Shown: positions 1 to 46,587 of the stretch, piece after piece
Layout of the letters: every line of letters begins with the position of its first letter
Position numbering within the stretch: position 1 is the stretch's first letter
Virus record (IMG/VR): IMGVR_UViG_3300012920_000069
Location: 1 to 46,587 of that record
Length of the DNA: 46,587 nt
Strand: one strand, 5' to 3'
From: a virus
Notes under the pieces: model-generated
Database searches by the model: none
What the model was told of the DNA's origin: nothing
Seen by the model: the letters and a program-made list of their open reading frames with translations, nothing else
Translations under genes and position numbers: made by a program

Positions 1-474
1 CCCATATAAATATAATGCTCTTAAATTTCCCAGGTTACCAATGGATTCTGGTAAGTAAGTTATATGATTATTATCCATATGTAATTCTTCTAAATTTTTT
101 AGATTACCAATGGATTCAGGTAAGTGGGTGATCTTATTCCCATACGCATATATTATTTTTAGATTTTTTAGATTACCAATGGATTCAGGTAAATGGGTGA
201 TCTCATTTCCGGATACATTTAATATTCTTAAGTTTTTTAATATATGTGTATTATCCGGAATTGATTTTAGACCAATTCCTTTTAAATCCAATTTATCTAA
301 TTCAGATATCCAAAGGTTTTCTACATTATATCTTATACAGTATAATGGGAATTTTCTTAATTCTATGGCTACATCATTATCATATGATAATGATGTAGCC
401 ATAGAAAATGCTAAATCCAGATTAACTCCACCACTTTGGAGCAATTTTTTTATATTTTTAGTATTATTATCCAA
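1..474 (-). CDS. LRR protein, partial (runs off left edge)
   Basis: My reading of the minus strand gives an open frame from a TTG at 472-474 through the left edge. It encodes a block resembling the pre-LRR region of the neighbouring paralogs (KKLLQSGGVNLDLAFSMATS, then RKFPLYCIRYNVENL), followed by at least four 23-residue repeats of the type LPESIGNLKNL. The frame has no ATG before the conserved block and lacks the YIKNFxxFINES leader. A stop lies just upstream. It overlaps the end of the gene at 467-880 in the +1 frame, so it may be a TTG-started coupled gene, a product of +1 frameshifting, or a copy that lost its 5' end. An LRR scaffold implies protein binding; the partner is unknown. Confidence 0.7.
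   Translation of the reverse strand, partial: MDNNTKNIKKLLQSGGVNLDLAFSMATSLSYDNDVAIELRKFPLYCIRYNVENLWISELDKLDLKGIGLKSIPDNTHILKNLRILNVSGNEITHLPESIGNLKNLKIIYAYGNKITHLPESIGNLKNLEELHMDNNHITYLPESIGNLGNLRALYLYG
361..406. repeat. 46-bp perfect palindrome inside LRR gene
   Basis: The left arm TTCTATGGCTACATCATTAT and its exact reverse complement meet with no spacer at the central CATATG. The palindrome lies inside the coding region for the pre-LRR block and keeps the frame open. It is one of many perfect inverted repeats in this window. Confidence 0.9.
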
Positions 475-880
475 GACTTTTTATTAATTTACAAAATTTT
501 CTGAATTCAGATTTTGATATGGCAACTGGTTTGTCGGTTTTGTTATATTTTTCAAATGATTTATTGATTTGTAACAATTCTTTACCAGTATATCCCAAAC
601 CCCATTTTTTAATCCTATTTTCTATTGTGTTGATGGATCTTTGATTTTTAACATCAATTTCATATTTTAAATCTATCAGGATTCTCAACCAATCAAATGT
701 TACAGTATCTCCTGATTTATTAGTCCATTTGTGATATCCATCATCAGATTTGATAATATCAAACCCTAATTTGTGTGACAGTAAATTTCCTATTGCACAA
801 GCATATTTATCACCAATTATTAATGAACCATTTTTTAATGCTAATTTTAGAATGTTAATAGTATTAGATGATCTGCTCAT
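467..880 (-). CDS. Hypothetical protein, 137 aa
   Basis: I do not recognise this protein. It is a soluble, lysine-rich mixed alpha/beta sequence with no signal peptide or membrane segment. The C-terminal third is basic and helical-looking (KSEFRKFCKLIKSL). It ends inside the start of the partial LRR gene, whose frame is +1 to it, so the two may be translationally coupled. It begins 10 bases downstream of the stop of the LRR gene 890-1492, in the same minus-strand run. The sequence does not indicate a function. Confidence 0.65.
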   Translation of the reverse strand: MSRSSNTINILKLALKNGSLIIGDKYACAIGNLLSHKLGFDIIKSDDGYHKWTNKSGDTVTFDWLRILIDLKYEIDVKNQRSINTIENRIKKWGLGYTGKELLQINKSFEKYNKTDKPVAISKSEFRKFCKLIKSLG

Positions 881-889
881 AATTTATAG

Positions 890-1492
890 TTAATGTCTTA
901 GTTTTTTGATTTTATAAATAAATTTTGGGGTTTCTTTGATATCATTAAATCTTATATCTAATGATATCAAAGAAGTTAATTTTCCCAATGAATTTGGAAA
1001 TTCATTTATACAATTACAACTTATATCCAATTCTTCTAAATTCACCAATTTATCGAATGTATGTGGTAATGTAGTAATCATGTTACCACACGCGTTAAAT
1101 TCTTTTAAATTTTTCAACTCCCCAATTGAATCTGGTAAAGTGTCTATACTATTATTTGATATATTAAAGCATATCAAATTTTTCAACTCCCCAATTGAAT
1201 CTGGTAAAGTGTCTATATAATTATGATCTACATATAATTCCTTTAGGTTTTTTAGTTTTCCTATGGAATCTGGTATTTTTGATAATCCACGATCATATAC
1301 ATCAAGTATTTGAAGATTCATCAAATAATCCATTTCCATATTATGCTCTAAACAATGGAAGGGGCGATCTATTAGTAAATCCCTTATTATATCATCATAT
1401 GTAGCCATGCTAGATTTAACATAACTAAATGCTGAATCTACATCATGCTCATTTCCATACCTCAATACTTCAATTAATTTGTGTCTTTCCAT
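890..1492 (-). CDS. LRR protein without targeting leader
   Basis: It carries about six 23-residue leucine-rich repeats (IPDSIGKLKNLKEL, LPDSIGELKNL and so on) behind a family-type block (EVLRYGNEHDVDSAFSYVKS ... PFHCLEHNMEMDYLMNL). I chose the ATG at 1492 because it directly follows the upstream gene's stop at 1497 and has the taatATGGaa context used elsewhere in the window. An upstream ATG at 1525 would overlap the previous gene and adds no family similarity. Unlike most paralogs it lacks the FINES leader, like the gene at 6826. Two adjacent repeats are nearly identical at DNA level, consistent with recent repeat duplication. Confidence 0.85.
   Translation of the reverse strand: MERHKLIEVLRYGNEHDVDSAFSYVKSSMATYDDIIRDLLIDRPFHCLEHNMEMDYLMNLQILDVYDRGLSKIPDSIGKLKNLKELYVDHNYIDTLPDSIGELKNLICFNISNNSIDTLPDSIGELKNLKEFNACGNMITTLPHTFDKLVNLEELDISCNCINEFPNSLGKLTSLISLDIRFNDIKETPKFIYKIKKLRH
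932..974. repeat. Perfect 16-bp inverted repeat in LRR gene
   Basis: The arm TTCTTTGATATCATTA at 932-947 and its exact reverse complement at 959-974 are separated by 11 nt. The repeat lies within the coding sequence for the last LRRs of the 890-1492 gene. Confidence 0.9.
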
Positions 1493-1496
1493 ATTA

Positions 1497-1847
1497 CTAT
1501 ATTTCCATTTCTGGTTCAAATCCAATAAAATTTTTTATATTAAATGATTTATAATTACCACCCATAGAATGATCAAAATATCCTATTTGGGTTATGGTTT
1601 TACCAATAGATTTTCTCACGGACATCATGTATTTGGTAATCGATGTAAAATCAATGGCACAGTATACATGTTTTATGCTTTTATCACTCTTCCTATATGA
1701 TAATACACCATAATAAGTTTTGAAGTTACTAATAACTTCATGTGATATTGACATCAGGTCATCTTTTTCAAATGAATTTTGATTATTTCTATTAATAGCA
1801 TTTGCTATCAAGCAGACTATTTGTTGATATGTACCCGATTGATTCAT
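1497..1847 (-). CDS. Hypothetical protein, 116 aa
   Basis: I do not recognise this protein. It is a small soluble sequence with a helical N-terminus (residues 1-45) and a C-terminal part with beta-like segments (YGVLSYRKSD, HVYCAIDF) ending acidic (FEPEMEI). It starts about 50 bases downstream of a minus-strand TATAAATA inside the hairpin at 1898-1928, so it could be the first gene of a short late transcript that continues into the LRR gene at 890-1492. Confidence 0.65.
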   Translation of the reverse strand: MNQSGTYQQIVCLIANAINRNNQNSFEKDDLMSISHEVISNFKTYYGVLSYRKSDKSIKHVYCAIDFTSITKYMMSVRKSIGKTITQIGYFDHSMGGNYKSFNIKNFIGFEPEMEI

Positions 1848-1897
1848 AATAACCTTTATCGTATCTTTACATAAAATATTACAAAAATCGTGCCAAA

Positions 1898-1928
1898 TTA
1901 TTTATATGACAGAGTGTCATATAAATAA
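1898..1928. promoter_or_regulatory. Hairpin with TATAAATA on both strands
   Basis: The arms TTATTTATATGACA (1898-1911) and TGTCATATAAATAA (1915-1928) are perfectly complementary around a GAG loop. Each strand carries TATAAATA (minus 1899-1906, plus 1920-1927), the T4 late-promoter octamer. The minus copy could serve the gene starting at 1847. A terminator hairpin for the LRR gene ending at 1947 is the alternative reading. Confidence 0.5.
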
Positions 1929-1946
1929 AATTTTAAGTTAAGTTAA

Positions 1947-2888
1947 CTATATTTTTATAGGATTTTTCTTTAGGCTACTAGTAGAATCTGGTAATTTTTT
2001 AATTGGATTATTTTTCAACCATAATTCTCGTAAATTAGTTAAATTACCAATGGAATCTGGTAGTGTAGTTAATTGATTATTTTTCAACCATAATCTTCTT
2101 AAATTAGTTAAATTACCAATGGAATCTGGTAATGTAGTTAATTGATTATTTCCAAACCCAATCATTTCCAACATTTTTAGTTTACCTATTGAATCTGGTA
2201 GTGTAGTTAATTTATTTGTATATGCAAATAAATCGGTTAATTTTTTTAGTTTACCTATTGAATCTGGTAGTGTAGTTAATTGATTATTTTCAATTCTGAG
2301 AATTTCTAAATTAGTTAAATTGCCAATACTATCTGGCAATTTAACTAATTGATTATTATCTATATATAATTCACGTAGATTCACTAGTTTACCTATTGAA
2401 TCTGGTAGTGTAGTTAATTGATTATTTTCAATTCTGAGAATTTCTAAATTAGTTAAATTACCTATTGAATCTGGTAATGTGGTTAATTGATTATTATTCA
2501 AAAATAATTGTTCCAAGCTGACTAATTTACCAAATTCATTTGGTAAATTAGTCAGCTTATTATTTGAAATATCAATAGATTCCAGATTCACCAATTCACC
2601 AATACTATCTGGTAATTCGTGTATATCATAATTATATAATAAAAATAATGATCTCAATGATCTCAGATAATTCATTTCAATCCCATATTTTAGGCAGTGA
2701 TATTCATATTCTCTACTAATCTTATTAGATAATTTTTTACTATAATTGCCATTTGGAAATTGAGATTCAATTAGCATGAAACCTAAATCTATATTGGCAA
2801 TATCACCACTACTTAACAAATCCAATATCCCATCTTCGGTATAGGATTCATTGATAAAAGAACCAAAATTTTTGATATAATTATTCAT
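1947..2888 (-). CDS. LRR protein with capsid-targeting-like leader, 313 aa
   Basis: This is the longest LRR paralog here. Residues 1-15 form the leader (MNNYIKNFGSFINES), residues 16-75 the conserved acidic pre-LRR block (EDGILDLLSSGD..., then YHCLKYGIEMNYLRSL), and residues 76-313 about ten 23-residue repeats of LPDSIGNLTNLxxLxLxxNQLTT type. The leader resembles the short F..FIxE peptide that directs T4 internal proteins into the prohead, where the protease cuts after I/L-x-E. Cleavage after INE is my inference. Several repeats are almost identical in DNA, indicating recent expansion. It sits 39 bases downstream of a second copy (2928-3578) with the same leader, in a run behind the tape-measure-like gene. 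Confidence 0.92.
   Translation of the reverse strand: MNNYIKNFGSFINESYTEDGILDLLSSGDIANIDLGFMLIESQFPNGNYSKKLSNKISREYEYHCLKYGIEMNYLRSLRSLFLLYNYDIHELPDSIGELVNLESIDISNNKLTNLPNEFGKLVSLEQLFLNNNQLTTLPDSIGNLTNLEILRIENNQLTTLPDSIGKLVNLRELYIDNNQLVKLPDSIGNLTNLEILRIENNQLTTLPDSIGKLKKLTDLFAYTNKLTTLPDSIGKLKMLEMIGFGNNQLTTLPDSIGNLTNLRRLWLKNNQLTTLPDSIGNLTNLRELWLKNNPIKKLPDSTSSLKKNPIKI
2515..2558. repeat. Perfect 21-bp inverted repeat in LRR gene
   Basis: The arm AAGCTGACTAATTTACCAAA (plus one more base) at 2515-2535 and its exact reverse complement at 2538-2558 are separated only by TC. It lies inside the repeat region of the 313-aa LRR gene and leaves the frame intact. Confidence 0.9.
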
Positions 2889-2927
2889 ATGTTATAGTTA
2901 TATTTTATCCAATTTATTAGGCAATTT

Positions 2928-3578
2928 TTAAATGATGATTTCCAGATCATCATTTAAATTTGGTAATTCAACTATTTGATTGTCACCAATATCAAGTACA
3001 GTTAATTTTTTCAAATTACCAACTGATTCTGGTAACTCAGTTAAATGATTATTATTAATATATAATTCTTCCAAATTTTTCAAATTACCAACTGAATTAG
3101 GCAAATTATTTAAATCATTGAAATTGATATCAAGTACAGTTAATTTTTTCAAATTACCAACTGATTCTGGTAACTCAGTTAAATGATTATAGCTGACATA
3201 TAATTCTTCCAAATTTTTCAAATTACCAACTGATTCTGGTAACTCAGTTAAATGATTATTATTAATATATAGCCTAGTTAATTTTTTCAAATTACCAACT
3301 GATTCTGGTAACTCAGTTAAATTTAATTCATCTAACCATAAGCTTTCTAATCCCATTAAATAATCCATTTCCACACCATATTTTAAACAATAATATCCAT
3401 AATCTCTAATTTTCTTGGATAATTTTTTACTATAATTATTATTTGGAAATTGGGATTTAATTAACATAAATGCCAATTCCATACTATCATCATCACCACT
3501 ATTTAGCATGTCTATTATACCATCTTCGGTATAAGATTCATTGATGAAGGAACCAAAATTTTTAATATAATTATTCAT
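2928..3578 (-). CDS. LRR protein with capsid-targeting-like leader, 216 aa
   Basis: It has the same leader as the next gene downstream (MNNYIKNFGSFINESYTEDG) and the same pre-LRR block (DDDSMELAFMLIKSQFPNNN, YCLKYGVEMDYLMGL). Five to six repeats of LPESVGNLKKL type follow. It starts one base after the stop of the tape-measure-like gene (3580), so co-transcription and coupling with a virion gene are likely. Leader and block are nearly identical to the 1947-2888 gene while the repeats differ (PESV versus PDSI), suggesting the LRR part diversifies while the N-terminus is kept. Confidence 0.92.
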   Translation of the reverse strand: MNNYIKNFGSFINESYTEDGIIDMLNSGDDDSMELAFMLIKSQFPNNNYSKKLSKKIRDYGYYCLKYGVEMDYLMGLESLWLDELNLTELPESVGNLKKLTRLYINNNHLTELPESVGNLKNLEELYVSYNHLTELPESVGNLKKLTVLDINFNDLNNLPNSVGNLKNLEELYINNNHLTELPESVGNLKKLTVLDIGDNQIVELPNLNDDLEIII

Positions 3579-3579
3579 A

Positions 3580-6500
3580 CTACAATCCTCTTTTTTGTTT
3601 TACGTTTATAGTTCCAGTCATTAGAAAACTTGTTAATCTGTTAATTTCTGATGACATAGCAGTTATATCACCTCTCATTTTCAACATTTCTTTCAACAAT
3701 GCTTTTATAACTTCATCAGTTGATGATTTACCAGATTTATCACCAGATTTATCACCAGATATTTCTTTTAATTCTGTATTTAGTTTATCACCAGCAGTTG
3801 TTAATATGTTATTAGTAGTTGAAAAATTGGGTGGTGTAGTTTTTTGGGTTATTTGATTAAGTCCTTTGGCTATACCCATATTGGTCTTAAATGCATCAGG
3901 ATCTACTTCTGCGAATGCCTCCAAAGCATCTGCCCAATCTTCAAATGCTTCTAACTTATCCTCATCTAATTTAGATATATATGATATATGATCTTTTAAT
4001 GATTTATTAAATTTATCAAAAGATTTGGCTAATTTTTCCATTGGTTTAGCCAATTTTGATATTCTTTCTACTTGGTTAATTATATCAGTAGTTGATACAC
4101 CTATTTCCACTGCTTCTTTCTCAGATTTTGCTGCTTCTCTCAGATGACCAAGTAAACTCCTAACTCCCATGCCTATCTCATCAGCCTTTTTCTTTGCATT
4201 GATGGACTTTACAGAGTTCATTAATTTTGCTATTGATTGTAATGGGTTACCAAGACCTTTAATAATCTCTACTCCTTTGGTTACATCTCCTGAACTAAAC
4301 CAACCACTTGTTTTCCTATCCATTTTACCAATACGGGCAAACTGTTCAGGTATAGTGTCAAGAATAGATCCTATATTCTTTTTTATACCCATTAATGATT
4401 CTTCTGTTATTCCCTCCTTACCGTTTGGTTTCCATGCCAATACTCCTTCTGATAGGTTTTTCAAGTTTTGCCCAAGTTTCATGGTAGCCTCAATACCAGT
4501 CTCAATATCACCTTTTGAGAAATCAGTACCAAATACCATACCAAATAAACTAGTTTCAGTATCATCACCCCTTTCTCGCTTACCTATACTTGCAAATATT
4601 GCAGGTATGGTATTGAGCACTCTTTGGATATTTTGATTCACTATAGCCAAATCTTCTGGGGATAATTTCATATTTTTCCATGAAACAATACCTTCTGATA
4701 GGTTTTTCAAGTTTTGCCCAAGTTTCATAGTGGAAGATATACCAGATTCCACATCCCCTTGTGAAAAATCAGCACCAAACATCATCCCTAATAAACTAAA
4801 TTTGGATTTGCCCTTCCTATCTCTTTGACCTATACTTGCAAATATTGCAGGTATAGTATTGAGTACTCTTTGGATATTGGAACTAACTAAGTCCATATCG
4901 GACTTAGTTATTTGCAGCTCTTTCCATGCCAATATGCCCTTTGATAATATACTCAAATTTTTCCCCATTCTCATGGTAGAATCTATACCTCTCTCAGTAT
5001 CATTTCTACCAACAGGGAATCCAAATAGTTTGCTCATTCCCTTAGTACTACCAGCAGTTGCAAATGCTTCTGATAAACTTGATATAGTACCTTTTAATAG
5101 TTTGTTATCATCTATTGTCCATCTACTAACCTTGTTTTTCCACATACTTATACCCAATGATAGTGGTATAAGTGCTAAACCCATGGCACCCACTACTGGT
5201 ATTTTTAGTGGTAGAGTTAGTGCTTCGGTAATTGATAATCCACTAAATCCCTTTCCAAATCCCTCTATTACTGATTTTATTGATAATTTTATACCCTCTG
5301 CTCGTTTCTCATCCATGGATGGAAACATTGATACTCCTTTGGCTATTACCATTAATGCAACACCAGTACCAGCCATGGCAAGCGATCCTGACAATATCAA
5401 TCCGGTCACTGCACCAGCAAGAGCAAATGATGCACCCATACTGGTTATTAGTGCCGGAACTTGCCAATATATGTTTTCATTGTTTTTTAATGTTTCACTT
5501 AATGATTTAATTCCAGGAGATAATATGAGTAACGATAGGGACATTGCTGCAACTGCAATTGAACCTTGAATAATGGGCATCATAAACCTACCAGCTACAC
5601 CATATGTCGTCCCCAATATTCCTATCATTCCAACTAATTTGAATACATCTTCGAATGGTGGCAATCCCTCAGTTGATTTTTTAATTCCCAGGCTAAATAA
5701 AAAGTTTGATAGAGTTAATACCGTAACAGCTATAGAACCTTTGACTATTTGTTTATCAAATTTACCTATTATGGTATATACTAATGAATTCAATCCTATC
5801 AATCCAAGTATTTTAAACGTGGATACATAATCTATGTTTTTGGCTATAACTCCGGTAAAGAATGTTATGGTGGCAAATGTGGCTATGGAACCAGCCATGA
5901 ACAACACAGATTTAGACCCACCTCTGATTTTTTTATCTCTTTTACCTATTTCAGTGAATAATATACCATATCCCGCAAGTACCGTGGATAAACTAAGTAT
6001 TGATGTATAATCTATGTTTTTTGCAATTTCTGATGATAAATATAGACTACCTGCAAATGCCAATGTGCTTATACCTATTCTTTTCACATTTTTAGCACCT
6101 TCTGTTGCCTCTTCTGTACCAAATTTAGTTACAGCTGGTGTTATTATTTTTAATATACCAGATAGTAGTATGCTAGATGGGTATGCTAATGCTAATAATG
6201 GTGTTGCTAATGCCATGCTAGAACCAAATGACAACACACTAGATGATATACCAGTCATGGCACCAGATACTGCTTCTAAATTTTCTAAATTTTCAGTTTT
6301 AACATTATTAGAAAATGTTGATATAGAATTTAATACAGAAGCTAATTTTTTACCTGCATTTTTATCCAATTTTTTACTAGCTTCTGCTATTAGTTTTAGC
6401 CCATTACCTAAATTTTCTATGGATTCTGCTGGAATATCGTCTATTTTTCCGGCAGATTTTCCGGCAGACTGATTTGTTATATTATCATTAATAACAGCCA

Positions 6501-6603
6501 TTCCATGAACCATTGATTCCAATAGTTCAGCAGATCTCATACTATAAAATGAAATTCTACTACTATAATCCAGTTGTCCCTTTTCGTATATAGTTAATGC
6601 CAT
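3580..6603 (-). CDS. Tape-measure-like tail protein, 1007 aa
   Basis: This long protein has a soluble N-terminus, a series of hydrophobic Gly/Ala/Ser/Ile-rich segments (roughly residues 115-480), three degenerate tandem units of about 80 residues each (roughly 525-760, recurring LSEGxxxWK and VLNTIPAIFASIG), and a C-terminal helical/coiled-coil region ending KQKRGL. Great length, alternating hydrophobic segments, internal repeats and a position in a contractile-tail cluster fit a tape measure that sets tail length and enters the host envelope. No conserved catalytic motif was recognised. A membrane-active internal virion protein is the alternative. Its start codon lies in one arm of a 54-bp perfect palindrome. 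Confidence 0.7.
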   Translation of the reverse strand: MALTIYEKGQLDYSSRISFYSMRSAELLESMVHGMAVINDNITNQSAGKSAGKIDDIPAESIENLGNGLKLIAEASKKLDKNAGKKLASVLNSISTFSNNVKTENLENLEAVSGAMTGISSSVLSFGSSMALATPLLALAYPSSILLSGILKIITPAVTKFGTEEATEGAKNVKRIGISTLAFAGSLYLSSEIAKNIDYTSILSLSTVLAGYGILFTEIGKRDKKIRGGSKSVLFMAGSIATFATITFFTGVIAKNIDYVSTFKILGLIGLNSLVYTIIGKFDKQIVKGSIAVTVLTLSNFLFSLGIKKSTEGLPPFEDVFKLVGMIGILGTTYGVAGRFMMPIIQGSIAVAAMSLSLLILSPGIKSLSETLKNNENIYWQVPALITSMGASFALAGAVTGLILSGSLAMAGTGVALMVIAKGVSMFPSMDEKRAEGIKLSIKSVIEGFGKGFSGLSITEALTLPLKIPVVGAMGLALIPLSLGISMWKNKVSRWTIDDNKLLKGTISSLSEAFATAGSTKGMSKLFGFPVGRNDTERGIDSTMRMGKNLSILSKGILAWKELQITKSDMDLVSSNIQRVLNTIPAIFASIGQRDRKGKSKFSLLGMMFGADFSQGDVESGISSTMKLGQNLKNLSEGIVSWKNMKLSPEDLAIVNQNIQRVLNTIPAIFASIGKRERGDDTETSLFGMVFGTDFSKGDIETGIEATMKLGQNLKNLSEGVLAWKPNGKEGITEESLMGIKKNIGSILDTIPEQFARIGKMDRKTSGWFSSGDVTKGVEIIKGLGNPLQSIAKLMNSVKSINAKKKADEIGMGVRSLLGHLREAAKSEKEAVEIGVSTTDIINQVERISKLAKPMEKLAKSFDKFNKSLKDHISYISKLDEDKLEAFEDWADALEAFAEVDPDAFKTNMGIAKGLNQITQKTTPPNFSTTNNILTTAGDKLNTELKEISGDKSGDKSGKSSTDEVIKALLKEMLKMRGDITAMSSEINRLTSFLMTGTINVKQKRGL
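4884..4910. repeat. Perfect 11-bp inverted repeat in tape-measure-like gene
   Basis: TAACTAAGTCC at 4884-4894 and GGACTTAGTTA at 4900-4910 are separated by 5 nt. This is another intragenic perfect hairpin. Confidence 0.85.
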
Positions 6604-6652
6604 GTCACAATGATAAATAATTAAATTTAATTATTTATCATTGTGACATGGC
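6599..6652. promoter_or_regulatory. 54-bp perfect palindrome spanning tape-measure-like start
   Basis: The arm begins GCCATGTCACAATGATAAAT, and 27 bp per side are exactly complementary with no spacer. The minus-strand ATG of the tape-measure-like gene (6601-6603) sits in the left arm and a mirror ATG (6648) in the right. Each strand carries GATAAATA (minus 6632-6639, plus 6612-6619), one base from the T4 late octamer. It may be a two-way promoter or operator, or the outcome of an inverted duplication of the gene's 5' end. Confidence 0.75.
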
Positions 6653-6725
6653 AAATTATATGTTGAAGATGACATATTGGATTTGATAGAAAATGACATG
6701 ACAAAATATGGAACTTGATATAAAG
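6648..6725 (+). pseudogene. Degraded 5' remnant of an LRR gene
   Basis: From the mirrored ATG at 6648 the DNA follows the start of the LRR gene at 7619: ATGGCAAxTTAT, then TGAAGATG.CATAxTGGATTTG and weaker similarity (AATATxGAAxTxG) to about 6725. The FINES-coding segment is deleted and the frame ends after 13 codons (TGA at 6684-6686). It looks like a decayed family copy or a recombination scar. The stretch from there to 6825 holds no other gene that I can see, only AT-rich leader sequence for the gene at 6826. Confidence 0.6.
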
Positions 6726-6825
6726 ATTCATAGTATTATATAGAGTAATATGCAAATCACCAGATTTTATTAAAAAATTTAAAAAGATCGTATTGATACG
6801 ATATTAATTATCAACAATAAAATTT

Positions 6826-7596
6826 ATGAAAAGATTAAGTAAATTTAGCGAAATCACCATCAATGATGCACGTCGTACATATACCTACGATGAAGTGATG
6901 AAGGTACTATATACTGGTAATAAAGGTAGATTAAATGCGGTATTTAAACATATTAAATCAACTTATCCAAATGGAGATTATCCAAATGAAATGAGAGAAC
7001 GCATGATAAGATATCCTTATCATTGTTTATTAAATTACTTAGAACTAGATCACTATAAAAAGCAAACCAAAATATATATGTTTTCTCAAAACATATCTGA
7101 ATTACCAGAAGCATTGGGAGAATTAACACGCCTAAAATCATTATCGTTAGCAGATAATAGATTAACTAAATTATCTGGTAAAATATTATCTAAATTAAAA
7201 AATTTAAGATCACTTGATTTAAGTAGAAATCAATTAACTAATATACCAACAGGGTTATCCAAGTTAAATAGATTGGAAACATTAAATATATCTATTAATA
7301 AATTCAATAAACTACCCAATTCAATATTTAAGATAGAGTCTATTGAAACACTATATGCTGATGAAAACAAAATAAAAGAAATACCAGATGAAATTAATCA
7401 GTTTCTATTTTTAGAAAATTTACATGTAAATGATAATATGATAACACATATATCAGAATCCATTAATGATATATCGAGCTTAAAAATGTTAATGGTGAAA
7501 AGAAATCCCATAATTAACGATTTTCCACCCCATTTAGATAGATTTAGATTTTTTAATGGTTTAGATCAAAATCCCCGTCGAAGCGATACATATTAA
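6826..7596 (+). CDS. Divergent LRR protein, 256 aa
   Basis: It has the family layout: an N-terminal segment (KFSEITINDARRTYTYDEV), a pre-LRR block with the conserved YPYHCLLNYLELDHYK stretch (about residues 63-80), then about six LRRs (LPEALGELTRL, IPTGLSKLNRL, LPNSIFKIESI). The leader deviates from its paralogs: INDA stands where the others have INES, so a prohead-protease-type I-x-E site is absent or altered. It is the first gene of the long plus-strand cassette and is followed after 22 bases by another LRR gene. Confidence 0.88.
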   Translation: MKRLSKFSEITINDARRTYTYDEVMKVLYTGNKGRLNAVFKHIKSTYPNGDYPNEMRERMIRYPYHCLLNYLELDHYKKQTKIYMFSQNISELPEALGELTRLKSLSLADNRLTKLSGKILSKLKNLRSLDLSRNQLTNIPTGLSKLNRLETLNISINKFNKLPNSIFKIESIETLYADENKIKEIPDEINQFLFLENLHVNDNMITHISESINDISSLKMLMVKRNPIINDFPPHLDRFRFFNGLDQNPRRSDTY

Positions 7597-7618
7597 TTCT
7601 AATTCTAAAAATTGTAGT

Positions 7619-8215
7619 ATGGCAAGTTATATTAAAAATTTTAGTTCCTTTATTAATGAATCTTATACTGAAGATGGCATACTGGATTTGATAAAAAATG
7701 GGGGTAGTTCCAATATAGAATTGGGGTTTATGTTAATCAAATCCCAATTATCAAATAAATCATTTAGCAGTGATTTGATTAATATTATCAAGAAATATCC
7801 CAGATATTGCATAAAATATGATGTGGGAGTAAAACATATGTCAGATTTAAAAGAGTTGTGGATAAACAATATCCAATTAACTAGTTTACCTAGTTCTATT
7901 GGTAATTTGAAAAATTTGATGTATTTAAATGCTTCGGATAATCAGTTGATTAATTTACCTAGTTCTATTGGTAAACTAACTAAACTAAAAAAACTATATT
8001 TACATCATAATCAATTAGTTAGTTTACCAATAGAACTAGGTAAATTAAAAAATCTGACAGAATTGCATATTCATAATAATCAACTAACTGAATTACCTAG
8101 TTCTATTGGTAAACTAAAAAATCTGACAGAATTATGGATGAATAATAATCAAATGTCTAAACCACCAGAATTTTTAAAAAAATTGAAAAAATTGAAAAAA
8201 ATAATATATCTATAA
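7619..8215 (+). CDS. LRR protein with capsid-targeting-like leader, 198 aa
   Basis: The leader MASYIKNFSSFINES is followed by the family block (EDGILDLIKNGG..., YCIKYDVGVKHMSDL) and four to five LRRs of LPSSIGKLKNL type. The C-terminus is strongly basic (KKLKKLKKIIYL). It ends 1 base before the ATG of the next LRR gene, so the two are probably translated as a pair. The 6648 remnant matches this gene's first codons best. Confidence 0.9.
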   Translation: MASYIKNFSSFINESYTEDGILDLIKNGGSSNIELGFMLIKSQLSNKSFSSDLINIIKKYPRYCIKYDVGVKHMSDLKELWINNIQLTSLPSSIGNLKNLMYLNASDNQLINLPSSIGKLTKLKKLYLHHNQLVSLPIELGKLKNLTELHIHNNQLTELPSSIGKLKNLTELWMNNNQMSKPPEFLKKLKKLKKIIYL

Positions 8216-8216
8216 T

Positions 8217-8951
8217 ATGGAAAGTTATATTAAAAATTTCAGTTCCTTTATTAATGAATCTTATACTGAAGATGGTATATTAGATTTAATAAATAGTGGT
8301 GATAATGCCAATATGGATCTGGGATTTATGCTAATCAAATCCCAATTCCCAGATGATAACTATGGTGAAGATTTATTAAATTCAATCAGAAATAATCCTT
8401 ATTATTGCTTAAAGCACTATGTTGATATGGATTATATGAGATCACTAAATGGGCTATATCTTGATGGTAATGAAATAGACGAATTACCAGATAGCATTGG
8501 TGAATTGGTGAATTTGGAAGATCTATATATAAACAACAATAACTTATCTGAAATACCGGATAGCATAGGTAATTTAACAAAATTAGATACATTAAATATT
8601 AGTGATAATCAATTATCTGAATTACCGGATAGCATATCTAAATTGAAAAAATTAAATATGCTATATATTAGTGATAATCAATTATCTGAATTACCAGATA
8701 GTATATTTAAATTAAAAAATCTTAAAGGACTATACGCTGCTACTAATTCGATATCTGAAATACCAAATGATATAGGTAATTTGAAAAATTTGGATACCAT
8801 ATTTCTCAGTAATAATTACATAAAAGAATTACCAAAGTCCATGACTAAGTTGAGAAAATTAAAAAAACTCATGTTGAATTACAATTATATAGGTCAATTG
8901 CCTGAATTTATGGAACATATGGGCATCGAATACCAAATGGTTAGTAGGTAG
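8217..8951 (+). CDS. LRR protein with capsid-targeting-like leader, 244 aa
   Basis: The leader MESYIKNFSSFINES is almost identical to the gene upstream, followed by the acidic block (ILDLINSGDNANMDLGFMLI) and YCLKHYVDMDYMRSL. About seven LRRs follow (LPDSIGELVNL, IPDSIGNLTKL, LPDSISKLKKL and so on), ending in a short polar tail. Leader identity with five other copies alongside varied repeats is what one expects if the N-terminus has a fixed job, such as virion packaging, and the LRR face is variable. Confidence 0.92.
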   Translation: MESYIKNFSSFINESYTEDGILDLINSGDNANMDLGFMLIKSQFPDDNYGEDLLNSIRNNPYYCLKHYVDMDYMRSLNGLYLDGNEIDELPDSIGELVNLEDLYINNNNLSEIPDSIGNLTKLDTLNISDNQLSELPDSISKLKKLNMLYISDNQLSELPDSIFKLKNLKGLYAATNSISEIPNDIGNLKNLDTIFLSNNYIKELPKSMTKLRKLKKLMLNYNYIGQLPEFMEHMGIEYQMVSR

Positions 8952-9006
8952 TAATTCGGTAACCATTTCTATTATGTTAATTTAAAAATATTAAAAACTA
9001 ATAGAA

Positions 9007-9156
9007 ATGGAAAAATTTAGTCTTAAAAGAACCAAGCAATGTGGTAAATGTCCCTGGAAAGTATCAACTAACCCACATGACATACCTAATGGATATTCAT
9101 TGGAGAAGCACAAAAAATTTATTGATACATTACCTAAAAATAATAACATAGAATAA
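9007..9156 (+). CDS. Small Cys-motif protein, 49 aa (DUF6283-like)
   Basis: An ATG at 9007 opens a 49-residue frame with CGKCPWKVSTNPHDIPNGYS followed by LEKHKKFIDTL. The C-x2-C-P-W/R...DIPN...H pattern is typical of the short phage/bacterial family DUF6283 (recalled from memory, not searched). The CxxC and a downstream His could bind metal. Its stop overlaps the ATG of the next LRR gene (TAATG), which strongly supports it being translated. Confidence 0.7.
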   Translation: MEKFSLKRTKQCGKCPWKVSTNPHDIPNGYSLEKHKKFIDTLPKNNNIE

Positions 9157-9806
9157 TGGAAAAACACATTAAAAATTTTAATCAATTTATTAATGAATCT
9201 GATGAAACGGATAGTTTGTTGGAGTTATTTAACAGTAAAGACAAATCAAAAATCACGAATGGATTTAAAATGATGCTAGATAATAATCTTGATGTTGGCA
9301 CAATCAGAAAACTAAATTTATCATATTCTGAATTGGATGAATTACCAGACACCATAGATAGATTTACCAATCTAGAAGAATTGAGATTAGTTGATAATAA
9401 TCTTAAAAAGTTACCAGATTCAATTGGTAAGCTCAAAAATTTAAAAAAATTATATATATCAGCCAATAGTCTTAAAGAGTTACCCCGTAATATATATGAT
9501 CTTAAAGATCTGGTAGTATTGGAAATATCATCCAATAATTTCGGGGAATTACCAGATTCAATTGGTAAGCTCAAAAATCTAAAAGAACTGGATGCATCAT
9601 CTAATAAATTATCATCTATACCAGATTCAATTGGTAATCTAATAAATTTAGATAAATTGAATTTTAGTAACAATGATATTAAAGTACTACCAGATTCAAT
9701 TGGTAAGCTCAAAAATCTAAAAGAACTGGATATTACTAGAAATCAAGTAAAAGAGTTACCAAAAACCATGGGTGATATGGGTGATGAATTTATACTATAT
9801 CAATAA
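9156..9806 (+). CDS. LRR protein with capsid-targeting-like leader, 216 aa
   Basis: The leader MEKHIKNFNQFINES is followed by a shorter pre-LRR block than in other copies (LLELFNSKDKSKITNGFKMM), with no YHCLxxxxE segment, and about seven LRRs (LPDSIGKLKNLKEL occurs three times, almost identical in DNA). Start and upstream stop overlap (TAATG). The missing middle of the pre-LRR block suggests an internal deletion relative to its paralogs while the leader was retained. Confidence 0.9.
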   Translation: MEKHIKNFNQFINESDETDSLLELFNSKDKSKITNGFKMMLDNNLDVGTIRKLNLSYSELDELPDTIDRFTNLEELRLVDNNLKKLPDSIGKLKNLKKLYISANSLKELPRNIYDLKDLVVLEISSNNFGELPDSIGKLKNLKELDASSNKLSSIPDSIGNLINLDKLNFSNNDIKVLPDSIGKLKNLKELDITRNQVKELPKTMGDMGDEFILYQ

Positions 9807-9848
9807 GTAATTAATTTCATTACCAAAATTGTTAAAATTAATTATATC

Positions 9849-10457
9849 ATGAGATTTAATGAAAAAAGAATAGTAACCAAGAGAAAACATAGACTTGGTG
9901 AAATAGAATATCCCGAATATAGGCATGATGACAGACATTTGATGAGGAATAAGATAATATGTCATATTGGGGACAATAAGAAATTATCAAAAGAATCTCT
10001 GAGAGAATTTTTTGATCTACTATCATCAGATCCCGAAATAGGTAAATCACCCCATAAAACTTGGCTAAGTAAAAATACCCATATGATAAAAAATTTCAAA
10101 TTGGGTACCAAAGATTATTATTGTCTAACCAAACAGGGGAAAAGATTGTATAAGCATTTATTAACCAATATTAGTGAAAAATCAACTAGTAAATCCCAAC
10201 AAAGACTCATGGGTATAGCATATTCGGTTAAATCTGGGAAACAAAAAATAGATGACATTCCTGGTGATATTAGACAAAAAATACAGGACATGGTGGATGG
10301 AATGAGTTTAGATAATTTAAAAAAATACGCATCTACTGATCATAATAATTTGCCAGATAAGATAAATGACAATTCATCATTAGATGGAGTTGCATCAGAA
10401 TATAGCACATTACCAAATATTTATAGAAAAAATAAAATAATATATGTTGAAGCCTAA
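9849..10457 (+). CDS. DUF3008-like C-terminal domain protein, 202 aa
   Basis: The basic N-terminal region (residues 1-110) is unrecognised. It contains a LSKESLREFFDLLSSDP stretch and a C-terminal-helix-like LTKQGKRLYKHL. Residues about 113-165 (SKSQQRLMGIAYSVKSGKQK ... MSLDNLKKYASTDHNNLPDK) match the pattern I know from the DUF3008 family (SKAQQRFMG ... DVKDFASTKHKGLPEK), common in phages and of unknown function. The stop overlaps the next gene's start by 14 bases. Confidence 0.7.
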   Translation: MRFNEKRIVTKRKHRLGEIEYPEYRHDDRHLMRNKIICHIGDNKKLSKESLREFFDLLSSDPEIGKSPHKTWLSKNTHMIKNFKLGTKDYYCLTKQGKRLYKHLLTNISEKSTSKSQQRLMGIAYSVKSGKQKIDDIPGDIRQKIQDMVDGMSLDNLKKYASTDHNNLPDKINDNSSLDGVASEYSTLPNIYRKNKIIYVEA

Positions 10458-10764
10458 AATAAGCGAAATAGAACCATTTAATTTAAATAGTTTTGTTAAA
10501 AATACCATATTTTGTTATCTAGATCATAGATGTGGCAATCATGGTAATGAGACAAGACCAATATTGATATTTGCCCAAGGAGATGATGGATCTTATAAAG
10601 GTGCAGAGATATCTACACATAGAGATGGTATAATGTACTCTGCGGATGTACATACTCATGGTTCCAATATAGACATGGATTCTATAACAAGTGATCCTTA
10701 TACATTATTACATGATTGGTTAATAAGTATCAAGAGAGATGATTTATTGGTAGAAATGATATAA
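10444..10764 (+). CDS. Hypothetical protein, 106 aa
   Basis: I do not recognise this protein. It is small and soluble, rich in His and Asp (CYLDHRCGNHGNETRP, THRDGIMYSADVHTHGS), which might allow metal binding, though no known motif is complete. The start ATG lies inside the end of the preceding gene, indicating coupled translation within the plus-strand cassette. Confidence 0.65.
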   Translation: MLKPKISEIEPFNLNSFVKNTIFCYLDHRCGNHGNETRPILIFAQGDDGSYKGAEISTHRDGIMYSADVHTHGSNIDMDSITSDPYTLLHDWLISIKRDDLLVEMI

Positions 10765-10797
10765 GAAACTACCATAAAATGTTATAATAATATTTAT

Positions 10798-10977
10798 ATG
10801 AAAAAAACATTTTTATTAATACTATTCTTGTTCATATTGTATCATGCATATGGATATTTTTTTATAGATAAACAGTTCTTTATGAGAAAGTTGTTTGTTA
10901 TACATCATTATGTTATGATGTTGGTTGGCATGATTGCAACGTTGGCAGTCTATATAAAAAATCCCATATCTAGATGA
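10798..10977 (+). CDS. Small membrane protein, 59 aa
   Basis: An ATG at 10798 opens a frame with a Lys-start hydrophobic segment (KKTFLLILFLFILYHAYGYF, residues 2-21), a short polar loop with several charged residues, and a second hydrophobic helix (about residues 36-53). It ends KNPISR. Two short membrane spans, or a signal peptide plus one span, are likely. The stop overlaps the next start as ATGA. The fold would suit a holin-like or inner-membrane accessory role, but nothing specific supports that. Confidence 0.65.
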   Translation: MKKTFLLILFLFILYHAYGYFFIDKQFFMRKLFVIHHYVMMLVGMIATLAVYIKNPISR

Positions 10978-11381
10978 TAGATATAGAAATTTTACATGGG
11001 GTTTTTAAAGAAAGAGGATTTGAATTATCTGATGATATTATAAAATCAATACATGATGATATAGAATCATCTGGTAGTATGTCAGAAGGTGAAATAATAG
11101 GATATTTACTAGAGGATGATATTACTAAGGTAAATGATATATCAAACATAGTTGAGATAAGTAATTTCATACATGAACAAGTCACTGAATATAGGAGCAT
11201 ATATGGGGATCGTCATAAAGGTAATATATATACGACTACTGTTACAGGTAAAAAACAGTATGAGTATGATAGAGAACTAAGTATGAAAGATGACACCATA
11301 AATACTCTAAATAACCACATTCAAGACTTAAATGACACAATAGAAGATTTAAAGTATAAACTTCGTAACCTAACTAATTAA
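10974..11381 (+). CDS. Hypothetical protein with C-terminal coiled coil, 135 aa
   Basis: The N-terminal 60 residues are acidic and helical (GFELSDDIIKSIHDDIESSG). The last 35 residues have a heptad-like pattern (MKDDTINTLNNHIQDLNDTI), indicating a coiled coil and probable oligomerisation. It overlaps the upstream membrane-protein gene by 4 bases, so the two are likely made together and might interact. No family recognised. Confidence 0.7.
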   Translation: MIDIEILHGVFKERGFELSDDIIKSIHDDIESSGSMSEGEIIGYLLEDDITKVNDISNIVEISNFIHEQVTEYRSIYGDRHKGNIYTTTVTGKKQYEYDRELSMKDDTINTLNNHIQDLNDTIEDLKYKLRNLTN

Positions 11382-11385
11382 AATT

Positions 11386-11607
11386 ATGCCAAATAATAAT
11401 TATAATTCAAAATTATTGTCAATAAAAGTAAACAATTGGAATCCCAATAAACCTATACCAGAGTTAAATAACAGATCATGCCCAGATTGTGATAATGAAT
11501 TATATGATACTAATCCCCATGAAGTTATCTCAAAAGATGGTATGAGGTGTAAATTGATACATTGTGAAAATTGTGGATATAAAGGTTCCAGAATAACCAT
11601 AATATAA
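11386..11607 (+). CDS. Zinc-ribbon protein, 73 aa
   Basis: The C-terminal half has CPDC (about residues 28-31) and CENCG (about 61-65) separated by about 30 residues with hydrophobic strands (GMRCKLIHCENCGYKG). This is a classical CxxC...CxxC zinc ribbon with a short unstructured N-terminus (NNYNSKLLSIKVNNWNPNKP). Small phage zinc ribbons often bind nucleic acid or RNA polymerase; which applies here cannot be told. It is tightly packed between neighbours (4 bases each side). Confidence 0.75.
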   Translation: MPNNNYNSKLLSIKVNNWNPNKPIPELNNRSCPDCDNELYDTNPHEVISKDGMRCKLIHCENCGYKGSRITII

Positions 11608-11611
11608 AACT

Positions 11612-11758
11612 ATGAACGATAAAGATGCTATTTATTTCGGTTTGCTTATGTCGAAATACCATAAACAAATTAATTGTGGATATTATAACAATAATAAGTT
11701 AAGTGATGAAAAAAGAGGTAAATTGAGAAAGAAGCGTAAGAAAAAGAAAAGAAAATAA
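11612..11758 (+). CDS. Small very basic protein, 48 aa
   Basis: An ATG at 11612, four bases after the upstream stop, opens a frame of 48 codons ending in a lysine/arginine run (RKKRKKKKRK). The first half is neutral (AIYFGLLMSKYHKQINCGYY). The tail could bind nucleic acid. Support comes from tight spacing to both neighbours (next ATG at 11761), not from similarity. Confidence 0.55.
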   Translation: MNDKDAIYFGLLMSKYHKQINCGYYNNNKLSDEKRGKLRKKRKKKKRK

Positions 11759-11760
11759 TT

Positions 11761-12120
11761 ATGCATAATTTCAAATTTGTGGATGAAAATGGTAAACCTG
11801 TTGACAGGAATCCTATTGATTATCCATATTCATATGACAATCATGCGATTTATCGCAATGGCAGAAATGATGAAATTACTAATACAGAATATTCTGATAG
11901 GTTAATGACTAGCAATTCAAAGAAGCATAAATCATTATGTAATGAAATATTTGGATCACCCTACGCTAACTGGAGTGAATCACCCGCTAATCTAATTGAA
12001 AAATTTATCAAAAAATTTTTCAATTATGATCATGATGTGAAATTGATATTATTGATGAAAGGTTGCAATAATATGAGTGGATATCCATATCACATACTAA
12101 GATATAAATTAATAACATAA
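11761..12120 (+). CDS. Hypothetical protein, 119 aa
   Basis: I do not recognise this protein. It is a soluble sequence with a polar N-terminal half rich in Asn, Asp and Tyr (VDENGKPVDRNPIDYPYSYD) and a C-terminal half with a helix (SPANLIEKFIKKFF) and a strand-like stretch (HDVKLILLMKGCN). It is co-oriented with and 2 bases from the next gene, so it belongs to the same small-gene operon. Confidence 0.65.
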   Translation: MHNFKFVDENGKPVDRNPIDYPYSYDNHAIYRNGRNDEITNTEYSDRLMTSNSKKHKSLCNEIFGSPYANWSESPANLIEKFIKKFFNYDHDVKLILLMKGCNNMSGYPYHILRYKLIT

Positions 12121-12122
12121 TC

Positions 12123-12383
12123 ATGAATAATTCGGTAACTATTACACCAAATACCACAGCTGTTGTCAACAAATCCATTAAAGTTAAAGTCACATATTGT
12201 GATGATCCTACTGGAATGTCTGATGATAGTGAAATCACAATAGAATTACCCACTGGTTTTTGTTTGTTGTGTTATCATGATGGAAAAGAAGTATCTCTAT
12301 TATCTAGAATAATGCCATTTATAAGAGAGGAAACTGGCATTGAAGATGGTTATATAACCGTATGGAAAGTATATACTTTATGA
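12123..12383 (+). CDS. Hypothetical protein, 86 aa
   Basis: I do not recognise this protein. The sequence looks mostly beta-stranded (SVTITPNTTAVVNKSIKVKV, SEITIELPTGFCLLCY) with an acidic centre. It is the last gene of the plus-strand cassette that begins at 6826, and its end overlaps by 6 bases the end of the convergent hub-like gene. No terminator hairpin is evident at the junction. Confidence 0.65.
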   Translation: MNNSVTITPNTTAVVNKSIKVKVTYCDDPTGMSDDSEITIELPTGFCLLCYHDGKEVSLLSRIMPFIREETGIEDGYITVWKVYTL

Positions 12384-13817
12384 TTCTTGATCTCTTATCA
12401 TTTGTTCCCTTATTTCACCCATATTTTCCCATTCTCTTTTAATACAAGTAAGCACCTGGGTTAATTTTTCACTACTTTTATCCCAAATATATCTTATTTT
12501 CGACACAACATACCACCCAGATAAAAAAATACTCATAGTCCCTTGTTTATTTTCATCTCCATCATCTGGATCATCAAAATTAGTTTCTCTTGTAAATTCA
12601 TTATCATCATATATTATAAATATAGGTATGATAGTTCCCATACTTATAGATTGATTGATAGTGGATAGTTCAACCTCCAATCTCATTCTGGAAATATGGG
12701 AAAAATTCTGCATATTTTGAATACTAGAATGTAAATAGTTATCATGGACATTTTCTGATTGAACACCTAAATATTCATATTTTATCTGATCATTTTTATC
12801 TTCGTCAACTCTACCTCTGAGTACCGATGATGGGTTTACTCCATCGGTATCCATCGGTTCTATAAAATATTCTACATATTTCTTAGTCTTTTTATCATAA
12901 TATTGAATGTATTTTTTATATCCATCTCCAAGAGTAATTTGACCATTATCGCTAATTAATGTAAATCCTTTTATATAATTTGGTTCGTTTGCCTTAATTC
13001 TGGAATTAGTTAAATACATTAATGATTCAAATTTCTCAATAAAAGTATCATTGAATCTATATTCGGATTCAATGATCTGGTTAGATATAGATGTATTAAT
13101 GTTATCCTCTATTACTAATAAATCATTAATATTTATGAAATTCATATAATAATATTGATCCACAAAGCATGTATTAAATGATCTATCGTCTATATATGAA
13201 TGTGTTATGATGTCATGTATAAAATTTTTCCTAGTGTCATATGGATTTATCCAGCACATCTTATCGTTGGTATTAGTTGTATTAGAACAAAACCCCAATT
13301 TTAATAGATCCGATAATTCTTTTAATACTTCAAATGAAGTTCCATCATAGCATTCACTAAATTCTCCATATATGGATGGTATTCTCAATATGGCTTCACA
13401 AGAAAATATCATGTTATTTCCGGAAGGGTTCGTTGATAATGGTGACTGAATGGCTATAGCGGTAAAATCCATTCTAATGGGTTTATATTCATCATTATTT
13501 GGTGCTAAATATAATGATATGACATCACCATCTCTGGGATAGTGTCTTGATATAAATTGACCACCCATTTCTCTAAATGAAAATGATAATGTTGGTAATA
13601 GATCTTCACCTATGGTAAGTTCCATAAATTCTATTAAATTACCACTATATTTCATCCCATTCATTTGAATATATGGACTCAAGGTACCAACCACATTTTC
13701 AAATCTGTTGGTTTCATTTTTTAGATCACTGTTATCTTGACCGTATTTGTAATCTATTATTTTTAGTTCATCCAATATTATGGATGGATTATGATATTTT
13801 ATGATTTGTTTGCCCAT
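12378..13817 (-). CDS. Baseplate-hub-like protein, 479 aa
   Basis: The layout fits T4 gp27 / Mu gp44 / gpD-type hub proteins: an N-terminal beta domain (YIQMNGMKYSGNLIEFMELT, LPTLSFSF), a region like the hub's second domain (FEVLKELSDLLKLGFCSN then SYIDDRSFNTCFVDQYYYMN), and a C-terminal strand pair of the kind that ends these proteins (GWYVVSKIRYIWD, LTQVLTCIKREW). Hubs form the trimeric ring at the tail tip that carries the spike. The assignment rests on remembered pattern, not a search. A palindromic 31-bp gap with TATAAATA on both strands separates it from the divergent LRR gene at 13849. Confidence 0.6.
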   Translation of the reverse strand: MGKQIIKYHNPSIILDELKIIDYKYGQDNSDLKNETNRFENVVGTLSPYIQMNGMKYSGNLIEFMELTIGEDLLPTLSFSFREMGGQFISRHYPRDGDVISLYLAPNNDEYKPIRMDFTAIAIQSPLSTNPSGNNMIFSCEAILRIPSIYGEFSECYDGTSFEVLKELSDLLKLGFCSNTTNTNDKMCWINPYDTRKNFIHDIITHSYIDDRSFNTCFVDQYYYMNFININDLLVIEDNINTSISNQIIESEYRFNDTFIEKFESLMYLTNSRIKANEPNYIKGFTLISDNGQITLGDGYKKYIQYYDKKTKKYVEYFIEPMDTDGVNPSSVLRGRVDEDKNDQIKYEYLGVQSENVHDNYLHSSIQNMQNFSHISRMRLEVELSTINQSISMGTIIPIFIIYDDNEFTRETNFDDPDDGDENKQGTMSIFLSGWYVVSKIRYIWDKSSEKLTQVLTCIKREWENMGEIREQMIRDQES

Positions 13818-13820
13818 ATA

Positions 13821-13848
13821 ATTTTATATATTTATAAATATATAAAAT
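13821..13848. promoter_or_regulatory. Palindromic candidate bidirectional late promoter
   Basis: The 28-bp perfect palindrome ATTTTATATATTTATAAATA(+8) fills the gap between two divergent genes. Overlapping TATAAATA octamers occur on plus (13833-13840) and minus (13829-13836), 8 and 11 bases from the respective start codons (13849 plus, 13817 minus). The symmetry would drive a hub-like and an LRR gene at the same time. Confidence 0.6.
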
Positions 13849-14616
13849 ATGAAATATATAAAATTATTTGCTGAATATATAAATGAATCCGATGAGTCAA
13901 AAATAGTGGGTATGCTAAAAACTGGTGATGACATTAACGTAGAACTAGCATTTAATCTATTATCATCGCAAAATATACAAATTAAGGATACCAGTATAAT
14001 ACGAAAATATCCCATACATTGTTTAAAACATGGATTAGAATTAGAATGGTTATACAATTTAAAATCTATAAATGCTTCTAATAATGGTATATCAGAATTA
14101 CCAGAATCAATAGGTTCGTTGAAAAACCTAGAGGAATTAAACCTACATGGTAATATGATACAAGAATTACCAGAATCAATAGGTTCATTGGATAGTTTGA
14201 ATGATCTTTATCTATCATCCAACAGACTAGTTAAATTACCAAGAACCATGGGTAACCTTGGTAATTTAACTAGTCTGTATTTATCAAATAATCAACTATC
14301 AAAACTGCCACCTTCTATAAATAAATTATCAAAATTAGAACAATTATATTTATCAAATAATCAACTATCAAAACTGCCTGATTTAAGTAATCTCAAATCA
14401 CTTAAATCACTTTCATTATCCAATAACCATTTTAAGGTAATACCAAAACAATTGATTGGATCTGGTATTACCAGTCTAAATATGTCAGATAATCCAATCA
14501 AATTTATAAATGACTATGTATCTAATTTAAATTTGGATGAAATAACCATAAGCACAGGAATTAATTCTAAAAGACTAATGGATCTGATAGATGGAATAAA
14601 AATTTATTATGACTAA
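13849..14616 (+). CDS. LRR protein with capsid-targeting-like leader, 255 aa
   Basis: The shortened leader MKYIKLFAEYINES is followed by the conserved block (SKIVGMLKTGDDINVELAFN, YPIHCLKHGLELEWLYNL), then about six LRRs (LPESIGSLKNL, LPRTMGNLGNL, LPPSINKLSKL) and a divergent C-terminal cap. The I-N-E-S site is retained although the leader is two residues shorter, arguing for selection on that site. It shares a palindromic promoter region with the hub-like gene and overlaps the gp4-like gene by 8 bases. Confidence 0.9.
   Translation: MKYIKLFAEYINESDESKIVGMLKTGDDINVELAFNLLSSQNIQIKDTSIIRKYPIHCLKHGLELEWLYNLKSINASNNGISELPESIGSLKNLEELNLHGNMIQELPESIGSLDSLNDLYLSSNRLVKLPRTMGNLGNLTSLYLSNNQLSKLPPSINKLSKLEQLYLSNNQLSKLPDLSNLKSLKSLSLSNNHFKVIPKQLIGSGITSLNMSDNPIKFINDYVSNLNLDEITISTGINSKRLMDLIDGIKIYYD
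14222..14278. repeat. Perfect 22-bp inverted repeat in LRR gene
   Basis: The arm ACAGACTAGTTAAATTACCA(AG) at 14222-14243 is exactly complementary to 14257-14278, with a 13-nt loop. It lies within the coding sequence of the third LRR of the 255-aa gene. Confidence 0.9.
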
Positions 14617-15100
14617 AATAAAATCATTAAAGCCATCATTAAATAGCCCATATAAACAAGGTTATTATACACCAAAGAACACAAAAAAATATATTGGTAA
14701 AAATCCCAAGATAATTCATAGATCTGGTTTAGAACTTAAGTTTTGTAAGATTTGTGATATGAGTAATTTAGTATCTGCGTGGTCTAGTGAAGAATTAGTA
14801 ATAAAATATTTAAACCCAATAGATAAAAAGGTTCACGATTATTACCCAGATTTTTTTGTCCGTATGAGTAATGGCACAAAGTGGTTGGTTGAAATAAAGG
14901 CTGCTAATAAACTTAAAAAACCCAAAAAACCTAGTAAATTTGCCAGTAATAAGAGTTGGATTAATTATTATAAAAATTTAAGAGAATTCATAATAATTAA
15001 TGCAAAAAAGAAAGCATCAGAACAATACTGCGCTAAATTTCCCAGTTGCTATTATATAATGATCACAGAAAAATCTGATATATTGAAAAAATTTAAATAA
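14609..15100 (+). CDS. T4 gp4-like head-completion nuclease, 163 aa
   Basis: It has the family's order of motifs: a basic N-terminus (YKQGYYTPKNTKKYIGKNP), the RSGLELKFCKICD helix (residues 38-50), SSEELVIKYLNPIDKKVHDY, then YYPDFFVRM with D81, and WLVEIKA with E95 and K97. That is a PD-(D/E)xK nuclease core. T4 gp4 acts after packaging in finishing the head before tail joining. Length (163 aa) is close to T4 gp4 (about 150). The C-terminal basic helices (KKPKKPSKFASNKSW) may contact DNA. The start overlaps the LRR gene's end by 8 bases, tying an LRR protein to head-assembly expression. Confidence 0.82.
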   Translation: MTKIKSLKPSLNSPYKQGYYTPKNTKKYIGKNPKIIHRSGLELKFCKICDMSNLVSAWSSEELVIKYLNPIDKKVHDYYPDFFVRMSNGTKWLVEIKAANKLKKPKKPSKFASNKSWINYYKNLREFIIINAKKKASEQYCAKFPSCYYIMITEKSDILKKFK

Positions 15101-15154
15101 ATATTGTAACTAAATTACTAAGATACATGATAAAACATCAAAAATGTATTTATC

Positions 15155-15874
15155 ATGGGGAAAAAACACTATATAGATAGGAATCAGTTTCATGAAGTTA
15201 TGACTTATTGTAAGAAAAATGATGAGTTAAATGATGAAGCCATATCATATTTCATAAAATTGAGTAGAAATGTTGCAAGAAAGTACTATTATGGTAATAA
15301 TATAGATATAGAAGATGCAGCATCAATGTCCATAGAAGATTTACTCAAATATTGGAAAAATTTCAAAGAAAACAATCTGGTAAAACTTAATATACTAAGG
15401 AATTTTAATGATGGAGAATCCATTGAAATAATGATAGATGGGATAGATTCCATGGTTTTTACTGCTAAATCGAATCCATCCCATTCATCAGAATTTTTAA
15501 TAAGGGATACTAAAAACAGAACCATACAGGAATTCAAATCAATAACCAAAGAATATAGTGATAAATTTATGGTATACCATGATCAGGTTAAGTGTAATTT
15601 AACAATAATGGATAACCATAATAAGGATAACCCGAATATATTTTCATCAATGAAAATGATTGGATCACCTGATTTATATAAAATAAAGAAACACAAATCT
15701 GGTGATTTGATAACATTTGACAAACCCCCCAATGCATTTTCTTATTTTACTAGCATATGTAATAATGCAATAAGAAAATATTTGAATATGGCTAATCCAA
15801 AACATCTTAGAGATGGTAACAAGATAAGTATACAAGGTATCAATATTAACAATAATGGGTTATATTCAATATAA
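15155..15874 (+). CDS. T4 gp55-like late sigma factor with insertion, 239 aa
   Basis: Residues 25-70 (EAISYFIKLSRNVARKYYYG ... DIEDAASMSIEDLLKYWKNF) and 190-211 (PPNAFSYFTSICNNAIRKYL) reproduce the split sigma-70 region-2 pattern of T4 gp55, which directs host RNA polymerase to TATAAATA late promoters. In known relatives those two parts are only a few residues apart. Here about 118 residues (71-188) of unrecognised, mixed alpha/beta sequence separate them. The C-terminus is short, with no region 4. TATAAATA octamers upstream of several genes in the window fit the role. A general ECF-like sigma is the alternative. The ATG lies in a hairpin-prone leader (15127-15157). Confidence 0.68.
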   Translation: MGKKHYIDRNQFHEVMTYCKKNDELNDEAISYFIKLSRNVARKYYYGNNIDIEDAASMSIEDLLKYWKNFKENNLVKLNILRNFNDGESIEIMIDGIDSMVFTAKSNPSHSSEFLIRDTKNRTIQEFKSITKEYSDKFMVYHDQVKCNLTIMDNHNKDNPNIFSSMKMIGSPDLYKIKKHKSGDLITFDKPPNAFSYFTSICNNAIRKYLNMANPKHLRDGNKISIQGININNNGLYSI

Positions 15875-15877
15875 ATA
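15870..15877 (+). promoter_or_regulatory. Candidate late promoter TATAAATA
   Basis: An exact TATAAATA ends 36 bases before the ATG of the secreted protein at 15914. It overlaps the stop codon of the gp55-like gene. A chance occurrence cannot be excluded in such AT-rich DNA. Confidence 0.4.
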
Positions 15878-15885
15878 ATGTAACA

Positions 15886-15920
15886 TTTTCATAAAATCCC
15901 ATATAAAAATTTTATGAAAA
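15886..15920. repeat. Perfect 12-bp inverted repeat holding a start codon
   Basis: TTTTCATAAAAT at 15886-15897 and ATTTTATGAAAA at 15909-15920 flank 11 nt. The ATG of the 15914 gene is in the right arm, so in mRNA the hairpin would hide the start codon. Confidence 0.75.
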
Positions 15921-16231
15921 ATTTGTTTAAATTATCCCTATTATTGTTATTAATATCAGTTGTTGATACTGCCATATCTCAAAATTCTACCAGGAAAAAA
16001 CTCAAAGGACACCAGTATAGAAAGTATAATATTGAAAAAACTTATAAGATAAAATCCCAGTTAACATTTGGTGGTGATAAATTGAATGTAACAATAATAT
16101 ATTCATATAGCAGAAATAAAATATTGAATATATTATGGAGAAATAGAATAGATATACTAAAAGCCGTATCAAAAATAGAATTAGATCACATAAGAAATGC
16201 TATAAAAATGGACATGGATCAAAAGTTTTAA
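15914..16231 (+). CDS. Secreted small protein, 105 aa
   Basis: The N-terminus is a clear signal peptide: basic start (KNLFK), hydrophobic core (LSLLLLLISVV, residues 7-17), then DTAISQN with probable cleavage near residue 22. The mature part is basic (about 80 residues; KKLKGHQYRKYNIEKTYKIK) with beta-like segments, and no family is recognised. Export to the periplasm suggests action on the envelope, for example superinfection exclusion or lysis; this is inference. Its stop overlaps by 4 bases the stop of the convergent membrane coiled-coil gene. Confidence 0.75.
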   Translation: MKNLFKLSLLLLLISVVDTAISQNSTRKKLKGHQYRKYNIEKTYKIKSQLTFGGDKLNVTIIYSYSRNKILNILWRNRIDILKAVSKIELDHIRNAIKMDMDQKF

Positions 16232-16881
16232 TCTTTGCCATTCATTTTGTTGATTATTACAGATAATTCTGTTAGATTTTTCTTTAGATTTTTGACCATG
16301 GTATCCATATTATTAATAGAAGACTCTGTATCTAAGACCTTTTCATGACCATTCATAGCCATTAATATACCCTTAATTTCAGATATTTCCCTGGAATTTT
16401 TTTCTATACCGTGGTTAATTTCTCTTCTAATGGTATCCAACATACCATATATCTGCTTACCCTGGTTTAATTCTTCTATTATTAGATCATTTATTTCTTT
16501 TATAGATGTACCATACATCTCTTTAAAGAAATCACCCAATTCCACATATTTATCAAATATTCTAGATGTTTGATTTCTTTGAAATTCTGAATTAGTTTCT
16601 AATTCATGCTTCAATAGTGTTTCGTCTCTATTTATATTATTTTCATTATTCCTCTTATCTATATCCAATTTTTCTTTTTGAGCCTGTGCCCTCATTTCTT
16701 GATTGGCTTTTTCAGATTCTGCCAGTCTTTCATTTTTTCCCTTTATATAATTTGCTATCCATCCACTACCACCAAGTAATAATGTTATTAATGCATATAC
16801 TATATTGCTAGTGGTGATAACGGTTCCACCAGTAGATGCAGATTTTGTGGTATCTGCTAATAATATTATTAATTGTTCCAT
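16228..16881 (-). CDS. Membrane-anchored coiled-coil protein, 217 aa
   Basis: Residues 26-45 form one hydrophobic segment (SNIVYALITLLLGGSGWIAN). A long charged helical region follows (about residues 48-125, with AESEKANQEMRAQAQKEKLD), then further coiled-coil stretches to the end (MDTMVKNLKKNLTELSVIIN). This is an anchored rod, with topology undetermined. The start lies 13 bases inside the end of the CheY-like gene, so it is coupled to the two-component pair and may be a membrane partner of that signalling unit. A phage spanin or holin-associated protein is another possibility. Confidence 0.72.
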   Translation of the reverse strand: MEQLIILLADTTKSASTGGTVITTSNIVYALITLLLGGSGWIANYIKGKNERLAESEKANQEMRAQAQKEKLDIDKRNNENNINRDETLLKHELETNSEFQRNQTSRIFDKYVELGDFFKEMYGTSIKEINDLIIEELNQGKQIYGMLDTIRREINHGIEKNSREISEIKGILMAMNGHEKVLDTESSINNMDTMVKNLKKNLTELSVIINKMNGKD

Positions 16882-17288
16882 CTTAAATCTATGAATTTAA
16901 AAATCTTATTGACAAAAACCGACACTAAAGCCTTTATACTATCCTTGTATTCTACTATATTGGTTGGTTTTGTCATATATGCTGATGCACCATACTTTTT
17001 ACTATCGGATATATCTTCATCTGATGAAGATGTAGTCATCATTATACATGTAATACGAATATCCATATTACCAAGTTCCATTAACATTTCAATACCACTC
17101 ATTTTTGGCATATTAATATCCACCAAACACATATCTATACCCACATCTTTTATTATTGATATACCCTGTTCGCCATCACTAGCCTCATATATATCAAATG
17201 TACCTGGATAATGTCGTTCTATGGTATCTCTCATTAGGAATGTATCTTCAAACCTATCATCTACTATGAGTAATTTAATTTTGCTCAT
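16869..17288 (-). CDS. CheY-like response-regulator receiver, 139 aa
   Basis: A single receiver domain with no output domain. It contains the acidic pair D10-D11 (LLIVDD), the phospho-acceptor D57 (LVDINMP), T85/T86 (MMTTS) and K107 (TKP), so the active site is complete. I chose the ATG at 17288 (MSKIKLLIVDD); an upstream ATG at 17330 would prepend 14 residues encoded inside the kinase gene. The start overlaps the kinase stop by 14 bases, indicating coupled translation and a cognate pair. With no DNA-binding domain it probably acts by protein contact, perhaps with the membrane coiled-coil protein encoded next. Confidence 0.92.
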   Translation of the reverse strand: MSKIKLLIVDDRFEDTFLMRDTIERHYPGTFDIYEASDGEQGISIIKDVGIDMCLVDINMPKMSGIEMLMELGNMDIRITCIMMTTSSSDEDISDSKKYGASAYMTKPTNIVEYKDSIKALVSVFVNKIFKFIDLRWNN

Positions 17289-18675
17289 CTTTTGGTAATG
17301 TAAAAAATATTTTGAATCCATTTTCATCATTAGTGAAATCTAATTCACCACCGTGGTCTTTAACTATTTTTTCACAAATAGCTAGTCCTATGCCAGTTCC
17401 CTCTACATCTCTATTTAATCTACCAAACAGTTTAAATGCATCCTGTTTATATTTGGTATTTATGCCAACCCCATTATCTTTAACATATAGAATGATTTTT
17501 TTGCCCACGTTTTCATATCCATGGGATATCACTAAATCATTTTGACCGCTGTATTTGATTGAATTAATAAAAAGATTTTGATATATTCTTTTTATTAATT
17601 CAAAATCAGCATATACATTTGGGTATATCCCTGTTTCTTTGGTTATTTTTATAGTATTATTTTTGTCTTTAAATTGTTTTATATGAGAAGATATTACATG
17701 TCTGGCTTCGTGTATAGCCATAATAGGGTTAAATGATGTTTTTTCGGTTATGTTGATTCTGGAATAAGTTAAAGATCCATCTATGATATTAGACATTTCA
17801 TGGGAGCAATCATGTATCATCATACACATTTTCTTTACCATGGCATTATTAGTATTATCACTTTCTATTTCCACTATCACTCTATCTGATATACCCATCA
17901 AATTTGATAGTGGACTCTTCATATCATGAGCTGTAATATATGCATATTTTTCTAACATATCATTTTTAGCCTCAAGATCTTTTTTTCTGTTTTCATGAGT
18001 AGTCCAGTCAACTATACCAAGTATACAACTATCTATATTATTTTGATAAGTATGATTTCCATATACCAATAGATACTTATATGAATTACCTATACTCAGT
18101 TTAATTCTTTTTTCAAAAGAAATCTTCTTATATATGGAATCAGTAATCTTCTTATATAAATCATCATATTCTGGCTCCTCCATCATATTTTGTATGATAT
18201 TCACCACATCATGATTAACACCATCTATCCCCAATAATGACTTAAAATAATTGTTGATATAGGATACTTTATTATTACTTTGTATCAAACATATACCAAT
18301 AGGCAATACTTCATTTAGTTTTTTCCATTTATTGTTGCTATTTTCTATTACCCTGTTTATTTCTTCATATGTTGTAACTCTTCCTAACAATACTATACCA
18401 TCATTATGACCGTATATATCAAATGAGTAATTTTTATCATCTATAACTTCTGGTATATTTTTGTGAGAATTGTTAGTTCCATGGAGTTCATTAAATATAA
18501 TTCTCCATCTATTATTATTGAAATGTTTTACAGTCTTCCAATTATCCCCGACAGATATTTTTGTATTAAATGATTCATTAATAAAATTCATAAATGATTC
18601 ATTTATGAATTTTACTCTATAATTGTCATCTAATGATAAAAAATATTCATCTATATGATTAAGTTCATTCATCAT
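17275..18675 (-). CDS. PAS-type sensor histidine kinase, 466 aa
   Basis: Order: a PAS-like region (about residues 8-105), a second PAS-like region (about 118-225), a DHp helix with H-box AYITAHDMKSPLSNL (phospho-acceptor H250), then a catalytic domain with N-box (NLFINSIKYSG, about 367-377), G1 (DNGVGI, 400-405) and G2 (GTGIGLA, 426-432). All motifs needed for autophosphorylation and phosphotransfer are present. No transmembrane segment was seen, so it is likely cytoplasmic. The H-box wording resembles Bacteroidota kinases, suggesting acquisition from a host (inference). It overlaps the upstream gene by 11 bases and the receiver gene downstream by 14. Histidine kinases are rare in phage genomes. 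Confidence 0.93.
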   Translation of the reverse strand: MMNELNHIDEYFLSLDDNYRVKFINESFMNFINESFNTKISVGDNWKTVKHFNNNRWRIIFNELHGTNNSHKNIPEVIDDKNYSFDIYGHNDGIVLLGRVTTYEEINRVIENSNNKWKKLNEVLPIGICLIQSNNKVSYINNYFKSLLGIDGVNHDVVNIIQNMMEEPEYDDLYKKITDSIYKKISFEKRIKLSIGNSYKYLLVYGNHTYQNNIDSCILGIVDWTTHENRKKDLEAKNDMLEKYAYITAHDMKSPLSNLMGISDRVIVEIESDNTNNAMVKKMCMMIHDCSHEMSNIIDGSLTYSRINITEKTSFNPIMAIHEARHVISSHIKQFKDKNNTIKITKETGIYPNVYADFELIKRIYQNLFINSIKYSGQNDLVISHGYENVGKKIILYVKDNGVGINTKYKQDAFKLFGRLNRDVEGTGIGLAICEKIVKDHGGELDFTNDENGFKIFFTLPKDEQN

Positions 18676-19225
18676 GATCCATTATAGGATATATTATATC
18701 AAAGAAATTAATACCCATATTGGTATTATTAAAATCTTCTATGTTAAATTTGGGTAACGATATAGTTTTAGCCCCATTATTCTGCATTGATTTACGGCAA
18801 ATATGCAATTTGGCTACTGCCACTGCTGGCATCAATATTGTTTGTATTTCCTCACTATTAACCATATCCTTAATGTCAGATATATAAGAATCACTAGATT
18901 TGACATCACTTAATTCTAAAAAATCGAAAGATTTTTCATCAATAATGGGTACCAAAACCTCCAATAACTCCATGGTTATGGAGTTATTGGAGTTATTATT
19001 GAATTCTTCAAATCTAAATTTTCTAAATTCAATAGTATCTGTATCTTCTAATATGTCATCAGCGTCATCAGCGTCATCAATTGATGATACCACATCGGTT
19101 AACTTCTTTTTTAATCTAGACAACCAATAATTAGTTTTTGAGGTAAACCCAAACTTGTTTATTAATGATCTATTACTTAATAAATTATAGATTTTTACGA
19201 ATTCTTTTATTTTACCAGTTATCAT
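18665..19225 (-). CDS. Hypothetical protein, 186 aa
   Basis: I do not recognise this protein. It has a basic N-terminus (KTNYWLSRLKKKL), a low-complexity acidic spacer (DDADDADD at about residues 50-57, from a short DNA repeat), and a C-terminal region that is mostly helical and acidic. It lies between the fibre gene and the kinase gene, overlapping the latter by 11 bases, so it may be linked to either. A perfect hairpin with 15-bp arms and a GGTT loop lies within it (18959-18992). Confidence 0.65.
   Translation of the reverse strand: MITGKIKEFVKIYNLLSNRSLINKFGFTSKTNYWLSRLKKKLTDVVSSIDDADDADDILEDTDTIEFRKFRFEEFNNNSNNSITMELLEVLVPIIDEKSFDFLELSDVKSSDSYISDIKDMVNSEEIQTILMPAVAVAKLHICRKSMQNNGAKTISLPKFNIEDFNNTNMGINFFDIIYPIMDHDE
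18959..18992. repeat. Perfect 15-bp inverted repeat in coding sequence
   Basis: CTCCAATAACTCCAT at 18959-18973 and its exact reverse complement at 18978-18992 enclose GGTT. It lies inside the 186-aa gene. Confidence 0.9.
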
Positions 19226-19233
19226 ATTATTTG

Positions 19234-21339
19234 TTATTGACCAACCATACCAACTATGGTAATAGAATCACTTGTACTTAAATTAAATTGTGCAATGACT
19301 GCATTAAAATAAAGAGTGGCACCATTAAAACTAGTTGTGGCAGTACTACCACCATCGGTGCTAAAATAGAAATTATTGGTGGAATTACCATCAATGATAT
19401 ATGTAATGTCGTTAACTATCACTAATGCAGTGTTTTTGGCATCTAACGAGCACACTATGGCAGTACTACCACCATCAACAGAAATGTTAGAACCACTGTT
19501 ACCAGTCTGGAAACCGAAACCCCTATTACTAACAATTAATTCTACGTTACCTTTATCTATTAATGACCTAGCTACCATCGTAGCCCCATAATCAGCTGCA
19601 TACTTTATTCCTTCCGGATTACTAAATCCATCAGTAAACATGTGCCTAACTCCTGGGTTACCAAGTTCAAACGTGAAATTGTCAGATCCATTAGCACCCG
19701 CCAAACTCACATTACCATTGATTTTTGAATCTACAGTAGAGTTTGATGATGTTGACACTCCTAGTGCAAATAATTTTGCACCATTAGTATTATCAGCAGT
19801 AACTTGGGTTATAATGGTACCAGCTACATTTTGGGCTTCAAACGTAACATTAGACATGCCAGTAGCACTAAATGAATGACTAGCAGAGGCACCATTTATT
19901 GAAGTATTACTGGTTAAAGTCCCACCTAATTGAACATCATTACCAACTTTGGTGATACCATTACTAGCAGTTATACCACCTAGTACATCACTAAGTACAT
20001 ATTCCTGTGATACATTGTCCCATGTTAATGCAAACCCATTTTGTGAGGCACCTTCTCCGGTTCCCCCATTTAGTGCTTGTATTACTGATGTATCGTATCC
20101 TCTAATTCTAGAGTTAACATAACTCACATCAGGTAATGATCTGTCAACATAATTTGCTGAATAATCTGCTACATATGTGGCTCCCTGAAACCCAGAAACT
20201 GTACTACCTATTCTAAATCCATTTGTTGTTGCCTGCATATTCAGGCTAACATTTGAATTCGGTGCACCAAATGTTTCTGTTAATAGGGTTATTGTGCGGT
20301 TAAAATCAACTCCCATAAAAGCATTACCACTACCATCACCATTGTTACGAAGCTGTATTAAATTATGGGCAAGTGATAAACTAGATATACCACCAACAGT
20401 GTTGTCTTGACTAGTTACCAATGAATTTCCAAATCCAGATGTTATTGTGATAACTCTGTTTCCAGTAATATTATTACCTCCACCCAAATTTATTTGACCT
20501 GTAGCACCAACTTCTATACCTTGACCATTTTCAGGTAATAAAGTTTCAAGTTCTTCCAGTGCATCTTGAACATTTAATGCACTACCACCATAACTACCGC
20601 CAGTGTCTAATGGTAAGCTAGTTGCATCTACTTGACCAGCTGCAGATCCAAAATTTATCATGGATTCAACTACACCATTAGATGCTATGGTTAGTTGTGA
20701 ACCACTTGCATCTAATCCGGCACCCGCATTGACTGAAAATTCATTAGCTGATAGCTGTAGACCATTACCAGCAGTGTATGTTTGGGATTGTGATATTTGG
20801 CTAAATGATATTGAATCAGTTCCAACCACATGTTCTCCATCAGTACCAGTACCAATACTGGTAACAGTAAAACCATATCCACCATTTACTGTTCCCTCTA
20901 CAGTAAACATATAATCACCTCTTTTTATTTCGCCAACCCCACTTGGACTACCATCAAAATCTGATGTTCTAGTCAATAAAAATGGGTTAGATCCATCACC
21001 GACTGCGGTAACCTCATATATTCCATTTTGTAATGCAGCTACTTGATTTTTTATTAACAGTCTATCACCAACATCAGGAGTTGTACCATCTATTGTTATT
21101 GCTCCGTTAGCGGTGGCAGTGAGTGTTGCACCAACACCACTAGTGCCATTGTCATAAGTAGATGATGGGAGTGCGGCATCGGTTGATAATCTAACACTAT
21201 TTTTAGGTGATAATCCAGTTAATAAATTATCAACGTATACTTTGGTAGCTATATCATCGTCTGATACTGGTATACTGGGTATATTTAACTTGATTCTTTC
21301 TACAGATGAATCTGCAATTTGTTTGCCTTGAATCGCCAT
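19234..21339 (-). CDS. Tail-fibre-like protein, 701 aa
   Basis: The N-terminal 35 residues (GKQIADSSVERIKLNIPSIP ... ATKVYVDN) and the next domain (VGDRLLIKNQ ... NGIYEV ... LTRTSDFDG, about residues 85-135) are characteristic of phage tail-fibre/adhesin proteins. The rest is Gly/Ser/Thr/Asn-rich beta sequence with recurring 'GNGLQL', 'GGTLTSNTS' and 'NPEGIKYAADYGATMVARSL' elements, ending in a probable receptor-binding tip. No chaperone domain is evident. It belongs to a minus-strand set of three appendage genes (19234-23091). Confidence 0.85.
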   Translation of the reverse strand: MAIQGKQIADSSVERIKLNIPSIPVSDDDIATKVYVDNLLTGLSPKNSVRLSTDAALPSSTYDNGTSGVGATLTATANGAITIDGTTPDVGDRLLIKNQVAALQNGIYEVTAVGDGSNPFLLTRTSDFDGSPSGVGEIKRGDYMFTVEGTVNGGYGFTVTSIGTGTDGEHVVGTDSISFSQISQSQTYTAGNGLQLSANEFSVNAGAGLDASGSQLTIASNGVVESMINFGSAAGQVDATSLPLDTGGSYGGSALNVQDALEELETLLPENGQGIEVGATGQINLGGGNNITGNRVITITSGFGNSLVTSQDNTVGGISSLSLAHNLIQLRNNGDGSGNAFMGVDFNRTITLLTETFGAPNSNVSLNMQATTNGFRIGSTVSGFQGATYVADYSANYVDRSLPDVSYVNSRIRGYDTSVIQALNGGTGEGASQNGFALTWDNVSQEYVLSDVLGGITASNGITKVGNDVQLGGTLTSNTSINGASASHSFSATGMSNVTFEAQNVAGTIITQVTADNTNGAKLFALGVSTSSNSTVDSKINGNVSLAGANGSDNFTFELGNPGVRHMFTDGFSNPEGIKYAADYGATMVARSLIDKGNVELIVSNRGFGFQTGNSGSNISVDGGSTAIVCSLDAKNTALVIVNDITYIIDGNSTNNFYFSTDGGSTATTSFNGATLYFNAVIAQFNLSTSDSITIVGMVGQ

Positions 21340-21362
21340 ATTATGATATTAAGTTTCCAATA

Positions 21363-22607
21363 TTAATTAATTTCTTTAAATGTCAAGGAACCAGTATAAT
21401 TTTCATTACCACCAGATATTTTCCTAATACACAAAACTATTTCGTCTATATCACCATTTATTGAGACTCCAAGAGAAATATTAGAATCCATATCTCTGGT
21501 ATCCGCATCACCAGATACAGACACATGGAATCCATCAATTTCTAATAAAGTACCATCATCTAATATTCTATTATTGCTTAGAGATCTATTAAAATCATAT
21601 TCCATGTTGCTTAAAGGTACCGGATTCCATATTGCACCATCAGCTACATTATTATCAAGTGTGGGATTAGCTACCAGTATCACTTCAAAATTACTATTTG
21701 AAGTACATATAGCCGATATTCTGGTTATAACTATGGTTCCATGTATCTTACCGGATTGAAATCTCAATGATAACAAAGGATACACAAAAGTATCATCAGA
21801 TAGTACAGGAGTCAAGTTGTTTCTCATGGATATGTGTCTACTTATACCCAATTTCTGTTCGGCTCCCTCAGTAACCACAGTAGAACACATACATCTTAAC
21901 ACGCTATTACCAGCAGTACCAGTACCATCAGATACTATATCAAATGATAGTGGTAAATCTGGATATCTAATATATGAATTATTTGAATTATTGGTATAGT
22001 TATTTGTGTGTACATAAACCACATCACCGTTAATTATAAACCCCCATCTAACCATACCGAATGATATCCATTGATAATCTATGATAAATATTTGACCAAA
22101 CAGAGAATTTATGGAAATACCGGACTTACCAGTACCATCCAATTTATCCAAATTCCATGATGATTGATATGTTATATTTTCAACCACTGAACCACTAACC
22201 GAAGATTTTGTGCCTATGCCTATACCAGTATCATCGTATATGAAAAAAATACCATCATCGTCATCAAATAATCCGATTCTTTTAATAACCCCATTATCAG
22301 CAGTCATAAAAGATCCAGCCATATATATCGATTGACTTTTGCCTGATTGATTACTAATATATCTTCTAGTTCTTCTAGTTCTTCTACCTTGAACACTGGG
22401 ATCAACAGATAATTCGACTAATCCCTCGTTAGTTAAATATGTAGAATTTGCACTACCAGATGTGGTTACATCATCCCATAACATGGTGTCATCATCATGC
22501 AATAGTTTACTATCAAATATAACAACAGGATCTGACACCTTGGATCTCCTAAATGTATCAATTTCAGATAACTGTTTAATAAGTTCAGATTTCCTTATTA
22601 CGGACAT
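21363..22607 (-). CDS. Virion appendage/structural protein, 414 aa
   Basis: A beta-rich sequence with a run of features I know from phage structural proteins of this kind: RRTRRYISNQSGKSQ, KRIGLFDDDDGIFF, SSWNLDKLDGTGKSG, DYQWISFGMVRWGF and LRCMCSTVVTEG. Such proteins are usually annotated as capsid-decorating or tail-fibre-associated. It lies between two fibre-type genes, so a tail appendage is favoured. The RRTRRTRR stretch is encoded by a short tandem repeat (about 22366-22385). The upstream gene ends 4 bases from this start. Confidence 0.75.
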   Translation of the reverse strand: MSVIRKSELIKQLSEIDTFRRSKVSDPVVIFDSKLLHDDDTMLWDDVTTSGSANSTYLTNEGLVELSVDPSVQGRRTRRTRRYISNQSGKSQSIYMAGSFMTADNGVIKRIGLFDDDDGIFFIYDDTGIGIGTKSSVSGSVVENITYQSSWNLDKLDGTGKSGISINSLFGQIFIIDYQWISFGMVRWGFIINGDVVYVHTNNYTNNSNNSYIRYPDLPLSFDIVSDGTGTAGNSVLRCMCSTVVTEGAEQKLGISRHISMRNNLTPVLSDDTFVYPLLSLRFQSGKIHGTIVITRISAICTSNSNFEVILVANPTLDNNVADGAIWNPVPLSNMEYDFNRSLSNNRILDDGTLLEIDGFHVSVSGDADTRDMDSNISLGVSINGDIDEIVLCIRKISGGNENYTGSLTFKEIN

Positions 22608-22611
22608 ATTT

Positions 22612-23091
22612 TTATATTATGTTATAATTAATAGAATCATAAACTATTTGAAATGATTCTCCTGGTAATATATAATCATCATCATAATTATTTATATTAC
22701 CAATTATTGTTATATTATTTATATTACCAATATTTGTAATGGTAAACTTTTGTTTTTCAGTACAGTTTAATGTCACTACTATAGGATTACTATTAGTATT
22801 CACCATATAATCACCACTTTCTGATATGGTGAAATTCGCTGATATTGTTTGAATATTCTGAACATCAGTAGATACTGATAGCCATTCTATGCTATTATAA
22901 TATTGGAACATATCCACATCAATATTGTATATGAATAATCCCTTTGCTGGTGATGATATACTATCTCTCTGGATTGTAGTTAATCTTGGAATAAGTATTC
23001 CACCATTAGTACCAACAATTTCAAGCAATGCACTCGCATCTTCTGGTACTATTATGGGTATGTCTAATTGGGTATTTTTTGGTTTCCCCAT
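22612..23091 (-). CDS. Tail-fibre-like short protein, 159 aa
   Basis: Residues 30-70 (GGILIPRLTTIQRDSISSPA then GLFIYNIDVDMFQYYNSIEW) match the widespread motif at the shaft/tip of fibre proteins. The C-terminal half is beta-sandwich-like (NFTISESGDYMVNTN, FTITNIGNINNITIIGNINN). It is the first gene of the minus-strand fibre set. A TATAAATA on the minus strand lies 16 bases upstream of its ATG. Confidence 0.78.
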   Translation of the reverse strand: MGKPKNTQLDIPIIVPEDASALLEIVGTNGGILIPRLTTIQRDSISSPAKGLFIYNIDVDMFQYYNSIEWLSVSTDVQNIQTISANFTISESGDYMVNTNSNPIVVTLNCTEKQKFTITNIGNINNITIIGNINNYDDDYILPGESFQIVYDSINYNII

Positions 23092-23107
23092 ACATATTAT
23101 GTATTTT

Positions 23108-23115
23108 TATTTATA
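23108..23115 (-). promoter_or_regulatory. Candidate late promoter TATAAATA
   Basis: An exact TATAAATA on the minus strand, 16 bases upstream of the fibre gene starting at 23091. It sits in the gap between divergent genes (23091 minus, 23143 plus), where a promoter is required. Confidence 0.5.
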
Positions 23116-23142
23116 TATCTTGGATGAAACCATAATGATATA

Positions 23143-23595
23143 ATGATGTGTAATCATATTTTAAAATATATAAATCACATGGTAGACATAAAATATATAC
23201 ATAATAAATTAAGTGATGATTTAAAATCACTATCACTAGGTTTTGTAGAAGGTAACACAACCATTCAAGCACACCATGAAAATATTGGTAAAAGAGATGC
23301 ATTGATGTATGTTAAAAACATCACTGATGATGCATTAAAAATAAATGAACAAATAATGCCAATATTAGATGATAAGATAAATATATTAAAAGGTTTGCGT
23401 AAACCAATAACATTAATATTAATAAGTGATGTAGATTTTCTCAAATTAATAGAAGAAATGGGATCTGATGGAGATAACTTAAGAAAATCTGGAAATTATG
23501 ATAAAAATGATAAGAAAATTTATTATAATTATAGAGGATATAAGATGTTAATAAATTGTGGTGATATATTACCCAGCCAGATTATAATCATATAA
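23143..23595 (+). CDS. Hypothetical protein, 150 aa
   Basis: I do not recognise this protein. Residues 10-95 look helical (KYIHNKLSDDLKSLSLGFVE ... DDALKINEQIMPILDDKINI), followed by a strand-rich C-terminus (ITLILISDVDF, YKMLINCGDILPSQIIII). The first of two adjacent ATG codons is at 23143; either could be used. It heads a short plus-strand cassette ending with an LRR gene. Confidence 0.65.
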   Translation: MMCNHILKYINHMVDIKYIHNKLSDDLKSLSLGFVEGNTTIQAHHENIGKRDALMYVKNITDDALKINEQIMPILDDKINILKGLRKPITLILISDVDFLKLIEEMGSDGDNLRKSGNYDKNDKKIYYNYRGYKMLINCGDILPSQIIII

Positions 23596-23604
23596 TTAAA
23601 AATT

Positions 23605-23790
23605 ATGAAAATAAATAGGTATATTTTACAGTTTTTGTTTATTAGATTGGTAATGAACAAATCAATGGATGGTAAACTACTATATTATTCAATCATGTAC
23701 TGGGTCAAACCTATGAGTGGGTATAGAGGAAAACCATATAGATACGCATGTGGAAATGAACCTAAATATTTAAAAATATGGAATATATAA
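23605..23790 (+). CDS. Small basic protein, 61 aa
   Basis: A hydrophobic/aromatic N-terminus (KINRYILQFLFIRLVMNKS) is followed by a basic Tyr/Gly-rich part (YWVKPMSGYRGKPYRYACG). No family recognised. Its last codons overlap the ATG of the LRR gene at 23778 by 13 bases, and it starts 9 bases after the previous stop, which supports it as a real coupled gene. Confidence 0.6.
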   Translation: MKINRYILQFLFIRLVMNKSMDGKLLYYSIMYWVKPMSGYRGKPYRYACGNEPKYLKIWNI

Positions 23791-24449
23791 AAAGTTTTGG
23801 TAATTTTATATTAGAAGAATATCCATATGATGATGACATCATATCAATGTTGGCATCAGATCACCCAAATAATATAGAATTAGGATTTCAATTGGTCAAA
23901 GGGTTGATTAAAGATGGTGTAGAATATGGCGATGGGCTAAGAGATGAACTAAGAAAACACATTGGATATTGCTTAATACATGATATAGAAATTGATTATA
24001 TATCTACATTATCTGTGTGGAAGGATAAGAATAATGATAATATAATCATACCAGAAGAGATCTATAAAATGAAAAAATTATCAGTCATATCATTGTATAA
24101 TTGCTATATAAATGGTTTACCAAATAATATAGATAAGGTAAAATTGGATACTATATCATTAATTGATTGTAATTTATCATCCATACCCGATAGTATCGCT
24201 AATATTAAAAGTCTTAATTATTTGAATTTAGGCATAAATAAAATAAAAGAATTACCTGATAAATTTAATAAATTGATTAACTTGAGAAGTTTTTCAGCCT
24301 ATATGAACAATATTTCTGGATTACCTAATGGGTTTCATGATATGAAGAAGCTATCATATATTAATTTAGAGGACAATAGATTGAATAATGACCAATTAAT
24401 TAAATTATATGATAGCTTCGATCATTTAGGTGATGATTTGGTTTTATAA
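23778..24449 (+). CDS. Divergent LRR protein with targeting-like leader, 223 aa
   Basis: The leader MEYIKSFGNFILEEYP keeps the F..FI-x-E pattern although INES has become ILEE. The conserved block follows (DIISMLASDHPNNIELGFQL, GYCLIHDIEIDYISTL). The LRRs are degenerate and mixed in type (LPNNIDKVKLDTI, IPDSIANIKSLNYL, LPDKFNKLINL). The change from INE to ILE still satisfies an I/L-x-E protease site. A perfect 14-bp inverted repeat (24347-24360 with 24406-24419) lies near the 3' end. Confidence 0.85.
   Translation: MEYIKSFGNFILEEYPYDDDIISMLASDHPNNIELGFQLVKGLIKDGVEYGDGLRDELRKHIGYCLIHDIEIDYISTLSVWKDKNNDNIIIPEEIYKMKKLSVISLYNCYINGLPNNIDKVKLDTISLIDCNLSSIPDSIANIKSLNYLNLGINKIKELPDKFNKLINLRSFSAYMNNISGLPNGFHDMKKLSYINLEDNRLNNDQLIKLYDSFDHLGDDLVL
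24347..24419. repeat. Perfect 14-bp inverted repeat at the 3' end of the LRR gene
   Basis: GAAGCTATCATATA (24347-24360) is exactly complementary to TATATGATAGCTTC (24406-24419), and weaker pairing continues inward. Part of it may serve as a terminator, since the frame ends 30 bases later. Confidence 0.75.
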
Positions 24450-24451
24450 TT

Positions 24452-24649
24452 TTACCCGTACTCTTTTTTAAGTTCTGGGTTAACCACATAGTTTTTTGAG
24501 TAAATTAATTCGTGGTGAGGACAATATAAATATCTGGTGGCTCTCATGTCATCATCAAACACAAATTCTACAAATCCACCATTGGAAAAATTATCTATGC
24601 TACCATCTGGATTAACATTATAGTCTATCAATGATTCTACTTTACTCAT
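24452..24649 (-). CDS. Hypothetical protein, 65 aa
   Basis: I do not recognise this protein. It is a short acidic sequence with likely beta strands (GGFVEFVFDDDMRATRYLYC) and a C-x2-H pair (CPHHE). The start overlaps the previous gene's stop by 4 bases (ATGA), indicating coupling. It is the last gene of the minus-strand run that begins near 37005. Confidence 0.65.
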   Translation of the reverse strand: MSKVESLIDYNVNPDGSIDNFSNGGFVEFVFDDDMRATRYLYCPHHELIYSKNYVVNPELKKEYG

Positions 24650-25080
24650 GATGACTGTAATATATCATCTATATTATTTGTAAAATGTGAAAGCATTTCC
24701 ATTAGTATAATATCACCGTTTACTTCATTAGTAAATTCTGATGAGTCCATTGATACCACATCACTACCACCATTATCAGTTATTGAAAAATATTCACCAG
24801 TTTCATATATTATGGAATAACCATTAGATAATGATAAATGAATAAATGTTTTATCATCTTCAAAATCTGCCTGTATTTTTTCAACTGTTATTTCCGGTAG
24901 ATTAGGTTTGTATTTGAATCTATTAACCAAAGATTTGATATCATTGGATATTGGTAGGTTAGCATCACTAAATGAGACATTCATTTTGGCTTCTGATACT
25001 TTTATCGATTTCCTACTGTCTTTTCTACCAGTGGATGTAGGAGAGATTCTACCCAATCTCCCAGGTAATTTATTTTTCAT
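24646..25080 (-). CDS. Tagged small protein, 144 aa (LPxRLG leader)
   Basis: The N-terminus MKNKLPGRLGRISP shares the LPxRLGxx tag of the three proteins at 26098, 26472 and 26859. The rest differs: a basic linker (GRKDSRKSIKVSEA) and a C-terminal alpha/beta part (FIHLSLSNGYSIIYETGEYF). VSEA follows the tag region where the relatives have INES. The body has no family I recognise. Confidence 0.7.
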   Translation of the reverse strand: MKNKLPGRLGRISPTSTGRKDSRKSIKVSEAKMNVSFSDANLPISNDIKSLVNRFKYKPNLPEITVEKIQADFEDDKTFIHLSLSNGYSIIYETGEYFSITDNGGSDVVSMDSSEFTNEVNGDIILMEMLSHFTNNIDDILQSS

Positions 25081-25095
25081 ATATCAAAATTTAAT

Positions 25096-25656
25096 TTATT
25101 GTAATAATTTATTACCATTTACGAGCAAAATTGACATTTCGTGCTCATCTTTAAGTATAAAATCATATAAAAAATCGCTAAGACTTTTTATTTTATCCCT
25201 GGCATTAATTAATGAATCATATGCACTATCTGTATATTTTATTAATTTTTCACCATAATCTCTTACGCCACTTCTACGAAACATAGTATCTTTCACCCAT
25301 ACACCATCTTTATCTTTACCATTAGTTCGATACCACACAACATCTCCATCATATTCTCTGGTTTCTTTGATAGCCACTGAGAAATCAAACCCCATAACCG
25401 ATGAAATACTAGAAAAGGATACCGATAATTTATATTTTTTATCCATAGCTATCGGTGAAAATTTACCACCACTGCCATATTTTATTTCAATGTATATTTC
25501 TTTGGTAGTCTTGCTATTTTTATATAATTTATATGCACCCATGACTATATCCTCAAGTGATCCTAGGCTTGAATTACTCAGATTGCTATTCAAGCCTAAT
25601 GGTATACTAACTGAATCTTTGAGATTAGCTGTAAATAACCCTTTTGGATGTAACAT
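25096..25656 (-). CDS. Hypothetical protein, 186 aa
   Basis: I do not recognise this protein. It is a mixed alpha/beta sequence with a beta-rich centre (TTKEIYIEIKYGSGGKFSPI, FDFSVAIKETREYDGDVVWY) and a helical C-terminus (DSAYDSLINARDKIKSLSDF). The ATG at 25656 overlaps a short frame (25625-25717) in the other register, so either the gene starts here or a frameshift joins the two. No membrane segments. Confidence 0.65.
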   Translation of the reverse strand: MLHPKGLFTANLKDSVSIPLGLNSNLSNSSLGSLEDIVMGAYKLYKNSKTTKEIYIEIKYGSGGKFSPIAMDKKYKLSVSFSSISSVMGFDFSVAIKETREYDGDVVWYRTNGKDKDGVWVKDTMFRRSGVRDYGEKLIKYTDSAYDSLINARDKIKSLSDFLYDFILKDEHEMSILLVNGNKLLQ

Positions 25657-25717
25657 TCACATTCACAGCATGTTCTACTCCATCTATATGGAATTTCCAA
25701 GTTTTTACTTTTGGCAT
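25625..25717 (-). CDS. Possible 30-aa leader ORF
   Basis: An ATG at 25717 opens MPKVKTWKFHIDGVEHAVNV plus ten more codons, ending TAA at 25625-25627. The wording (W.F.IDGxEHxVxV...SKRVIY) looks like the start of a beta-sandwich domain, faintly recalling FAIM-type proteins, rather than random sequence. It overlaps the 25656 start in another frame, so it may be a broken 5' part of that gene or an independent small peptide. Weakly supported. Confidence 0.3.
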   Translation of the reverse strand: MPKVKTWKFHIDGVEHAVNVNVTSKRVIYS

Positions 25718-25723
25718 AATAAT

Positions 25724-25785
25724 ATCATTGTTTTTAATATTAACCAATATTAACTGGTTTAGTTACTAATATTAAAAACAATGAT
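25724..25785. terminator. Large intergenic stem-loop
   Basis: A 19-bp perfect stem (ATCATTGTTTTTAATATTA, 25724-25742, with 25767-25785) encloses a second small hairpin (AACCA...TGGTT). It lies between a minus-strand stop (25799) and the next minus-strand start. It could terminate transcription or shield the leader ORF. The stem contains T- and A-runs on both strands. Confidence 0.5.
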
Positions 25786-25798
25786 GCCACATATATGG

Positions 25799-26086
25799 TC
25801 ATTGTTGATTTTCTTTTAATAAATTACTTTCTTTAACCATTTCATTGGCTATGTTATAGCAATGTTTGGCTAATTCCGCTGATGGGGTGGTATTATTAGT
25901 ACTAGCTCTATGTTTAACAACCTGTATGTATTTTTTAGTAATGCTGGGATCAAACATTATAGATTTCAATATTTCTAATGCCATTATATCTACCATATCC
26001 AGATGTTGATATGGCAAATCATCTAATTTGCCATCTACTAACTTTTTCAATATAGTATCATCTAAATCTTCTGTTTTAGTGGTCAT
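25799..26086 (-). CDS. Hypothetical protein, 95 aa
   Basis: I do not recognise this protein. It is short, acidic at the N-terminus (TEDLDDTILKKLVDGKLDDL), otherwise helical (HLDMVDIMALEILKSIMFDP, ELAKHCYNIANEMVKES), and probably an all-alpha soluble protein. It starts 12 bases after the stop of the tagged protein at 26098 and is followed by the intergenic stem-loop at 25724-25785. Confidence 0.65.
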   Translation of the reverse strand: MTTKTEDLDDTILKKLVDGKLDDLPYQHLDMVDIMALEILKSIMFDPSITKKYIQVVKHRASTNNTTPSAELAKHCYNIANEMVKESNLLKENQQ

Positions 26087-26097
26087 AGTAAATATAT

Positions 26098-26460
26098 TTA
26101 CATTTTGAAATCTTTTTCTTTGAATGGTGGTAATCCATCGGTAAATACCAACCTAATAAAGCCATTAGATCCCATATCTAATCTATGGTATTTTAAATGA
26201 ATAGAACCATCTATAAATTTTGCATATTTGTTGGCTTTATCCTCATCCTCGAATCTCAGCGTAAATGTGAATGGTTGATTGGTTTTAGATATTTCGGATA
26301 TTGATTTTTTATCTGCTTCATCAAAAAGATATTTCAATTCAGTAAAATATTCATGAGAAATATTGGTTTTCATTAACCAATGTTTAACATCATATTTTTC
26401 ATTAATTTCAGTTGATTTAAATTTACCAAGTCTGCTTGGTAAATTGTTATTATTTCTCAT
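26098..26460 (-). CDS. Tagged small protein, 120 aa (LPxRLG leader)
   Basis: The leader NNNLPSRLGKFKSTEINEKY matches the next two upstream genes at residues 5-18 (LPxRLxKFKSTE), with INEK following. The body (about residues 30-120) is alpha/beta (FTLRFEDEDKANKYAKFIDG, SNGFIRLVF), comparable in layout to the 26472 protein but weakly similar in sequence. The three genes are probably diverged tandem duplicates. Confidence 0.72.
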   Translation of the reverse strand: MRNNNNLPSRLGKFKSTEINEKYDVKHWLMKTNISHEYFTELKYLFDEADKKSISEISKTNQPFTFTLRFEDEDKANKYAKFIDGSIHLKYHRLDMGSNGFIRLVFTDGLPPFKEKDFKM

Positions 26461-26471
26461 AAAGTAATATT

Positions 26472-26846
26472 TTAAAAGGTAACACGTTTAGATACATGGA
26501 TATTGATAATATAGTCATTATCATTATATCCAAGATCCATAACTTTTTTATTATCAGGTATATATATGTCTTCTGCCCCACTATATGATTTCATGATTTT
26601 ATTAAGTGATTTTTCATCTTTTAATAAGAACATATATTCTGCGGTATCTTCGTTATTATGGATTTCCACAACATCCACAGATAGTTTCCTTGCTTCTTTA
26701 ATAGCATCTAATATCATGTTGTGATATTCCATTTCACTTTCATACATGTCAAGATTTCCATTAACATCGGATTCATTGATATGTTTAGTAAATTCAGTTG
26801 ATTTAAATTTACTAAGTCTGTTTGGTAATCTCTTGTTGTTTTTCAT
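26472..26846 (-). CDS. Tagged small protein, 124 aa (LPxRL leader, INES)
   Basis: The leader NKRLPNRLSKFKSTEFTKHI is followed by NES, so an I-N-E-S site appears at about residues 23-26. The body is alpha/beta (DAIKEARKLSVDVVEIHNNE, YMFLLKDEKSLNKIM). It has the same layout as 26859-27254 (a helix with A.K.S.D.VE, then an acidic turn and a strand), so they are tandem paralogs. Function unknown. Confidence 0.75.
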   Translation of the reverse strand: MKNNKRLPNRLSKFKSTEFTKHINESDVNGNLDMYESEMEYHNMILDAIKEARKLSVDVVEIHNNEDTAEYMFLLKDEKSLNKIMKSYSGAEDIYIPDNKKVMDLGYNDNDYIINIHVSKRVTF

Positions 26847-26858
26847 TAATAATATTCA

Positions 26859-27254
26859 TTAACTTGTTTCACCATAATAAGATAATTGTTTGGGTAAATG
26901 AACCATTACAAAAAAATATTCATCTAAATCATAATCAATCCACTCTTCATCTAATTCATCTGCACCATCATATACATTTGTGGCTTTATGTTTATAGAGC
27001 TTTTTTTGAGCAGCTTCATTATCAAATACAAATACTATTACAGACTCTTCATCATCATCACTCACTTCAAGATGATCTATAGATGATTTCATCGCATCTT
27101 TAATAACAGCATTTATTAAATTTAAGTGTTTTAATTCATCTACATATGAATTAATAACTGAATCGGCTTTGGGGTATGATTCATTTATAGGCTTAGTGGA
27201 TTCATTTAATTTAAATTTACCAAGTCTATTGGGTAATTTATTACTATTTTTCAT
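26859..27254 (-). CDS. Tagged small protein, 131 aa (LPxRLG leader, INES)
   Basis: The leader NKLPNRLGKFKLNES is followed by TKPINES, giving two I/L-x-E-type sites. The body (NAVIKDAMKSSIDHLEVSDD, VIVFVFDNEAAQKKLYKHK) parallels the 26472 gene. It follows the 596-aa structural gene by 16 bases on the same strand, so it is probably expressed with virion genes. The preserved tag with a variable body suggests an N-terminal localisation signal, perhaps to the capsid. Confidence 0.75.
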   Translation of the reverse strand: MKNSNKLPNRLGKFKLNESTKPINESYPKADSVINSYVDELKHLNLINAVIKDAMKSSIDHLEVSDDDEESVIVFVFDNEAAQKKLYKHKATNVYDGADELDEEWIDYDLDEYFFVMVHLPKQLSYYGETS

Positions 27255-27270
27255 TGTATATTTGTTTATA

Positions 27271-29061
27271 TTAGAATAAAGTTCCTGCTACTCTTTCTGC
27301 TACTCTGACACCAGCAGATCCTATATCATGCTTAGGAGTAGATTTAAGGTTTTGGTTTTGATAATTTACACCATTTTTTGGTATGCTACCAACGTTAGTA
27401 TTAGTAGAAACCCCAGGTGTGGCAACAGTTGCAGCATGATTATTTGCATTATTTTGAGTAATATTTTTTAATGGTTCATGATAAATTCTACCTTCACCAT
27501 AGTTTAATATAGATTCCACACTACCTTTATCTCTTGGCATACCAGATTTCAATGTTACGGTAAATTTTAAAAATTCTGGGAAATCATCCACACCCAGGTT
27601 ACCATTCATAGACATTTCCCAACCAGTACATATTAAATTTCCTATACTCATTATAGGTCTATATGGATTTCCTATCACCATATGCCATTCACCAATAGGT
27701 GCTGATGACAACAGAGAGTGGAATCCTAATACTTGCGGTCTGGTCTTGGCACGTTCCAGATCCATGGCATATGTACCAACACCTTTTGCAACTCCACCTA
27801 TTGCTTTTAATGCGGTATCAAGATTACCACTCAATATACCACCTATTAATCCAGTCAATGTATCAAGTCCTCTACCAAGCGCAGTACCAGCTTGTTTTAT
27901 GAATGATTTTATATAAGTCCCATAATCACCACTATAAAACGCATTCTGGTCTCCCAGAAATCCGAATTGTTGGTTATCTGGGAGATATCTATTTGCTCCA
28001 CCCCAGAACTTGGCGTTGTTGTATGTTAGTGCCAACATCCTGCAAATAATATCAATCATAGCAATCCTAGGATTGATATTATTATAACTCCTCAATTGAT
28101 ATTCAAATGTTATGGTAAATTCTTGCACAGCTTCAATTCCTCTATCCTTTACATGGGTTTTCTTAATTACATTTGTATCACCATACAATGTATTGGGGTA
28201 GTTGGGATCTATAAGCCTAGCTGCATCTATTGCATCTTGTGCAAAATTACCAGTTTGATTTCTACTTTGATTAAAAAATGCATTACCATGTTTTAGGGTA
28301 TTCTGAGTTTTCTTGCCCATTTTATCAAAAAACGGGGTGTGTTCAGTCCCGCGTCCCGCGTCCCCCTGGACATCCCACACTTCTGCTTCCAACTCTGAAT
28401 AATTGATGGTGCCAGATACCTTAGTAAGTTCTTCAAGTTCGTTTTCGGTACCCGCACCAAAATATGTTACAGCTTGGACTATGGGTGGTATATTTCTACC
28501 ACCATGAAATTTCATATTATCAAAGGTGGGGTGGGGGAATCTCCTAAGAGTTATCAAATGGTTTAGTGGTATTTTACCATACCATTTAGCATATAAAAAA
28601 TCCTGTATATAATAGGGGTTATTAATTTGCTTTTTATAGGAAAAATCTTCTAAAATACCATCTATGGTTATTTTTCTACCACCTTTTGATTGAACTTTGG
28701 GAAATGCGCCATCTTTGCCTTCTATATCAAAAAAATCATTCTCATTGTCTATCGATGTATGATAAAATAATGATTCCTTACTACCAAGCGATTCTGCACC
28801 AAATTTTCCAGGTATTTGACGAACCTCTTGATAATTAGTATATACTCTTGATAATCTATTATCAGTAGATTTAATTGTGGTGGTTGTATCAACATTACCA
28901 CCACCATCAACACTGATAATATCAGATGTGGTGGGTGGTTGCTCATTAATAGCATTCTCTATGGGATTATTAGTATTAACAGGTAATTCATTATTCTTCT
29001 TTTTAACTCTATCTGTTATAGAGTTGCCAAGCATTGTTCTAAATTTACTAGTAGATCCCAT
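27271..29061 (-). CDS. Tail/baseplate structural protein, 596 aa
   Basis: The N-terminus is flexible and Asn/Thr-rich (to about residue 75), followed by a structured region with LITLRRFPHPTFDNMKFHGG, a Gly/Ala-rich hydrophobic segment (about 385-425), and a C-terminal domain GEWHMVIGNPYRPIMSIGNL ... FPEFLKFTVTLKSGMPRDKG ... GEGRIYHEP. The last pattern is one I associate with phage tail structural proteins sharing a fold with hub/tube adaptors (from memory). It is co-directional with the adjacent structural gene at 29074, 12 bases away. The exact role is unassigned. Confidence 0.7.
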   Translation of the reverse strand: MGSTSKFRTMLGNSITDRVKKKNNELPVNTNNPIENAINEQPPTTSDIISVDGGGNVDTTTTIKSTDNRLSRVYTNYQEVRQIPGKFGAESLGSKESLFYHTSIDNENDFFDIEGKDGAFPKVQSKGGRKITIDGILEDFSYKKQINNPYYIQDFLYAKWYGKIPLNHLITLRRFPHPTFDNMKFHGGRNIPPIVQAVTYFGAGTENELEELTKVSGTINYSELEAEVWDVQGDAGRGTEHTPFFDKMGKKTQNTLKHGNAFFNQSRNQTGNFAQDAIDAARLIDPNYPNTLYGDTNVIKKTHVKDRGIEAVQEFTITFEYQLRSYNNINPRIAMIDIICRMLALTYNNAKFWGGANRYLPDNQQFGFLGDQNAFYSGDYGTYIKSFIKQAGTALGRGLDTLTGLIGGILSGNLDTALKAIGGVAKGVGTYAMDLERAKTRPQVLGFHSLLSSAPIGEWHMVIGNPYRPIMSIGNLICTGWEMSMNGNLGVDDFPEFLKFTVTLKSGMPRDKGSVESILNYGEGRIYHEPLKNITQNNANNHAATVATPGVSTNTNVGSIPKNGVNYQNQNLKSTPKHDIGSAGVRVAERVAGTLF

Positions 29062-29073
29062 ATTATAATATTA

Positions 29074-30117
29074 TTAATTATTATCAGATAATATTAAAGA
29101 TATTATGGAACCAACCGGATCATTGTTAAATCCAAACACATTACCTTGTAGAGTTCTATTAATATCTTTGATGGATAAATCAACATTACCCAAATCACCG
29201 CTAAGAGCAGATTGAACCTGTTGATTTATTAAATTTCTTGCAGTATTTACAGATGATGATTTAATTTTATCAATTATTTTTGATCTATCATTAACTGGTG
29301 GATTTATTTTGTTATTATCATTACCAGTTTCACCAACCAATAAGCTTATGAAATCTAATTTGTGGTTAGATTCTAAATATCCTGGAATTATAGAAAAACT
29401 ATTAACAGCCATTTCAGGTTCTCCACTAGACATGGATGATAAGTATGGATGAGATTCAGTAAAATCAAACTTACATCTATCAAACACATATAATAAATGA
29501 TTTAATTTATTATTTAATGATATAAATCTGTCATTTGTGTTATCAGTTTCGGAAAATAACTGTTTATTAAAAGTTCTGAAATTTCTTATTTCAGAAACCA
29601 TTATATACATTCTAAATTCCAATAGATTGTCAGTAACCATCTGCCTCATGTAGGAATAATCATAAACAGATGACAAATACAATTCTATTAATTCAGTAAT
29701 TCTAAGATCAAATGATTCCAATGTATTTATAGTTAGCCTTTTTTCAGACATCCTAAATACAGATTCAGGAGAAAATAGATTTATGTTTTCAATGCCGGAT
29801 AATTCAGTGAAGTAATATGGATAATTCTGTACAATTTGTTGAAATCTTTTCTTGAATTTCAACAAATTGTTTGCTCTATCAGGTTCGTTTATATTTAGTA
29901 GATACCTATAAGCAGATGAATTTTCACTACTTTCACTAAATAGGGGACTAGCATTTTCATAGTAACTACTAAACTTACTTACATTACCATCAAAATCAAA
30001 GAAAATATTGAATGATAGCGTTGTTGGATCGTCTATCAAAAAATCATTCTTACTCTGATTACCTGACTTATTACTATTGTCGTAAAATTGCCTAATTCCC
30101 CTATTAACTGTATTCAT
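29074..30117 (-). CDS. Virion structural protein, 347 aa
   Basis: The N-terminal motif DPTTLSFNIFFDF and SPLF ... SAYRYLLNINEPDRANNLLK is followed by a helical middle (RFQQIVQNYPYYFTELSGIE, then LTINTLESFDLRITELIELY) and a Ser/Asn-rich C-terminus with a helix-rich end. I know this architecture only as a structural gene that neighbours the 596-aa type protein in Bacteroidota phages; the function within the tail or neck is not established. A perfect 15-bp hairpin (29831-29870) lies inside the gene. Confidence 0.65.
   Translation of the reverse strand: MNTVNRGIRQFYDNSNKSGNQSKNDFLIDDPTTLSFNIFFDFDGNVSKFSSYYENASPLFSESSENSSAYRYLLNINEPDRANNLLKFKKRFQQIVQNYPYYFTELSGIENINLFSPESVFRMSEKRLTINTLESFDLRITELIELYLSSVYDYSYMRQMVTDNLLEFRMYIMVSEIRNFRTFNKQLFSETDNTNDRFISLNNKLNHLLYVFDRCKFDFTESHPYLSSMSSGEPEMAVNSFSIIPGYLESNHKLDFISLLVGETGNDNNKINPPVNDRSKIIDKIKSSSVNTARNLINQQVQSALSGDLGNVDLSIKDINRTLQGNVFGFNNDPVGSIISLILSDNN
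29831..29870. repeat. Perfect 15-bp inverted repeat in structural gene
   Basis: ACAATTTGTTGAAAT (29831-29845) and ATTTCAACAAATTGT (29856-29870) enclose 10 nt, within the 347-aa gene. Confidence 0.9.
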
Positions 30118-30120
30118 ATA

Positions 30121-30531
30121 TTAAAAATCGCCATGTAACTCTCTACCATAATACTCATACCAATGATCGTGACATTTTTTAATGAAATTTTTATCATTTG
30201 ATTCATTGACTAGATAGTGTAGCATTTTAAAAAATGGCAATTGATCTTTAGTGTCCCTAACACCCACTTGATTTAAAGTATCAAAACTAAGTAAACTAAA
30301 TTTATGTTTAGTTTCATCATTTTTATCAACAAATTCCAAAGTAATGCTAGAACCATGGTTTCCAGTGGTATGGTGAATGTCAAAACCAAGATGATTATAC
30401 ATGAGTTTAAAATCAAAATCATCAAAATCATTTGACATATTCAGATCCTTGAATAGCTTACCAATATCACCAGATCTATCAGACTCACTAATACTAGTGG
30501 ATAATGAAAACGGTTTAAGTCTATTATTCAT
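30121..30531 (-). CDS. Small paralog B, 136 aa
   Basis: It is a tandem paralog of the gene at 30524: shared order GDIGKLFKDLN / GDMSILFNDIN, LGFDIHH / LGFEITS, EFVDKNDETKHK / EFVDSSDERKPK, FFKMLHYLVNES / FFKLLSWMISNG and HDHWYEYYGRE / HSHWYAHFGQE. The N-terminus contains STSISES, an I-x-E site. The HxHW pair could bind a metal. Family unknown. The start overlaps the upstream paralog's stop by 8 bases. Confidence 0.72.
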   Translation of the reverse strand: MNNRLKPFSLSTSISESDRSGDIGKLFKDLNMSNDFDDFDFKLMYNHLGFDIHHTTGNHGSSITLEFVDKNDETKHKFSLLSFDTLNQVGVRDTKDQLPFFKMLHYLVNESNDKNFIKKCHDHWYEYYGRELHGDF

Positions 30532-30943
30532 AATTATTTTTAGTTATCGTGATGGGGTCATAATATTCTTGACCAAAATGTGCATACCAGTGAGAATGTG
30601 ATTTACCCAAAAGATTAGCAGATGATCCATTGGATATCATCCACGATAATAATTTAAAGAATGATGAATAATTTTTTATGTCATTCTTCTTTATAGAACT
30701 GGTTACACTATATCTGATTTCCACATATTTTGGTTTTCTTTCATCACTTGAATCAACAAATTCATATAATATCGTATCCACATTGCTACTTAATGAACTA
30801 GTTATTTCAAATCCTAGTACAGTGTATTTTAACGTAAAATCACTTGGTGAGATATCTTTTGGAGCGTTTATATCATTAAATAATATACTCATATCACCAA
30901 GTCTTCTGTCTTCATTGGTATTAGATGTTCTAGTTGGAATCAT
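30524..30943 (-). CDS. Small paralog A, 139 aa
   Basis: It is the upstream member of the tandem pair with 30121-30531 (roughly 30% identical by eye, same motif order). The N-terminus is basic/polar (IPTRTSNTNEDRRLGDMSIL). The conserved C-terminal GKSHSHWYAHFGQEYYDP keeps histidines and aromatic residues. The pair sits between the 347-aa structural gene and the 724-aa unknown gene, so a virion-related role is plausible but unproven. Confidence 0.72.
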   Translation of the reverse strand: MIPTRTSNTNEDRRLGDMSILFNDINAPKDISPSDFTLKYTVLGFEITSSLSSNVDTILYEFVDSSDERKPKYVEIRYSVTSSIKKNDIKNYSSFFKLLSWMISNGSSANLLGKSHSHWYAHFGQEYYDPITITKNNYE

Positions 30944-30965
30944 TATCTCAAAGTTTTATTATTTA

Positions 30966-33125
30966 TTATGTCAAATCTATAATATTTTTACCATATTTAG
31001 CCGTTTGTCTTAATCTGTGATTGCAATTACCACATATATAGAATCCCATATAGAATCCATTTGAAAATTCCGAACTAGCAGGATCTGATATTCTAGTATA
31101 TGGATGTACATTATCAAGTATTGAATTTCCACAATATGGTTTATGGATATGGCTTCTAAATTGCCTAAAATATACTGGTAATTTTTGTCTATCATCAATA
31201 TCAAGTAACCACACCAACTGACTATAATGGGTTATATATAATGAGAATATAAATTTGCTATTCCATCTACCACAATGCTTGCATTTTTCTTTATCACCAT
31301 TCCTATAATCTTTACCTATACCACCTTCACCAAAAAACAATGATGTGGTACCATATATAGTACCAAATTCATATCCTCCAATATTTCTTATGGCACCATT
31401 TAGTGATATTTTCCCATCATCACTAAATGATTCATATCCTATATTTTTAAAAAATAATCCGCTATTTTCGCCATCTTCTTTGTATTCGTATAGTTTATTT
31501 TTTATATCATGATACTTACTATTAACCATAGTAAGCAATTCTAATTTATCTTTATCTTTATTGGAAGATATATATTTATTTATATCACCCAATATTATAT
31601 CTTTTTGATCTTCCAATATACACCATTCCGCATATGCAGATAATTTTTCATGAGTAGACATAAAAGACCCATTATAGTTTTTAGTGTCTAACAGTTGGTC
31701 ATAATCTTTTTGTATCATCGATGAATGATCATCACCCTTAATTAAATTTATGGTTTCAACTATTTCATTATATACTATTTTATTATTGTCATCCCATCTC
31801 TCCATATTGGTAGTTTTCATTGGATCAAATGATCTACTAGAAGATATCTGTTTATCTATGAATTCTGAGGATGTCATTATGTTATCCAATATATGGTTAG
31901 TAATCATAATATGATCTATTATTTTCATGGATAACATAATCAAGAATAATCTTTGTCTAATAGATAATTCACTAATACCCATTTTTATGCTATTGTCATG
32001 AAATAGCACTAATTCATCTCCATCCAAATACGCCACTAAAATGCCGGAACATTTTATCTCTGCGGTTATTTTTGATTGTCTGTCTGTCTGTAAATTATTA
32101 TAAAATATGTGATCATACATTATACCAAGACTTCTCAGTTTATCTATGAGTATATTATCATAATGTAATTTTCTATCAAAATAATCCATTGATTTCCAGT
32201 CATTACGATCTATCGATAAATTAGATAAAAAATACTCAGTGTATTTTTTATATGTCAACTTATCAGATTGTTCATCATCATTAGATAAATTAGAGAATAT
32301 ATCATATGGTAATTCACAAGTGTCGTGTAACTCCTGGGCTTCTCTCCAAACAGACCGCCTATTTAATCTAGCCTTTTGTTGGTGTGGATTATCGAAATTA
32401 ACTCTATCAGTAGCTATCCATATTGTATCACCCTTATGTATAGATATTACCCAACTAGAATAAATTGGATTAATGTTATCCAATTTACCAAATAAGGTAA
32501 CAAATAGCTTATCTTCATCCTGTGATTTTATAAAATGCTTTTGATTTTTTAGATGATTAAAGTATGAAGTCATATCACCCGATAAATTTATTATATTACC
32601 TATTTCAAATTTATCAGATGCTAGTATTTTATCACCACCATCATAATATTTATATAATTTAAATCTAGAATTATTGCCAACCAATAAATCATAAGAATCA
32701 ACTAATAAATCATGTGGTTCAACAAAGAAATCATCTTGGATATTGGTATCTTTAAAAATTGGGTTTTTAAATAAGTCTTGTAATAGATCACTATAATCAT
32801 TTTGCATATAGTGATTATATGCGAACATTATCCTTTTTATTACATTAATAATACTTGAATTATAAGATAATGATTCATCACTAAAGTTATCTGGCTTTCT
32901 ATAAGATATGAATTCTGATAGATTATTAAATCCAAAACATATGTTCATCATACGAGATAAACCAACGCCATAATCATGTAATGAATTCATGGATTTATAT
33001 ACTGCGAGTTCTATGCCATATAATCTTATAGATCTTTTGATATGATCATCCCAGGTGTTGGTATCCCACCCAAATATAGACATTATATCAATACATATGT
33101 TTTTTAGTTCCTCTTTGTAATCCAT
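30966..33125 (-). CDS. Large unknown protein with C-terminal zinc finger, ~719 aa
   Basis: I do not recognise this protein. It is a long soluble protein, mostly helical, with a central region of moderate hydrophobicity and a C-terminal Cys/His cluster: CKHCGRW, then HKPYC, and YICGNCNHRLRQ near the end. This could form one or two zinc sites of the HNH/zinc-ribbon type, although no complete HNH motif is seen. I chose the ATG at 33125, which follows the nuclease stop by one base; one at 33140 would overlap that gene. Its place between the nuclease and structural genes gives no clear role. Confidence 0.65.
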   Translation of the reverse strand: MDYKEELKNICIDIMSIFGWDTNTWDDHIKRSIRLYGIELAVYKSMNSLHDYGVGLSRMMNICFGFNNLSEFISYRKPDNFSDESLSYNSSIINVIKRIMFAYNHYMQNDYSDLLQDLFKNPIFKDTNIQDDFFVEPHDLLVDSYDLLVGNNSRFKLYKYYDGGDKILASDKFEIGNIINLSGDMTSYFNHLKNQKHFIKSQDEDKLFVTLFGKLDNINPIYSSWVISIHKGDTIWIATDRVNFDNPHQQKARLNRRSVWREAQELHDTCELPYDIFSNLSNDDEQSDKLTYKKYTEYFLSNLSIDRNDWKSMDYFDRKLHYDNILIDKLRSLGIMYDHIFYNNLQTDRQSKITAEIKCSGILVAYLDGDELVLFHDNSIKMGISELSIRQRLFLIMLSMKIIDHIMITNHILDNIMTSSEFIDKQISSSRSFDPMKTTNMERWDDNNKIVYNEIVETINLIKGDDHSSMIQKDYDQLLDTKNYNGSFMSTHEKLSAYAEWCILEDQKDIILGDINKYISSNKDKDKLELLTMVNSKYHDIKNKLYEYKEDGENSGLFFKNIGYESFSDDGKISLNGAIRNIGGYEFGTIYGTTSLFFGEGGIGKDYRNGDKEKCKHCGRWNSKFIFSLYITHYSQLVWLLDIDDRQKLPVYFRQFRSHIHKPYCGNSILDNVHPYTRISDPASSEFSNGFYMGFYICGNCNHRLRQTAKYGKNIIDLT

Positions 33126-33126
33126 A

Positions 33127-33843
33127 TTACTTCCAATCATCTAATGAAAATTCATTTTCTATTACTAGGGTATCGCTAAAATAGTTTAGTCTAGTTATTG
33201 TTTCTAAATCATCTATTGACATAGAATAATTAAATATATTGTTATTGTTATTGTTACCATTATCAATTAAAAATGCTATGGATTTTTGGTATAATGGTGA
33301 ATGATAGATTTTGTAAAATTTGTCAGGTATATTTTTATTATCTTTATAGATTACTCCAGTAATCACTATTAAGAATACCATATTGTTTCTGGCATATCGC
33401 GCAAAGTGGTTTTCTAGTTTTCTCCATAAACCTCTATTAAATCTATAATATTGAGGAACAGTATTAGTATAAATCATAGTTTTATTGGCATAATTATTAT
33501 CCCAAGTAAAATCACCGAATGGAACCAGATGACCTCTATCATACAACATAGAATCGGCATTCAAATTTTTATAGAAACTATATCCTCTTTGGTATTTTTT
33601 ATCAATCTTTTTATCATATGTAAAATTTTTCCTATTACACTTAACAGAATTTGTATGATATAATATGTGTATTGACCAATCTGGTAACTTTCTTACTGTG
33701 TCAAACGAAATTGCAAAATCACCATGGTCTATCACTATACTTGTATTAGTGGGATAATACTGTGATAAATTCACATTTTGGGAATATGTTGTTTGAATAA
33801 TAAAAACCCAAACAACAACTAGTATATTTCTCATATTTCTCAT
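33127..33843 (-). CDS. Secreted DNA/RNA non-specific endonuclease, 238 aa
   Basis: The N-terminal signal peptide (RNILVVVWVFIIQTTYSQN, cleavage near residue 21) is followed by an Endonuclease_NS/NUC1 fold: the catalytic DRGH at residues 102-105 (H105 as general base), then ANKTMIYTNTVPQ (N127) and RFNRGLWRKLENH (N136, metal ligand type). Enzymes of this family cleave DNA and RNA non-specifically using one divalent metal. Export out of the cytoplasm is likely, perhaps to protect the producer from competing DNA or to scavenge nucleotides (inference). The start may be M1 (33843) or M4 (33834). It ends 1 base before the 33125 start. Confidence 0.88.
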   Translation of the reverse strand: MRNMRNILVVVWVFIIQTTYSQNVNLSQYYPTNTSIVIDHGDFAISFDTVRKLPDWSIHILYHTNSVKCNRKNFTYDKKIDKKYQRGYSFYKNLNADSMLYDRGHLVPFGDFTWDNNYANKTMIYTNTVPQYYRFNRGLWRKLENHFARYARNNMVFLIVITGVIYKDNKNIPDKFYKIYHSPLYQKSIAFLIDNGNNNNNNIFNYSMSIDDLETITRLNYFSDTLVIENEFSLDDWK

Positions 33844-33862
33844 ATTTTTGGATCAAATACAG

Positions 33863-33921
33863 TTCTGCCAATGTAACTACTATAATATATTATCGCCATT
33901 ATAGTAGTTACATTGGCAGAA
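33863..33921. terminator. Perfect 24-bp stem-loop between sheath and nuclease genes
   Basis: The arm TTCTGCCAATGTAACTACTA (24 bp in all, 33863-33886) is exactly complementary to 33898-33921, with an 11-nt loop. It lies between two minus-strand genes, sheath (ends 33949) and nuclease (starts 33843). It could terminate sheath transcription or regulate the nuclease leader. There is no clear T-run after the stem on the minus strand. Confidence 0.55.
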
Positions 33922-33948
33922 TGTAAAATTAGGGGGGATATTATGTTA

Positions 33949-36900
33949 TTATGAAAATCCGTTAGAAGATACTGATCCTGAACTTCTTCTAAGGGTAAAT
34001 CTATTGAAGAATTTCCTAATTATGCCATTAAATGATACGTAAACATCAACTAATGCAGAATCAGCAGCAATAACTTCATCGGTATTATTACTACTGTCAA
34101 ATACTACCTGATATTCTGACAATACACCAACAGTATTTACTAGTGGATCTAGTAATGTATTTATCAAATTAACTACCTCAGTTCTAGTAGTATCATTATT
34201 GTATTCAAAAGCATATGGGAATAGTATTTGCTCTATTCTCAATTGGATATTGATTAAAGTATCTCTGACATAGATATTATTTAATACACTCCTGAATTTT
34301 TGATATGCGGTTGCTTCACCAAATATGATAATACTACCATTCCTACTTATCAATGGAACCATACCTTTTTCTTCGAAATATCCCCTTTCATCATCATCAA
34401 ATTCAGCAGCTAATCTTTTTATATCATTGCCTACTATGGTACCTCTTCTAACACCACCAACTGATGCATAGGGTGTACCATTTGCGTGTTTTTGAGCAAA
34501 TTGGACTGCTACATGACCTGATGGGGGTACTTCTATTTCATCACCACCATCATCAACTATTATTCCTGGAAGAAAGAACCCAGAGTGACTAGCACCATTT
34601 TGTTCTTCCGGTAAAGTAAATAAAAAATCTGGATTTTCTAGTAAATTACCACCATCTCTAATATATTTTGCATTTAACGTAGGTAATGGATCTACGGGAG
34701 TTGGAGTGTCAGTAAATCTTGGATCATCAGAATCTAGAAATTCATCCATTGATGGAGAATTCAATATAGCTATGGAAGTCTGCTTTCTTAATGCTAATCT
34801 GGATAGGTAATCTTTAGATTGTGTTTCAAGACCGTGGAAAAATGTGTCCACAATATATCTGAATGATATATTTTTGTTAAGCAGACCCTTATAAATATTC
34901 GTATTCCATATTACTTCATAGATCTGTTTCATTCTATCATTAGTACCATTTGGCATATGGGATTCTTTTATGGTAAATCCTGGTAAATAATGCAAATTAT
35001 ACAGATCATAGAATGATTCTATTGGTTTATATCTTTCTATTTGATGATCACCAGATATAGTATTAAATCTTTTTATGTTATTTGCAGTAGTAATTTCTAT
35101 ATGAGTTACTGATGGGCTACCTATTTTTTTGATAGATACTATCCTAGTCAATATGTCTTCATCACCAGCAGTACCAACCAAATAATCTCCTAAAACTACA
35201 TCATCAAAAAAACTTGCATCTATTTGGACAACCGTGTCTGATATAAAATTTGCATCAAACCTTTGATTTATAGATCCACTTAAACTTATAAAATTTACAA
35301 TATTAGGATCATTAACTAAGTATCCATCAGAATCATAAGTGGTGCCAAAAGCGAACGCATCACCAGCAGTTATTGGTATAGATAAATCAGTATCAAGGAA
35401 TAAATTTACTTGTAATATATCTCTTGATAAATTATCTTTGGTTTCTATTATTTGAATATAGTGATCAGTAGTACCATTATTGATTCTATCACCATTGGTA
35501 ATTTTACCGTTTTTGTAGTCAGTATAAAATTGAGTACCTGTATCAGCAGCATAATATGTACTGGTACCATCAATTATAAATTTGTCAAATTCTGTCAAAT
35601 ATGTCAAAACTGTTCCAGTAGTATCTATATCAACAAATGATCCAGAATTCAAAGTTTCATTTTCTTTAAATATATTGCTTAATTCAAAGATTAGTTGGGA
35701 TGTGGTTTTAGTTACTCTGGTAACTTCCAATGCTGGTGTTGATATTGTTACACCAGCATTAGTTCCTTCAGTGGTTGTAATGCCGTTAAAATATGTACCA
35801 AGTTCTACCACATTAGATGCATTGATAAAATCTGGGTTACTGTTTGTTACAGTAACTCTAACATAAGTTGGGAAATATTCTATGATCACATTACCATCTA
35901 CCGCTATTGTATCACTATTATTGCTGGTTTTTTGTGAATAACTAAAATTTTCAGTTATGTCTTTTTTATATGATAAAAAGTCTGTATCAGAAACCCCATC
36001 ATTTAATAAACTATGACCAACCAAATCAAGTAAATATGTATTAGTATTAGTTTCGTGCTTATCAAGTTCTTTTAGATCTATTGAACAAAATAATCCAAAC
36101 CTCCTAACATCATTATTGATAATAGTTTCTATATAAAGATTGCTACCATCTTTATCTTTAAAATTTGGTATTAATGATCCAGTTACTATATTGATTACAT
36201 TAATTTCAGGCAAATTAATAAACTCATCTAGTTTATCAACAATTAATCCGTTGGGGGTAAAATATGCACCCAATACAGGATCAGTGGATAGATTTTGATA
36301 ATTTTCTTCACTGTAGTTGCCTTCTATGATTATCACATCTATCATATAATCTTTAACCAGATCATATTCTCTGATGAAACATGGTACATTCTCATCTTCG
36401 GTTTGATACCATTCGGAAACTGGTATATCATAACCTGAAATGTTACTTTTTCTTAATAATATAGTATGTGATATACCACCTATATTAACAAAATTAAGTA
36501 TTCTACCATTATCAACTGCACTCCTGGTTGCTAATAAATGTTTTCTATCTGGAAACCAGAATCTTTCCTTGTTAAAATATGATGCATAAAGTTTATCTCT
36601 GTTAATGCCATTTAAGTTAATGGGATCTGTAGAAAAACTTTTATATTGTGCGGTGTCTGCGTTTTGTGTGGGGGTACCAGCATTATCAACTTCATTATTT
36701 ACATTAAGCAAATTGAGTGCTAATACCGGACTATTTGATAGGGAGGTTTCTAAAATTCTATTGAAAAAACTACCTTTCCTTTCCATGGATCTATTAATAC
36801 CACCAAATATTTCTCTGGATGTTCTAAGATCCTGAGTTTGTATTAACACAGGGGTATTGAATACAGAGGATTGATTAGTAAACCCAACCACCAATTTAAC

Positions 36901-37005
36901 AATAGAGCTACCACTAATTATTGGCAATACGGTAGTATCCTCATATATGAAGTAAACACCAGATGCCTTAAATTCATCGAAATTTATGGTTTTTAAGGTA
37001 GTCAT
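33949..37005 (-). CDS. Tail sheath protein, 1018 aa
   Basis: It begins with the typical sheath N-terminus (FDEFKASGVYFIYEDTT, then IVKLVVGFTNQSSVFNTPVL) and ends with the polymerisation domain (about residues 885-1018) including RSVLNNIYVRDTLINIQLRI, VNLINTLLDPLVN and a terminal strand segment (IIRKFFNRFTLRRSSGS). The middle is long and beta-rich with many Thr/Asn, larger than T4 gp18 (about 660 aa), suggesting surface-exposed insert domains. The sheath contracts to drive the tube into the host, so the phage is a myovirus. The ATG is at 37003-37005. Confidence 0.88.
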   Translation of the reverse strand: MTTLKTINFDEFKASGVYFIYEDTTVLPIISGSSIVKLVVGFTNQSSVFNTPVLIQTQDLRTSREIFGGINRSMERKGSFFNRILETSLSNSPVLALNLLNVNNEVDNAGTPTQNADTAQYKSFSTDPINLNGINRDKLYASYFNKERFWFPDRKHLLATRSAVDNGRILNFVNIGGISHTILLRKSNISGYDIPVSEWYQTEDENVPCFIREYDLVKDYMIDVIIIEGNYSEENYQNLSTDPVLGAYFTPNGLIVDKLDEFINLPEINVINIVTGSLIPNFKDKDGSNLYIETIINNDVRRFGLFCSIDLKELDKHETNTNTYLLDLVGHSLLNDGVSDTDFLSYKKDITENFSYSQKTSNNSDTIAVDGNVIIEYFPTYVRVTVTNSNPDFINASNVVELGTYFNGITTTEGTNAGVTISTPALEVTRVTKTTSQLIFELSNIFKENETLNSGSFVDIDTTGTVLTYLTEFDKFIIDGTSTYYAADTGTQFYTDYKNGKITNGDRINNGTTDHYIQIIETKDNLSRDILQVNLFLDTDLSIPITAGDAFAFGTTYDSDGYLVNDPNIVNFISLSGSINQRFDANFISDTVVQIDASFFDDVVLGDYLVGTAGDEDILTRIVSIKKIGSPSVTHIEITTANNIKRFNTISGDHQIERYKPIESFYDLYNLHYLPGFTIKESHMPNGTNDRMKQIYEVIWNTNIYKGLLNKNISFRYIVDTFFHGLETQSKDYLSRLALRKQTSIAILNSPSMDEFLDSDDPRFTDTPTPVDPLPTLNAKYIRDGGNLLENPDFLFTLPEEQNGASHSGFFLPGIIVDDGGDEIEVPPSGHVAVQFAQKHANGTPYASVGGVRRGTIVGNDIKRLAAEFDDDERGYFEEKGMVPLISRNGSIIIFGEATAYQKFRSVLNNIYVRDTLINIQLRIEQILFPYAFEYNNDTTRTEVVNLINTLLDPLVNTVGVLSEYQVVFDSSNNTDEVIAADSALVDVYVSFNGIIRKFFNRFTLRRSSGSVSSNGFS

Positions 37006-37016
37006 GTATTTTATTT

Positions 37017-37637
37017 TTATTTATTAAATCTCAAAAATTCTGCAAATGTTGGTAGTTTACCTATGGATTCATATATGGCTGACATTTCACTTGATAAAAC
37101 AGAGTCAGCAGTCTCATGTATCATTGTAGATTTATCACCATATGGATCAGGACTAATTAGATCTATGTGATTATCAATGGATTTTTTGATGTTTCTATCA
37201 ATATTAACATCAATACTATACCCATAATTTAAATAATCATCGTCATGAACATCTAAACCTATATCAGAATATGTTGCATAATCAGACCCCTTACCATCAA
37301 AAAATTCTTTCCAAACACCAGCAGCAGCCTTTGTTAAATATGATTTTTCATGTGTTGAAGAAAGAGTGATCCCATGATAATCGTTAGCAAAATGCATAGC
37401 TATCAAATACATTAAATATCCATATCCCTTAACTGCATAAACTGAATCTATGGACATAGATTCAACATCAGAATTCATATTGTCTCGTATCCTAATTACA
37501 CCCAATATGTGATTTTCCATATCATCATAGTCATAATCAACCATAGGATTAATTATAGATTTACTATACAATGAAAAAAACACCTTGTTATTATCTACAA
37601 ACAAACAATTTTTGCTTATGTCATCTAATTTTGCCAT
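37017..37637 (-). CDS. Possible GNAT-like protein, ~206 aa
   Basis: Residues in the middle (ILGVIRIRDNMNSDVESMSI, DSVYAVKGYGYLMYLIAMHF, GITLSSTHEKSYLTKAAAGV) resemble the strand-helix order and V..V...KGxGYLMY turn of GNAT acetyltransferases, but the usual RxxGxG/A is altered and this is only a hint. I prefer the ATG at 37637 (MAKLDDISKN) because a CATAAATA box ends 8 bases upstream of it; an ATG at 37661 would overlap that box. The C-terminus has a short FAEFLRFNK tail. Confidence 0.6.
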   Translation of the reverse strand: MAKLDDISKNCLFVDNNKVFFSLYSKSIINPMVDYDYDDMENHILGVIRIRDNMNSDVESMSIDSVYAVKGYGYLMYLIAMHFANDYHGITLSSTHEKSYLTKAAAGVWKEFFDGKGSDYATYSDIGLDVHDDDYLNYGYSIDVNIDRNIKKSIDNHIDLISPDPYGDKSTMIHETADSVLSSEMSAIYESIGKLPTFAEFLRFNK

Positions 37638-37665
37638 ATAGTTTTTATTTATGTATTTCAAAAAT

Positions 37666-37685
37666 TTTTTGATATATAATCAAAA
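37666..37685. promoter_or_regulatory. Short inverted repeat upstream of 2H gene
   Basis: Inverted arms (TTTTTGAT and ATCAAAAA with a 5-nt spacer) lie immediately before and into the start of the 2H phosphoesterase gene in the gap between divergent genes. It is another case of a start codon at the edge of a palindrome. A late-type box (CATAAATA, minus 37646-37653) is adjacent. Confidence 0.4.
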
Positions 37686-38213
37686 ATGGAGTACGGATAT
37701 TTAATAATGAAATTACACTATCCTTTTTGGGATAATTTAACCAATAAAATAGAAAAAGATCATCTACATAATAACGGTATTGAGAGTAGTCCACACGTAA
37801 CAATATTGGGTAATATAATCCACAATGATATAAATTTAGACGAGCTTACTAACAGCTGTAAAAAATACTTATCAAATATAGATGATATATCGGTAAATGG
37901 TATAAATATATTTGATAATGAAAATTTCAACGTATTAAAGTTTTCATTATCAAGTGATAAACTATCGTTAGCTCATGAACATTTCTCATCAAATTATAAT
38001 AATGAAGATAAGTTTGATAAATATAAACCACACGCAACAATAGCATACCTCCAAAAACATACACCATATGATGATTATTTAAATATTGTTATTGATGGTA
38101 CACATATGCCAAAACCAGAGTACATTTTCTATAGTGATCCTAATAGAAATATTAAAGTATTGGTTGATTTTAATTATTCGGAGAATGATAGAATTGAGAT
38201 GATATATGAATAA
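37686..38213 (+). CDS. 2H phosphoesterase (2'-5' ligase/Acb1-like), 175 aa
   Basis: It carries two HxT motifs 79 residues apart: SPHVTILG (H37, T39) and KPHATIAYL (H116, T118), each on a strand, the hallmark of the 2H phosphoesterase superfamily (LigT, CPDase, T4 57B/Acb1). These enzymes hydrolyse cyclic phosphodiesters. The T4 member Acb1 degrades cyclic nucleotide signals of CBASS immunity and is about 150 aa. Whether this is an anti-CBASS enzyme or an RNA-repair type cannot be decided from sequence. It lies just before the ncRNA-like stretch. Confidence 0.8.
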   Translation: MEYGYLIMKLHYPFWDNLTNKIEKDHLHNNGIESSPHVTILGNIIHNDINLDELTNSCKKYLSNIDDISVNGINIFDNENFNVLKFSLSSDKLSLAHEHFSSNYNNEDKFDKYKPHATIAYLQKHTPYDDYLNIVIDGTHMPKPEYIFYSDPNRNIKVLVDFNYSENDRIEMIYE

Positions 38214-38214
38214 A

Positions 38215-38720
38215 AGTTGACCTCCAATCACTTAAGTGGGGAGGTCAACTAAACAGGCACTAATTGTGCAAAATCCAGACTTATACAACCATACAACTGG
38301 GAGCTAGTCTGCATGCCCCACTTCGATTAACAATATGGCAAACTTGGGGCAAATTTAACATTGGTCATTGCCAATTGACCCATGTAATCATGGGATTTGA
38401 AAATAATCAAGATTTTCATTTGCTTCATTACTCATCGAGATTATCCACCAAAGATATTCACCTTGGATTTTTGATTTTACTATTAAAATCAATGCCTGGG
38501 ATTCCAGCTATATAATCCGCAGGTCTTTTTCACCAAACTATGTTTATAAAAGCCAAACAGGGCTTATGGTATTGACACCAGTAGTTAAAATTTTAGTTAT
38601 CCATCGTTCATGGGGTTGGTTAAACCAAATCGATAAGCCATCGATCGCTGATTTTCAGCTTAGTTTCAAATCAATAATCAAAATTACTATACAATCTTAA
38701 ATCGGGGAGGTTACACTATG
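38215..38720 (+). ncRNA. Candidate large structured RNA
   Basis: About 500 nt have no convincing reading frame and visibly more G+C than the flanks, with many hairpins: AGTTGACCTCC/GGAGGTCAACT (38215-38250, with inner CAC/GTG), GCAC/GTGC (38257-38269), GCCCCA/TGGGGC (38315-38350), GGTCA/TGACC and CCCATG/CATGGG (38363-38394), TTGATTTT/AAAATCAA (38471-38492), AAGCC/GGCTT (38550-38565), GCTGA/TCAGC (38647-38659). A 3' GGAGGTTA (38706-38713) could pair with the 5' TGACCTCC. This recalls large phage RNAs such as ROOL and GOLLD, but no family assignment is possible by eye. The strand is inferred from flanking plus-strand genes. Confidence 0.5.
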
Positions 38721-38883
38721 CTATTTCATTCTGAATAAATTTTTAATTAAATAATGGGGACAACAACTATGTGATGCCTTTTTCACTTATTTTATATATT
38801 GATATTCAAAGTGGTTATATACAATTTATTAATTTTTTAAGATAATATGAATTGGATATATAAGTCAAATATTACATAATATT

Positions 38884-39285
38884 ATGATTAAATTATTTAT
38901 ATACATTATAGAATTATTTATATACATTATAGAATTATTTAAAAATGGTGGTGAAATATATGAAATACCGAAAGGAACATATTGTGAATCAGATTATGGC
39001 TTTGATCCGGTAACTCATGTTCATAAAACCAAATCTTTAAAATGTACGGAAATAACAATATCAAATGGGATCAAATTAATTGGATCTGATGATCACATAG
39101 TATTTAATAAAAAATATGAGGAAATAAAATTAAAGAATATAAAAATAGGTGATTATGTATATACAAAACATGGAAAAAAAGAAGTGATAAAAAAAAGAAG
39201 ATTATCCAGGAAAAGAAGATTATTTGATATAACTATTGATAATAAGTCACATTCTTATTATACCAACACTATATTATCACACAAT
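38884..39285 (+). other. C-terminal split-intein fragment (IntC, 134 aa)
   Basis: The ORF starts within an intein. Residues 53-92 (KCTEITISNGIKLIGSDDHI ... KNIKIGDYV) fit block B, with SDDH in the T/S-x-x-H position. Residues 113-134 (FDITIDNKSHSYYTNTILSHN) fit blocks F and G, ending HN before Ser135. Block A with its catalytic Cys/Ser is absent, and no upstream frame supplies it. The known AceL-TerL split intein has just this arrangement (very short IntN, long IntC of 104 aa) in the same gene. No homing-endonuclease domain is present. Splicing would need an IntN partner made elsewhere. Confidence 0.78.
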
Positions 39286-40791
39286 TCAATCATTATTGGA
39301 ATATTTCTAGTGTGGTATGCAATAACCCACCAAGATAGGAATATAATAGTAATTAGTCAAAATGATGATAAGGTGGAGGAATTAATGGATAAAATAGATG
39401 TTATAATAAGTAATCTACCATTCTATTTAAAACCTGGAATAGTAAAATATAATATACACAAAAAATTTTTCGATAATGGATGTAAATTAATAGCTCAAAC
39501 TACCACTGGTACATCTGGTGCCAGTTATACAGCACATGTAGTTTACATAGATGAATTTGCATTAATCCACCCAAATTTAATAAACAAATTCTATACCACA
39601 GTATATCCCACAATAGCGGAATCAGAAACGGGTAAATTCATTATTAGCTCTACTCCCAGAGGGTTGAATAAATTTTACACATTGTGGATAAATTCTATAT
39701 ATGGTAGAAATGAATACAACCCGATACGAACAGATTACTTTGAAGTTCCTGGGAGAGATGAAGAATGGAAACAAAAACAAATAGAACAACTTGGTGGATC
39801 AATCGAAGATTTTAATCAAGAGTATGGATGTCAATTTGTAGCTGGTAAAGAATTAATGTTTAAACCCTATATCCTAAAATGGATAAAAAAGCGAGAAACA
39901 GAATATAAATTTGTGGATATGGATGTATTTTCACAATTAAACAAATTGATAACAGACCCATTAAAAGGTAACGAAGAAACCATGGTGACTGAAAACCATC
40001 TTAACGGTGCTCTGGTATGGCATCCTTCCTTTGATACAAATAGTATCAAAGGAAGGAAATATATTCTCAGCATAGATCTAGGAAATGGTGGTGGTGGTGA
40101 TTATTCAGTAGTTCAATTTATGGGAATATATCCAATGTCCAAAAAATCCATAGAAAAAATAACAATAGTAAAAGATATAAGGTCATTTTTTAAAGTAATA
40201 CAAATAGGAGTACTTAGAAGTAACAGAATGAGCATACCAGTATTCGCATACATTTTATATTTTTTAATCAAAAATCTATTTATACAAGATGATATTAAGA
40301 TTGTCTTAGAAATGAATTATAAGGGTGAGTATTTCTTTAATCAAATAAATTCAATAGATGGTAATAATAATACTCTGGATAGTGATTATATTTTTGCCAA
40401 ATCCAAGCATAGTAAAAATGCAAAAACAGAGCATATAGGCATTAATAACACCAAAAGATTCAAAAACCTATCATCAGATTCAGTATCAGATAAAACAGAA
40501 GATGGTATATTGGAATTTTATGAAAAAATTACCGTTAATGAAGCATTATCGCTATTAAAACCGGAAAATGGGACATTTAAAAGTCAATCTGGGAATGATG
40601 ATCATATAGTGTCATTAATAAATATTGGTAATTTTTTGGAATCTACTGAATATACAGAGATGTTGGAAGATTTATTAATGAAAATGCCCGATAGTTTCCT
40701 AGAATTAATAAACTACAATGATATAATTAATGATGAATATAATGATGAGGAAATATCGGGACAATATGATGATGACGAGTACGATATATAA
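38884..40791 (+). CDS. terL: Terminase large subunit, C-part (IntC + extein)
   Basis: After the intein fragment, Ser135-IIIGIFLVWYA corresponds to the residues just after the Walker A GK of T4 gp17, so the junction splits the P-loop. Then come Walker B (VVYIDE, 219-224), the coupling motif STPRG (256-260), and a nuclease domain with D398 (SIDLGNGGGG), E476 (VLEMNYKGEY) and D572/D573 (NDDHIVSL). These are all the expected catalytic acids for packaging ATPase plus headful nuclease. The N-terminal third (Walker A) is missing. It would be restored by trans-splicing; if not, this is a broken gene. The C-terminus is very acidic. A perfect 14-bp hairpin lies inside (40024-40056). Confidence 0.88.
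   Translation: MIKLFIYIIELFIYIIELFKNGGEIYEIPKGTYCESDYGFDPVTHVHKTKSLKCTEITISNGIKLIGSDDHIVFNKKYEEIKLKNIKIGDYVYTKHGKKEVIKKRRLSRKRRLFDITIDNKSHSYYTNTILSHNSIIIGIFLVWYAITHQDRNIIVISQNDDKVEELMDKIDVIISNLPFYLKPGIVKYNIHKKFFDNGCKLIAQTTTGTSGASYTAHVVYIDEFALIHPNLINKFYTTVYPTIAESETGKFIISSTPRGLNKFYTLWINSIYGRNEYNPIRTDYFEVPGRDEEWKQKQIEQLGGSIEDFNQEYGCQFVAGKELMFKPYILKWIKKRETEYKFVDMDVFSQLNKLITDPLKGNEETMVTENHLNGALVWHPSFDTNSIKGRKYILSIDLGNGGGGDYSVVQFMGIYPMSKKSIEKITIVKDIRSFFKVIQIGVLRSNRMSIPVFAYILYFLIKNLFIQDDIKIVLEMNYKGEYFFNQINSIDGNNNTLDSDYIFAKSKHSKNAKTEHIGINNTKRFKNLSSDSVSDKTEDGILEFYEKITVNEALSLLKPENGTFKSQSGNDDHIVSLINIGNFLESTEYTEMLEDLLMKMPDSFLELINYNDIINDEYNDEEISGQYDDDEYDI
38891..38941 (+). repeat. 21-bp in-frame tandem duplication at IntC start
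   Basis: Two exact copies of a 21-bp unit (AATTATTTATATACATTATA+G, 38891-38911 and 38912-38932) and a partial third encode (LFIYIIE)2-LF. The 'IELF' that follows resembles the 'IEELF' element after block A of TerL inteins, so the extra copies seem to be an extension of the IntC N-terminus. Confidence 0.8.
40024..40056. repeat. Perfect 14-bp inverted repeat in terL
   Basis: CCTTCCTTTGATAC (40024-40037) and GTATCAAAGGAAGG (40043-40056) enclose AAATA, in coding sequence between the ATPase and nuclease domains. Confidence 0.9.
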
Positions 40792-41016
40792 TCAATTATT
40801 TAATTTAGGTATTTTATCAGTTAATTGATCCCTAGTGAAAACAACATCATCCTTGTCATTTTTAAAGGTTATGGTGAGTTTACTGCCACTCCATATAAAT
40901 TCATCATGGTCTGGATATTCCTTTTTTAGATAATCATTTATAGCAGTAATTTCTTCACCAAAATTCTCTCCTTCGGCAGATTCTAGTATTTGGTATATAG
41001 TTGGTAACTTATCCAT
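40792..41016 (-). CDS. Hypothetical protein, 74 aa
   Basis: I do not recognise this protein. It is acidic and helical at the start (LPTIYQILESAEGENFGEEI), then has strands (FIWSGSKLTITFKNDKDDVV). I chose the ATG at 41016 (MDKLPTIYQIL), which leaves a 32-bp gap to the divergent gene at 41049; an ATG at 41079 would overlap that gene. It converges on the terL stop with no intervening base. Confidence 0.6.
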   Translation of the reverse strand: MDKLPTIYQILESAEGENFGEEITAINDYLKKEYPDHDEFIWSGSKLTITFKNDKDDVVFTRDQLTDKIPKLNN

Positions 41017-41048
41017 AAATTTTTGGGTTAATAATAAAAACAAATTAT

Positions 41049-41405
41049 ATGTGTATGACAAATCAAGATAATGCATCAAATCAGATGACCATAAACTGGG
41101 TTGATGACGGCAGAAAAAAACCCAGACATTTTGAATTTATACATCAAATGACTAATGGTTACAAAATTGGTTTCAAGATCGAAAGAAATAATATGAAATA
41201 TTGGTTAACTGTTAAAACCAATAATTTCAGTTATGTGGTTAAAGATCATTTACCAAGATTAAAAGAATTATCACAAAATATACTAGATAATTTCATAGTT
41301 GATCAAAATATAGCCATAGAAACATATCATGGCAACTTCCAGAGGTTTCGTAACGGATATAGTAATAATGGTTATGCGATAAATCAAACAACAACTCTAT
41401 TATAA
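41049..41405 (+). CDS. Hypothetical protein, 118 aa
   Basis: I do not recognise this protein. Residues 27-70 are strand-rich and basic (PRHFEFIHQMTNGYKIGFKI, MKYWLTVKTNNFSYVV), followed by a helix (LPRLKELSQNILDNF) and a Gly/Asn-rich basic tail. The start is at 41049 or at M3 (41055). Its 3' end overlaps the convergent gene at 41384-42199 by 22 bases. Confidence 0.6.
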   Translation: MCMTNQDNASNQMTINWVDDGRKKPRHFEFIHQMTNGYKIGFKIERNNMKYWLTVKTNNFSYVVKDHLPRLKELSQNILDNFIVDQNIAIETYHGNFQRFRNGYSNNGYAINQTTTLL

Positions 41406-42199
41406 CTCTTATTACTAACATTATTAAACATCTCTGCAAGTTTTGCAAATTCCAAATCTCTAAGTACATACTTACTACCACCAGCAAGTATGTACTTACC
41501 ATCTTTATCATATCCTATCTCAAAGTTAGCCTTACCATGCACATTTATAGTATATGAAAAGCCGTCTTTACCATTATCATAAGAACCATTTTTGACATAA
41601 TCCTTATTCTGAAATGTTTTATGTGATTTATTTGATAATGGTTTTGTAGTTCCGGTTCCAAGTATCTCTAGTAGATATTCATCGTCCTCATCATCTTCAA
41701 TAGTGTCACCACCATCAATATCTGAATATATTAGATTCAATGATGAAGATATGTATGATAAACATTCCCTGGCTTTATCAGAATACCCATCTTTCATGTA
41801 TATATTATTCCCATTAGTATCATGGGGAATATGTCTACTAGTTAAATACTGTGATGCAGCAAATGTATCGGTAAAACTATTAAATTCCAGTATCCTATTA
41901 TATGAATCATTACCAAAAGTGATAGATGTATATGATTCATATACATTTTTTGAAGTACCACAAAGCATACTAGATAGTTCTGTTATATTTTTAGATTCAT
42001 TTAATAATTGAATATCAGTTTTATAGTGTGAATTTTCTACAAGAGATGTAATCATATTATACAAATTTGTAGTATCACTGTCTTGATGAGATAACAGTGC
42101 ATTAGTGCATTCTTTATATAGTTCCTTATAATTATTACCCTTAACTATATCATCGCATAGTTTAATAATCTTACCATCAAAAGTTTTATCTAATATCAT
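41384..42199 (-). CDS. Hypothetical protein, 271 aa
   Basis: I do not recognise this protein. The N-terminal 65 residues are helical (KIIKLCDDIVKGNNYKELYK) and followed by LLNESKNITELSSML (L-x-E at an unusually late position). A middle alpha/beta region, an acidic linker (DDEDDEYLLEI) and a beta-rich C-terminus (GFSYTINVHGKANFEIGYDK, GGSKYVLRDLEFAKLAEMF) follow. It overlaps the upstream gene by 14 bases, part of a minus-strand run from 44082. A perfect 13-bp hairpin lies at 41461-41498. Confidence 0.65.
   Translation of the reverse strand: MILDKTFDGKIIKLCDDIVKGNNYKELYKECTNALLSHQDSDTTNLYNMITSLVENSHYKTDIQLLNESKNITELSSMLCGTSKNVYESYTSITFGNDSYNRILEFNSFTDTFAASQYLTSRHIPHDTNGNNIYMKDGYSDKARECLSYISSSLNLIYSDIDGGDTIEDDEDDEYLLEILGTGTTKPLSNKSHKTFQNKDYVKNGSYDNGKDGFSYTINVHGKANFEIGYDKDGKYILAGGSKYVLRDLEFAKLAEMFNNVSNKSYNRVVV
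41461..41498. repeat. Perfect 13-bp inverted repeat in coding sequence
   Basis: TAAGTACATACTT (41461-41473) and AAGTATGTACTTA (41486-41498) enclose 12 nt in the 271-aa gene. Confidence 0.9.
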
Positions 42200-42554
42200 T
42201 TATATATTTTTTAAGTTCAGTATATTCAAAATCATTACCAACCAAATAGCTATCTATAATGCCTATATCACTATATATTATGATATATGTAAGCTTACCA
42301 GTGGATTTAAAAGATTCATCATCCTCTATTAGAATCAGTTTATCCATATCTACTTTATCTGAATTTCTGATTCTACCATATATCAGATCAAAGAATCTGC
42401 ATACTTCATCATTAGACTCTATATCTACACATAGTCCAGAACCATAGAAATCTGATATGTCACAATGATTTTCTAAATCTGATAAATTTAGAAAATCATT
42501 GGAAGAATATTCTAGTGTATTATTCATTTTCGTCAAATTCGTCAAATTTTTCAA
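42186..42554 (-). CDS. Hypothetical protein, 122 aa
   Basis: I do not recognise this protein. It is an acidic alpha/beta sequence (SDFYGSGLCVDIESNDEVCR, TGKLTYIIIYSDIGIIDSYL). It starts in the last codons of the upstream gene (35-base overlap from 42520), unusually long for this genome, so an internal ATG may be the true start. A perfect 16-bp hairpin (42463-42478 with 42486-42501) lies near the start. Confidence 0.6.
   Translation of the reverse strand: MKNLTNLTKMNNTLEYSSNDFLNLSDLENHCDISDFYGSGLCVDIESNDEVCRFFDLIYGRIRNSDKVDMDKLILIEDDESFKSTGKLTYIIIYSDIGIIDSYLVGNDFEYTELKKYINDIR
42463..42501. repeat. Perfect 16-bp inverted repeat in coding sequence
   Basis: CAATGATTTTCTAAAT (42463-42478) and ATTTAGAAAATCATTG (42486-42501) enclose 7 nt, in the 5' part of the 122-aa gene. 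Confidence 0.9.
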
Positions 42555-43218
42555 TGGTTATCTTATCTTCCACATGTTCACCAATATCATTACCAGATAA
42601 TCTTGGATTTTTTGATTCTTTCATATACATTTGGTGATTGGATTCTATTATGGCATTGTCTATTTTACCCATCATTTCACCTAAGCTATATGCTTGATTA
42701 GAAGATTCCTCTATATCCTCTTCCACCCCCAATATCTGATTATGGTCTCTTAATTTAATTAAAAATTCTTCTATTTTTTTAAATAATTCTGACTGAAACT
42801 TAACTATATCCAGTGCTAATCTTTGCATACCAGTTAATACTTCCACTTTCCTGGGAGTTATATCTTCATTAAAAGTTATATCTTGGTAAATTTTATAAAT
42901 TGTATCATTGGCTATATCAAGTTGGAACATCAAGTTGGCTAAATTCATAGATCTAGACTCAATAACAATTTCCATGTAATCATTGTCATCTAATTTATCT
43001 AAATTCAAAAAAAATTTCACAGATTCTTCTACAAATTTTCTAGCCTTAACCTTATTATCAGATTTAATTTTTTCAAATTTCGATTTAAATTGATTTAACT
43101 GATCTTCGGTATATTTAGGAGTTTCTTCAAGCATCTTTTCAAAAGATGCCTTGTTTTTGATATCTATTTCATCTGATATTTTTTTGCTTATTTCATCTAA
43201 TTTAGTATTTTTAATCAT
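42520..43218 (-). CDS. Helical/coiled-coil protein, 232 aa
   Basis: The sequence is almost entirely helical and charged, with heptad-like stretches (KLDEISKKISDEIDIKNKAS, LNQFKSKFEKIKSDNKVKAR, RLALDIVKFQSELFKKIEEF). No membrane segment. It is probably an oligomeric structural or scaffolding-type protein; there is no family I recognise. The start overlaps the upstream gene's stop by 8 bases. A short perfect hairpin (GCATCTTTT/AAAAGATGC, 43131-43149) lies near the start. Confidence 0.65.
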   Translation of the reverse strand: MIKNTKLDEISKKISDEIDIKNKASFEKMLEETPKYTEDQLNQFKSKFEKIKSDNKVKARKFVEESVKFFLNLDKLDDNDYMEIVIESRSMNLANLMFQLDIANDTIYKIYQDITFNEDITPRKVEVLTGMQRLALDIVKFQSELFKKIEEFLIKLRDHNQILGVEEDIEESSNQAYSLGEMMGKIDNAIIESNHQMYMKESKNPRLSGNDIGEHVEDKITIEKFDEFDENE

Positions 43219-43589
43219 CCCAATTATGTATTAATCTGATACAAAAAATTAACAACATGATATCGATTGTTTTATGAATACTCATATTATTAAAATATAG
43301 AGTTTCCTCGTTGTTAATTTCAACAAAATATGAAAAACTATGATTACCAATTTCGATAAATAAACAATCACCATCTTCATTCTCCCATTCAAGTGTTATG
43401 GTACCATTGGGATTTGGGTAATATTCAGATATTAAATTCATATAAATATTACCAATTAAATTCAACAATTTAATTCAACAATTTAATTGAATTTAATATG
43501 CTTTTGGGTTCCGATGGGATAGCATTATATCCATCCCAGTCTATTTCTAAATTGCCAAAATCAATAATATTTTCAATTAATTTATCCAT
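43211..43589 (-). pseudogene. Small gene split by a 13-bp duplication
   Basis: Frame A (ATG 43589 to stop 43470) encodes 39 residues including LEIDWDGYNAIPSEPKS. Frame B (open from 43468 to 43211) continues NLIGNIYMNLISEYYPNPNG ... ITLEWENEDGDCLFIEIGNH. Removing one of two exact copies of a 13-bp unit (CAACAATTTAATT, 43463-43475 and 43476-43488) joins them into one frame of about 122 aa. The joined order (WDGYxAxP ... YPNPxGTIxLEW ... EIG) is a recurring bacterial/phage small-protein pattern I have seen but cannot name. Either the gene is inactivated or frame B is translated from a TTG. Frame B overlaps the coiled-coil gene start by 8 bases. Confidence 0.75.
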
Positions 43590-43591
43590 CA

Positions 43592-43678
43592 TTAATTTAT
43601 CAAATCCCAATAATTATCGATGATTATTTCTTGTATTTCTTTATCGATATCTATTAATTCAATGTTAAACTCTTCCAC
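43592..43678 (-). CDS. Possible 28-aa peptide
   Basis: A GTG overlapping the upstream TAG (TAGTG, 43676-43680) opens a 28-codon frame (acidic, EEFNIELIDIDKEIQEIIID then NYWDLIN) that ends two bases before the ATG of the split gene. Position suggests a coupled peptide, but there is no homology to support it. It could equally be a remnant of a longer gene. Confidence 0.35.
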   Translation of the reverse strand: MEEFNIELIDIDKEIQEIIIDNYWDLIN

Positions 43679-44082
43679 TATATTTGTGATATAATTTTAT
43701 ACAACATCTTATCATCTTTAACATAATCTGGTTTCACCTTAAACTTAATTCTCATTATACCCCAATGGGTTATTCTTGAGAATTTAAATAATCTCCAATA
43801 TGGTTGATTATCAGTTCTGGTTTTGCTAGATGCTCTGATTATATAACCCCTAACATATTTGTCATCGTTAATTGGATAATCATAACCAGGGGGAACATAA
43901 CCTTTTCCATATGTATGTGGAAGTATAAGTCTAACCCCATTTAAAATATCATCAGAATCATCTTCATAATTAATAATAACATGATGTCTATTATTAATGG
44001 CATTTTTAATAGATTCATCAGTGGGAGGTTTTTTATTACCTTTAAAGGTTAATTCATATATTGGTATTCTGTTATTGCTCAT
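43678..44082 (-). CDS. WYL-like domain protein, 134 aa
   Basis: The order ESIKNAINNRHHVIINYEDD, LNGVRLILPHTYGKG, KYVRGYIIRASSKT and PYWRLFKFSRITHW matches the WYL-type fold as it occurs in small phage proteins (I.Y ... G.R.I.P ... RAY/RGY ... WRLF..DRI..W). WYL domains sense ligands, often nucleotides, in bacterial regulators; this copy has no DNA-binding domain. A TATAAATA on the minus strand lies 9 bases before its ATG. Confidence 0.6.
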   Translation of the reverse strand: MSNNRIPIYELTFKGNKKPPTDESIKNAINNRHHVIINYEDDSDDILNGVRLILPHTYGKGYVPPGYDYPINDDKYVRGYIIRASSKTRTDNQPYWRLFKFSRITHWGIMRIKFKVKPDYVKDDKMLYKIISQI

Positions 44083-44091
44083 TTCATTATA

Positions 44092-44099
44092 TATTTATA
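44092..44099 (-). promoter_or_regulatory. Candidate late promoter TATAAATA
   Basis: An exact TATAAATA on the minus strand, 9 bases upstream of the 44082 start. The gap 44100-44260 also holds a hairpin (AGTATTG/CAATACT, 44130-44147, inside AACAT/ATGTT) and a plus-strand GATAAATA at 44224-44231, 29 bases before the gene at 44261. No other gene is convincing in the gap. Confidence 0.45.
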
Positions 44100-44260
44100 G
44101 ATAATTTTTTGTATTATAACATGTAACCCAGTATTGTAACCAATACTATGTTTTGTGGAGGGAAAAGAAAAGCCGAATGATGTTTAAAGGGTGGGTGGTT
44201 TGGGAGTATGGAATACCATTACTGATAAATAAATAACTTTTAATTAAAATATACTAATTT

Positions 44261-44569
44261 ATGTTGCGTTTTACTAAAGATTTTGGTGATTATTATAGAA
44301 TTTATAATAAAGCTATTAATGAATCCAAAAGTGTGGATTCACTCAGCAAATTTGAGAATTGGATAAAAGATTATGGTGGTCAATTTTTAATAGTTATGGG
44401 TGGTGGTCATCCAAATAAAGAAATTCAGTCAATTTCTAGAAATGCCAGAAATGGTTTTGATCTTATGTTGAAATTATATGATGCTGGATTATTGGATATG
44501 TATATAAATCATTATGAGATACCAATAGATCCCGCAGATGTGAAAAAATTATCAGCTAAATATGCTTAA
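44261..44569 (+). CDS. Small protein with INES-type N-terminus, 102 aa
   Basis: The N-terminus MLRFTKDFGDYYRIYNKAINES has F..F-like spacing and ends in INES at about residues 19-22, as in the LRR and tagged proteins. The body is unrelated: a helical segment (LSKFENWIKDYGGQFLIVMG) and a C-terminal IDPADVKKLSAKYA. No family is recognised. It could be another capsid-targeted cargo if the INE site is functional. It overlaps the convergent baseplate-like gene by 4 bases. Confidence 0.65.
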   Translation: MLRFTKDFGDYYRIYNKAINESKSVDSLSKFENWIKDYGGQFLIVMGGGHPNKEIQSISRNARNGFDLMLKLYDAGLLDMYINHYEIPIDPADVKKLSAKYA

Positions 44570-45192
44570 TTAAATCTAGCATTTTTTAATATGCTATTTC
44601 TGATTCTTTCCGATTTGGTTTGAATTTGATCCAATGGATTCTTGCATCTTGAAGTTGATATGTTATTACCAAGCACTATAGAACCTTCCTCAAATAATAA
44701 GTTTGGTGATTCTGATATGTTTGGTGATTCTGATATGTTTGGTAACCCATTGTTTGAGGAATTTGATCTTATTATATCGTATCTGTTTTTATCTACTTTT
44801 GATAGTTTATCTATATACCTTTTTTCTTTTTCTGAATAGCCTTTACCCTCACTAAATGCATTATTAGCATTATCAACTGTTTGTGGATCTTCATTTCTTT
44901 TTATTATGGATAATAAATCTTCTAATTTTGGTATGTATACTATATCATTTATGGTTAATGAATATGGATTAGATATTCCATTGAAATACATCAGAAGATC
45001 TGTATAATCTTCTGATTGATAATATAATCTGCTTATTATCCATGGTCTACCCTCAATCTCCGGATTTACAGAAATTATTGCGAGTAAATTTAAAAATCTG
45101 TCTATTTTTATAGGCGATGAAAAAACATCCAATAATTTCTCCCCATTTCTATCAATCAAATACCTATTATTATTAATTGTTGAAAAGTTCAT
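44566..45192 (-). CDS. LysM-containing baseplate-like protein (gp53-like), 208 aa
   Basis: Residues 45-95 (VNPEIEGRPWIISRLYYQSE, DYTDLLMYFNGISNPYSLTI then NDIVYIPKLEDL) fit the LysM-like pattern of T4 gp53/P2 gpX baseplate proteins: 'W.I...YYQ..DY...L...NGI.NP..L..ND...IP'. In T4, gp53 joins wedges to form the baseplate. The C-terminal half is polar and low-complexity, with NISESPNISESP encoded by an 18-bp tandem repeat (44705-44740). Confidence 0.65.
   Translation of the reverse strand: MNFSTINNNRYLIDRNGEKLLDVFSSPIKIDRFLNLLAIISVNPEIEGRPWIISRLYYQSEDYTDLLMYFNGISNPYSLTINDIVYIPKLEDLLSIIKRNEDPQTVDNANNAFSEGKGYSEKEKRYIDKLSKVDKNRYDIIRSNSSNNGLPNISESPNISESPNLLFEEGSIVLGNNISTSRCKNPLDQIQTKSERIRNSILKNARFN
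44705..44740. repeat. 18-bp tandem repeat (2 copies)
   Basis: GGTGATTCTGATATGTTT occurs twice in direct tandem (44705-44722, 44723-44740), in frame in the baseplate-like gene, encoding NISESP twice. Confidence 0.85.
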
Positions 45193-45505
45193 AATCTATA
45201 TATAGTATTTTTTTCACATCATTAGATTCAAAATTTTCATCTTCGGATATGACTATTATCTTATTATAATTTAATTTATTTATGAGTGTTTTGATATTAA
45301 TCTTATAAATTAAAATACATATTGTATTTAATTTATTTAATTTTTTTATTTTTCTCACCATATCGCTGATATTATGCTCATTTATGTGTGGATTGTTAGA
45401 ATATTTTATACATTCTGCCTCATACATAAATTGATCGCATCCAGTGGTATTTTTTATGATATCAACATCATAAATTTCCGATATATATAAATAATTCTTT
45501 TTCAA
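45173..45505 (-). CDS. Hypothetical protein, 110 aa
   Basis: I do not recognise this protein. It is basic and Ile/Asn-rich with alpha/beta pattern (LNKLNTICILIYKINIKTLI, YNKIIVISEDENFESNDVKK). It overlaps the upstream gene by 4 bases and the downstream baseplate-like gene by 20, so it lies in a coupled minus-strand operon with tail genes. Confidence 0.6.
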   Translation of the reverse strand: MKKNYLYISEIYDVDIIKNTTGCDQFMYEAECIKYSNNPHINEHNISDMVRKIKKLNKLNTICILIYKINIKTLINKLNYNKIIVISEDENFESNDVKKILYIDYELFNN

Positions 45506-46044
45506 TTATCTTTTATTAAGGATTTTATCTTATCTTTTAATTTGATTTTTAATTTTTCTACATTTACCTTAGATATCAGGTAATCTATCATTTCATCCTC
45601 CTCATCATTCATTTCCTCTAACATCAATTTTATTATGGCAATACTTGGCAATTCTAGATTGATATCTATGTTAATTTCAGTTGGGTGTAGTTTGAATTTA
45701 GAAAATAATATTGACATTACTGTATTACCAGTGCTAATTTTTTGATTAACTAGTTTATTTGGTGGCTCATTTTTATGGCTACTTTTTATTGGTGTGTTGT
45801 CTATTTTATTATTGACAATATTGCCTTTCTCATCAGTAACAATTGCTGCTTCCCCATCATCTTTTATGGATTCTGCTTTTGTCAAGAAATCCCTTGCATT
45901 GACTCTGGAGCCATTATCAAGCACATATTTTTCATTACCAGGAGTATCAATAAAATCCTTTATGATAATAATCTTACTATGATCCTTATCATATTTATAG
46001 TTGAATTTTTTACCGATTAGTTGTCTATATTCAGATGCTTTCAT
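45502..46044 (-). CDS. Virion-associated hypothetical protein, 180 aa
   Basis: The N-terminus reads ASEYRQLIGKKFNYKYDKDH (a beta-type start), then an Asn/Lys-rich linker (about residues 75-105). The C-terminal segment (ILFSKFKLHPTEINIDINLE then LPSIAIIKLMLEEMNDEEDE, YLISKV) has a pattern that I associate loosely with proteins next to baseplate genes in large phages, without a known role. The minus-strand TATAAATG overlaps its start codon. Confidence 0.55.
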   Translation of the reverse strand: MKASEYRQLIGKKFNYKYDKDHSKIIIIKDFIDTPGNEKYVLDNGSRVNARDFLTKAESIKDDGEAAIVTDEKGNIVNNKIDNTPIKSSHKNEPPNKLVNQKISTGNTVMSILFSKFKLHPTEINIDINLELPSIAIIKLMLEEMNDEEDEMIDYLISKVNVEKLKIKLKDKIKSLIKDN

Positions 46045-46115
46045 TTATATGTCTTATAATAAATATTTAAATAAATAAAGTTTATATATCTAAACCATGG
46101 TTAAAAATCAATATA

Positions 46116-46587
46116 ATGAAAAATTATTCTAAAGAATTAAAAAAATACAGCAAATTAGCAAATAATGATGAAAGTTCTAATACATCATTATTTGATATTA
46201 GATTCATGGTATCTGATATTAATGAATCTACCATCACTCTTTTAATGGATTTCCAGAATTTATTACACATTAAACCATTTCAAGAATATAATATAAACAA
46301 ATTATATGATTTATATTCTCAAAAAGTAAAGGGTGGTGATAAAGATGATGTATTATTGGCATTATCTGTGATTTCTAAGTTAAAAAATAAATTTGGGACT
46401 CCACTATTTAAAAAATTATCATCTAATTCTTTTAAATTGCTGTCAAACGTATCCAATGCTATTACAACTGAACCAGTAAAGGATGAACCAACTGAACCAG
46501 TAAAGGATGAACCAACTGAACCAGTAAAGGATGAACCAACTGAACCAGTAAAGGATGAACCAACTGAACCAGTAAAGGATGAACCAA
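46116..46587 (+). CDS. Hypothetical protein with TEPVKDEP repeats, partial
   Basis: An ATG at 46116 opens a frame that runs off the right edge. The N-terminal 117 residues are helical (YSKELKKYSKLANNDESSNT, ITLLMDFQNLLHIKPFQEYN, DDVLLALSVISKLKNKFG). From 46467 a perfect 24-bp unit (TEPVKDEP) repeats at least five times to the window end, which would form an extended, Pro/Glu-rich rod. VSDINEST at about residues 33-40 contains INES, but too far from the N-terminus to be the leader type. Confidence 0.75.
   Translation, partial: MKNYSKELKKYSKLANNDESSNTSLFDIRFMVSDINESTITLLMDFQNLLHIKPFQEYNINKLYDLYSQKVKGGDKDDVLLALSVISKLKNKFGTPLFKKLSSNSFKLLSNVSNAITTEPVKDEPTEPVKDEPTEPVKDEPTEPVKDEPTEPVKDEP
46467..46587 (+). 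repeat. 24-bp tandem repeat, 5 copies to window end
   Basis: The unit ACTGAACCAGTAAAGGATGA(+ACCA) is repeated exactly at 46467, 46491, 46515, 46539 and 46563, then cut off by the window edge. The copies are identical, so the array is young or under homogenisation, and copy number may vary between isolates. Confidence 0.95.

What the first reader, a model, noticed from the sequence alone, without database searches (positions are those of the whole stretch)
38884..40791. Terminase interrupted at the Walker A motif by an apparent atypical split intein
The ORF begins inside an intein after block A, holds blocks B, F and G, ends HN, and continues with the Ser of the GK(S/T) motif of terL. There is no N-terminal TerL or block A upstream; a 2H gene and a non-coding stretch lie there. 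AceL-TerL is a known split intein with a very short IntN and a long IntC in the same gene. If the IntN half is encoded elsewhere, packaging would depend on trans-splicing.
Basis: partly seen in the sequence, partly recalled or inferred. Interest (0 to 1): 0.85.

Follow-up and report, generated by a model that had tools for sequence, protein, structure and literature searches.

The report
Phage terminase split by atypical intein
A large phage encodes only the second half of its DNA-packaging motor in this stretch, fused to half of a protein-splicing element; relatives carry the matching first half as a separate gene, so the motor is probably made by joining two separately made proteins, and here the two genes lie unusually far apart.

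Summary
Confirmed and extended. ORF 38884-40791 (+) is an intact C-half of a T4-type terminase (TerL). It begins with a 134-aa intein C-part and joins TerL at the +1 Ser of Walker A (GK|S, equivalent to T4 gp17 K166|T167). No N-half, IntN or homing endonuclease is on the 46.6-kb contig, although a profile that recovers every known N-half at E<=1e-15 was used. The contig is a fragment, so the N-half may lie outside it. IntN begins with Cys (44-72 aa), IntC ends HN (about 135-150 aa), and the break lies between two predicted helices. In 57 of 59 the N-half sits within 3 kb upstream on the same strand, often with a Vsr-like endonuclease between. In a 735-kb phage it is 12.4 kb away; in one contig it is on the opposite strand. 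The window's sister (39-45% identical) has its N-half 1.9 kb upstream. Two large phage genomes carry no intact TerL. Best reading: packaging depends on protein trans-splicing, with the halves more than 38.8 kb apart on one side or more than 5.8 kb on the other. Splicing itself is untested.

The parts
38884..39285 (+). Intein C-part (IntC, 134 aa), ending ...ILSHN; begins after block A. Block B His71, block F Asp115 and His123, block G His133-Asn134.
   Evidence: family alignment
38893..38934 (+). Exact 21-bp tandem duplication (one heptad, LFIYIIE x2) inside the predicted N-terminal helix of IntC (model residues 2-21).
   Evidence: sequence; helix
39286..40791 (+). TerL C-half: from the Ser of Walker A (+1) through the rest of the ATPase and the nuclease domain; Walker B VVYIDE, SSTP motif, nuclease motifs IDLGNGG, VLEMN and DD572-573 present.
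42520..43218 (-). Putative small terminase subunit, homologous to the gene next to TerL or its N-half in relatives; opposite strand to TerL-C.
   Evidence: profile from relatives, E 1.7e-7
33949..37005 (-). Tail sheath. In sister contig L262 the sheath follows TerL-C on the SAME strand; here the strands are opposite, so TerL-C has been inverted relative to it.
37686..38213 (+). 2H phosphoesterase (2'-5' RNA ligase-like); sits where relatives carry the N-half or the endonuclease.
38210..38765 (-). Non-coding stretch, possible structured RNA (minus strand ends in a hairpin plus U-rich run). It holds no TerL-N, IntN or endonuclease remnant.

Best explanation
This is the C-half of a split terminase made by protein trans-splicing. 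The phage encodes TerL as two proteins: TerL-N ending at the Lys of Walker A plus IntN, and IntC plus TerL-C, the gene seen here. The halves would assemble through the Hint fold and probably through a hydrophobic helix at each broken end. Cys1 and Ser+1 would then exchange the thioester, Asn134 would cyclise, and the joined extein would rebuild an intact G-K-S Walker A, so only spliced TerL can bind ATP and package DNA. The N-half of this phage most likely lies in the unsequenced part of its genome, after a rearrangement that also inverted TerL-C. Shown: the C-half, its predicted fold, its catalytic residues and the N-halves of relatives. Inferred: an N-half in this phage, and splicing.
For: Intact ORF with intein and terminase residues conserved. 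59 distinct split loci with matching N-halves, typically ending (A/S)RQxGK|C. Sister L262, 43% over 477 columns, SH-aLRT 99, has its N-half 1.9 kb upstream. LR756501 (735 kb): halves 12.4 kb apart with genes on both strands between, and no intact TerL found by phrog_2; LR756500: none either. L208: halves on opposite strands, so only joining of two separate products can work. Contiguous versions of the same intein exist; one is modelled at mean pLDDT 90.7 with the broken loop between helices 37-49 and 54-68. Codon use matches the rest of the contig.
Against: No N-half on 46.6 kb, whereas 57 of 59 relatives have it within 3 kb. The contig is one metagenomic fragment, so loss of the N-half or a chimeric join cannot be excluded. 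Splicing was not tested.
Confidence: 0.84

Rival explanations
1. Relic: the N-half was lost and packaging relies on another, intact TerL elsewhere in the genome.
For: No N-half and no endonuclease on the contig. The window branch is somewhat longer than its sister's (0.95 against 0.70).
Against: 635-aa ORF without stops; every catalytic residue checked in both domains is kept. The two large phages checked have no second intact TerL.
Confidence: 0.08
2. Assembly artefact: a chimeric join or a lost segment at the non-coding stretch removed the N-half from its usual place upstream.
For: Unusual neighbourhood: 2H gene plus about 670 bp of non-coding DNA where relatives have the N-half or endonuclease.
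Against: Codon use of TerL-C matches genes on both sides. The tail sheath next door is the neighbour seen in sister L262, and a small-terminase homologue lies on the other side, as expected for one packaging locus.
Confidence: 0.06
3. The halves are joined at the RNA level, for example by an intron using the non-coding stretch, instead of by the intein.
For: The stretch may be structured (z -2.9 to -3.5); terL introns exist in other phages (ICP1, PMC10448857).
Against: No Rfam intron match. The ORF carries a complete intein C-part ending HN|S. Relatives keep Cys-led IntN tails that would be pointless with RNA splicing.
Confidence: 0.02

Closest known systems
AceL-TerL / GOS-TerL / Cat atypically split inteins (PMC11766414; PDB 6dsl)
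   Same: Split TerL of phage origin; break near the N-terminus of the Hint domain; short IntN, long IntC. CatC aligns from its residue 3 to family position 30, so the split point is the same.
   Different: IntN 44-72 aa instead of 25-37, with an extra helix on each half. Insertion is at Walker A GK|S/T with Cys1 and Ser/Thr+1; GOS-TerL is Ser1/Cys+1 (PMC10189870). That AceL/GOS sit at another TerL site is from memory.
Fractured genes (Dassa et al. 2009; paper not held here, known by citation and from memory)
   Same: Split intein halves as two genes with a Vsr-like or DUF559-type endonuclease gene between them: true of many relatives.
   Different: In the window there is no endonuclease and the halves are not adjacent; in L208 they are on opposite strands.
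Mycobacteriophage TerL1-a P-loop inteins (PMC5050341)
   Different: Those were described as contiguous inteins; here the intein is split.
Cyanobacterial DnaE split intein (from general knowledge)
   Same: Halves of an essential enzyme encoded at distant loci and joined by trans-splicing.
   Different: Host replicase with the canonical split point; here a phage packaging motor with an atypical one.

Membership tests
Inteins (Hint fold, class 1) | Hint fold | tested here: met
   AlphaFold2 model of the window IntC; 48 PDB matches at E<=1e-3, the best being inteins
Inteins (Hint fold, class 1) | Block B His, block F Asp/His, block G His-Asn, +1 Ser/Thr/Cys | tested here: met
   H71, D115, H123, H133-N134, S135; block B Thr is Ser68 here and mostly Ala in the family
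Inteins (Hint fold, class 1) | Block A with nucleophile at position 1 | tested here: inconclusive
   Not on this contig; Cys1 in nearly all relatives' N-halves, including sister L262
Split inteins | Two separate genes whose products together make one intein | tested here: inconclusive
   Only the C gene is on this contig; both genes in 59 relatives
Split inteins | Protein trans-splicing activity | not testable with these tools
   Needs co-expression
AceL/GOS-TerL atypically split group | Break near the N-end of the Hint domain (short IntN, long IntC) | tested here: met
   CatC residue 3 aligns to family position 30; IntC 134 aa
AceL/GOS-TerL atypically split group | IntN of about 25-37 aa without added helix | tested here: not met
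   IntN 44-72 aa with conserved helical tail in relatives
Fractured genes | Homing endonuclease gene between the halves | tested here: not met
   None in the window; present in many relatives
T4-type TerL (Terminase_6) | ATPase and nuclease motifs | tested here: met
   N-terminal ATPase part absent from the contig

The most novel reading that the evidence does not exclude
Once broken between its two helices, the intein frees the two terminase genes to drift, invert and come under separate promoters. The window phage would be an extreme case in which packaging is an AND gate: only cells expressing two distant, separately controlled genes make a motor able to bind ATP.
Probability: 0.2. Interest if true: 0.8.

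Novelty: new variant of a known kind. Interest (0 to 1): 0.62.

Why it matters
It documents a broad family of split inteins at the ATP-binding loop of the packaging motor of many phages, including very large ones. It shows stages from contiguous, to split with an endonuclease, to split without one, to separated or inverted halves. It predicts that an essential motor is inactive until two proteins are joined. It also supplies dozens of new atypical split-intein pairs, with helices at the break that may help docking, for protein engineering. Gene finders may report such phages as lacking a complete TerL, a key marker gene.

Tried and rejected
Searched the contig for the N-half with phrog_2, tblastn of the LR756500 N-half, N-half profiles at maximum sensitivity and an IntN profile: nothing. 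Looked for an RNA family in the non-coding stretch: no Rfam match above threshold; blastn found only weak A+T-rich hits. Looked for strain-level relatives that might carry the missing piece: none in IMG/VR or in GTDB genomes. Orphan N-halves in other contigs: none seen among the hits. L230 looked C-only but has a partial TerL-N ORF (a probable frameshifted N-half) about 1.2 kb upstream. A first cis-intein alignment that included IntN rows misaligned and was dropped.

Full report
OBSERVATION. The ORF at 38884-40791 (+) is 635 aa with no internal stop. Its first 134 residues are an intein C-part: sequence matches to gp41-1, PolB16 and CatC inteins, a sub-threshold Pfam Intein_splicing match, and a predicted Hint fold whose best PDB matches are VidaL, gp41-1 and Cat. 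The rest is T4-type TerL: Terminase_6N E 2e-13, phrog_2 E 1e-24, and T4 gp17 E 1e-20. The gp17 alignment starts at query residue 3 = chain residue 169 of 3ezk, which puts the junction between gp17 K166 and T167, inside Walker A (residue names of gp17 from general knowledge). All intein residues expected in IntC and the main terminase motifs are present.

ABSENCE OF THE N-HALF. The window is a whole IMG/VR record of 46,587 bases, apparently a fragment of a larger genome. phrog_2 finds only the C-half. Profiles of TerL N-halves at maximum sensitivity find nothing better than E 0.1-0.2. In leave-one-out tests (rows over 60% identical removed) every one of 29 known N-halves was found at E 1e-15 or better in the same search space, and the sister's N-half at 2e-38. 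An IntN profile and an endonuclease profile also find nothing. So the N-half is not on this contig; it may be elsewhere in the genome.

THE FAMILY. tblastn against phage records gave LR756500 (462 kb) and LR756501/LR756503 (735 kb) as the best matches that include the intein. In LR756500, TerL-N-IntN, an endonuclease (MTES_1575/DUF559-like) and IntC-TerL-C are adjacent. In LR756501 the N-half (623868-624413, minus) lies 12.4 kb from the C-half (609229-611508, minus), with genes on both strands between them. phrog_2 finds no intact TerL in either record; the only further long hits are TerL-like ATPase paralogues in which the Walker A Lys is missing. Profile searches of IMG/VR gave 59 distinct split loci, 5 contiguous ones and 55 intein-less TerLs in the classified set. 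IntN starts with Cys in the tabulated split loci, is 44-72 aa there, and ends in a hydrophobic helix-like tail (for example LTFLEKIKY.LWKLY). IntC starts with a helix (MxKxxLKxIIxxLIxLIExIEYRN) and ends HN, rarely SN/SQ/LN, followed by Thr or Ser. In 57 of 59 split loci the N-half is within 2.83 kb upstream on the same strand; where the gap is about 1 kb it often holds an endonuclease gene of one family. Of 14 C-only loci, 12 start within 1.1 kb of a contig end; L230 has a partial, probably frameshifted N-half about 1.2 kb upstream; the last is the window.

GEOMETRY. Three cases break the rule. LR756501: 12.4 kb apart. L208: C-half on plus, N-half on minus 3.2 kb downstream next to the small-terminase homologue. 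The window: none in 38.8 kb upstream or 5.8 kb downstream. The sister of the window is L262/G001 (SH-aLRT 99), found through the tail sheath: N-half SRQSGK|CVAWDTT..., 1.9 kb gap, then IntC-TerL-C, then the sheath, all on one strand. In the window the sheath is also the neighbour but on the opposite strand to TerL-C, and the putative small terminase gene is on the minus strand too. The simplest inference is an inversion or relocation of the C-half gene that left the N-half elsewhere.

MECHANISM. Shown: predicted fold, residues and partner genes in relatives. Inferred: trans-splicing. The contiguous intein in L199 gives a confident model (mean pLDDT 90.7) in which helices 37-49 and 54-68 flank the point where split versions are broken. 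CatC, the engineered consensus of the AceL/GOS atypical inteins, starts at family position 30: same split point, but without the helix. A docking role for the two helices is therefore a reasonable but untested proposal. The window's IntC helix contains an exact one-heptad (21-bp) duplication. Because the break is at GK|S, neither half alone can form a working Walker A, so packaging should need splicing.

EVOLUTION. On a 52-row TerL-C tree the split state needs 8 changes and intein presence 5, fewer than in shuffles; split, contiguous and intein-less rows are interleaved. That fits repeated gain or loss (homing) on a partly vertical background. The tree is a quick one.

LITERATURE. P-loop inteins between Lys and Thr of TerL are known in mycobacteriophages as contiguous inteins (PMC5050341). 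AceL-TerL (IntN 25 aa), GOS-TerL (IntN 37 aa) and the Cat consensus are known atypically split inteins (PMC11766414); GOS-TerL is Ser1/Cys+1 (PMC10189870). Fractured genes are described in Dassa et al. 2009, not held here. In the searches made I found no report of this Walker A split family or of separated or inverted terminase halves in phages; the library holds only open-licence papers, so novelty is provisional.

VERDICT. What remains is to find this phage's own N-half and to show splicing.

Noticed in passing
window 38210-38765 (-): Non-coding stretch with above-chance folding (z -2.9 on minus, -3.5 on plus) and a minus-strand hairpin followed by a U-rich run; no Rfam match. Possible phage non-coding RNA.
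   Followed up: partly
window 16869-18675 (-): Histidine kinase (HATPase_c E 9e-17) next to a response regulator (E 9e-20): a two-component pair in a phage contig.
   Followed up: partly
window 33127-33843 (-): Endonuclease_NS family nuclease (E 4e-35) with an apparent signal peptide.
   Followed up: partly
window 1-9806, 13849-14616, 23778-24449: About nine leucine-rich-repeat paralogues, several sharing an N-terminus like NFxSFINESYTEDGI; a similar LRR gene lies near the TerL-N gene in LR756500 (L016 4448-5218).
   Followed up: no
L037 (LR756501 699857-701038, -) and L016 9829-10644: TerL-like ATPase-domain paralogues whose Walker A lacks Lys (RQMGI-T/S); in LR756500 it directly follows the split TerL.
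   Followed up: no
window 37686-38213 (+): 2H phosphoesterase beside the split terminase, with a sub-threshold match to the anti-CBASS protein Acb1 (E 1.8e-5).
   Followed up: no
L012 708-3794; L010 1488-2705: Other split or truncated TerL inteins at different sites (GASIN|C... with a GIY-YIG-like gene between the halves in L012; QEFGN|C... in L010), showing several independent split sites in TerL.
   Followed up: no
L227, L252, L261: Inteins of the same IntC family in proteins other than TerL, apparently also at a P-loop (HN|STI or HN|TTI).
   Followed up: no
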